From a virus: 36,138 bases of DNA. The stretch is taken from positions 1 to 36,138 of the IMG/VR virus record IMGVR_UViG_3300031951_000589; one strand, given 5' to 3'. Each line of letters starts with the position of its first letter. Position 1 is the stretch's first letter. The notes under the pieces are model-generated. The model did no database searches and was not told the origin of the DNA. It was given only the letters and a program-made list of their open reading frames with translations. Position numbers and translations under genes: made by a program. Shown here piece by piece: positions 1 to 36,138 of the stretch.

Positions 1-2743
1 CACCAGAAACGGGCTTAAATCCCATAGATTTAGGAACTTTACCGTAACTATCGTTATAAACACTATGAGTTGTATCTGAACCTGTATGGGCTGACTTAGA
101 TTCTGGGGAGTGTGTTGAAACTTTTTCAACGCCGTGTTTTTTAGCTTCTTTAATAATATGATTCAGCAAAGCTTCACGCCAATTTTTATGGTAATCAGAA
201 ATCTTCTCGATATGACTGGCTTTATCTTCATGACCATTACTCTTAAGATATTGAGTCATTGTCTTACCAAAGTCTGATTGAAGCTCGTCAACTAACCAAT
301 GCTTAGGGTCTGACATATCCACACGAGACCATGCGATTGTTCTATCTTTAGTCGGATGTCCAGAACGCTTAGAAGTTTCCATTACTTTATTGAAAGTTCT
401 AAACATTTCAGGGTCTTCTTTAATAGGAGCTAAAGATTCATCCGTATGGTCTAGGCGCATAATAGTCTCATCTTGACGATTGATGTTCTGCATCTTATTA
501 GCATCCCACTTACCGTAACTAATTCCATATTTAGTTTTAGGTATTTGAGCTATTTTCTCATCTACTTCAGCTTCAGATAACTTACCTTTACCGTCAAAGA
601 TTTTCTTCCACTTTTCTTTCTGATTAGGGAATATTTTATGCATAGTTCCAACGTCAATAGAGCCACCGTTAGCTTTGGCGTGGTCTTTTACCATTTCATA
701 AGCGTGTTGGTCTTCTCCATACTCATGCTCTCTAGAACGTTCTTTAATATGCTTATCTAGGAACGGACCATTAGCCCCATCTCCAGTTTTATTGATTCGA
801 CCGCTCTTTAATTGTTCATATTCTGGCAAGTGGTCACGTATATGCTCAGGAATAAATCTATCGTCATTATGAGAGTTAGCGTATAGGTCTGGCAGAAGCT
901 CATTTTTAAAATGGTCTTCCTTCCACTCTTTTTCGCCTTCAGCACGAGAATTATTATAGCCTTCGCTGTTGTAATAATCGTCGGAATGGTCTTCCCAATA
1001 ATCATCAGGATACTCTCCTGCATTATCCATGTGAGTACGCCACTCATTTACAGCATCGGTATATCTATCGTCAAAATCAGGATGGTCGTGAATAGTGTAA
1101 TCATCGTGATTAGCATAATCTATTTGTAACGGACCGCCAAATTCCTCTAACTTATCATGGACATCATCCATGTCAATCCAATCTTTCTTTTCATCATAAA
1201 GCTCAGGTAAGCCTATTTCAGAAGGATGGTCAAATCCAGTAACTTCTTTAAAATCATCTAAATCTATAGCATGGCTTCTGTCGTATTTTTCAGCTAACTT
1301 ATTAAGGTTATCAAAATCTAAACGACCTTCATTTTGTCTAGATTTTTCATTATCGCCTTTCCAATCATGATTCTCTCTAAGATGCTCATCAACCCAATCC
1401 TCACCGCCTCTATGGTCTGAAGGGTCTTTATCTTTCCAAGGATTAATACCTTCATCACGAAGGTACTGCTCCATGGAGTAGCCTTCTCTAGCCCACTCAT
1501 CTCCAGCATCACGCATGTCGTCTTCATGCTCTTCCCAATAATCTTCAGGAACTTCGTCGATATCAAAAATATTACGCTTATCTTTCTTTAACTTATTTTG
1601 TAATTGCTCAGAATCATAGCCATGGTCTTCATGGTTCTGGTTCCATTTACGAAACATTTCGACGCCATGTTTAGGGTCTACATCTTGATTGTTATATAGG
1701 TTGTATTTTTCATCAAAAGAACCGTGTCTTTTGATATGGTCGGCGTGTTCATCTGAGAGATGCCTAGAAGATGCTAGTTTAGCAGCCATATCTTGGTCAT
1801 AGCCTTCGCCATGATTCCAATTGTTCCAATTATGTAATCTTTGAAACTCTTCCTCAGGAGCCGGTCTTGCAGCCTCTCCAAAAGGAGTAATACCTTCTGC
1901 TGTAGTTTCGACCTGTTCACCACCCTCGATACCAAGATGCTTATCGAAAAAAGCTTTTCTTTCTATATCAGGTAGCTTACCTAATACATGATCTAACCCT
2001 TCTTGGCTAGTTAAATCTTTATGTCTTTGAGATGGATGGTTTAAAATAGCACGAGCCTCAGCAGCTCCGAATTTTTTATCCTCACCCTCAGGAGTATTAA
2101 AATCTTCATTAATGTGATTTCTTAAATCTACGCCACGAATCTTATCTATAGTTTTATCATTTTTAATAAGACTATTTTTCATGTCGTTAGGAAGTTTATC
2201 AAACATACCAAGTACAGCGGCAGGATTCTTGTCATGTAGAAACTTAAAATGTTTTTCTTCCAAACCTTCGTTTCTAGCTAATCTACCGAAAACATTACGC
2301 TCTACTTCTTCATCACTATCGTTTCTATGTCTAGTTGCTATAACACTCTTAGTGCCTTTAGCAACATCTTCCAATAAAGATTGTGGTATTTTTCCACCCT
2401 CAACTATAGATTCTAGAACATCCCTAGCACTATCGTCTTTCTTGGCTTTATTTTTTAAAATCTGAAATACTTTATCGTTATTTTCTTCATTATTCTGACC
2501 ACTATATTCAATAAAAGCTTTCATAGCTCTACTGTTTTCTTTTAAGAAACCGGGCTGTTCAGTTAGAGCGTGAATATACTCTTCTGAAGAAAATCCATGT
2601 TTTTCCGCATGACTGCGAATTCTTTGAGGTGGTTTGTAAGTACCGTCATCACTTACCATTTGCTGGTATTCATTACTCAAGCCAGAATTATTTTGTTCTT
2701 CTTGAGGCATTTCTAAATCTAATGGAAGTTGAGTTTTTTTCAT
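1..2743 (-). CDS. Giant His/Asp/Glu-rich polyvalent-type phage protein (C-terminus outside window)
   Basis: An uninterrupted minus-strand frame of about 914 codons runs from ATG at 2743 off the left edge, so the C-terminus is missing. The N-terminal ~270 residues are helical and charged. The middle (roughly residues 320-700) is extremely rich in His, Asp, Glu, Trp and Tyr, with repeated motifs such as PEDYWEEHEDD (about residue 398) and PDDYWEDHSDD (about residue 578). Near residues 795-825 a TIAWSRVD...VDELQSDFG segment resembles a domain common in the large 'polyvalent' proteins that phages and conjugative elements carry. The start follows the upstream gene's stop by one base, with AAGG about 9 bases before it, implying translational coupling. 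It is probably a virion-borne protein injected with DNA; that role is inferred, and only the reading frame and composition are directly seen. Confidence 0.72.
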   Translation of the reverse strand, partial: MKKTQLPLDLEMPQEEQNNSGLSNEYQQMVSDDGTYKPPQRIRSHAEKHGFSSEEYIHALTEQPGFLKENSRAMKAFIEYSGQNNEENNDKVFQILKNKAKKDDSARDVLESIVEGGKIPQSLLEDVAKGTKSVIATRHRNDSDEEVERNVFGRLARNEGLEEKHFKFLHDKNPAAVLGMFDKLPNDMKNSLIKNDKTIDKIRGVDLRNHINEDFNTPEGEDKKFGAAEARAILNHPSQRHKDLTSQEGLDHVLGKLPDIERKAFFDKHLGIEGGEQVETTAEGITPFGEAARPAPEEEFQRLHNWNNWNHGEGYDQDMAAKLASSRHLSDEHADHIKRHGSFDEKYNLYNNQDVDPKHGVEMFRKWNQNHEDHGYDSEQLQNKLKKDKRNIFDIDEVPEDYWEEHEDDMRDAGDEWAREGYSMEQYLRDEGINPWKDKDPSDHRGGEDWVDEHLRENHDWKGDNEKSRQNEGRLDFDNLNKLAEKYDRSHAIDLDDFKEVTGFDHPSEIGLPELYDEKKDWIDMDDVHDKLEEFGGPLQIDYANHDDYTIHDHPDFDDRYTDAVNEWRTHMDNAGEYPDDYWEDHSDDYYNSEGYNNSRAEGEKEWKEDHFKNELLPDLYANSHNDDRFIPEHIRDHLPEYEQLKSGRINKTGDGANGPFLDKHIKERSREHEYGEDQHAYEMVKDHAKANGGSIDVGTMHKIFPNQKEKWKKIFDGKGKLSEAEVDEKIAQIPKTKYGISYGKWDANKMQNINRQDETIMRLDHTDESLAPIKEDPEMFRTFNKVMETSKRSGHPTKDRTIAWSRVDMSDPKHWLVDELQSDFGKTMTQYLKSNGHEDKASHIEKISDYHKNWREALLNHIIKEAKKHGVEKVSTHSPESKSAHTGSDTTHSVYNDSYGKVPKSMGFKPVSG

Positions 2744-2744
2744 A

Positions 2745-3926
2745 TTATTTGACCTTAAATGATTCTTTCAAATTATGTAAAAACTCAGGATTATGATGAC
2801 CGTAGACGTTAGCGTGTGATTGAGCGCTAGATAATGATTTCTGCTCATCATAATGATTTTTTGAACTAGCTTCATCAAAGTCTTTTGGATGCATTTCATG
2901 CTCTTCGTTTACATCGGTTGGATGAAACATACCAACTACCATACCCATAGTATCTTTATCTAATCCACTATTGTAAATACCGTGATATCCAGCATCTTTG
3001 ATAGCTTGGTGGAAATCATCTTTATCAACTACGCCGGGGTTAACCTGTCTTTGGTCTGCAAGGGCTTTAGCCTTACTCCACAATTTATCTTTGTCTTTAG
3101 CGATATCGTATATTTTTCTATTACCTAGATTAGTTACGTATTTAGACTTACTTCCGCTTGTTACCAAACTCTCAGGCTTAGCACCTTCAGCATAGAAGAA
3201 AGCTAATTTGTGAGTTGGAGCGCCTTGCTTAGCTTCAGAGCCAATCTTGCGAACCCCATGAAACTTAGGTTCAATAGACTTTAAACCTTGCTCAGGAGAG
3301 TAGTGAATAAGATTTAAGTTAGGGCTTGGGTTATCTAGAGGATGTTCTGAATCATCTTCATTTTTACAAAGATAAAAAGAACTACCTTCAGACTTTTGCA
3401 TTTTCTTAGAAGGTTTAACGAATTTAGAATGAGTGTGTAAGTCATCGCCCATAAGATGGGTAAAATGAGTACCGTCTTCTAGAGTTGAATAAAAATCTTC
3501 AGGTTCTTGATTATGAATGGTAGTTCCCTGACCTTTCTGATGCTTTCCGGCTTTATCGCCATTAACATAATGCAGTTCATGGTCGTAACCATTAGAGAAA
3601 ATTAAGCTATCTTGACCTAGCTTACGAGCTAGTTCATAGAAGTGTTTATGTGAATGTTTGGGAGGGTTTTTGATTAAAAGAGAGCGCTCTAAACCGCCGT
3701 ACTTACCTTTCATGCTTTCTACATCATAACCCTTTCCTTCAAGCATTGCTTTAACGGAGTCGTGGTCCATGTTTGTTTCTGTAGGATGATAGGGCTGGTC
3801 GGCTGATAGAATTATGTGCGATTGACGATAAGGCTCACCTTTCTTAGAAAGTGAGGTATTTATTTCTTCTTCTTTTTCCTGTTTTTTAATGTCATTAGAA
3901 ATGACACGGTATACTTTTTTGTACAT
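2745..3926 (-). CDS. Possible phage effector: two-domain protein with ADP-ribosyltransferase-like C-terminal half
   Basis: 393 residues. Residues ~36-160 look like one domain, with GYDV near 67, GLERSLLI near 78 and GQDSLIF at 104-110, a pattern reminiscent of DUF3293-like domains. After a short linker, residues ~203-340 hold a second domain that begins LNLIHYSPEQGL and includes HGVRKIGSEA, IYDIAKDKD and AGYHGIYN. This HYS...GYxGxYN arrangement is seen in phage polyvalent proteins and recalls ADP-ribosyltransferase-like folds, but I cannot confirm catalytic residues. It has no Shine-Dalgarno sequence: the TATAAT of a TGGTATAATA element ends five bases before the ATG, so the mRNA is probably leaderless. 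The next gene, the giant His-rich protein, starts one base after its stop, so the two are likely co-expressed and perhaps co-packaged. Confidence 0.5.
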   Translation of the reverse strand: MYKKVYRVISNDIKKQEKEEEINTSLSKKGEPYRQSHIILSADQPYHPTETNMDHDSVKAMLEGKGYDVESMKGKYGGLERSLLIKNPPKHSHKHFYELARKLGQDSLIFSNGYDHELHYVNGDKAGKHQKGQGTTIHNQEPEDFYSTLEDGTHFTHLMGDDLHTHSKFVKPSKKMQKSEGSSFYLCKNEDDSEHPLDNPSPNLNLIHYSPEQGLKSIEPKFHGVRKIGSEAKQGAPTHKLAFFYAEGAKPESLVTSGSKSKYVTNLGNRKIYDIAKDKDKLWSKAKALADQRQVNPGVVDKDDFHQAIKDAGYHGIYNSGLDKDTMGMVVGMFHPTDVNEEHEMHPKDFDEASSKNHYDEQKSLSSAQSHANVYGHHNPEFLHNLKESFKVK

Positions 3927-3930
3927 ACTT

Positions 3931-3940
3931 TATTATACCA
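3931..3940 (-). promoter_or_regulatory. TGGTATAATA element, leaderless type
   Basis: Perfect copy of the ten-base element read on the minus strand, preceded by TTTA. The hexamer ends five bases (AAAGT) before the ATG at 3926, which places the expected transcription start at or next to the start codon. No convincing -35 box is seen upstream, where the sequence is the start of the intergenic gap and the 3' end of the preceding gene. Confidence 0.65.
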
Positions 3941-3956
3941 TAAATAGAAGATTTTA

Positions 3957-4775
3957 CTAGATATTACTGAGGTGATATTTCGTAAAATAGACTTTTTTAA
4001 GTTGTTGAAGAATTTTTTCACGTTGTTCTGTAAGTTGTTGAATTCTTGGCTCATAGATTCTAGTTCCTGCTGAAGCCGAACTTTGTGAAATTCCATCCTG
4101 ACTAAGAGATTGACTATTGTAGATATTATTAGTACCTAAGTTACCTAGGATATTGATAGCTGCTGTCATTCCTATAATTGAGTTAAATAATACCGGAACA
4201 TGACCTTCTTTATGACATACACCAGTTGTATACTCTATCTCCCAGAAAGCTGGAAGCCATGGATAGTTTGTCTGACCTTGTAAAAAAATCAAAGCTCCGC
4301 TTGGTACGCCGTTAACAATAGTGCTTGAACTTCCAAATACTGAAAGAATAGGAAGTACGTTAATTTGACCTTTATGGAAGAAACCTGACTCAACCCATTC
4401 TAAAGGCAGTCTATAAATCTCTTGACGATTTGTAGACATTACTCTAATCGATTCAACACTTAAAACTGGCTTATGATTCACTTTAATATGAATAAAGTTT
4501 TTATATAGCTGAGAGTCATAAGGAATACGCTCTTGCATTTGAACTTTATCTACGTGTAGTCCAGTCATGATTTCAATTTCCTGAATAGCTACTACAATTT
4601 GATCTTTAAGCTCATCGCTATTGTAGCTACTCATATCAACTCCATGCAAGTATCTAGATACAAGCAATTCAGGAGTAATGATAGGTTCAATTCTTTGATT
4701 TAAGTTAGATACCTCCTTAGCATCTGCTGGAAGTGCTTTAGTACCGTAACTTTTACTTTTTGTATAATCAGACAC
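3957..4775 (-). CDS. Putative head-tail connector / neck protein
   Basis: 272 residues starting at GTG (4775), directly after the TAA of the upstream gene, so translation is probably coupled. The N-terminal third (TPELLVSRYLHGV, then QIVVAIQEIEIMTGL) is predicted helical. It is followed by a beta-rich stretch (ERIPYD, FIHIKVNHKPVLSVESIRV) and FWEIEYTTGV near the C-terminal third. That helix-bundle plus 'KPVLSVESI' strand pattern is typical of phage head-tail adaptor proteins that dock under the portal. The C-terminus holds a short coiled-coil-like segment (QQLTEQREKILQQLKKVYF). The function is assigned from pattern only; it could instead be another neck or baseplate-proximal protein. Confidence 0.5.
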   Translation of the reverse strand: MSDYTKSKSYGTKALPADAKEVSNLNQRIEPIITPELLVSRYLHGVDMSSYNSDELKDQIVVAIQEIEIMTGLHVDKVQMQERIPYDSQLYKNFIHIKVNHKPVLSVESIRVMSTNRQEIYRLPLEWVESGFFHKGQINVLPILSVFGSSSTIVNGVPSGALIFLQGQTNYPWLPAFWEIEYTTGVCHKEGHVPVLFNSIIGMTAAINILGNLGTNNIYNSQSLSQDGISQSSASAGTRIYEPRIQQLTEQREKILQQLKKVYFTKYHLSNI

Positions 4776-5204
4776 TTAGCACCCGCCTATTTCTAGCATC
4801 TCAACCGTAACTGCGTTCTTGACTACAAAGCTTCTTACTACTCCGTCTTCAGTAACATTAACTTTAATAGAACCGCTATTAGGGACTTGAACTGCGCTTA
4901 AATTAAACCTCCAGATACTCTTATCGTCAGCAAAAGGTTGAGTGCCGACAATGTTGAAGGCAGCAGCATCATCAATTGATTGAAAATCAACAGAAATAGC
5001 TAAAGCCGCAGCTTGCGATATATAACGCATAGGCATTTGTGGAAATGCTGGAGATTTCTCAGAATCTACCGCTGTACTGACATCTAAATCGATTAATTGT
5101 AAATAAAGAGTGTTTGGCTGACCTTCAGCCATATAAGCTTGGGCTGCATTTTGCCAAGAATTTACATTATTTACGTTCTTCAATACCTTTGCACTAAGTC
5201 TCAT
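4776..5204 (-). CDS. Small beta-rich virion-type protein of unknown function
   Basis: 142 residues, mostly predicted beta strand (NTLYLQLIDLD, AAALAISVDF, SIWRFNLSAVQVPNSG, SIKVNVTEDG), with no signal peptide or membrane segment. It begins at ATG 5204 just behind a TGGTATAAAG element, and its stop abuts the GTG of the connector candidate, so the two form one operon. Paired placement with a neck-type protein suggests a structural role in the head-tail joint, but no family is recognised with certainty. A GAGG sits 4-7 bases before the ATG and may act as ribosome binding site if transcription starts early enough. Confidence 0.55.
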   Translation of the reverse strand: MRLSAKVLKNVNNVNSWQNAAQAYMAEGQPNTLYLQLIDLDVSTAVDSEKSPAFPQMPMRYISQAAALAISVDFQSIDDAAAFNIVGTQPFADDKSIWRFNLSAVQVPNSGSIKVNVTEDGVVRSFVVKNAVTVEMLEIGGC

Positions 5205-5211
5205 AAAGCCT

Positions 5212-5221
5212 CTTTATACCA
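5212..5221 (-). promoter_or_regulatory. Variant TGGTATAAAG element, minus strand
   Basis: Reads TGGTATAAAG toward the gene starting at 5204; the hexamer TATAAA ends eight bases before the ATG. It lies in the same 70-base gap as the plus-strand element at 5261-5270, so the two genes are divergently expressed from back-to-back copies of the motif. Confidence 0.5.
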
Positions 5222-5260
5222 TGGGTTTATAATAAAGATTGCGATTTTGGCTAGTTTTTG

Positions 5261-5270
5261 TGGTATGATA
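5261..5270 (+). promoter_or_regulatory. Variant TGGTATGATA element, leaderless type
   Basis: TGGTATGATA preceded by TTTG. The TATGAT hexamer ends five bases (AAAGT) before the ATG at 5275, exactly the geometry and spacer sequence seen at 3926 on the other strand. There is no Shine-Dalgarno sequence between hexamer and ATG. Confidence 0.6.
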
Positions 5271-5274
5271 AAGT

Positions 5275-5802
5275 ATGAAACCAAGAATTTACATCATTGA
5301 AGGACCGTCAAAGATAGGCAAAAGCAGTCAAAGTTTTCTATTAAGTCAAAAAATTGAACAAAATCAGATATTTAGAATGGATAGTGTCTTGACGGTAGAG
5401 CAAGTAGCTGATTTTCAGGTTAAGATTAAGGAATGGCTGAACTTAGACCCTAAGAATACAGCTATTTTAACGGGCTCTATTGCATTTACTATTGTAATTA
5501 AAGATATGTCTGCAGTTTCTTTTGGTAAATCATATCTAGAATATGATGATGAATTAAGAGACTTTCTTGAAATGGTCAGGATTTATGGATGTAAAGCTTT
5601 TCTTCTTAAGCCTAATAAATATGACTTTCTTGCAACTCGTAGGGTCGATTCTTTAAATATCGTACACGAGGACGCCATATATAAGGGCTTAGAGCATTTT
5701 GTGAACTATTATTCAAATGCTAACTTTAAGTGGACGATTATCCCTGTCTTTCATCATGACTCAATGCTTCAGCTACAAAAAAAGATTCAATCCTACATTT
5801 AA
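5275..5802 (+). CDS. P-loop nucleotide kinase-like protein
   Basis: 175 residues. A Walker A motif, GPSKIGKS, lies at residues 10-17 directly after the first beta strand (PRIYIIE), the usual layout of nucleoside and nucleotide kinases. A second hydrophobic strand (NTAILTGSIAF) and an arginine pair in LATRRVD about two-thirds along would suit a lid or LID-like region. The length is within the range of dNMP kinases. The substrate cannot be read from the sequence; a deoxynucleotide kinase would fit the phage's own nrdAB genes, but a regulatory NTPase is also possible. It is expressed from a TGGTATGATA element placed so close to the ATG that the mRNA is probably leaderless. Confidence 0.6.
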   Translation: MKPRIYIIEGPSKIGKSSQSFLLSQKIEQNQIFRMDSVLTVEQVADFQVKIKEWLNLDPKNTAILTGSIAFTIVIKDMSAVSFGKSYLEYDDELRDFLEMVRIYGCKAFLLKPNKYDFLATRRVDSLNIVHEDAIYKGLEHFVNYYSNANFKWTIIPVFHHDSMLQLQKKIQSYI

Positions 5803-5806
5803 GTAC

Positions 5807-5835
5807 TTGCGTTGTAACCAAAACTACTGTAAAAT
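5807..5835 (+). promoter_or_regulatory. Sigma70-like promoter TTGCGT-17-TAAAAT
   Basis: TTGCGT (5807-5812) and TAAAAT (5830-5835) with a 17-base spacer ending in CTG. The transcript would carry a leader of nearly 40 bases before ATG 5880, with AGAGGA as ribosome binding site. It opens the small-gene block and differs from the TGGTATAATA class by having a -35 hexamer. Confidence 0.55.
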
Positions 5836-5879
5836 AGTTACAAGGAAGGTTATACAAACGGCATTACAGAGGAAAATAA

Positions 5880-6083
5880 ATGTCTCATATGATTAAGATT
5901 TTAACAAAACAATTACAGCTACTTGAGATTGAGTTGGGTGATTATATAATTGCAAAAAATCAGAAGCTTCCTACTTTACAATCGACCCAGTACTATGCTA
6001 ATCTATTACAAATTCATCAGTCATTGAGGATTGCGATTACGGCTCTAGAAAACAACTTACAGGAGGAAATCCATGTACACTAA
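5880..6083 (+). CDS. Small helical protein, unknown
   Basis: 67 residues, almost wholly predicted alpha helix (heptad-like ILTKQLQLLEIELGDYI and QIHQSLRIAITALENNL), ending in His-Val-His. The start is supported by AGAGGA nine bases upstream and by a sigma70-like promoter. The stop lies 11 bases inside the next gene. No family is recognised; size, position and promoter suggest an early phage protein that may bind a host target. Confidence 0.55.
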   Translation: MSHMIKILTKQLQLLEIELGDYIIAKNQKLPTLQSTQYYANLLQIHQSLRIAITALENNLQEEIHVH

Positions 6084-6276
6084 CATTATGGCTTGGGAAA
6101 ATGGCGAAATGTCTGAAGTTGATGAGATTAAGTTCTTTTCTGAGTTGATTGCTACTGGAATGGCTTGGTCCCTACAGGGTTGTTATGGAAGAGCCGCAAT
6201 GAGTTTTGTGGAAAATGGTGTTATTTCACGAAATGGTCAGATTCTTGTGAATCTTGATGAAATTTATGACAATTAA
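6073..6276 (+). CDS. Small conserved phage protein (DUF7417-like)
   Basis: 67 residues, with a strong AGGAGG ribosome binding site just before ATG 6073, inside the end of the previous gene. The pattern of an acidic N-terminus, FFSELIATGMAWSLQGCYGR and a following AMSFVENGVIS matches a small protein family widespread in tailed phages (a '...LF..LI..G.aw.LQG.YGR.A' signature). Its biochemical function is unknown. It is soluble with no signal peptide. The next short gene begins ten bases before its stop. Confidence 0.7.
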   Translation: MYTNIMAWENGEMSEVDEIKFFSELIATGMAWSLQGCYGRAAMSFVENGVISRNGQILVNLDEIYDN

Positions 6277-6406
6277 TTACGTTTTCCCAACCGAAAATAA
6301 AGAACTTATTGATAATTGCATTAGGGATTTAACAACTCATGATTGGGTCCTAACTAGTCGAATTGACGACGAATATGGATTAACTACGTTAGAGTTTAAA
6401 AAATAG
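6266..6406 (+). CDS. 46-residue small protein
   Basis: ATG at 6266 overlaps the end of the preceding gene and reads 46 codons to TAG at 6404-6406 (MTINYVFPTENKELIDNCIR at the start, TTLEFKK at the end). The ribosome binding site is weak (GATGAAA). The encoded protein looks like a normal globular mini-domain with alternating helix and strand, and it fills the space to the next promoter exactly, which is why I keep it. No family is recognised. Confidence 0.45.
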   Translation: MTINYVFPTENKELIDNCIRDLTTHDWVLTSRIDDEYGLTTLEFKK

Positions 6407-6420
6407 TTTGCAAATAATAT
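6398..6420 (+). repeat. Direct repeat copy 1 (stop codon plus -35 region)
   Basis: A 23-base sequence identical to 6645-6667. It begins with six A, contains the TAG stop of the upstream gene, the TTGCAA -35 hexamer and the first part of the promoter spacer. Both copies therefore provide a Lys-Lys-stop ending followed by a promoter. Confidence 0.85.
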
Positions 6421-6435
6421 TTTATTCTGTATAAT
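6408..6435 (+). promoter_or_regulatory. Sigma70-like promoter TTGCAA-16-TATAAT
   Basis: TTGCAA at 6408-6413 and TATAAT at 6430-6435, 16-base spacer ending in CTG, followed by a leader of about 25 bases containing AAGGAG before ATG 6468. Confidence 0.65.
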
Positions 6436-6467
6436 CTCACATATCAGCTAACAACCAAGGAGATTAC

Positions 6468-6653
6468 ATGAAAGCATCAACTCAATTTGTTGTCATTGCA
6501 ATTGTCGGAACTCATGTTATCCCTGTTCAAAAAATCATGCAAAAAGGACCTGAGCTTTTTGTGTTAACTGATATGAACGGGATGAATCTGTATGGATTTA
6601 AAAAAGAAAAGTCAGTCGATGCTTTTTTTATTAATGGCAAAACAAAAAAATAG
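6468..6653 (+). CDS. 61-residue small protein, unknown
   Basis: ATG 6468 is preceded by AAGGAG at good spacing and a clear promoter. The product is a small beta-type protein (TQFVVIAIVGTHVIPVQKI, ELFVLTDMNGMNLYGF) ending in a basic tail. The hydrophobic N-terminal stretch is too interrupted to be a convincing membrane segment. Its 3' end and the following promoter are duplicated from the preceding gene boundary by a 23-base direct repeat. No family is recognised; likely early expressed. Confidence 0.6.
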   Translation: MKASTQFVVIAIVGTHVIPVQKIMQKGPELFVLTDMNGMNLYGFKKEKSVDAFFINGKTKK

Positions 6654-6667
6654 TTTGCAAATAATAT
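6645..6667 (+). repeat. Direct repeat copy 2 (stop codon plus -35 region)
   Basis: Second copy of the 23-base sequence at 6398-6420, about 247 bases downstream, again covering the Lys-Lys-stop codons and TTGCAA. Confidence 0.85.
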
Positions 6668-6682
6668 GCTTTCCTGTATCAT
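6655..6682 (+). promoter_or_regulatory. Sigma70-like promoter TTGCAA-16-TATCAT
   Basis: TTGCAA at 6655-6660 and TATCAT at 6677-6682 with a 16-base spacer, the same architecture as the promoter 247 bases upstream; the leader includes AAGGAG before ATG 6714. Confidence 0.6.
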
Positions 6683-6713
6683 CTCTGTATTGGTAACAAC
6701 TAAGGAGATCAAA

Positions 6714-6971
6714 ATGAACAAGGCAAAAATCGGTGACAGAATCAAGTCTATGAATGTTGCAGGTATGCCTGATAGAGGCTATTATGCTGGTAATGTAACT
6801 AAAGTAGAATTTGATGCCAATTATCAAGTTTATTACGTCTACTATACCGCAACTTGGAAATCCCCTAACGGTAAAGACTTAGAGCAAATAGCTGACCGAG
6901 AAATGAGAGTATTGCAGAACGGAACTGAAACTTTATTTGAAGGTTTAACTAATAATATCGAAATTCTTTAG
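6714..6971 (+). CDS. 85-residue small protein, unknown
   Basis: The start at 6714 is chosen because AAGGAG lies at ideal spacing; an in-frame upstream extension would run through the promoter. The protein begins MNKAKIGDRIKSMNV and has a small beta-barrel-like pattern (GYYAGNVTKVEFD, YQVYYVYYTATWK), of the kind seen in small phage nucleic-acid- or protein-binding folds. It contains no Cys and no signal peptide. The next gene begins eight bases after its stop behind an AGGAGG site, so they are co-transcribed. The function is not recognised. Confidence 0.6.
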   Translation: MNKAKIGDRIKSMNVAGMPDRGYYAGNVTKVEFDANYQVYYVYYTATWKSPNGKDLEQIADREMRVLQNGTETLFEGLTNNIEIL

Positions 6972-6979
6972 GAGGTTTT

Positions 6980-7156
6980 ATGATTAATGTAAAAAGTATA
7001 AAAATGGTAGCTGGCGGAACAGAATTAACTGTTGAAATAGACAAGGAAATTATTACAGCTAAAACTTATTTTGATTTTGATGGTACTGATAAAGTGCTTA
7101 TTAAGGGCGAATTGTACGAATACCGTGGTGGATTTAATATTGTTAAGGTGAGGTAA
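6980..7156 (+). CDS. 58-residue small protein, unknown
   Basis: ATG 6980 follows a perfect AGGAGG with four-base spacing. 58 codons (MINVKSIKMVAGGTELTVEI at the start, ending NIVKVR) give an all-beta mini-protein. The stop lies two bases before the next ATG, so translation of the next gene is probably coupled. No family is recognised. The strong ribosome binding site and operon context make it likely real despite its size. Confidence 0.6.
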   Translation: MINVKSIKMVAGGTELTVEIDKEIITAKTYFDFDGTDKVLIKGELYEYRGGFNIVKVR

Positions 7157-7158
7157 TT

Positions 7159-7515
7159 ATGAGTAATTTACAAGAAAACATGGACCAAATGGATAAAGTT
7201 GTAACAGAATTAGGAGAAGATAAGAAAACTAGACATCAAAAGCTTCAAGAATCCCTAGTTAGACTAGTGGAGTATAAAGAAGCACTTAAAGCTCAAATGA
7301 AGGATACTGACGTACAGCTTGAAAGTGTACTAAAAACCCTAGGATTGGACTATTCATTCCAAGCACCTGATGGTATTGTATACAAGATTACCAAGCCTAC
7401 AGGTACTTATATTTCATTCAAGGAGATTGATTATGCGCGTACTAAGAAGGTTGGAGAGGCTAAGGGAAGTCTAAGTAAGGCTGAAGCTAAAGAATTGGGA
7501 TATACAGTAGACTAA
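7159..7515 (+). CDS. Coiled-coil small protein, unknown
   Basis: 118 residues. Residues 1-65 form a long charged helix with coiled-coil periodicity (QENMDQMDKVVTELG, LVEYKEALKAQMKDTDVQL). The C-terminal half is a small beta/alpha domain (DGIVYKITKPTGTYISF, then KAEAKELGYTVD). It is the last gene of the small-gene block and ends just before a bidirectional terminator facing the capsid operon. The fold recalls small phage proteins of recombination or host-takeover clusters, but no specific function can be given. Confidence 0.6.
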   Translation: MSNLQENMDQMDKVVTELGEDKKTRHQKLQESLVRLVEYKEALKAQMKDTDVQLESVLKTLGLDYSFQAPDGIVYKITKPTGTYISFKEIDYARTKKVGEAKGSLSKAEAKELGYTVD

Positions 7516-7522
7516 AATAAAA

Positions 7523-7546
7523 AAGCCCGGACGAACCGGGCTTTTT
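7523..7546. terminator. Bidirectional intrinsic terminator
   Basis: Eight-base-pair stem AAGCCCGG / CCGGGCTT with loop ACGAA and T runs on both strands (CTTTTT on plus; the A-rich flank gives T on minus). It separates the convergent plus-strand small-gene block and the minus-strand capsid operon. Confidence 0.9.
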
Positions 7547-7567
7547 CTATAAAACTTTAAGTTTTAA

Positions 7568-8950
7568 TTAAGACTGTTGACCAGAAATGTTCTCGAACAA
7601 TACGTTCTTACGTGGTTGCTTAACAGCAAGACACAAGAAACGGAAGTGAGCTTCAGGTAAGCTAAGGTCAGAGATAGCAAGCTTCATGCGGCTATAAGCA
7701 GCAAGTTGGTAGAACGAAGCTGTATTTGACTGAAGCAAATAACCTGTAACTGAACCCGGCTCTCTGTTTCCAAGGTCTGTGAACACAGAAGTAGCAGCGC
7801 CTGAATCTTTAACTTTACCGACGAACTTAGCAGAAGCAGCGCTTCCACCAGCAGCAGAACGGTATACGTTATAGTGACGAGCACCTTGAACTTGAGAGAT
7901 AGTAAGAACAGCAGCATCACCAGCAGCAACTGCAACAGCTTGAGCAGCAGAAGCCAAAGACTCGCCTCTTTCGTTAGCTGAAGTTACATAATACTGATAA
8001 GTACCAGCATCAAGAACAGAGTCAGCGTTAACTGGAGAAGTTGGAGTGAAAGACGGAGCCGCTGGAGAACCAGCACGAGCGCGAGCTGGACGAGTCTTAC
8101 CAGAAAGGAAACGAGAAGCTTCCATAGAAATTACAGAAGAACTTGTCCACTGTGTTCTAAGGTGAGCACCAGTAGCCTCTTGAGGAGAACCAGCAAGCAT
8201 GATACGCTCTTTAGCGTGTGCAATCTTGTTGTACTGAGCTAGAGAAATAGGGTCAAGGATAAGTTTATCAGCTTCACCGTGATTCATTGCTGAACGAACT
8301 GCACCATCTTCAATCAAAGATTGAGTAAGAGTACCGTTTACAGAAAGAATAACTGATTGGTCAGAACCAAACTCAGCAAACATCAAATCTTGAGTGTTTG
8401 AAAGAGCGTCAGACATACGAATCTGAACATCTAAACCTTGCATAGCTGGCATGTTAGAGATAGCTAGTGGGTTTCCGTCAAAAACACCTGCGTTAGAGAA
8501 ATCTGATTGACCACGGAAAGAGTCAAACTCGATATCAGCAGAAAGTTTCATAGCAGCATCATTAGCAGCTCTATCTTCAGCTTTCGTACCGTCAAAAGCA
8601 GCTACCATGTTAGCAGCAACTGATACGCGACGAGTAGTTGAGTAATAAGCCATAGGCACGATAGCACGAACGAAGTTAGAAGTATCTTCTTCTCCGATTC
8701 CGCCTTCATACTGAGCTGAACCACCAAAAATACCGTAGTCAAGCTGACGGTTATATTGGATAAGTGTTGACTTAGCATCTTTCGAGCTAAGCATTTTTTG
8801 AAGCTTGATGTGCTTATCTTCAAAAGTTACAAGTTCCATTACAGGAGAAAGGTCTTCTACCTGCAAAGCACTACCTTGTGTCAAAGTACTTGGGGCTGCG
8901 TTGTAACTACCAGCTTCCAAAGCCTTCATTAGGTCATTAAATTGTTCCAT
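7568..8950 (-). CDS. Major capsid protein with an Ig/FN3-like insertion
   Basis: 460 residues, starting at ATG 8950 with GGAGG seven bases upstream. The N-terminal region (LTQGSALQVEDLSP, then LVTFEDKHIKLQKMLSSKDA) and the long alpha/beta body (ADIEFDSFRGQSDF, SLIEDGAVRSAMNH) fit the HK97-fold major capsid proteins of large phages. Residues ~290-400 form a separate module (AGTYQYYVTSANERGESL, ARHYNVYRSAAGG, VFTDLGN) with the classic fibronectin-III/Ig pattern, probably displayed on the capsid surface. The C-terminus returns to the capsid fold (ASFYQLAAYSRMKLAISD). It is the last gene of a three-gene minus-strand operon, after a scaffold candidate, which supports the call. Confidence 0.85.
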   Translation of the reverse strand: MEQFNDLMKALEAGSYNAAPSTLTQGSALQVEDLSPVMELVTFEDKHIKLQKMLSSKDAKSTLIQYNRQLDYGIFGGSAQYEGGIGEEDTSNFVRAIVPMAYYSTTRRVSVAANMVAAFDGTKAEDRAANDAAMKLSADIEFDSFRGQSDFSNAGVFDGNPLAISNMPAMQGLDVQIRMSDALSNTQDLMFAEFGSDQSVILSVNGTLTQSLIEDGAVRSAMNHGEADKLILDPISLAQYNKIAHAKERIMLAGSPQEATGAHLRTQWTSSSVISMEASRFLSGKTRPARARAGSPAAPSFTPTSPVNADSVLDAGTYQYYVTSANERGESLASAAQAVAVAAGDAAVLTISQVQGARHYNVYRSAAGGSAASAKFVGKVKDSGAATSVFTDLGNREPGSVTGYLLQSNTASFYQLAAYSRMKLAISDLSLPEAHFRFLCLAVKQPRKNVLFENISGQQS

Positions 8951-8959
8951 GTTGTCCTC

Positions 8960-9589
8960 CTATAATAGATGTTTTACTAATTCGATTGAACCGTTATTGT
9001 AGTAATTTGTAATTGCGTCTTTATCTTTCTTCTCAAGTTTACCGCTTCTGATTTTAGCTGTTAGCTTAGAGCTAATTTCGCTCTTAGTTACCTTGCTTAA
9101 ATCGATTTCGTTAGCCTTGTTTTCTTCTTCAGACTTTTTAATTACTTCCATATTAACGATAGCTTTCTGCTTAGGAGCTTGTGAGCCCTTACCAAAAGCC
9201 TTGTTCAATACCTCAGTAACTTTATCTAGAGATTTTTTAAGAGTCTCATTTTCAGACTTCAAAGTTTCATTTTCAGACTTCATCATTTTAGCTTCTTCAG
9301 AAACTTCAGATTTAGTCATTACTTCTTCAACGCCAATTGTCTTTTTAAGAGTCTCAAAATGAGCTTTAGCTTCAGCTTTACTCATAGAGCGATACAAACC
9401 TTCCATTTCAGCCATATCTTCATCGTCATAATCAAGCTCTTTAGGCTCTTTAGATTCTGATTTAGCTTCCATGGCAGCTTCTGTCTTCTTAATTTGCTCA
9501 CCTTCTGCTGTAGGGTCTAAGTGTTTTTTAAACTCAACTTCTACTTCAGCAATAAGGTTAAGCAGGTCTTGTTCAGTATATTTTTTCAT
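8960..9589 (-). CDS. Putative capsid scaffolding protein
   Basis: 209 residues, very rich in Lys and Glu and largely helical. A tandem coiled-coil segment has SENETLK repeated twice in a row near residues 104-118, followed by a helix. There is no Cys and no recognisable catalytic motif. It lies immediately upstream of the major capsid gene, nine bases apart, with a GGGAG ribosome binding site. A highly charged, coiled-coil, disordered protein directly before the capsid gene is the usual form and place of a scaffolding protein, which would be removed by the prohead protease during maturation. It could also be a capsid-associated internal protein. Confidence 0.6.
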   Translation of the reverse strand: MKKYTEQDLLNLIAEVEVEFKKHLDPTAEGEQIKKTEAAMEAKSESKEPKELDYDDEDMAEMEGLYRSMSKAEAKAHFETLKKTIGVEEVMTKSEVSEEAKMMKSENETLKSENETLKKSLDKVTEVLNKAFGKGSQAPKQKAIVNMEVIKKSEEENKANEIDLSKVTKSEISSKLTAKIRSGKLEKKDKDAITNYYNNGSIELVKHLL

Positions 9590-9619
9590 GCTTAACTCCC
9601 ATTAAGTTAAAAGTTGATA

Positions 9620-10081
9620 TTAGATACCTTTAGTTGGCCACTGAGTTTCTACTTCCAACGAATCAGCTACAGCAGCAGCGTCCATAGAAGCAGCAGAAAC
9701 AGCAGTTCCGTCAGCGATTTCTTTAACATCAATTTTCATACCAATTTTAGCAATATCAGCCATAGCCTTAATAAGATCACGACGAGAAGGCTCGCCTTCA
9801 GCAGCGTCTAATTCAAATGCAACTTCAATTGTGTGTGGTGCGAAAGCAACTAGGTCATTTCCGAACACATCTTTAGAAACAGCATCTTGTGCTTTAATAC
9901 GAATACCAATTACCGGCTGACCAGCAGCTTCATTTCCGCCATCTGAACAAAGCAATAGAGGCCATCCTTGAGCGTCATTAACTTGACGAACTGAGTCAAT
10001 AGTAGCAGACCCTTTAAAACGTCTTTCTAGTTTCTCTTTCAACTCACGGGCTTGTGCTTGTGCTTTTGCTGTACTTTTCAT
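9620..10081 (-). CDS. Capsid-operon protein, possible decoration or structural protein
   Basis: 153 residues with GGAGG five bases before ATG 10081. The N-terminus is a basic helix (STAKAQAQARELKEKLERRF); the rest is mixed beta with an Ala-rich C-terminal third (DGTAVSAASMDAAAVADSLE). As first gene of the scaffold-capsid operon it is probably virion-related. There are no catalytic motifs, signal peptide or membrane segment. The family is not recognised with certainty. Confidence 0.5.
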   Translation of the reverse strand: MKSTAKAQAQARELKEKLERRFKGSATIDSVRQVNDAQGWPLLLCSDGGNEAAGQPVIGIRIKAQDAVSKDVFGNDLVAFAPHTIEVAFELDAAEGEPSRRDLIKAMADIAKIGMKIDVKEIADGTAVSAASMDAAAVADSLEVETQWPTKGI

Positions 10082-10122
10082 ACTTTTCCTCCATATAGTG
10101 GGTTACATTGACAAATTAAGAT

Positions 10123-10155
10123 AAATACTTAAATATAGTTAAATATTTAGTATTT
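10123..10155. repeat. Imperfect AT-rich palindrome, possible operator
   Basis: Arms AAATACT(T)AAATAT and ATATTTAGTATTT are complementary over 13 bases apart from one bulged T, with a six-base loop AGTTAA. It lies between divergent genes and ends four bases before a TGGTATTATG element. Confidence 0.5.
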
Positions 10156-10158
10156 TCA

Positions 10159-10168
10159 TGGTATTATG
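10159..10168 (+). promoter_or_regulatory. Variant TGGTATTATG element
   Basis: TGGTATTATG preceded by TTTCA, pointing toward the protease gene. It keeps the invariant TGGTAT core but differs in the last four bases, and would give a leader of about 115 bases, unlike the leaderless copies. Confidence 0.4.
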
Positions 10169-10237
10169 AATGATAACAATAGCTTACCTCTAAGCCATTG
10201 CAATGATTATAAATACATAATAAAACAAAATAGAAAA

Positions 10238-10274
10238 CTAATCTTTAAGGTAGATATCTTTAATTAAAGATTAG
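10238..10274 (+). promoter_or_regulatory. Leader hairpin upstream of the prohead protease gene
   Basis: Perfect 11-base inverted repeat CTAATCTTTAA / TTAAAGATTAG with a 15-base loop, ending 15 bases before ATG 10290. There is no T run, so it is not a terminator. It may affect ribosome access or mRNA stability. Confidence 0.45.
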
Positions 10275-10289
10275 GATTACAGGTAAAAT

Positions 10290-12170
10290 ATGTCTAATGA
10301 TAAATTAGGGACTATAATTCACGGAATTGCAGCGCATGAGAGTTTAGATTCTTCTGGCGAGCGTATTCTTATAAATGGTATTGATACTTCTAGTCTTACT
10401 CAAGATGGGGTTTTTAATACCGAACATAAGTCCGACTCTACAAGTCAGATTATTGGTAAAATTACAGAAGCTACTAAGATACTTAAGAAAGAAGATTGTA
10501 AAAACAAACATCACGAATACTTTTGGGAAAGAGCTGGAAAAATGCCTTATTTATACGTAAAAGGTATTTTGTTTGACGGTTTTGGTCATAGCGGAGCGCA
10601 AGACGCTGTTTCTATGTTAAAATTCGACAAAGGTCTAGATAAAGGTGAAACTAAGCAATTAACTGGTTTTTCTATCGAAGGCTCTAAGCTAGATAAAGAA
10701 GGTGCTTTAATTAAAAAGTGTATTGCTAGAAAGGTGTCTTGGACACTACTTCCCTGTAATAAAGCCTGTATTGCCGAAATTCTTGAGGCAGATTCTGAAG
10801 AAAAACCAAAACTTATCTCTTTAAGCGACCTAAAACTCGCCTTTAAGAAAGCTGAAGATATGGAGAATGACATGAAAAAAGCAGATAAAAAGTACTTTAC
10901 TCAATTAGCAGGTAAGCTAACTCCTAAAGAGCCTTCTAAAAAACAAACTTATACTAAGATAACTTCAGCTACTGGAGAGCACAAAGAAGCTACTCCAGCA
11001 GAGCCTAAGCAAACCATACCTCACGTTGAAGCGCCGAAAAAAGTTACTTCGGGAACTAAAATAGAATACAGAAAACAAAAAATGCGTACTGGTGCAAGTA
11101 TCTATAAAGACCCTGAAACTTGGAAAACTGAATCCAATGTTAGAAAGCAATTAACTAAAAAACCTGTCGGTAAGAATATGACGGCTCCTACAACTAAAAC
11201 TAAAATAAATATGAGCGAGAAAGATATGGCAAAAGCTAAAAAAGAAATTCTTAAGTCTATGTCAGATGAAGCTTTTGATTTGTTTAAAAACAAAGACCTT
11301 TTAATTGATATCGCTAAATCTAAAATGCCCGAAGCTTCTGAAGAGGAAGTTTTAGCATTTGCAAAGACTTACGCCTATATTCAGCTTAAAAAGTCTGAAA
11401 TTGGACTTGAAAAGCTTGCTAATGAGATTGAGGGTGGGGATATTAATAAAGCCAATCCAAATCCAGAAAAACCTAAAGCTAACCATCCTTGGAGAAAACA
11501 AAAGATTGGCTCTCAAGCACCTAAAATTTCAATGGATAAAGATAAATTACCAAATAAAGAACCTTCAGCTAAAAAAGACAAAAGTCCTGCTAACGGTGAA
11601 GAAAAAGAACTTAAATTTAACGAACAATCTTGCGTAACCGATACTAAACCAGACCTTAAAAAACCTAAAATGGAAAAAAAAGGTAGATGTTGGGATGGCT
11701 ATGAGCCTACGCCCGGTAAAAAAGCTTTTAGTCAGGGTTCTTGCAAGCCAATTAAAAAAGCAGAAGTACCTTCAAATGAAATTCATTTATATAAATATGA
11801 AGATGGAACCGCTGAAATTGTTTGGGGCGAAGCTGTATTAGATAAGACAGTTGATATTATAATTAAAGCAGAGCTAGATGGATGGCAAGAAAATCACGAA
11901 GATATTGAAAAAAAAGAAAAACCTTTCCATGGTTATAATTCAAAAAAACACTCTAAGGAAGGTGGATTGAACGATAAAGCTCGTGAAAAATACAATAGAG
12001 AACATGGTTCTAATTTAAAAAGACCTGTTACGGGTAAAGTAAAAGCAGGCTCTAAATCTGCTAAACGTAGAAAAAGTTTTTGTGCTAGAATGTCAGGCGT
12101 AAAAGGTCCAACTTCTAAAGAAGGTAAATTAACTCCAAAAGGAGCCTCTCTCAAGCGTTGGAAATGTTAA
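10290..12170 (+). CDS. Prohead protease-like protein fused to C-terminal DUF6321-like domain
   Basis: 626 residues. Residues 1-~190 look like an S78/HK97-type prohead serine protease: HGIAAHESLDSSGERI at the N-terminus, a candidate catalytic His46 in NTEHKSD, and Ser128 in TGFSIEGS. Such proteases cleave scaffold and capsid N-termini during head maturation. A long Lys-rich disordered linker follows, then GRCWDGYEPTPGKKAF...GSC near residues 465-487, a Cys-bracketed motif found in assorted phage proteins, and a basic C-terminus (~548-626; KEGGLNDKAREKYN, KSFCARMSG, ending LKRWKC) typical of DUF6321 proteins, which are usually separate. The start has only a weak AGGT site after a leader hairpin. 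The Nudix gene begins inside its stop codon. Confidence 0.65.
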   Translation: MSNDKLGTIIHGIAAHESLDSSGERILINGIDTSSLTQDGVFNTEHKSDSTSQIIGKITEATKILKKEDCKNKHHEYFWERAGKMPYLYVKGILFDGFGHSGAQDAVSMLKFDKGLDKGETKQLTGFSIEGSKLDKEGALIKKCIARKVSWTLLPCNKACIAEILEADSEEKPKLISLSDLKLAFKKAEDMENDMKKADKKYFTQLAGKLTPKEPSKKQTYTKITSATGEHKEATPAEPKQTIPHVEAPKKVTSGTKIEYRKQKMRTGASIYKDPETWKTESNVRKQLTKKPVGKNMTAPTTKTKINMSEKDMAKAKKEILKSMSDEAFDLFKNKDLLIDIAKSKMPEASEEEVLAFAKTYAYIQLKKSEIGLEKLANEIEGGDINKANPNPEKPKANHPWRKQKIGSQAPKISMDKDKLPNKEPSAKKDKSPANGEEKELKFNEQSCVTDTKPDLKKPKMEKKGRCWDGYEPTPGKKAFSQGSCKPIKKAEVPSNEIHLYKYEDGTAEIVWGEAVLDKTVDIIIKAELDGWQENHEDIEKKEKPFHGYNSKKHSKEGGLNDKAREKYNREHGSNLKRPVTGKVKAGSKSAKRRKSFCARMSGVKGPTSKEGKLTPKGASLKRWKC

Positions 12171-12562
12171 TGAAAACTAAACGAGTTGCCGTAGCTATTA
12201 TTCGTGATGAAAACGATAACGTATTGTTTGGAATGCGTAATGATAACGGACTCTATACTAATCCGGGCGGTCATTTACATGAAGGCGAAGACCCTTATGA
12301 AGGTGTTTTGAGAGAGTTGAAAGAAGAGACTGGGTTGACGGGTAACGATGCTAAACTTGTAAGAGTCGGCTTTAAAGAAAAAAAGAAAATGTTAGTATAT
12401 ATATTTGATGTTAAGGTAGATAAAAATCAAAAAATCGACCCGTCAAATGACCCCGATAAAGAATGTGATATATGGGCTTATTTAGACCCAAACGATATAG
12501 TAGACCAGCTTCACGTTGAAATAAATGAAAACTGGGGTTTAGAGTATTGGTGTAATAATTAA
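12170..12562 (+). CDS. Nudix hydrolase
   Basis: 130 residues. The complete Nudix box GX5EX7REUXEEXGU is present (GHLHEGEDPYEGVL followed by RELKEETGL, about residues 34-56), with the conserved Glu residues that bind metal. The family hydrolyses nucleoside diphosphates linked to other moieties; phage members act on oxidised nucleotides, ADP-ribose-type compounds or RNA caps. The substrate here is unknown. ATG 12170 shares a base with the TAA of the upstream gene, indicating coupled translation; upstream in-frame starts would overlap that gene further and are less likely. Confidence 0.9.
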   Translation: MKTKRVAVAIIRDENDNVLFGMRNDNGLYTNPGGHLHEGEDPYEGVLRELKEETGLTGNDAKLVRVGFKEKKKMLVYIFDVKVDKNQKIDPSNDPDKECDIWAYLDPNDIVDQLHVEINENWGLEYWCNN

Positions 12563-12610
12563 GACTAGTACGCAATAATGCGTTACGGTAAAACGTTCTA
12601 GGAGAATAGT

Positions 12611-13279
12611 ATGTTATCAAAAAGTGCAAAAGAGATTCTGATCGTATGTATGGCTAACAGAAAGCTAGGGAGTGAAGTAGCGGCTCGTTTAATCGATGCT
12701 ACTCCAGCAAATGCTGCAGCAGCTCAAGCCGTTCTTAGCGGATTGGCTAAATCAGAAAACAAAAGAGTCGAAGAGTATTTGATTGTTGCTCTTGCTAATC
12801 GCAAGGCAGGTCAAGAACTATCTAAAAAAATTAATGGTATGGTAGCCGTACTTGAAGCTAAGGCTGATGGACTAGAAGTTTTGGCGACTGCAGGTTCTTT
12901 TTCAGGTACTGTAGCTGGACTAACTACTCCTGTAGTTATTACTGCAAATACTGCTGGAGCAGCGGGAAATATTACTCTAACCGCTACAGGCGCAACAGTT
13001 ACGGCTAGAATTGCAGCTTGGAACGCAGCTAACCCAAGCAATCAAGTTACACTTACTTCTGGAGACGGTGCTCAAATTCATACAGCAAGTATTGTTCTTT
13101 CAGGTGGAACAGATGCCTCTGACGCTAACTTAGCACCAGCTAAAGCAGCTATGGGCTCTGATAAAATGTCAGATAGTACTTTTGAAATTCTAGTTATCGC
13201 TATGGCTAGTCGTAAGGCTGCTGAAGATTTCAAATCTGCTTTTAACGCAATGATAGACGCCGTTCAGGCAATTGCATAG
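12611..13279 (+). CDS. Virion-type protein with three ANRK repeats and an Ig-like insertion
   Basis: 222 residues, with AGGAG eight bases before the ATG. A helical motif occurs three times: EILIVCMANRKLG (8-20), EYLIVALANRKAG (55-67) and EILVIAMASRKAA (192-204). Between copies two and three lies a beta domain (about 95-170) with GNITLTATGATV, AAWNAANPSNQVTLTSGDG and a GGTDAS end. That sequence type is common in phage structural proteins and is used as an Ig-like decoration module. The gene ends at a strong terminator and follows head genes, so a capsid decoration or other abundant virion role is likely. The repeat family itself is not recognised. Confidence 0.55.
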   Translation: MLSKSAKEILIVCMANRKLGSEVAARLIDATPANAAAAQAVLSGLAKSENKRVEEYLIVALANRKAGQELSKKINGMVAVLEAKADGLEVLATAGSFSGTVAGLTTPVVITANTAGAAGNITLTATGATVTARIAAWNAANPSNQVTLTSGDGAQIHTASIVLSGGTDASDANLAPAKAAMGSDKMSDSTFEILVIAMASRKAAEDFKSAFNAMIDAVQAIA

Positions 13280-13309
13280 ATAGTATTTCTAAAAAGTCTT
13301 ACGAAAACT

Positions 13310-13336
13310 AAGGGTAGCTTCGGCTACCCTTTTTTA
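13310..13336 (+). terminator. Intrinsic terminator with TTCG loop
   Basis: Nine-base-pair stem AAGGGTAGC / GCTACCCTT closed by a TTCG tetraloop and followed by T6. It ends the protease-Nudix-repeat protein unit, and a TGGTATAATA element starts five bases later. Confidence 0.92.
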
Positions 13337-13340
13337 TTTG

Positions 13341-13350
13341 TGGTATAATA
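13341..13350 (+). promoter_or_regulatory. TGGTATAATA element, leaderless type
   Basis: Perfect copy, preceded by TTTG. The hexamer ends six bases (AACTAC) before ATG 13356. The place where a -35 box would lie is occupied by the terminator hairpin, arguing that no -35 contact is needed. Confidence 0.7.
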
Positions 13351-13355
13351 ACTAC

Positions 13356-13781
13356 ATGATAAGAAAATGTACTTACACCGGAAGAGATGCAAAAGCTAAG
13401 GATTCTGTAATACCTAGAGACCTTCTAGGTGATGAAATTCATAATTGGGCAGCTTCATTGCCTAGTAATCCCGACTACTTACAAACCAAACAAAATCGAC
13501 TACCTACAGAGCTTGAGATGCAAGCTAATGAAATCTTTCATCTTTTAGAGCTAACTAAGCTTCGTGTCATATATTATGAACAGAAGCTTAAGTCTATTCA
13601 AGACGAAATCCTTAAAACTTATAAAGAGCCTAAAAAATCACCCATCCCTAAGGCAGAGAAAAAGAAGCAAGAGCAAATAGAAAAAGCTATTATCGAAAAA
13701 GAAGTAGTAGAATCTACTAACGAGAATATAAATGAGTTCTTTGAATCTAAACGTAAAATATGGGATGATGAAGATGAGTAG
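13356..13781 (+). CDS. Charged helical protein, unknown
   Basis: 141 residues from ATG 13356; a longer in-frame reading would start within the promoter and is rejected. The N-terminus MIRKCTYTGRDAKAKDSVIP has a Cys and basic residues. The middle is helical, and residues ~85-125 form a highly charged coiled coil rich in Lys and Glu. The stop overlaps the start of the next gene. There is no ribosome binding site, consistent with a leaderless message. No family is recognised; its place before the chaperonin and terminase suggests a late, head-related role. Confidence 0.5.
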   Translation: MIRKCTYTGRDAKAKDSVIPRDLLGDEIHNWAASLPSNPDYLQTKQNRLPTELEMQANEIFHLLELTKLRVIYYEQKLKSIQDEILKTYKEPKKSPIPKAEKKKQEQIEKAIIEKEVVESTNENINEFFESKRKIWDDEDE

Positions 13782-13974
13782 TTTTAAATGTAAAAAATGC
13801 GGGTGCGAGCCTGAGATACTTAGTAGTTTTGGTAAGTTTGGCAACAATCCATTGAAAATAGAAGATGATAATGACTATTGTGATACTTGCTTTGAACAAG
13901 TGTGCTTGAAATACGAAGGCAAGTATCCAGAGCCAAAGCAAAATCCGACAGAAACTTATGGTATAATAGAATAG
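13774..13974 (+). CDS. Small zinc-ribbon-like protein
   Basis: 66 residues from ATG 13774, overlapping the previous stop by eight bases. Two Cys pairs, CKKCGC near the N-terminus and CDTCFEQVC about 25 residues later, make a probable zinc-binding knuckle or ribbon. The C-terminus ends GIIE, and its last codons contain a TGGTATAATA element that drives the chaperonin gene. It has no signal peptide. It could bind nucleic acid or protein; the family is not identified. Confidence 0.55.
   Translation: MSSFKCKKCGCEPEILSSFGKFGNNPLKIEDDNDYCDTCFEQVCLKYEGKYPEPKQNPTETYGIIE
13959..13968 (+). promoter_or_regulatory. TGGTATAATA element inside the end of the upstream gene
   Basis: Perfect copy preceded by TTA, encoded within the Gly-Ile-Ile codons of the zinc-ribbon gene. 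It would give a leader of roughly 25 bases with AAAGGA before ATG 14000. Confidence 0.6.
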
Positions 13975-13999
13975 ACATATAACCGTAAAGGAATGAATA

Positions 14000-15769
14000 A
14001 TGAGCCGTAAAGTTAAATCCCCAGCCAAGATGTTTACTAGTGATGACAAGAAGTTACAAAAGATAATTGTAGAAACTATGGATGAAATTGCAGGAGTTGT
14101 AGGTAAATCTTTAGGTCCGGGCGGTCGGGTAATCATAATCGAAAGTGATTTACAAGGTATCCCAAACAAGAACACTAAAGACGGTGTTAGTATTTTCAGA
14201 GCCTTAGGTTCTCACGACCCATTTAAACATCTTATTATCGAGCAAACCCGTGATGCTGCTATTCGTACAGTTAACGAAGCTGGAGATGGTACGACAACCG
14301 CCACCGTTATTTCAGCAGCTCTAATTAAAAACCTTTTTGACTTTTGCAGTAAGAATAGACGCTATTCTCCTCAAAAGGTAGCACGTATTATCGCTAGAAC
14401 TTTAGATGAAACTCTAGTTCCATCTATCAGAAAGCAATCCATCAAGATTACAACTAAGAACCAAGACCTTCTAGAAAGAGTTGCTACCGTTTCAGTTAAC
14501 GGTGATAAGGATATGGCTAAAGCTGTAATTCAAGCCTTTGAAGAAGTAGGCTACGGAGCATCGTCTCACGTAACTATCCAAGAGCTTTCTGGTCCAAGCG
14601 GTCAATATGAAGTTAAACTTATCGAAGGTTTTCCAGTAGATAAAGGCTATGAAGAGAGTATTGGTAAGTTCCACCCTGCTTTTATTAATGACCAAGGTAA
14701 TCAAAGATGTTTACTTGATAAACCTTTATTTATCTTATTTGATGGTAATATTACCGATATGGTTCAAATTCAACCAGTACTAGAAAGTATTGGTGAAGAA
14801 TACGTAAGCGGTAAATCTGAGTTTAAAAACGTAGTTATTGTAGCTCATAATTTCTCAGACCAAGTTCTAACACAACTTGCTTTTAACTTTCCTAATCCTC
14901 AGACTATTAATATCGTTCCTTTAACAACTCCTCTTAGCCAAATCATTAATGGTCAGCTAGAATTCCTTATGGATATCTCAGCTTTTACTGGCGCTAAGAT
15001 TTTTGATATGAACAATTCTCTCCTAGATGCCTTGCCGGAAGATTTTGGTAAGAATATGGAAAAGATTGAAATCTATCGCTTCCGCACTACTATTGTAGGT
15101 GAGCCAGACCAATTGAATGTTGAAGACAGAGCTAGTCAGATTTCTACAAGAATGAATCAATCTGAATCTAAGATTGAAAAGATTCTTTTAGAAGAAAGAC
15201 TTGGTAAACTTACTAACGGTATTGCTCAACTTAAAATCTATGGCTCTTCTAACGCTGAACTAAAAGAGAAGGCTGATAGAGCTGAAGACGCTGTTTGTGC
15301 GGTAAGAGCTGCTATTAGTCACGGTTGTCTTCCGGGTGGATGTCGTGTATTGATTAATCTACTAATTGGACTATTGGCTGAAACTGAGAATAAAGAAATT
15401 ATGCAAGATGTACTTATCCCGTCTCTTGCGGCTCCTTTCTATAAGCTACTAGATAATGCTGGATATAACGTAGATGAGCAACAGGAAATTCTAGGCAAGC
15501 TCCTCGAAAATAAAGACTTGGTTTATGATGTAGAGAATGGAGTATTCGGAAAAGCCAAAGAGTTGGGTATTTTTGACGCTACCTTGGCTGTAGAGCAAGC
15601 GCTTAAAAACGCTGTATCAATTGCTTCAGTAATGGGTACTCTTGGTGGTATCGTAGCTTTCCCTAGAGATGGTCAGCTTGAACGCCAACATGCTTTAGAT
15701 GAAGAAAATTTTAGACAAACACTAGATAATGCAGAAAATATGCGTAATGAAGCGAATGAACGTTCGTGA
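14000..15769 (+). CDS. Phage GroEL-like chaperonin (Hsp60 family)
   Basis: 589 residues, divergent but clearly GroEL-like. The equatorial ATP site shows GKSLGPGGR (35-43), TKDGVS (59-64) and AGDGTTTATV (94-103; Asp96 matches GroEL Asp87). The second equatorial half has AELKEKADRAEDAVCAVRAA followed by HGCLPGG, and FDATLAVEQALKNAVSIASV near 530. The apical domain is poorly conserved, and the GGM-rich C-terminal tail is absent, replaced by a charged helix. Phage-encoded chaperonins fold capsid or other phage proteins, as known for Pseudomonas phage EL. It lies directly before terminase, behind a TGGTATAATA element and an AAAGGA site. A candidate GroES-like partner is at 24824-25129. Confidence 0.9.
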   Translation: MSRKVKSPAKMFTSDDKKLQKIIVETMDEIAGVVGKSLGPGGRVIIIESDLQGIPNKNTKDGVSIFRALGSHDPFKHLIIEQTRDAAIRTVNEAGDGTTTATVISAALIKNLFDFCSKNRRYSPQKVARIIARTLDETLVPSIRKQSIKITTKNQDLLERVATVSVNGDKDMAKAVIQAFEEVGYGASSHVTIQELSGPSGQYEVKLIEGFPVDKGYEESIGKFHPAFINDQGNQRCLLDKPLFILFDGNITDMVQIQPVLESIGEEYVSGKSEFKNVVIVAHNFSDQVLTQLAFNFPNPQTINIVPLTTPLSQIINGQLEFLMDISAFTGAKIFDMNNSLLDALPEDFGKNMEKIEIYRFRTTIVGEPDQLNVEDRASQISTRMNQSESKIEKILLEERLGKLTNGIAQLKIYGSSNAELKEKADRAEDAVCAVRAAISHGCLPGGCRVLINLLIGLLAETENKEIMQDVLIPSLAAPFYKLLDNAGYNVDEQQEILGKLLENKDLVYDVENGVFGKAKELGIFDATLAVEQALKNAVSIASVMGTLGGIVAFPRDGQLERQHALDEENFRQTLDNAENMRNEANERS

Positions 15770-15776
15770 GTAATAA

Positions 15777-17636
15777 ATGATTCAAGACAATGACTTAGAA
15801 GAACATAAATCAAAGCTAGTCTTTGAGATGCTTAATTCGGCTGAAGAGCTGAGAGAGTGGATGTCGCTCTATTTCGGTATCTATTTCCCTATGGGCGTTG
15901 TTCATCCTGACTCTACTCATTCTCCCACTGAAGCTATGTGGCGAATCTACGAACTAATGAAAACTGGGGAAAGTGAAAACGTACCTCAAGTATGTATGCT
16001 TTCTTCTCGTGACTCTTATAAAACCCTCTCCGCAGCAGCTATTGAAGTTCTATGTATGATTCACTTCAGAATCTCTGTAGCTCACATGGCTGCAATTGAA
16101 CCACAATCTCAGAAGGCGGTTCAGTACGTAGAATTATTCTTCCGTCGAATTGGGAAGTATCTAGAAAACCACAACTGGAAAAAGAATTCAAACAATAAAA
16201 GAGTTATTGAATGGATTACTGACGATGGTAGAAATATCTACTTAAAAATCATTATTGCTACTATTGCAGGTGCTAACTCCGAGCACGTACCTATGTTATT
16301 TATCGACGAGGTTGACGTTGTTCAGAATCCAAAAGCTTTAGAAGAAGCTAAGATGATTCCGTCTGTTTTTGGTAAATACTTTCCTATGACGGTTTATCTG
16401 TCCACTAGAAAGTTTGCTGGTGGACTTATGGAGAAAACCCTTAAACAAACAATTGCCGCTGGTGGTGAGGTTTTGCGTTGGAATATCCTCGACATTACCG
16501 AACGAGTGCCTGTAGAGATAGCTAGGATAGATGAACCTAAAGTTGTTAGGTATCTAGGAAGAGGTCTTCCTATGGTCAACCTTTCAGAGTCTGAATGGGC
16601 TGGGTTAACTGACGAACATAGAAATGATTATGAGCGTTTTGAAGCTTACGCCGGAATCGCTACCCACCCACTACTTCCTGTAATGCGAAATTATCTAGTA
16701 GATAGAAATCAAGAGGATGTGGGATATTTATATAAGCCCGTATCGGCTGTAAAAAACAACTTTAATCAACTTTCACCAGATATGGCTGAAGCTCAGCTAA
16801 TGTGTCAAAAGCCATCTACCTCGGGACTTGTTTATCCTCGTTTTGATGGTATGTCTAACGTAATATCTATTCAAGACTGTTTTTTAAAATTAACAGGAGA
16901 GATACCTCACAACACCAGCCATGAATTTCTAAGAGATATGCTAGTAAATCTAGGTATTACTTTCATCGGTGGAGCTGACTGGGGGTATACGGATTACACC
17001 TCCTTGGTAGTACTTGCTCTTATTCCAAATGGAGAGGTTTGGCTTGTAGATAGCTTTATTCAAGATAAATTAGAATTGGACGATATTGTAAAATACATTA
17101 AAGAATTGAATCAATTATGGGGTGTAGATAAATGGTATGTGGACCAAGCCTACCCGGCATATATAGCTACCCTCAAAAGACATGGTTTAAAGTGTCCTGA
17201 ATTCAAGAAAGTCGTAGCTGATGGGATTGCTGCTATTCAGTCTAGAATTGTAGACTCTTCCAATACCCGAAGATTCTTCATATTGGACATCCCTAAAAAC
17301 AAACATTATATTGATTCTTTTAGTGAGTACAAATGGCAGCTAGACCGTAAGGGCGATGTTATCGAAGGAGAGCCATACCATGATTCTGACGGCTACTCAG
17401 ATGCTTTGGATTCTCTCAGATACCCGTTTCAGAACATATTCGCTAAAGGTGGGAAAATCATGTTTACCTACCCTTTGGCTGCTAAAGATAATGTTCAGCT
17501 AAACGGTGTTAAAGAGGCTGTAGTAAAGGCTAATACTAATATCATGGTTAATAAAATCAAAGAGTTAGCTCCTAATTACGAAAATGAAAAGAAAGACGAC
17601 ACAGCTCCTACTAAGAAAAAGGTTTTGTGGATGTAA
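15777..17636 (+). CDS. terL: Terminase large subunit
   Basis: 619 residues. The N-terminal ATPase has a deviant Walker A, SSRDSYKT (76-83), and Walker B MLFIDEVD (173-180), the motor that pumps DNA into the prohead. The C-terminal RNaseH-like nuclease starts at FIGGADWGYTDYTSLVVLAL with Asp401 as first metal ligand, then VDQAYP and a final acidic cluster, DSDGYSDALDSLRY. The ATG is seven bases after the chaperonin stop. A conventional late head-packaging gene; the small subunit is not adjacent (see the candidate at 26414). Confidence 0.95.
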   Translation: MIQDNDLEEHKSKLVFEMLNSAEELREWMSLYFGIYFPMGVVHPDSTHSPTEAMWRIYELMKTGESENVPQVCMLSSRDSYKTLSAAAIEVLCMIHFRISVAHMAAIEPQSQKAVQYVELFFRRIGKYLENHNWKKNSNNKRVIEWITDDGRNIYLKIIIATIAGANSEHVPMLFIDEVDVVQNPKALEEAKMIPSVFGKYFPMTVYLSTRKFAGGLMEKTLKQTIAAGGEVLRWNILDITERVPVEIARIDEPKVVRYLGRGLPMVNLSESEWAGLTDEHRNDYERFEAYAGIATHPLLPVMRNYLVDRNQEDVGYLYKPVSAVKNNFNQLSPDMAEAQLMCQKPSTSGLVYPRFDGMSNVISIQDCFLKLTGEIPHNTSHEFLRDMLVNLGITFIGGADWGYTDYTSLVVLALIPNGEVWLVDSFIQDKLELDDIVKYIKELNQLWGVDKWYVDQAYPAYIATLKRHGLKCPEFKKVVADGIAAIQSRIVDSSNTRRFFILDIPKNKHYIDSFSEYKWQLDRKGDVIEGEPYHDSDGYSDALDSLRYPFQNIFAKGGKIMFTYPLAAKDNVQLNGVKEAVVKANTNIMVNKIKELAPNYENEKKDDTAPTKKKVLWM

Positions 17637-17693
17637 TTGGCGCAAAAATCTTTAATAATTCAAGGTTTTTACGCAGAAAAAGCAATCTTTAAA

Positions 17694-17703
17694 TGGTATA
17701 ATA
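17694..17703 (+). promoter_or_regulatory. TGGTATAATA element before a virion gene
   Basis: Perfect copy preceded by TTTAAA, following the terminase stop by about 57 bases. The expected transcript has a short leader containing GGAG ten bases before ATG 17721. Confidence 0.65.
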
Positions 17704-17720
17704 CAATACTGGAGACGAAA

Positions 17721-18662
17721 ATGAGTAAAATGAATCTATTTTTAGCGGTGACGGCATACGAAGACGAAAATCCGACCAATAATCCATCCAAAAATATCTT
17801 TAAGTGGGTCAACGACCTCCAAGGCGCTTCTATTGAAGAACCTAGCGCCTCTACAGTTAAACTAGCTCCCGGTCAGGTTTTAAGCTTGTTCTCGGGTGAA
17901 GTAACTTTATCCGACGATGGTACTACGACCTATGATCTAAGTCTTAAATCGGGTACTGCTAATACATACAGCTTAAAGCATAATTCAGGAACCGCTCCTG
18001 CCTTTAGAACTCTTAGAAGCTTAGGTCAAAACGCTACATCTCAAATTACAGTAACAAAGAATGCTACCTTAGCAATTTTTACATCTTCCGGCGGAACACT
18101 ACTCAATCTAGCCTCCCTTGTAGTGGGCGACGAAGTTAGAATCGGTTCTCAATTTAACGTAGCTAATCAAGGCAAATTTAAGGTCTTGTCTAAAACAACT
18201 ACTTCGTTCACTGTAGAAAATCCATCCGTATCTGCTGAAGGTCCTGTGACCCTTGGAGCTGGCTTTGCTGACCAAGTTAGGGCTTATTCTTCAGCAGGTG
18301 TCCAGATCGGAGATGACGTAGCTATTGATGCTGGTTTTTCGGTTGTCTCTCAAGGTACTTACCAAATCACAGACGTTCAAGACAATAAGATTGAATTCTA
18401 TAGTTTAAGCCCACTTCCTGAAGAGCTGGCTATTTCTGAAAACCTCAGAATCTTTAATCAGTCTAAAAAATTCATTTATGTTGAATCCGACAAAAAGATT
18501 TCTATTAGTATCAATGGGACTAACTCAAACACTATTGAGCCTGTTATCCTAGGTCTTAAGCTTAAGTCAGGTTGTTTTATGCAAAATACAACTATGTCAT
18601 CGGCTGAAATAACAAATAATTCACAAGAAACGGCTACTGTAACGTTTCTAACGGCAGAATAA
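17721..18662 (+). CDS. Beta-rich virion protein (possible decoration or fibre-type)
   Basis: 313 residues from ATG 17721, chosen because GGAG and a promoter lie just upstream; a longer in-frame reading would run through both. The sequence is mostly beta with many Thr, Ser and Gly. There are two copies of a module built on VGDEVRIGSQFNVANQGKF and IGDDVAIDAGFSVVSQGTY, each followed by a strand and a Thr/Ser-rich turn, indicating tandem beta domains. The N-terminus is similar to a domain that could bind the head. Between terminase and portal, a head decoration or outer protein is likely, but this is inferred. Confidence 0.5.
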   Translation: MSKMNLFLAVTAYEDENPTNNPSKNIFKWVNDLQGASIEEPSASTVKLAPGQVLSLFSGEVTLSDDGTTTYDLSLKSGTANTYSLKHNSGTAPAFRTLRSLGQNATSQITVTKNATLAIFTSSGGTLLNLASLVVGDEVRIGSQFNVANQGKFKVLSKTTTSFTVENPSVSAEGPVTLGAGFADQVRAYSSAGVQIGDDVAIDAGFSVVSQGTYQITDVQDNKIEFYSLSPLPEELAISENLRIFNQSKKFIYVESDKKISISINGTNSNTIEPVILGLKLKSGCFMQNTTMSSAEITNNSQETATVTFLTAE

Positions 18663-18663
18663 T

Positions 18664-20454
18664 ATGAGTGATAAAAAAATAATTCACGCCGCTGGCGGTG
18701 AAAATTTAAATAGAGATGATGTTCAAACCCTGCAAGAAACGTATAATAACGCTATTCTAAAGAACGCTGGTAAAGACTATCAAATGTCTGATTTAATTAA
18801 ATCAGCGGTTGGTACGGCTAATAAGAAAAGCGCATCGCCTAGGCTTGCTTTTACAGAACAGCCAAATCAAGTAGATCATTATGCTGGTGTATTCAAGACC
18901 AAGCGCAATCTATTGCCAGATTCAATCATCAAGCAAATTCGTGTACAAAACCACCTTATTGCCGGTATTCTAAGAGCAAGAGGTAATCACTTATCGATGT
19001 TTGGTCATGTTCGTAAAGACCGTTTTGACATTGGTATTGAAGTAGATATTAAAACTGAACTAAAGGATTATATTGAACCAGAGCAAATGGTTCAAGTTCA
19101 GCAAAGGATTTCTGAGTTTACTAAACTACTTGTTAATTGCGGTCATACGCAAGGTTTAAAGGAAGAGGAGAAAATGACTCTTTCTGAATATCTAGACCTT
19201 TCAGTTAGGAATGGATTGGCTTTTGGTAGATTTGCTACTGAAGTTGTATATTCAGATACTGATAATGAAGCCTTTAACAGATTCAGAGCTATTGATGCTG
19301 GTACAATGTATAAAGCAGTTAAAAAAGGCGAATCGGCTGAAGGAATCAGAAGAAACTCGCTTAAATTAATTGAAAACTTGACTGGTGTAAAAATTGACCC
19401 AAGAGCGCTTGAGCAAGATGAATACGCTTGGATTCAAGTGGTAGAAGGAATTCCTCGTCAAGCTTTCACTCCTAAGGAGATGTTGGTTTATAACCTATAT
19501 CCTTCTTCAGATATCGAGCATAATGGCTATCCTGTAACTCCACTTGATACAATTATTACTTCAGTTACAACTCATACTTCAATTGAAATCTATAATAAAT
19601 TGTATTTCCAGAACGGTCGTGCTGCTCGTGGTATGTTAGTTATCCAGTCTGATGAAATCGATTCATCCACAATTGAAGATATTAAACAACAGTACAACGC
19701 CTCTATTAATAACGTAACTAACTCTTTCCGTACACCTATTTTTGGTGTTGGTACTAAAGACCAAGTAAATTGGGTATCAACTCAGCCTCAACGTAAAGAT
19801 GGCGAATTCCAATATCTATTCGACCAAACTACCCGTAACATCCTTATGGCTTTTGGTATGTCTCCAGATGAGCTTCCGGGCTTTGGTCACTTGTCAAGAG
19901 CTACGTCTCAACAGAGTATGTCTGAGTCTTCTAACGAATACAAGATGATTGCTGCTAGAGATATTGGATTAAGACCTCTTATCTTGAAATTCCAAGATTT
20001 CTTCAACGAAAAAATCTTTCCTTTAATCGATCAAGAATTAGCACAGCTTTGTTATATTTCATTTGCTGGATACGATGCCGAAACAAAAGAAGGCGAATCT
20101 CAGCGCTTAGCTAGGGATATGCCTATTCATTACACTTACGATGATGTAATGGATGAGGTTGACAAGCAGCCTGTCGGTCCTCATATGGGTGGCGCAATGC
20201 CGTTCAATGAGCAGTACCAGCAAGTTATGAGTTCTTATATCGGCGTAAATGAAATCGTTAGCGAATTCATGGATAATCCAGCCGCTAGATTAGACCCTAT
20301 GTTGAAGTACACCCAGAATCAATTTGCTCTTCAGCATATTCAAACTTTAGCTCAGTTTAATCCAAACGCAGTTAAAGCTTACTATGCAACAAGGTCTGAT
20401 TCATTCCAGATTCTACAAGCATTACTTAAAGATTATTTAGACGAAAACGAATAG
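18664..20454 (+). CDS. Portal protein
   Basis: 596 residues. It forms the dodecameric ring at one capsid vertex through which DNA is packaged. The order of segments matches portals of large tailed phages: a membrane-free N-terminus with IKQIRVQNHLIAGILRARG, a wing region, DEYAWIQVVEGIPRQAF, the crown-clip sequence PVTPLDTIITSVTTHTSIEI, the stem-type FGMSPDELPGFGHLSRATSQ, then a helical C-terminus. It is placed after terminase and before the MuF-like gene, the standard order. The ATG is one base after the previous stop, with a weak ribosome binding site, so translation is probably coupled. Confidence 0.88.
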   Translation: MSDKKIIHAAGGENLNRDDVQTLQETYNNAILKNAGKDYQMSDLIKSAVGTANKKSASPRLAFTEQPNQVDHYAGVFKTKRNLLPDSIIKQIRVQNHLIAGILRARGNHLSMFGHVRKDRFDIGIEVDIKTELKDYIEPEQMVQVQQRISEFTKLLVNCGHTQGLKEEEKMTLSEYLDLSVRNGLAFGRFATEVVYSDTDNEAFNRFRAIDAGTMYKAVKKGESAEGIRRNSLKLIENLTGVKIDPRALEQDEYAWIQVVEGIPRQAFTPKEMLVYNLYPSSDIEHNGYPVTPLDTIITSVTTHTSIEIYNKLYFQNGRAARGMLVIQSDEIDSSTIEDIKQQYNASINNVTNSFRTPIFGVGTKDQVNWVSTQPQRKDGEFQYLFDQTTRNILMAFGMSPDELPGFGHLSRATSQQSMSESSNEYKMIAARDIGLRPLILKFQDFFNEKIFPLIDQELAQLCYISFAGYDAETKEGESQRLARDMPIHYTYDDVMDEVDKQPVGPHMGGAMPFNEQYQQVMSSYIGVNEIVSEFMDNPAARLDPMLKYTQNQFALQHIQTLAQFNPNAVKAYYATRSDSFQILQALLKDYLDENE

Positions 20455-20463
20455 GAGAATATT

Positions 20464-21045
20464 ATGTCAATGGACTACAAAGCTAAGTACAAGGAAATGA
20501 GAGCGCAATTGATTAAGTCTTCCGACTTAGCTTTTAGACTCGGCTATGAGCAAGGCATGAAAGATGCTCAAGTTGAAAACATGCAAATGCAAATGGAGCA
20601 GCAAGCTCAGCAAATGGCTCAACAAGCAGCTATGATGCAGGGTGGTCAGCCCGGTCAAGAAGGTCAGCCTATGTCTGAAGAGGAAGCTGCTATGCAAGAG
20701 CAAGGCGGAGCGCCTCAGGATAAGCAAGGTATGGAACAGGCTCAAATGGAAGAAGAGCAAGAGATGGAGCCGGGTCAGGGAACTGAACTTGATAACCATA
20801 TCAATGAGCTTGAAAGTTTGGTCGCTAAGGGAGAAAAACCTACGGTAACGGATTTGAGAAAGGCTGTTGAAGCTTTATCCAATGTAAGAAAGAATCAAAA
20901 AGCTAAAATGAAGGCTAATAAACCAGCGGTAGCTACGGCTCAGAAAAAACTTGTAGATAGTATATTGGGCAAGTGGGAAAAAGAATCTAAGATGACTGCT
21001 GAGAATCTAGAAGAATTGATTGCAACTGAAGGTCTTAAACTGTAA
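20464..21045 (+). CDS. Gln/Met/Glu-rich protein following portal
   Basis: 193 residues with AGGAG before the ATG. The N-terminus is a helix (YKEMRAQLIKSSDLAFRLGY). Residues ~38-110 are low complexity: Gln, Met and Glu with Gly-Gln-Pro runs (MQMEQQAQQMAQQAAMMQGG, then EEEQEMEPGQGTELD). The C-terminal 70 residues are a more normal helical domain. Proteins of this type commonly lie between portal and MuF genes in phages and are probably head or portal accessory factors; the exact role is unknown. It is not the only scaffold candidate, since 8960-9589 is adjacent to the capsid gene. Confidence 0.5.
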   Translation: MSMDYKAKYKEMRAQLIKSSDLAFRLGYEQGMKDAQVENMQMQMEQQAQQMAQQAAMMQGGQPGQEGQPMSEEEAAMQEQGGAPQDKQGMEQAQMEEEQEMEPGQGTELDNHINELESLVAKGEKPTVTDLRKAVEALSNVRKNQKAKMKANKPAVATAQKKLVDSILGKWEKESKMTAENLEELIATEGLKL

Positions 21046-21824
21046 TGAAAGGTCTTCCACTTAAAATTATCGATAAGATTGAGGAAATCATCGGTGCTCA
21101 GTTTGATGAAATCACTTTAGATTTCTTGGGCATTATACCGAAGCTTTCTAGAAATAAGAGGATAGTTTTTACCACCACTAGAAGTAATCTAACATCGTTA
21201 TTCCTACAGGCGCTAGGTCATAGGAAGCCCAATCAAGACGAGGAGGATACTCTTAAGGGATGTCTAAGAGTTGCAGCTAATTATATTGATGCTCTTAAAG
21301 AAAGAACTCAAGCTAGAGCCGTTCAAACAGCTAACGCATACGCTCAGGAAACTTTTGCCAATAACAAGCAAATAGCTCCGAGTAAAATTAGAAAAATTGT
21401 TGTTGAAGAGATGGGAAAGGCTCAGAACCATTTAAAGTTGATTGTTAATAGTGAGACTAATAAAGCTGTGAATACAGGAACCGCACTACAAATTCAAAAA
21501 GTTGCTGACGATGTTGGAGATAAAGACCCTGTTGTTTTCTTTCTTGTAACAAAAGATGATAAAACAGGTGATGAAGAATGGATTCTACATTTACTTCCAG
21601 ATAGAAAAACTCCGCGACTTTGGTACTTATCTGAGATTGGAGCTGGCTATCATAAGGTCGGAGACCCGAACCCTAAACTACCCGGACTACATCCAAATTG
21701 TCGTTGTAAGATAACTTACCTACCTAAATCTTTTGGCTTTGGTCCAGAGGGTAAAATCAAGTGGGTTGAGCTTGACCATGACGAAATCAAAGAACAAAGA
21801 AAAACTCACCCACTACCTCGTTAA
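21045..21824 (+). CDS. MuF-like phage head morphogenesis protein
   Basis: 259 residues. The C-terminus has PKLPGLHPNCRCKITYLP, the signature 'HPNCRC' end of the Mu gpF / SPP1 gp7 family, minor head proteins that bind near the portal and are packaged with DNA. The middle holds a helical segment (NAYAQETFANNKQIAPSKI), then KAQNHLKLIVNSETNKAVNT and DEEWILHLLPDRKTP, as in this family. ATG 21045 shares one base with the previous stop. Its stop overlaps, on the opposite strand, the stop of the M15 peptidase gene by four bases. Confidence 0.85.
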   Translation: MKGLPLKIIDKIEEIIGAQFDEITLDFLGIIPKLSRNKRIVFTTTRSNLTSLFLQALGHRKPNQDEEDTLKGCLRVAANYIDALKERTQARAVQTANAYAQETFANNKQIAPSKIRKIVVEEMGKAQNHLKLIVNSETNKAVNTGTALQIQKVADDVGDKDPVVFFLVTKDDKTGDEEWILHLLPDRKTPRLWYLSEIGAGYHKVGDPNPKLPGLHPNCRCKITYLPKSFGFGPEGKIKWVELDHDEIKEQRKTHPLPR

Positions 21825-22240
21825 GGCATAAACCAAATAGTTTTACCATTAGCCCAAGAACCGTAGGGTATAATTTGAAAATGAGCCCAACCCGGTGTTT
21901 TAGAATCATGTTCAAGCCAAAGACCTACTTCCAATAAAAACTTCTCGTTAGCTCTACACCACTTATCCAATTCACCATTTGGGTCAGCAATATCAATAGC
22001 TTGACCAAACAAATGCTTACTCTTCATTGGAATCAGTTTCTTATCAGTAATTCCCTTCCTAGCATAAATAGCCAAATGCTCCGCCATACTTCTATAAACA
22101 GAAGTTGGAGTCATCGGCTTACCGTATTTTTCTCTTACCTTATTAATTCTTTCAAGTACTATCGCTAGGTTAGCTGCGTGGTCTTTAGGAATATCTTCCA
22201 GCTTCTTACCCATCAAAATTTCTTTCATTGAAATTGCCAT
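21821..22240 (-). CDS. M15 family peptidoglycan peptidase (endolysin candidate)
   Basis: 139 residues from ATG 22240, chosen over an in-frame GTG six bases upstream because AGAGG lies five bases before it. The zinc-binding pattern of the VanY/M15 group is complete: His76 and Asp83 in SKHLFGQAIDIAD and His120 in GWAHFQ. These enzymes cleave L-Ala-D-Glu or D-Ala bonds in peptidoglycan and serve as phage endolysins. There is no signal peptide, so it would need a holin, none of which is seen in this window. It is the only minus-strand gene between 10.3 and 36 kb, lying between two plus-strand units. Confidence 0.85.
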   Translation of the reverse strand: MAISMKEILMGKKLEDIPKDHAANLAIVLERINKVREKYGKPMTPTSVYRSMAEHLAIYARKGITDKKLIPMKSKHLFGQAIDIADPNGELDKWCRANEKFLLEVGLWLEHDSKTPGWAHFQIIPYGSWANGKTIWFMP

Positions 22241-22274
22241 AAACACCTCTTTAGCTTAAAGATTATCCTTTTTA

Positions 22275-22284
22275 TGGTATAATA
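22275..22284 (+). promoter_or_regulatory. TGGTATAATA element, leaderless type
   Basis: Perfect copy preceded by TTTTTA. The hexamer ends six bases (AAGGAT) before ATG 22290. The AAGG between hexamer and ATG could be a ribosome binding site only if transcription began unusually early. Confidence 0.65.
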
Positions 22285-22289
22285 AGGAT

Positions 22290-23783
22290 ATGAAAGTAAC
22301 GATTAAAAATCCTAGTAAGGCTTATATTGATGCCGACCCGGTAGTTCTGGAAGGTATGAAGAAGGAATTTTCATATCGTAAAACTTCAGTTCAAATCCTA
22401 CTTCAGAAGCACGAGCATAAGCATTGGCTTAAAAATAGCGACCCTGATAGATGGGAGTATGAAAAAGCAGAGCTTCTAAGAGACCTTGATAAGAATCTAC
22501 TGTTTCAAGACAAGGGAGGCTACTGGGTTAGACCCGGACTATTGAGCTACCTTCCTTTTTCATTTACCTTAATAAACGAAATATCGTATCCTAAATTTAA
22601 ACCCATTCCTTGGGCAAAAATGCCAGAATTTGAACCCTATCCTTACCAATCATTGTCTATGGATAAAATGATGGAGGCTAGACACGCTTGTATCAGCCTA
22701 CCTACAGGATGTGGTAAATCCTTTATTACGCAGCTTATGGCTCGAAATACAGGCTTAGATACGGTTGTAGTAACTCCTAGTGAATCTATCTTTAATGAAC
22801 TTCTAAAAGGGTTTACTGAGCTTTTAGGTAAGAAATACGTAGGTGGATATGGCGATGGTAAGAAAGACCTAACTAAGAAAATAACAATCGCTATCAGTAA
22901 GTCACTAGCTAATCTTAAAGAAGGAACTCCAGCGTTTGATTTCTTTGCTTCTAAGCAGATGATGATTGTGGATGAATCCCATACCTTTGCTGCTGAAACT
23001 CTTGAGGAAGTCTGCCACGGTGTTCTAGCTGATATTCCTTACAGATTCTTCCTATCCGCTACCCAGACTCGTGGAGACGGTACTGAAAAGCTTTTGAACT
23101 CAATTATTGGTCCATGCGTATATGAGATGTCAATTGATGAAGCCATCTCTCAAGGCTACCTATGTCCACTTAATTTTACCATACTACAGACTTTTACACC
23201 GTCTAGTCTAATTAAGAAAGATTCTATTGAAAATAAGAGAGAGCATTTGCTCTACAATAAAGAAGTAGCTAAAACCGCTGCCTTAATTGCTAACTCCAAG
23301 TGGGAAAACAAACAAGAGTCTACTCTTATTCTAGTCGAAGAACTTCGTCAAATAAAACTTATTATAGACCTACTTAAGGTCCCGTATGGATATGTTCACT
23401 CAGGCTCAAAGAAAGACGCTGCCGTTTGGGGTCTAGAGCAAGTTGATTCGCAAGAACAGGTTGATAGGTTCAATAAGGGTGAAATCAGAGTCCTAATTGG
23501 AACTAGAGCTATTGCTACTGGAACTAACTTATACCCGACCCATAACACAATAAACTGCGTTGGTGGTAGTTCCGAGATTATTACCAAACAAGGTACTATG
23601 GGAAGGTCTACTAGAAAGCTAGAGATAAGTAAGTACAAGCATCTCCATAAGCCCAAGCCAGCTACTATGATTTATGATTTTGATATAACTAATAATCCTA
23701 AACTCAAGGCTCAGCTAAAGAAGCGAATTGAATGGTATAAAGAGGCAAACGGTACGATAGATACCTTTAATCTTATGGTATAA
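22290..23783 (+). CDS. UvsW-like SF2 helicase
   Basis: 497 residues. An N-terminal extension (~1-110) precedes the helicase core: EPYPYQSLSM (motif Q-like), PTGCGKS (138-144, Walker A), DESH (228-231, motif II), SATQTR (256-261, motif III), and in the second RecA-like lobe GTRAIATGTNL (motif V) and QGTMGRSTRK (motif VI). In T4, UvsW unwinds branched DNA and R-loops and shuts off early origins. The gene heads the unit that carries the sigma-like factor and the gp47-type nuclease. Its last residues, Leu-Met-Val, and the TAA stop are part of the promoter element for the following gene. Confidence 0.85.
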   Translation: MKVTIKNPSKAYIDADPVVLEGMKKEFSYRKTSVQILLQKHEHKHWLKNSDPDRWEYEKAELLRDLDKNLLFQDKGGYWVRPGLLSYLPFSFTLINEISYPKFKPIPWAKMPEFEPYPYQSLSMDKMMEARHACISLPTGCGKSFITQLMARNTGLDTVVVTPSESIFNELLKGFTELLGKKYVGGYGDGKKDLTKKITIAISKSLANLKEGTPAFDFFASKQMMIVDESHTFAAETLEEVCHGVLADIPYRFFLSATQTRGDGTEKLLNSIIGPCVYEMSIDEAISQGYLCPLNFTILQTFTPSSLIKKDSIENKREHLLYNKEVAKTAALIANSKWENKQESTLILVEELRQIKLIIDLLKVPYGYVHSGSKKDAAVWGLEQVDSQEQVDRFNKGEIRVLIGTRAIATGTNLYPTHNTINCVGGSSEIITKQGTMGRSTRKLEISKYKHLHKPKPATMIYDFDITNNPKLKAQLKKRIEWYKEANGTIDTFNLMV

Positions 23784-23785
23784 TA
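23776..23785 (+). promoter_or_regulatory. TGGTATAATA element overlapping the helicase stop, leaderless type
   Basis: Perfect copy preceded by CTTA. The TAA stop of the helicase (23781-23783) lies within TATAAT. The hexamer ends five bases (ATATC) before ATG 23790 of the sigma-like gene, so the gene for the candidate reader of the element is itself preceded by it. Confidence 0.65.
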
Positions 23786-23789
23786 TATC

Positions 23790-24827
23790 ATGGTTAATAA
23801 AAAAAGATTTACGGACAGAGAATTTCAAAAACTAGCTGCCCGTATTAACAAAACATTAATTGCAAACGAAGGTGTTGGCGGAGACCAGAAGAAACAAGTC
23901 GAAGCTGTAATGGACCTTGAGCGCTATTTTTTCAATGCTATCAAGCGTTATGCCAAGGCTGTTCAAGTCTATGCTTTATTTATTAGACATATTAATCACG
24001 AATTAGGTAATATATTAAACGCCAAACCCTTCTTTAGAGAAAGCCCTGCCGTTTTTAATAAATCCATATCTCCAGCCTTAAGAAGCAACAATCCTCGTAA
24101 ACTACTAGAATTTCACGGCAATTACAACTTAATTCATTTTATAGTTAATAATTGGGGTGGACCTCTACCCGACCACGTTCAATCTATATATGACAGATTC
24201 TTAAAAGCCAGAAGCCTCCTTATCGAAAACAATCTTCCCTTAGCCATCAATCGTGCTAAAATCTTTTACCGCAGTACTCCAGAAAGCCACCTTTTATTAA
24301 TCGACTTCATTGATATATGTATCCAAGGTTTAATTACTGGTATCGATAAATACGTTGGTGAATATACAACGGTTTGGCGTTCGGTCTGTATTGGTCGAAT
24401 GGTTGGTTTTATGATTGAGGAATATTCTAAGACCTTGATTAGGATGTATCCTACAGACAAGAAAATTCTTTACAGAATCAATTCCCTAAGGCATACTCTA
24501 AAGACAGAGGATATTAAAATCCTTACTAAAGCTCTTAATGAGAGCTTTCTTCAAGATGAAAAAGAAGGGAAAGCTATTCCTAAACTTCCTATCTTTGAAG
24601 ACTTTGTTGTTGAGATTTTAAATGGAGCCTCTCATCTTAGTGCTGATAGTACAATCGAAGATGTTGATGGTTCGGGTTCTGTGGGTATTTATGATATTAC
24701 AGCTAGTTCAGATGACATAGCTGAAGAGGTCGAAAACAGAAACGCTTGGGGCGGAGTTTTAAATGCTGCTAAACAGCTTAACTTACTAGAAACAAAGATT
24801 ATACGACTTAAGGGAGTAGATATATGA
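23790..24827 (+). CDS. Divergent phage sigma factor (T4 gp55-type late factor candidate)
   Basis: 345 residues. Residues ~145-190 (ENNLPLAINRAKIFYRSTPE, then HLLLIDFIDICIQGLITGID) align by eye with sigma70 regions 2.1-2.2, the core-polymerase-binding helices 'A..Y...DLIQEG..GL..AvdkF'. GEYTTVWRSVCIGRMVGFMI (190-209) matches regions 2.3-2.4, and YSKTLIRMYPTDKKILYRIN (212-231) matches region 3.0. An acidic linker (TIEDVDGSGSVGIYDIT, 288-304) precedes LNAAKQLNLLETKIIRLKGV (324-343), like the first helix of region 4.1, where the protein stops. Region 4.2, the -35-binding helix-turn-helix, is therefore absent. The Trp-Trp pair of region 2.3 is not conserved. Neighbours are the helicase and gp47-type nuclease; in T4, gene 55 also lies near 47 and 46. 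Confidence 0.7.
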   Translation: MVNKKRFTDREFQKLAARINKTLIANEGVGGDQKKQVEAVMDLERYFFNAIKRYAKAVQVYALFIRHINHELGNILNAKPFFRESPAVFNKSISPALRSNNPRKLLEFHGNYNLIHFIVNNWGGPLPDHVQSIYDRFLKARSLLIENNLPLAINRAKIFYRSTPESHLLLIDFIDICIQGLITGIDKYVGEYTTVWRSVCIGRMVGFMIEEYSKTLIRMYPTDKKILYRINSLRHTLKTEDIKILTKALNESFLQDEKEGKAIPKLPIFEDFVVEILNGASHLSADSTIEDVDGSGSVGIYDITASSDDIAEEVENRNAWGGVLNAAKQLNLLETKIIRLKGVDI

Positions 24828-25129
24828 AAAACAAAACACTTAACTTAAAAATTATGACAGAGCCTTATAAGGGTGAAAGAAAGATTGAGTCTTCGGTTAA
24901 ATCTGGGTTTGCTTCCGTTAAGCAGAAGAGTACTATCGTAGCCTTAAAAGTTCTATCTGACGCTTATATTGACGAGGGAAGGACTATTAAGGCTGGCTCC
25001 AAGGTTCATATCAATGAAGAAGTCCTGTATGCTAAATTTACAACTCAGCGCCCTTATGAATCGGCGGCTGTAGAGGGTCCTTTTGTATTTGTTGATTTTA
25101 ACGATGTAATGTTTGTGACGGAGGAATAG
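24824..25129 (+). CDS. Small beta protein, possible GroES-like co-chaperonin
   Basis: 101 residues; ATG overlaps the sigma-like stop by four bases. Predicted all-beta after a basic N-terminus. The segment KIESSVKSGFASV could be a mobile loop, IDEGRTIKAGSKVHI resembles the 'G..i..GD.V' turn of GroES, and FVFVDFNDVMFVTEE resembles the 'v..sDILAiv' C-terminal strand. Length fits GroES/gp31 (about 97-111). The similarity is weak and by eye only. A phage chaperonin at 14000-15769 makes a partner plausible, but it lies far away and among recombination and transcription genes, so it may be something else. Confidence 0.35.
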   Translation: MKNKTLNLKIMTEPYKGERKIESSVKSGFASVKQKSTIVALKVLSDAYIDEGRTIKAGSKVHINEEVLYAKFTTQRPYESAAVEGPFVFVDFNDVMFVTEE

Positions 25130-26100
25130 TGAAAATTCTTAGAGTCGGAGACCCCCACGTTACCGTTTCTAATATGAAAGAGTCTACAGCTCTGATTAGT
25201 TTTGTTATCGATAAGGCTAAAGAGTTTGATGTTGATTGTGTTGAGATTCTTGGTGATTTGTTTGATACTCACTCAGTAATCCGTTCGGAAGTCTTAGACT
25301 TTTGGGATATGGCTTTTAAAATTCTAGAGATGGAAGGAATTTCTACTAGGGTTATGATTGGTAATCATGACCAGATTGGAGATAAAGAACGTGAACAATC
25401 TCTCAATGCTTTAAATGTATTCTGCAATAAATATAAGTTTGTAAACATATTGAACGCTACTCAGGTAATAGACGGTATTATCTACATACCTCACACCAGC
25501 GACCCTGAATTATTCCTTGAGAGAGCTAAGAAGGGCGGCAAGCTACTGATAGCTCACCAGACCTTTATTGGAGCTGAGTACGAATCAGGATTCCCTGCCG
25601 AAGACGGTATAGATATTGATAGCGTTCCTCAGGAAGCTATTATCTCAGGTCACATCCATAAATCACAACAGATTGGTAAAGTATTCTACCCCGGTGCTCC
25701 ACGTTGGCTTAAATCAACTGATGCGGATACTGACAAGGGTATCTGGCTATTTGAGCACAATAAAGAGAATCCTGCTATTTACATTAAAGAATTTATCTCA
25801 ACTAAAGAAGTAGTTACACCTATTGTTAAGATAGTATTTAAAGAAGGCGAAGAAGAGCCTACCCTTCCAGATAATGCTAAGGTAGCTCTGGAGCTTATAG
25901 GTGAGTCGTCTTGGATTGCTAAGATGCGTAAGAAGTACAAGGGCAAGGCTTCAATCAGAGCCGTTCCAAGCGACCGTAAGGCTTCATCGGTAGATAAGAG
26001 CAAGCTCGTAGATATCGAGCAGTTCCTAGCTGGATACGTGAAGCCTAATGATAGTTTTGGCGTACAGGATGTGATTGAGTATATTAGAGGCGTATCATGA
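25129..26100 (+). CDS. SbcD/Mre11-type nuclease (T4 gp47-like)
   Basis: 323 residues, GTG start overlapping the previous TAG by one base, with GGAGG upstream. The calcineurin-like phosphoesterase motifs are in order: GDPH (Asp8, His10), ILGDLFDTHS (Asp43), IGNHDQ (Asn79, His80), IAHQTF and SGHIHKSQ. With the gp46-like ATPase it forms the nuclease complex that resects DNA ends for recombination-dependent replication. T4 gp47 has 339 residues, close to this length. Unlike T4, the partner gene is not next to it but about 3 kb downstream. Confidence 0.92.
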   Translation: MKILRVGDPHVTVSNMKESTALISFVIDKAKEFDVDCVEILGDLFDTHSVIRSEVLDFWDMAFKILEMEGISTRVMIGNHDQIGDKEREQSLNALNVFCNKYKFVNILNATQVIDGIIYIPHTSDPELFLERAKKGGKLLIAHQTFIGAEYESGFPAEDGIDIDSVPQEAIISGHIHKSQQIGKVFYPGAPRWLKSTDADTDKGIWLFEHNKENPAIYIKEFISTKEVVTPIVKIVFKEGEEEPTLPDNAKVALELIGESSWIAKMRKKYKGKASIRAVPSDRKASSVDKSKLVDIEQFLAGYVKPNDSFGVQDVIEYIRGVS

Positions 26101-26423
26101 CTAATAATCAAAATACTATTATTGACGACCATCGTAATATGCTAATGGTATCGAAGAAAATGTCTACATGGCAAACAACTCAGCTTGAGATGTGGGGTTT
26201 TATTGTATTTGACGATATTAAGGCTATTAAGATAAAATACAACTTTGATGATGGCGAAGCCTTTAATGAAGGCTCGGTTGAGTACATCTTTAACTTCAAA
26301 GGCGAAGCGCCAACTGGTTTGATTAAAGATAAAGGATTGGAATCTTTAACTAACTGGACCAAGAGCATATTCTGGGCTAATACTAAAGTAAAATTTAAAA
26401 TAGGTAATAGGGTATGGAAGTAA
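26097..26423 (+). CDS. Unknown protein downstream of gp47-like nuclease
   Basis: 108 residues; its ATG overlaps the nuclease stop in an ATGA junction, so translation is coupled. The sequence mixes helix and strands (TTQLEMWGFIVFDDIKAIKI, EYIFNFKGEA, FWANTKVKFKIGNRVWK) and lacks Cys or catalytic motifs. It is cytoplasmic by sequence. The stop lies ten bases inside the next gene. No family is recognised; operon position suggests a DNA metabolism or packaging accessory role. Confidence 0.55.
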   Translation: MTNNQNTIIDDHRNMLMVSKKMSTWQTTQLEMWGFIVFDDIKAIKIKYNFDDGEAFNEGSVEYIFNFKGEAPTGLIKDKGLESLTNWTKSIFWANTKVKFKIGNRVWK

Positions 26424-27043
26424 CAAAATTCTCAGAAGACTTGTCTGAAGAAGAACAAATCTCTCTACAGAGCTATATATCAAATGGATGCCCCGGTCTA
26501 ACTAAGATCGATGATACTAAGGTATTTAAGTGGTTTGAGCTTTATATGGCTGGAAAGAGCTATTCTGAGATAGCTGCCATAACTAAAGAGAAAAAAGACC
26601 TAATTGTTTATATTGCTCATCGTGGTAAATGGCATGAGAAGCACATGCAATATTACGCAGATATAGCAAATAACCTTACGAATAAGCTGAAGAAAGTAAG
26701 GTTAGAGAGCGCTAATACGGTAGCTACCGCTATTACGGCTTTAGGTAAATACTATGGCGATCAATTCAATAAGTACTTACTAACTAATGACGGGTCTATT
26801 ATTGCCAACATGGATACTAAGACTTTAGCGCAATACTATAAGTCCATAGAAGTTCTAGATAAGATGATGAGTCCTAGCTCAGGTGGAGAGGGCAGTTCAA
26901 ATCCTTCGGTTAATATCAATGTAGGCTCTAGCGCTAAAATAGAACAAAAAGACGATAAGACCGTTGAAATCACTACAGACGAAGCCGCTGGTGATTTAAT
27001 TAAAGCACTGGCTAAATATCAGAGAATCAAAGAAAAAGATTGA
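26414..27043 (+). CDS. Putative terminase small subunit-like DNA-binding protein
   Basis: 209 residues. The N-terminal domain contains FKWFELYMAGKSYSEIAAIT and continues into a short helix ending HRGKWHEKH, the helix-turn-helix 'W..y..G.s..eIA' with a following Trp, as seen in phage small terminase subunits. A helical middle (SANTVATAITALGKYYG) may serve oligomerisation, and a Ser/Gly-rich linker leads to a C-terminal helix (DLIKALAKYQRIKEKD). Small terminase recognises viral DNA and regulates TerL. It lies about 9 kb from terL, which is unusual, so a transcription regulator is a fair alternative. Confidence 0.5.
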   Translation: MEVTKFSEDLSEEEQISLQSYISNGCPGLTKIDDTKVFKWFELYMAGKSYSEIAAITKEKKDLIVYIAHRGKWHEKHMQYYADIANNLTNKLKKVRLESANTVATAITALGKYYGDQFNKYLLTNDGSIIANMDTKTLAQYYKSIEVLDKMMSPSSGGEGSSNPSVNINVGSSAKIEQKDDKTVEITTDEAAGDLIKALAKYQRIKEKD

Positions 27044-27068
27044 CCCTCCATAAAACCCATGATATCCT
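27040..27068 (+). promoter_or_regulatory. Sigma70-like promoter TTGACC-17-TATCCT, possibly leaderless
   Basis: TTGACC (27040-27045) and TATCCT (27063-27068) with a 17-base spacer and TG one base before the hexamer. The hexamer ends six bases before ATG 27075, the same geometry as the leaderless elements but with a near-consensus -35. The -10 itself is a poor match. Confidence 0.4.
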
Positions 27069-27074
27069 ACTATC

Positions 27075-27464
27075 ATGCGGATTATTTTAATAATATTTTT
27101 TATTTACATAAAAGAAGCACAAAGTCAAGTCTCGCCCGGAGGCAATGAAGACCAAGCTATTTCTAGAGAATGGTCTACAATGCAAGCCGTAGCCTACACT
27201 CAAAGAGCTATCCTAGCTCTACCTGAAGTAAAATCTAAAGTCAAAATGTTAGAAAGAAGATTAATTCATTATATACCTTTAGAGAGAGAGTACGTTATAA
27301 CGACAGGCTCGATAGGTATGGCTATTATTAGAGGTAGGGTGGAAACTCGACCTATTAAGAATTTTGAAGTTGATTTCATGGGCGGTCGAGCTAGACCTGA
27401 CGTATTCTATAATTTTAGAGGCGAGGACAAAGGTGCTTACTTTAATATAACATGGGGGTTTTGA
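27075..27464 (+). CDS. Exported small protein, unknown
   Basis: 129 residues. MRIILIIFFIYIKEAQS is a short hydrophobic N-terminus with a plausible signal-peptidase site near AQS-QVS, implying export to the periplasm or attachment to the envelope. The mature part is helical (MQAVAYTQRAILALPEVKSK, then KMLERRLIHYIPL), then beta-rich to the C-terminus (YFNITWGF), with an aromatic last residue as seen in some outer-membrane proteins. No Shine-Dalgarno sequence is visible. Its stop overlaps the next ATG, which also has a signal peptide, so the two are probably a functional pair acting on the host envelope. The family is not recognised. Confidence 0.5.
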   Translation: MRIILIIFFIYIKEAQSQVSPGGNEDQAISREWSTMQAVAYTQRAILALPEVKSKVKMLERRLIHYIPLEREYVITTGSIGMAIIRGRVETRPIKNFEVDFMGGRARPDVFYNFRGEDKGAYFNITWGF

Positions 27465-27739
27465 TGAAATGGTTACTACTGTTAATTAGCTTTAATGCGT
27501 TTGCTTGGAATCCAACCGAAATTAAGATTATGAACTGTAAATACGGTTCAGACAAGGATATTGAATTTACTACGTCTCAAAAAGAGTTCTTTTTCAATCG
27601 AGTCTATAATGATAGGCAGGTTAAGGTATTTGTTAAGGATACAGAAAAACCTTCAGAAATCGAAGATTATATGAGTATTTCTGACTTTAAAGGTCATAAA
27701 ATGACGTATTCTCTAAAATGTACAAAAATGTCTAAATAA
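27464..27739 (+). CDS. Exported small protein with two cysteines, unknown
   Basis: 91 residues from ATG 27464, which overlaps the previous TGA and has a G-rich site in front. A clear signal peptide (MKWLLLLISFNAFA, cleaved before WNP) is followed by about 77 mature residues with exactly two Cys (MNCKYG near the start and LKCTKM near the end), which could form a disulfide in the periplasm. Predicted beta-sandwich-like small domain. The family is not recognised. Position between another exported protein and an exported ClpP-like protease suggests a periplasmic module. Confidence 0.55.
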   Translation: MKWLLLLISFNAFAWNPTEIKIMNCKYGSDKDIEFTTSQKEFFFNRVYNDRQVKVFVKDTEKPSEIEDYMSISDFKGHKMTYSLKCTKMSK

Positions 27740-27742
27740 ACG

Positions 27743-27752
27743 TGGTATAATA
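27743..27752 (+). promoter_or_regulatory. TGGTATAATA element before the exported protease
   Basis: Perfect copy preceded by AACG. The transcript would have a leader of about 35 bases with GGAGG eight bases before ATG 27794, so this copy is not of the leaderless type. Confidence 0.6.
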
Positions 27753-27793
27753 AAATATACCTTTTTGAGGTGTACAACTACGGAGGACAAAGA

Positions 27794-28741
27794 ATGAAGA
27801 TTCTAGTATTGCTGATGGCTCTCTTTACATTCAGTGTAGGAGCTGCCGAGACCGTGACGTTTAATGAAGATAACACAGTTTCCCTTAAGGATGCTGTAAT
27901 GTCTGGAAGCGTCACACAAACAATTAACGAACTTGCTAAGAGAGAAAGTAACAGCGAACCTGTTATTTACTTGGTACTAGATACTCCGGGCGGAAGTGTT
28001 TTCGCTGGACTTAATCTTATCCACTATCTTAAAGGTTACAAAAAACCAGTTAAGACAGTAACTATCTTTGCTGCTTCTATGGGATTCCAGATTGTTAACG
28101 GAAACCCCGGAGAACGTCTTATCGTAGATACAGGTGTTCTAATGTCACACCCTATGTCTGGCGGTATTGGTGGAGAACTAGGCAACGGTCTAAGTCTTGA
28201 TAATCGTAACGGATATATCAAAGAAATCATCGATACTATGGATAAGCAAGCTGTAGCTCGTACTAAAGGTAAAGTAAGTCTTGCTGAATACCAAAAAGCC
28301 TATGATAATGAGCTTTGGACAACTGGTCAAAACGCTGTAGATAAAGGCTATGCAGATGCAGTAACTCAAGCTTCTTGTTCAGATGGACTTTCAGCTTCTG
28401 TTGAAACAATTGACGACCGTGAATTTATTGGCTTTAGTATGATGGGACCTCTTGCTCTTCAGATTAAATATGAAGTTTCAAAATGTCCACTACAAATGTC
28501 TATCCTACGATATCAAGTAGCTATTGTAAACGCTGCTACTGAAGAGCGCTTTGTTCTCAAGAACAGTGGATATGAGATTGCTGAAAAGAAATCTAGTTCT
28601 GAACGAGGAATGTATATCGGTCAGAATAAGTCAGAATCTGCTGAAATTGAAAAAACTATTGAAGCCAGCCTTCGATATAAAACCTTTCAGTTTTATTTAA
28701 AAAGAGATATGAATAGTGTTCGAGGAATTAACTGGTTTTAA
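27794..28741 (+). CDS. Exported ClpP-like serine protease
   Basis: 315 residues from ATG 27794 (GGAGG upstream). A signal peptide (MKILVLLMALFTFSVGA, cut before AET) precedes a ClpP/crotonase-fold peptidase: LVLDTPGGSV (61-69) matches the 'NSPGGSV' strand, Ser95 in FAASMGFQ is the nucleophile, and His119 in LMSHPMSGG is the general base, followed by KAYDNELWTTGQNAVDKGYA as in ClpP. The C-terminal ~110 residues are an extra domain with two Cys (KCPL and ASCSD). Cytoplasmic ClpP-like proteases are known prohead proteases, but the signal peptide places this one in the periplasm, more like NfeD/SppA-type enzymes. It ends at a strong terminator. Confidence 0.8.
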   Translation: MKILVLLMALFTFSVGAAETVTFNEDNTVSLKDAVMSGSVTQTINELAKRESNSEPVIYLVLDTPGGSVFAGLNLIHYLKGYKKPVKTVTIFAASMGFQIVNGNPGERLIVDTGVLMSHPMSGGIGGELGNGLSLDNRNGYIKEIIDTMDKQAVARTKGKVSLAEYQKAYDNELWTTGQNAVDKGYADAVTQASCSDGLSASVETIDDREFIGFSMMGPLALQIKYEVSKCPLQMSILRYQVAIVNAATEERFVLKNSGYEIAEKKSSSERGMYIGQNKSESAEIEKTIEASLRYKTFQFYLKRDMNSVRGINWF

Positions 28742-28755
28742 TTTTTAAAAAAAAG

Positions 28756-28779
28756 AGCCACCTTCGGGTGGCTTTTTTT
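28756..28779 (+). terminator. Intrinsic terminator with TTCG loop
   Basis: Seven-base stem AGCCACC / GGTGGCT with TTCG loop, extended by A/T pairs, followed by T7. A TGGTATAATA element begins nine bases later. Confidence 0.9.
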
Positions 28780-28787
28780 ATGTCTTG

Positions 28788-28797
28788 TGGTATAATA
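28788..28797 (+). promoter_or_regulatory. TGGTATAATA element immediately after a terminator
   Basis: Perfect copy preceded by CTTG. The -35 position falls in the terminator hairpin, as at 13341. A leader of about ten bases with GGAGG precedes ATG 28812. Confidence 0.7.
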
Positions 28798-28811
28798 TTG
28801 ATGGAGGTTCT

Positions 28812-29072
28812 ATGCTTATACATTTTAAATGCAATAATCCTGATTGTCCTAATGAGACAACTAAATTATTTAAATACAGTAAAGACGTATCTTCATGGCT
28901 AGATTGTGGTGAGTGTGGGGTGGGTAAATTAGAACGTCAACTATCAGCTCCATCCACCAAGAGTACTCAGATGATTGATAATGGCGCTCAGGCTCGTCGT
29001 GTAGAGGTCATGAGCGAAGTAGTACTTAAAGAATCTGAACGTCTAGCTAGACAGGAAGAAGAGAATGATTAA
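28812..29072 (+). CDS. FmdB-like zinc-ribbon protein
   Basis: 86 residues from ATG 28812; an in-frame upstream TTG lies within the promoter and is rejected. The first 46 residues form a four-Cys ribbon (FKCNNPDCPNE and LDCGECGVGKLERQLSAPS), matching FmdB-type regulators in Cys spacing and the 'L.R.lSaPs' end. The remainder is a charged helix (VVLKESERLARQEEEND). The small basic/acidic layout suggests a nucleic-acid or protein adaptor. The next gene, the gp46-like ATPase, starts eight bases before its stop, so they are coupled. Confidence 0.6.
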   Translation: MLIHFKCNNPDCPNETTKLFKYSKDVSSWLDCGECGVGKLERQLSAPSTKSTQMIDNGAQARRVEVMSEVVLKESERLARQEEEND

Positions 29073-31116
29073 ACTAATAAGTTTAAGTTTTGAAGGGATT
29101 GGAAGATTCACTAAGAAACAAACGGTAGACTTCTCAGACCGTGATAAACTTGTTCAGGTTGACGGTAAGAATGAAAATACCGGAGGCTCTTCAGGAGCTG
29201 GTAAATCTACCTTATTCCATTCATTAGACTACCTTCTTGGTCTAAATGATATCCCCACTACTGGGCTACAGTCTAGGAACGGCAAAGCCTCACTATGGGC
29301 TGAAGGCGTATTTGAAATTGATGACAAAAAAGTAACCGTTACTCGTTCTAAGAAAGACGGGCTTTCAATTGTATCTGAAGACGAATCCATTAGCGGAAAC
29401 GTCAAGCTTGCAGAAGAGCGCCTAGACCAACTGATAGGTGTACCTAAAAAACTATTTAAAAAGATGATTCATAAGAAGCAGAAAGAGGGTGGGTTTTTCC
29501 TTAACCTTACTGCTAAGGAATCGTTTGAGTTCCTAATTAAAGTCCTAGGTCTAGAGAACTGGACCGCTAAAATCGAAAAAATTGAAGAAGATATTAAATC
29601 TAAGCAAAAGCGCTTAGGTGAACTAAAAACAATCATTACAAATAAATACGATACACGCACTAGTCTACAGAGTATGTTAGAGCTTAAAAAGAAGCCTGAA
29701 GCTCCAGAATATACGGATGAGCAATACGAAACGCTAAGACAGAAAAAAGAGCTATTAGCTCCAGCTATCAAAGACCTTCGAGATACTCTAGAAGGCAAGA
29801 TGCGAGAAATACCTATACCTAGCGCAACTTCTGTGTACGTGGACGATTCTAATTTAAAATTAATTAGAGATAAGGTATTAGAAACTCAAAATAAGATAAA
29901 CAATGCTCAATACATGCATAAGACTAGATTAAATCTGTTAAGGTCTGAGATATCCTCAATCAAAGAATCTATATCTAAGTCAGAGTATGCTGAAAAAGAG
30001 CTACTTAATGTAGTCCAAAGAATTCAGAAGCTTAAAGAGCAGCAGAAACATATAGAATCAGAATCCTGCCCTACATGCTCTCAGAGCTGGAAAGGCAAGG
30101 ACGCTCAAGATAAAGTAAAACAAATTTCAGATGAGATTGGTATCTTAAGTGAAAAAGCTTGGGAGTGTAAACAATTATCCGATTCCAAGACTGGCTTAAT
30201 TCAAAAACATGAGACGGCAACTCAATCTCTTGTGTTAGAATCAGATTACAATCCAACTTATGAATTAGACCTAGAGCTTGACCAGTTTAGAAAAGAAGTG
30301 GCTGTAGAAGAAGGTAATATTGCCAGCGCCTTACTGTCAGCAGAAACTAAGACCAAGCTTGATAATGCTGAGTATGGAAATCAAGTTCAGAAGATTAGAA
30401 GCGAGTATGCAGATAAAATCAATACCGCTACTAATGAGTACAATAAAATAGAATCAGAAATGAACCTCATAGGTCAAGCTCTTCGTAGTTATAAGAATTC
30501 GCTACTAAATTACGAACTTGAAATGAAAGGTATTAAAGAAAAAATCAGAGAAGTTGACTTATCTTCGGTAGAGTTAGTTGAAGAAGAAATCAGGTTGGCT
30601 AAACAAGTTCTAGTCGCTGAAGAATCTAAGAAAGTGATTAAGGCATATACTATGCAGATTTTCCAAGAGTCGTTGGATTACATTGGAGAGCAAGCCTCTC
30701 AGATTCTATCTAACGTCCCTAATATGGCTAGTTCTACTATTTACTTTGAAAGTTGTAAAGAGACCAAATCAGGCTCTATTAAGGACGAGGTTAATCCAAT
30801 CATTAATATGGATGGAGAGAATGAGATTAGTATCAAAACGCTTTCTGGTGGCGAAAGAACTTCTATCGACCTAGCTGTAGATTTAGCTCTAATCGAGATG
30901 ATTGAAACTAAGGCTGGTAAGGGCGCAGACTTCTTTATTCTGGATGAGCCTTTTGACGGGCTCGATGCCGTAAACAAAACTGAATGTTTAGATATTTTAC
31001 AAAATTTAGATACTAATAAGAAAATTATTATCGTTGACCATAGTGCAGAATTAAAAGCATTAGTTCATGATATAATTATGGTCGTTCGTCAAGGTGAAGA
31101 TAGTTTTGTGGTATAA
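29065..31116 (+). CDS. SbcC/Rad50-type ATPase (T4 gp46-like)
   Basis: 683 residues, longer than T4 gp46 (560). Walker A is GSSGAGKST (41-49), followed by two long coiled-coil arms meeting at a zinc hook CPTC (335-338). The C-terminal half has the ABC signature LSGGERTS (593-600) and Walker B FFILDEP (623-629) with FDGLD. With the gp47-like nuclease it processes DNA ends to create single-stranded DNA for recombination and replication. The final Val-Val and the stop codon lie inside the TGGTATAATA element that serves the next gene. Confidence 0.93.
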   Translation: MIKLISLSFEGIGRFTKKQTVDFSDRDKLVQVDGKNENTGGSSGAGKSTLFHSLDYLLGLNDIPTTGLQSRNGKASLWAEGVFEIDDKKVTVTRSKKDGLSIVSEDESISGNVKLAEERLDQLIGVPKKLFKKMIHKKQKEGGFFLNLTAKESFEFLIKVLGLENWTAKIEKIEEDIKSKQKRLGELKTIITNKYDTRTSLQSMLELKKKPEAPEYTDEQYETLRQKKELLAPAIKDLRDTLEGKMREIPIPSATSVYVDDSNLKLIRDKVLETQNKINNAQYMHKTRLNLLRSEISSIKESISKSEYAEKELLNVVQRIQKLKEQQKHIESESCPTCSQSWKGKDAQDKVKQISDEIGILSEKAWECKQLSDSKTGLIQKHETATQSLVLESDYNPTYELDLELDQFRKEVAVEEGNIASALLSAETKTKLDNAEYGNQVQKIRSEYADKINTATNEYNKIESEMNLIGQALRSYKNSLLNYELEMKGIKEKIREVDLSSVELVEEEIRLAKQVLVAEESKKVIKAYTMQIFQESLDYIGEQASQILSNVPNMASSTIYFESCKETKSGSIKDEVNPIINMDGENEISIKTLSGGERTSIDLAVDLALIEMIETKAGKGADFFILDEPFDGLDAVNKTECLDILQNLDTNKKIIIVDHSAELKALVHDIIMVVRQGEDSFVV

Positions 31117-31118
31117 TA
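31109..31118 (+). promoter_or_regulatory. TGGTATAATA element overlapping the gp46-like stop
   Basis: Perfect copy preceded by TTTG. The TAA stop (31114-31116) lies within TATAAT. The transcript would have a leader of about 12 bases with AGGAG before ATG 31135. Confidence 0.65.
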
Positions 31119-31134
31119 AATCATAGGAGAAACC

Positions 31135-31491
31135 ATGAGCGTTAAAGATACTTTAGATTCTGATATTATCAATTTTTTTGAACATATTGATAATCAGAAT
31201 GTCAATGATAGGAGGCAAACCCTTCGTCAGCTCATGGATAAATATATCCATTTGACTAAAGCTGAATTGTTGATGGATAAGCATGATTTAGAGGTTATTG
31301 TCAGTAACGCAAAAACCCTTATGGCTCAGAGTGCTTTTCCAGTAAGTCTAGGTAATTCTAAAAGGAGAGTCCATGAAAATGAACAAGTTGCACTATGTCT
31401 AATTGAGAGTACAGTAAGTCATCTAAATAAAAAAGATTGTTTAAAACGGCTACCTAAATTTGATTATAGGAGCGATACTCTGGAGGAGTAA
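31135..31491 (+). CDS. Helical protein, unknown
   Basis: 118 residues with AGGAG before the ATG. Almost entirely predicted helix (DIINFFEHIDNQNVNDRRQT, KAELLMDKHDLEVIVSNAK) with a central KRRVHENEQVALCLIESTV. There is no signal peptide or metal motif apart from scattered Cys. It has its own TGGTATAATA element and is followed directly by the next gene with an adjacent stop/start. No family is recognised; genes between the recombination nuclease and ribonucleotide reductase are usually DNA-metabolism accessories. Confidence 0.55.
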   Translation: MSVKDTLDSDIINFFEHIDNQNVNDRRQTLRQLMDKYIHLTKAELLMDKHDLEVIVSNAKTLMAQSAFPVSLGNSKRRVHENEQVALCLIESTVSHLNKKDCLKRLPKFDYRSDTLEE

Positions 31492-31794
31492 ATGGATAGA
31501 GCTATGTTAAAGAAAAAAGTACAGAAAGATAATCCGACTTTTACAGACAGTGTGGACGGCTTGACCGTAGCTGATTTGGAAAAGAATATGCTTATGTACG
31601 CTAAGCATAAAGAAGATACCGAAATGGCTTTGAAAGAAGATGAGGAAATTCAAGATGTTCAGGAACAGCTCAAAGAACTTAAGGCTCCCTATAATGACGC
31701 TATGAAAGCTCTTAAAATGAAAATGGCTTATATAAACATTTTAATTAGAGAGAAGACAGATGGCGAAGCAGAAAAAGAAGAAAGCGCAGAATAA
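31492..31794 (+). CDS. Small coiled-coil protein, unknown
   Basis: 100 residues; ATG directly follows the previous TAA, with GGAGG in the preceding codons. An N-terminal helix-loop (KKKVQKDNPTFTDSVDGLTV) leads to a long coiled coil (KHKEDTEMALKEDEEIQDVQ, EQLKELKAPYNDAMKALKMK) and an acidic tail (EAEKEESAE). The last 35 bases also encode the start of the HNH endonuclease in another frame. No family is recognised; it could be a binding partner of a DNA enzyme. Confidence 0.55.
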   Translation: MDRAMLKKKVQKDNPTFTDSVDGLTVADLEKNMLMYAKHKEDTEMALKEDEEIQDVQEQLKELKAPYNDAMKALKMKMAYINILIREKTDGEAEKEESAE

Positions 31795-32416
31795 ATCCCC
31801 ATACGATGAAAACGGTAAATGGAAAGACGAGAAACGATTAGTTATCGGCGCTATCCGTAGGCTATTTAGACAAGCACCTCAATTCAAAGAAGTTCATGAA
31901 GCTTCTAGAGTTGAGGTTCCTAAATATAATAAGGACGGCAGTCTTTCCAAGAAACCCCATGTTAAACGGACTTGTGAAGTTTGTGGAGAGCTTTTTTCAT
32001 CAACCAATATTGCTATCGACCATATCGAACCTATGGTTCCAATTTATTTGACAAACGATGATTTGACTTATAATGAGATAGTTAGCAAGATTATTTGTGA
32101 TAAATCTAACTTACAGAGGATTTGTAATCCCAAGAAAGGCAAAAAGAATAAGCCGACTTTTTTACAGTTTTGCCACCAAAAGAAAACTCATAAGGAAAAC
32201 TTTATGAGAAGAAAGTGGGCAGAGCATCTTGAAAAGAAGGGGATTACTAAAAGAATCGATAAGGATGAGGAGTACTATTTCTTTAGTAAACAATTAGAGC
32301 CTAAGTGGGAAGAGCTTTACAGGCAAGAGCTTGAAGCGCAATTTAAAGAAATTGTAGAGAAAGAAGAAAGAAAGCGTTTACGGGAAGAGAAAAGACTGCT
32401 AAAATTAAAGAAATAA
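31760..32416 (+). CDS. HNH endonuclease
   Basis: 218 residues, overlapping the previous gene by 35 bases, with AGAGAAG before the ATG. A zinc knuckle CEVCGELF near residue 73 is followed by IAIDHIEPM (the DH motif), DKSNLQRIC and FCHQKKTHKENF, the classic C..C-DH-N-LQ-CH..K HNH order. The N-terminus is very basic (MAKQKKKKAQNK), and the C-terminus is a long Lys/Glu coiled coil. It may be a free-standing homing enzyme, or an HNH packaging or DNA-cleavage factor as in other phages; its extensive overlap with the upstream gene suggests a long-established gene rather than a recent insertion. Confidence 0.85.
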   Translation: MAKQKKKKAQNKSPYDENGKWKDEKRLVIGAIRRLFRQAPQFKEVHEASRVEVPKYNKDGSLSKKPHVKRTCEVCGELFSSTNIAIDHIEPMVPIYLTNDDLTYNEIVSKIICDKSNLQRICNPKKGKKNKPTFLQFCHQKKTHKENFMRRKWAEHLEKKGITKRIDKDEEYYFFSKQLEPKWEELYRQELEAQFKEIVEKEERKRLREEKRLLKLKK

Positions 32417-32428
32417 AAAAGAGGTAAT

Positions 32429-33388
32429 ATGAGCATGATGTCCTCTAGAGCTACGTATAAGCCTTTTGTCTATGAACAAGCTTATAAGTACTGGGAATCG
32501 CAACAACAAGCTCACTGGCTTCATACGGAAATTAGTATGGCTGGTGATATAAGTGACTTTAAAACAAACTTAACAGAATCAGAAAAACATGTAATCGGAC
32601 ACATTCTTAAGGGATTTACTCAATCCGAAATCTTTATTGGAGATTACTGGAGTAATAAAGTAGGGAAATGGTTTAAGCATCCTGAGATTCAGATGATGGC
32701 TGCTACCTTCTCTTCCTTCGAGTCCATTCACGCTGTAAGCTACGCTTATTTGAACGATAGCTTGGGATTGGATGACTATGCCGCATTTATGCACGACCCT
32801 AGCACTAAAGCCAAAATTGACCGTCTAGTATCCGCTAAAGGTAAGTCCAAGGAAGATATAGCTAAATCACTTGCTATCTTTTCTGGATTTAATGAAGGCG
32901 TAAACCTGTTCAGCTCATTTGCTATTCTCATGAACTTTCAGAGATTCAACAAGATGAAAGGCTTAGGTCAAATTATTGCCTTTAGTATTAGGGACGAATC
33001 CCTACATTCTGAAGCTGGGTGCTGGCTGTTCCGTACATTTATTGAAGAAAATCCAGATATCTGGACTGATGAGCTAAAGGCAGATATTTACGAAGCTGCC
33101 AGAGTTACAGTACAGCTTGAGGATGAATTTATTGATAAAGCCTTTGAACTTGGTGATATGGAGGGTCTATCTAAAGATGACCTTAAAAACTATATTAGAT
33201 TCAGAGCTAATACAAAACTTCAAGACTTAGGTCTTAAGACTAACTGGAAATCTGTTAAAAAAGAATCTATTGAAAATATGATGTGGTTTGACATCCTCTC
33301 CAACGGTGTTGAAATGCAAGATTTTTTTGCCGGTCGTGTAAGTTCGTATTCTAAAGGCACTATAGATTGGAGTAAAATGTATGAGTAA
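32429..33388 (+). CDS. nrdB: Ribonucleotide reductase class I small subunit
   Basis: 319 residues with GAGGT before the ATG. The diiron site is complete: Glu67 in TQSEIF (where E. coli NrdB has Asp84), Glu98 and His101 in FESIHAVSY with the radical Tyr105 four residues after the His, Glu156 in FNEGVN, and Glu190 and His193 in RDESLHSE. It supplies the tyrosyl radical to NrdA for making deoxynucleotides. The length is like NrdF-type subunits. The last eight bases overlap the start of an inserted GIY-YIG endonuclease, but the C-terminus that docks to NrdA (IDWSKMYE) appears intact. Confidence 0.94.
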   Translation: MSMMSSRATYKPFVYEQAYKYWESQQQAHWLHTEISMAGDISDFKTNLTESEKHVIGHILKGFTQSEIFIGDYWSNKVGKWFKHPEIQMMAATFSSFESIHAVSYAYLNDSLGLDDYAAFMHDPSTKAKIDRLVSAKGKSKEDIAKSLAIFSGFNEGVNLFSSFAILMNFQRFNKMKGLGQIIAFSIRDESLHSEAGCWLFRTFIEENPDIWTDELKADIYEAARVTVQLEDEFIDKAFELGDMEGLSKDDLKNYIRFRANTKLQDLGLKTNWKSVKKESIENMMWFDILSNGVEMQDFFAGRVSSYSKGTIDWSKMYE

Positions 33389-34109
33389 ATTAATCATATA
33401 TAAGATAACTAACCTAATTAACAATAAGACATATGTAGGTCAAACCATCAGAGGATTAGATAAAAGAATAAAACAATATAAAAGCAACTTAGGCGGAGGT
33501 CAGTATGCTTTAAAAAATGCTTTTAATAAATACGGTTTTGATAATTTTTTATTTGAAGAATTATTTATATGTTTTGATAAACATGATTTAAATTATTTTG
33601 AAAAATATTTTATAAATAGTCTTGATAGTTTATATCCTAATGGATATAATTTAACTACTGGCGGTGATTCTAATTTTAATTTTACAGAACAAACTATTGC
33701 TAAAATGAGTAAAGCTAAAAAAGGTAAACCAACTTGGAATAAAGGTAAGAAAGGAAGTATACCTTGGAATAAAGGCAAAAAGGGTTTTATAACTCAGTCA
33801 CAAGAATCTAATCTAAAAAGAAGTAGGTTTGGAGCTGAAAATCATTTTTACAACAAAAAACATTCTTTAAAGACGATACAAAAAATATCGCTTAAAAAGA
33901 AAGGCTCTATACCTCATAATCTTAATACAAATAAAATTTGTAAAGTTAAAGGTAGTATTTCTTGTATTTATGAAGATATAAGAGATTTATCTAAGGAAGG
34001 GTTTAATTCGTCTTGTATATTGCGCTGCTGTCGTAATGAAAGAAAAAGTCATTTAGGGTTTAATTTTCAGTTTTATAAGGAGTCTTATGTTACAGAAATT
34101 GCAAGATAG
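33381..34109 (+). CDS. GIY-YIG homing endonuclease with NUMOD3 motifs
   Basis: 242 residues. The N-terminal nuclease domain begins LIIYKITNLINNKTYVGQT (GIY-YIG motif as IYK...TYVGQT), with the conserved Arg in LDKRIKQY and Glu in YFEKYFINS. The DNA-binding part contains two tandem NUMOD3-type copies (GKPTWNKGKKG, SIPWNKGKKG) and a C-terminal NUMOD1-like HTH (SCIYEDIRDLSKEGFNSS). The gene is far more AT-rich than its neighbours: 33541-33660 has 18 G/C in 120 bases. It is inserted between nrdB and nrdA, overlapping both by 8 and 23 bases and leaving each intact. T4 also carries a free-standing homing endonuclease, MobE, between its nrd genes. Confidence 0.92.
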   Translation: MSKLIIYKITNLINNKTYVGQTIRGLDKRIKQYKSNLGGGQYALKNAFNKYGFDNFLFEELFICFDKHDLNYFEKYFINSLDSLYPNGYNLTTGGDSNFNFTEQTIAKMSKAKKGKPTWNKGKKGSIPWNKGKKGFITQSQESNLKRSRFGAENHFYNKKHSLKTIQKISLKKKGSIPHNLNTNKICKVKGSISCIYEDIRDLSKEGFNSSCILRCCRNERKSHLGFNFQFYKESYVTEIAR

Positions 34110-35796
34110 TGGGGAAGCTCCAAAATGGCTAACTGAAGAAGGACTTAAGACTTTGTATGGTGGTTATTTAGGTCCTAATGAAACACCTCGTACAGCTTGG
34201 GTTAGAGCAAGTAGCGCTATGGCTAAATCCCTCAATAGACCTGATTTACAAGAGGATTTTTTTGAAATTATATGGAATAATTGGCTTTGTCTTGCTACTC
34301 CTGTTCTATGTAATTTAGGTACTGACCGTGGACTTCCTATCTCATGTAATAGTATCCATGTAGGAGATTCTGTAGACTCTATCTTTGGTAAAGCCCACGA
34401 GCTTGCTATGTTATCTAAAAACGGCGCTGGCGTTGGTATCTACCTAGGAGACGTTAGAGGTAGAGGAGCCTTAATTAAGGGCAATGGAAGGTCTGAGGGG
34501 GTTATCCCGTGGGCTAAGGTTTACGATACAACTTGTGTAAGCGTAAGTCAGGGCTCTACTCGTAGAGGAGCTGGAGCTGCTTACCTAGATATCAACCATC
34601 CCGATATTGAAGAATTTATCAATATCCGCCGCCCTACTGGAGATGTCAATCGCAGGTGTATGAATCTTCACCACGCTGTTTGTATAGACGATGAGTTTAT
34701 GAAACGTCTAGAATCTGGCGAAGAGAAAGCTCGTCATTTATGGACTGAAATTATCAAGAGTCGTTTTGAGACGGGTGAACCGTATCTATTTTTTAAAGAT
34801 AATGTAAATAACCAAAGACCTCAAAGCTATATTCAAAACAGTCTTTTTATCAAGACTTCTAATATCTGTAATGAGATTTATCTATATACCGACCCAGAAC
34901 ATACTTTTGTATGCTGTCTCTCCAGTCAAAACGTAGCTAGATACCTAGAGTGGAAAGACTGGAAATCACCACGCTCGGGTAAAACATTAACAGAACTTAC
35001 CACGTATGCTCTTGACGCTGTTATGACTGAATATATCAGTAAAGCTAAGGGTATTCCGGGGTTCGAGGCTTCTGTAAGATTTGCTGAGAAATCTCGTGCG
35101 ATTGGTATTGGAGTACTGGGGTGGCATACATTCCTTCAGGAAAATAATATCCCGTTCGATAGCTTCCAAGCCATGATGTATAATAATGAGATTTTTAAGA
35201 AGATGCGTGAGGATGCAGATAAAGCTACGGCAGACTTAGCTAAAGAATATGGTGAGCCTGAATGGTGTAAGGGTCTAGGTCGTAGAAATAGTCACTGTAT
35301 TGCAGTAGCTCCTACGGTATCTAACTCTATTATATCAGGCTCTGTATCAGCAGGCATTGAGCCTATAGCGGCTAACGTATTTGCACTTAAAACGGCTAAG
35401 GGTACTTTCTTACGCAAAAATAAGACCTTGGAAAAACTACTTATCTCTAAGAATAAAGATTTGCCAGATGTCTGGAAATCAATTTCTCAGAATGATGGTT
35501 CGGTCCAACACCTAACTTTTCTAACCGCTGAAGAAAAAGAGATTTTCCTAACAGCTCGTGAGATTAATCAGTTTGCTATTATTAAGCAAGCAGCTCAGCG
35601 TCAGAAGTATATCGACCAAGGTCAAAGCGTAAATTTATTTTTTGGTAAGAATTCTGACCCTAAGTATGTCCATCAAGTTCATGTAGAGGCTTGGAAAAGT
35701 AACCTAAAGGGTTTATATTACTGTAGAGCTGAGTCTTCTTTGAAAGGTGATATGGTCAATAGACAGAAAGAAGAATGTGCTGCCTGCGAAGCGTAA
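34087..35796 (+). CDS. nrdA: Ribonucleotide reductase class I large subunit
   Basis: 569 residues, AAGGAG before ATG 34087, which lies inside the end of the endonuclease gene. Catalytic residues are all present: Cys87 (LPISC, E. coli Cys225), Asn259-Cys261-Glu263 (SNICNEI), the redox Cys in VCCLSS (276-277), the radical-transfer pair Tyr544-Tyr545 (LYYCR), and the C-terminal CxxC 564-567 (CAACEA). It reduces ribonucleotides to deoxyribonucleotides with NrdB. Compared with E. coli NrdA about 138 residues are missing before the first catalytic Cys, so the N-terminal ATP-cone is absent and overall dATP inhibition by that route is unlikely. Confidence 0.94.
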   Translation: MLQKLQDSGEAPKWLTEEGLKTLYGGYLGPNETPRTAWVRASSAMAKSLNRPDLQEDFFEIIWNNWLCLATPVLCNLGTDRGLPISCNSIHVGDSVDSIFGKAHELAMLSKNGAGVGIYLGDVRGRGALIKGNGRSEGVIPWAKVYDTTCVSVSQGSTRRGAGAAYLDINHPDIEEFINIRRPTGDVNRRCMNLHHAVCIDDEFMKRLESGEEKARHLWTEIIKSRFETGEPYLFFKDNVNNQRPQSYIQNSLFIKTSNICNEIYLYTDPEHTFVCCLSSQNVARYLEWKDWKSPRSGKTLTELTTYALDAVMTEYISKAKGIPGFEASVRFAEKSRAIGIGVLGWHTFLQENNIPFDSFQAMMYNNEIFKKMREDADKATADLAKEYGEPEWCKGLGRRNSHCIAVAPTVSNSIISGSVSAGIEPIAANVFALKTAKGTFLRKNKTLEKLLISKNKDLPDVWKSISQNDGSVQHLTFLTAEEKEIFLTAREINQFAIIKQAAQRQKYIDQGQSVNLFFGKNSDPKYVHQVHVEAWKSNLKGLYYCRAESSLKGDMVNRQKEECAACEA

Positions 35797-35803
35797 ATAA
35801 ATG

Positions 35804-35813
35804 TGGTATAATA
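35804..35813 (+). promoter_or_regulatory. TGGTATAATA element after nrdA
   Basis: Perfect copy preceded by AATG, eight bases after the nrdA stop. The transcript would have a short leader with GAGGTG before ATG 35829. Confidence 0.65.
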
Positions 35814-35828
35814 TATTAGAGGTGAATT

Positions 35829-36138
35829 ATGAAAAACATATTCTCTGACGACGAGTCGTCGGAATTTGAACAAAGCAACGTCCCAGACGATGCCCAGCTA
35901 GAAAAAATTCTTAGCGAAGTAGAAGAATCTGAGGAAGAGGAGGAGCAGGCTCCTAAATCCCAACCTGTTAAGAAATCTTCAAAGCCAGTGGCTAAATCAG
36001 CCTACGCTTTAAGCAGTAATGAAACAAACGTTCTTCAGACGGCTATGGTTCAATTAGACCAAGCTCGTCTATATGAGATGCTTCTTAAGCATAATCTATT
36101 TGAAGGAGTTAAGGCTAACGCAGCCTCTCTTAAGAATG
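35829..36138 (+). CDS. Acidic N-terminus protein, unknown (cut by right edge)
   Basis: 103 codons are visible from ATG 35829 to the edge of the window, with GAGGTG seven bases upstream and a TGGTATAATA element in front. The first ~45 residues are strongly acidic and disordered (SDDESSEFEQ, SEVEESEEEEEQA), then a Lys/Pro/Ser linker, then a helical domain with NETNVLQTAMVQLDQARLYE followed by LKHNLF. The acidic-tail plus helical layout could suit a polymerase- or DNA-mimicking accessory factor, but the C-terminus is missing and no family is assigned. Confidence 0.55.
   Translation, partial: MKNIFSDDESSEFEQSNVPDDAQLEKILSEVEESEEEEEQAPKSQPVKKSSKPVAKSAYALSSNETNVLQTAMVQLDQARLYEMLLKHNLFEGVKANAASLKN

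Follow-up and report, generated by a model that had tools for sequence, protein, structure and literature searches.

A stretch of virus DNA of 36,138 nucleotides (IMG/VR record IMGVR_UViG_3300031951_000589, positions 1 to 36,138; its whole length is called the window here) encodes a sigma factor that, on profile alignment, keeps region 2, region 3-like helices, an acidic 3.2 linker and a stub of region 4.1, and is without region 4.2. We consider it likely that this sigma, expressed with the middle genes, directs the host RNA polymerase to late promoters made of a -10-only AATCTT element, and that several of the resulting mRNAs are leaderless. Feature coordinates are given in Table 1.

The open reading frame (ORF) at 23790-24827 (plus strand) is intact, begins with ATG and encodes 345 amino acids (aa); its stop codon overlaps the next start (ATGA at 24824). 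Its product is a real sigma70-superfamily protein, a distant relative of bacterial sigma factors, as had been proposed in a preliminary description made from the sequence alone. Searched singly, the protein had no match in Pfam and weak PHROG sigma matches (E, 0.03 to 0.2; residues 130 to 188); its identity is firm because relatives (Mx1 and the family profile) add to these weak matches. Homologues were found at about 40 IMG/VR loci and in Myxococcus phage Mx1, and none was confirmed in bacterial genomes. The Mx1 protein (WNM70309.1, annotated "putative RNA polymerase sigma factor") is a true orthologue with 33% identity (tblastn E, 6e-42), the same length class, the same ending and the same neighbours (Mx1 order: helicase, sigma, small gene, SbcD, small gene, TerS, TerL); it matched phrog_351 (sigma) at E values of 3.6e-7 to 6.6e-10 and PF04542 at 9e-4, the latter below the gathering cut-off. 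In its open-access text, the Mx1 genome announcement (PMC10720576) is silent on the phage sigma, its promoters and the missing region 4.

Region 2 homology and a sigma fold were both found. A PDB search with the family profile returned RpoD/SigA chains (Escherichia coli RpoD; E, 1.5e-5) over region 2 (residues 136 to 191), with a second, weak stretch (residues 265 to 340) covering the 3.2 linker and region 4.1; a cyanobacterial SigA match to the 35-sequence profile spanned residues 139 to 341, reaching region 4.1, and hhalign of the family against E. coli RpoD gave an E value of 2e-4. The RpoD/SigA profile matches finish at or just past the DK(F/Y) motif of region 2.2. Compared with housekeeping sigma70/SigA, regions 2, the 3.2 linker and the start of 4.1 align, whereas region 4.2 is missing and region 2.3-2.4 has diverged; by alignment, region 2.1-2.2 is the best-conserved, core-binding part of the phage sigma. 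With an AlphaFold2 model (pLDDT, 80), all 50 Foldseek PDB matches listed were sigma chains of RNA polymerase structures (best E, 2.3e-4), at TM-scores (0.24 to 0.40) that are low, as expected since the domain arrangement is flexible. A BFVD structure search found a phage "SigBFG" protein (31% identical; E, 5e-18).

The end inside region 4.1, short of the 4.2 helix-turn-helix, had also been read from the single sequence and is common to the family. In every one of the 37 homologues whose 3' end is intact (35 of which entered the alignment), down to Mx1 at 33% identity, the protein stops at one place, which rules out a frameshift or a truncated assembly behind the short C terminus. The shared C terminus reads LKGVxL or a close variant, with the stop 2 residues past the motif aligned to REAKVLRMRFG in region 4.1 of RpoD (the window protein ends in LETKIIRLKGVDI); region 4 with the -35-binding helix-turn-helix of sigma70 was not found in the window family. 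The LKGV codons (AAA GGA GTN) double as the Shine-Dalgarno sequence of the gene downstream, and part of the LKGV conservation may be an RNA-level constraint. A protein-level constraint is likely too, because two loci (L022 and L023) have a separate ribosome-binding site for the next gene, yet keep LKGIK. T4 gp55 is not known to have a 4.1-like end. The absent region 4 does not exclude sigma identity, because known phage sigmas (phiEco32 gp36) are also without it.

Twelve relatives of 149 to 177 kb were compared, Mx1 being complete and the others IMG/VR contigs. Each carried a single sigma gene, and none of the 12 encoded an RNA polymerase beta subunit or a second Sigma70_r2 protein. Region 4 was not found over the cut-off anywhere in these genomes, which speaks against its being encoded on a separate gene; some relatives had region-4-like matches below the cut-off in small ORFs (lowest E, 1e-4), and these were not at conserved positions. 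A bacterial-type beta clamp over the cut-off was likewise absent from the 12 genomes, with a single sub-cut-off match in G010. The gene at 24824-25129 was considered as a gp33-like coactivator and rejected for its GroES/gp31-like fold (AlphaFold2 pLDDT, 86; best 21 Foldseek matches all Cpn10/GroES/gp31). As modelled, the gene is context and does not encode a transcription coactivator; neither Pfam nor PHROGs picked up this conserved co-chaperonin. With the phage's own GroEL (14000-15769), it makes up a full chaperonin pair.

A single-piece element, [C/T]AATCTT(T/A)A (motif A), is family-wide. It was first spotted by eye upstream of Mx1 structural genes (as CAATCTT), which is why the weight rests on the tests that leave out Mx1 or use held-out genomes. 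Unlabelled upstream k-mer enrichment found AATCTT de novo in most of 8 IMG/VR genomes plus Mx1, and AATCTT near gene starts was enriched in all 8 first-analysed IMG/VR genomes and in Mx1 (observed versus expected: G002, 17 versus 2.4; G010, 16 versus 4.9; G005, 16 versus 2.5). The same method gave no near-start AATCTT enrichment in T4 and SPO1 segments. The T4 late promoter is TATAAATA, which was recovered in T4 as a control (12 versus 0.65 expected); upstream of genes in window-family phages it was not consistently enriched, with at most 3 near starts. The window alone holds 7 [C/T]AATCTTTA against 2.6 expected, a modest excess, 5 of them well placed.

Motif A lies upstream of 65/264 structural-class orthologues versus 4/152 of the replication/metabolism class (P = 3.5e-10), and without Mx1 of 50/228 versus 4/128 (P = 4e-7). 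These per-gene values count orthologues of related genomes as if independent, and they depend on start codons assigned by a simple ORF caller and on class labels carried over from Mx1, in part by position. A family-level test, free of the orthologue dependence, gives only P = 0.017. Permuted and reverse-complement versions of the motif were null for late-gene bias. Three held-out genomes, fetched afterwards, showed both the enrichment (P = 6e-9, 5e-11 and 1e-3) and the late bias (18/80 versus 2/41; P = 0.018). Genes with recurrent motif A (7 to 8 of 9 to 10 genomes) are those for the prohead protease, baseplate, hyp_7617, hyp_23137 and hyp_139197. Overall the motif precedes only about one-quarter of late-class genes, many late genes lying inside operons.

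Most motif A sites are 15 to 50 nt upstream of the start, with a separate ribosome-binding site further down. The AATCTT-to-ATG distance also has a sharp peak, 20/197 sites lying at exactly 6 nt and none at 3, 4, 5 or 7 (departure from a uniform spread, binomial P = 5e-8), and at this spacing AATCTT ranks first among 60 permutations (18; next, 6). In Mx1, late upstream regions with CAATCTT at this distance include those at record positions 75276, 121392 and 36550. At the 6-nt sites motif A looks like the -10 element of leaderless mRNAs, with the ATG at +1. In three clades the predicted +1, 12 nt downstream of the first A of AATCTT, is enriched for A. No -35 signal or upstream element was seen at motif A sites, consistent with the earlier expectation, drawn from the missing helix-turn-helix, of promoters with a -10 element only. 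Separately, TTGAC..TAnnnn precedes 11/45 early-region genes of Mx1 (OR576727.2, ~81-120 kb) versus 2/195 genes elsewhere; the pattern shared by the early promoters is longer than -35/-10, TTGAC...GGATCT..CTAGTATGGATCT (e.g., L045:16510, 16792 and 17637), which suggests that their spacer holds a further conserved element, GGATC.

In the scheme that we favour, the sigma gene would be transcribed along with the middle genes, its promoter being of the TGnTATAAT type (motif B, TGGTATAATA in the window) and read by the host holoenzyme, or at least not by the phage sigma, and the sigma mRNA itself would usually be leaderless as well. The sigma would bind the host RNA polymerase core mainly via region 2 (conserved 2.1-2.2), its diverged region 2.3-2.4 would read [C/T]AATCTT(T/A)A at -12 to -7 without -35 contacts, and transcription would start about 6 nt downstream of AATCTT, several late mRNAs having ATG at +1; the virus-particle genes would thereby be switched on. 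Three parts of the scheme we infer: that the sigma reads AATCTT (as the sole specificity factor found in all these phages, alongside the sole motif found in common), the order of events in time, and independence from a coactivator. AATCTT could instead be read by another phage factor with the host RNA polymerase. A broader proposal, that widespread region-4-less, region-3-containing sigmas alone, without a clamp or flap coactivator, drive AATCTT late transcription, with the sigma and some late genes leaderless, is tentative and falls somewhat short of probable.

The preliminary description had linked the sigma to motif B, leaving AATCTT to something else. The TGGTATAATA sites are real, with 10 exact copies in the window against 0.15 expected, and most IMG/VR genomes gave TGTGGTATAAT or TGTGATATA on k-mer enrichment. 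Such a reading would suit the strong over-representation, an element ahead of the sigma gene that could serve autoregulation, the lack of any -35 seen at motif B sites, and several sites that depart from a strict housekeeping promoter in having a base other than T at position -7. Yet motif B is absent from Mx1, which carries the sigma; it differs by clade (TGTGGTATAAT versus TGTGATATA), whereas AATCTT does not drift; and it precedes the genes for sigma (7/10), GroEL (7/10) and helicase (6/10) with no structural-gene preference, whereas AATCTT tracks structural genes. Motif B looks like an extended -10 type promoter element: TGTGnTATAAT matches the TRTGn extended -10 that textbooks give for the housekeeping sigma, and the phage region 2.3-2.4 has diverged from that of RpoD. 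We judge motif B an improbable target of the phage sigma. At the sigma gene, TG[G/A]TA[T/A] occurs within 70 nt of the start in 25/33 loci, and motif B is 5 to 7 nt from the ATG in 19/33; the sigma mRNA is probably leaderless or near-leaderless, from motif B.

Alternatively, flap binding or the -35 function might fall to a separate phage protein, on the model of T4 gp33 (with gp45); both of these activate late transcription in T4 (PMC7892883). With only a 4.1 stub, the sigma could leave the beta flap unoccupied, and the very weak region-4-like matches in small ORFs of some relatives could be read this way; these are not conserved in place, however, nothing exceeds the cut-off in 12 genomes, no -35 or upstream element was seen, and the coupled downstream gene is GroES-like, all of which makes an assisted sigma unlikely, if less so than the motif B reading. 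That the truncated protein mainly occupies core and shuts off host transcription, with another factor serving AATCTT, would fit the best-matched core-binding region 2.1-2.2, the missing region 4 and the diverged 2.3-2.4. Conservation nevertheless extends through the 3.2 linker and the 4.1 stub, the sigma co-occurs exactly with a family-wide -10-like motif, and no other sigma or polymerase was found, and we regard an anti-host factor as very improbable. Least probable of all is that AATCTT is a non-promoter mark, such as a translation signal or processing site: the motif is near start codons, sometimes 6 nt away, but most sites lie farther upstream and are followed by separate ribosome-binding sites, the 6-nt sites leave no room for a normal one, and neither the strong late-gene bias nor the A enriched at +1 suits such a mark.

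Table 1. Sigma gene, its neighbours and candidate promoter elements (motifs A and B) in the window
Feature	Position	Strand	Evidence
Motif B upstream of 2745-3926	3931..3940	-	
Motif A CAATCTTTA, putative late promoter of 4776-5204 (Mx1 hyp_23137 orthologue, structural block)	5233..5241	-	
Motif A TAATCTTTA upstream of prohead protease-like gene 10290-12170	10239..10247	+	
Motif A TAATCTTTA facing minus-strand capsid operon, ~190 bp before 10081	10265..10273	-	
Motif B TGGTATAATA; TATAAT 6 nt before ATG at 13356	13341..13350	+	
Motif B upstream of phage GroEL 14000-15769	13959..13968	+	
Motif A CAATCTTTA, then motif B directly, before gene starting 17721	17683..17691	+	
Motif B upstream of gene starting 17721	17694..17703	+	
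Motif A TAATCTTTA upstream of endolysin-like gene 21821-22246 (endolysin PHROG match)	22257..22265	-	
Motif B TGGTATAATA, helicase gene 22290; TATAAT 6 nt before ATG	22275..22284	+	
Helicase, conserved upstream neighbour of sigma	22290..23783	+	
Motif A-like TAATCTT directly upstream of sigma-gene motif B	23768..23774	+	
Motif B TGGTATAATA, 4 nt before sigma ATG (5 nt after TATAAT)	23776..23785	+	
Region-4-less sigma factor, 345 aa	23790..24827	+	Homologue searches, profiles, AlphaFold2/Foldseek
Sigma region 2, ~residues 136-197	24195..24380	+	RpoD/SigA profile matches
Region 4.1-like C-terminal stub, ~residues 310-345, ending LETKIIRLKGVDI then stop	24717..24824	+	Profiles, homologue endings
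Shine-Dalgarno AAGGGAGT of next gene, within last sigma codons (L-K-G-V)	24810..24817	+	
GroES/gp31-like co-chaperonin, translationally coupled to sigma	24824..25129	+	AlphaFold2 + Foldseek
SbcD/gp47-like nuclease subunit, conserved neighbour of sigma	25129..26100	+	
Motif B upstream of ClpP-like gene 27770-28741	27743..27752	+	
Motif B upstream of ORF 28785-29072 (likely true start ATG ~28812)	28788..28797	+	
Motif B upstream of 31135-31491	31109..31118	+	
Motif B upstream of 35829	35804..35813	+	

By analogy, the nearest functional precedent for the window sigma is phiEco32 gp36, reported as a middle protein without region-4 homology whose promoters have a single element, tAATGTAtA, no -35 and a start 6 to 8 bp downstream of the element; its authors tie the single element to the missing region 4 (PMC8948821). 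That element resembles the [C/T]AATCTT(T/A)A of the window family, in which the same arrangement (one element without -35, start 6 to 8 bp downstream) appears as a sequence pattern. Gp36 differs in being 214 aa long and annotated as ECF type, against about 345 aa, region 3 and a 4.1 stub in the window family, carried by phages of 149 to 177 kb, and hhalign of the family against the single gp36 sequence detected no kinship (E, 0.63). The preliminary description's "new type of late sigma" is too strong unqualified, because gp36 has already been reported as a sigma without region-4 homology that reads a single element (PMC8948821). The late role that it likened to T4 gp55 is supported as a prediction from analogy: gp55 is likewise of region-2 type, is without region 4, uses -10-only late promoters and acts as a late-gene switch on the host core (PMC7892883, PMC2988020), though it has 185 aa and is activated by gp33 and gp45 (PMC7892883). 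Against the single gp55 sequence, hhalign aligned 40 columns in register over region 2.2 (E, 0.03), which does not demonstrate clear kinship. Salmonella phage 7-11 gp47, also a late sigma with the host core, is of opposite design, with region 4 retained and a bipartite promoter, GTAAtg-(16)-aCTA, as its target (PMC8948821).

If the favoured scheme is true, T4 gp55 and phiEco32 gp36 would be joined by a third sigma that drives late transcription without region 4, from a family that keeps regions which both of those lack and that belongs to a phage group represented in many IMG/VR metagenome contigs. Both the promoter element and the start site are concrete and open to testing in Mx1, which can be cultivated and whose host is a model bacterium. 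Leaderless mRNAs in these phages may point to a sigma switch coupled to a change in translation initiation.

Two plus-strand stretches of the window, 17683-17703 (CAATCTTTAAATGGTATAATA) and 23768-23785 (TAATCTTATGGTATAATA), resemble composite double promoters in which motif A abuts motif B; at the latter, the motif A-like TAATCTT makes autoregulation of the sigma gene possible. The TTG start listed for 17637-18662 (plus strand) is probably wrong, the promoter and Shine-Dalgarno sequence favouring ATG at 17721; this gene, the Mx1 hyp_7617 orthologue, lies between TerL and portal. A minus-strand gene (2745-3926) encodes an S-adenosylmethionine lyase family domain (PF23780; E, 1.4e-7, above the cut-off), possibly a counter-defence enzyme against methylation-based host systems. 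A free-standing GIY-YIG/NUMOD3 homing endonuclease (33381-34109, plus strand) sits between two ribonucleotide reductase genes. The N terminus of the ClpP-like protein (27770-28741, plus strand) resembles a signal peptide, so the protein is possibly exported and not a head protease, and the product of 10290-12170 (plus strand) has a prohead protease-like N terminus fused to a C-terminal DUF6321 domain (E, 1e-15).
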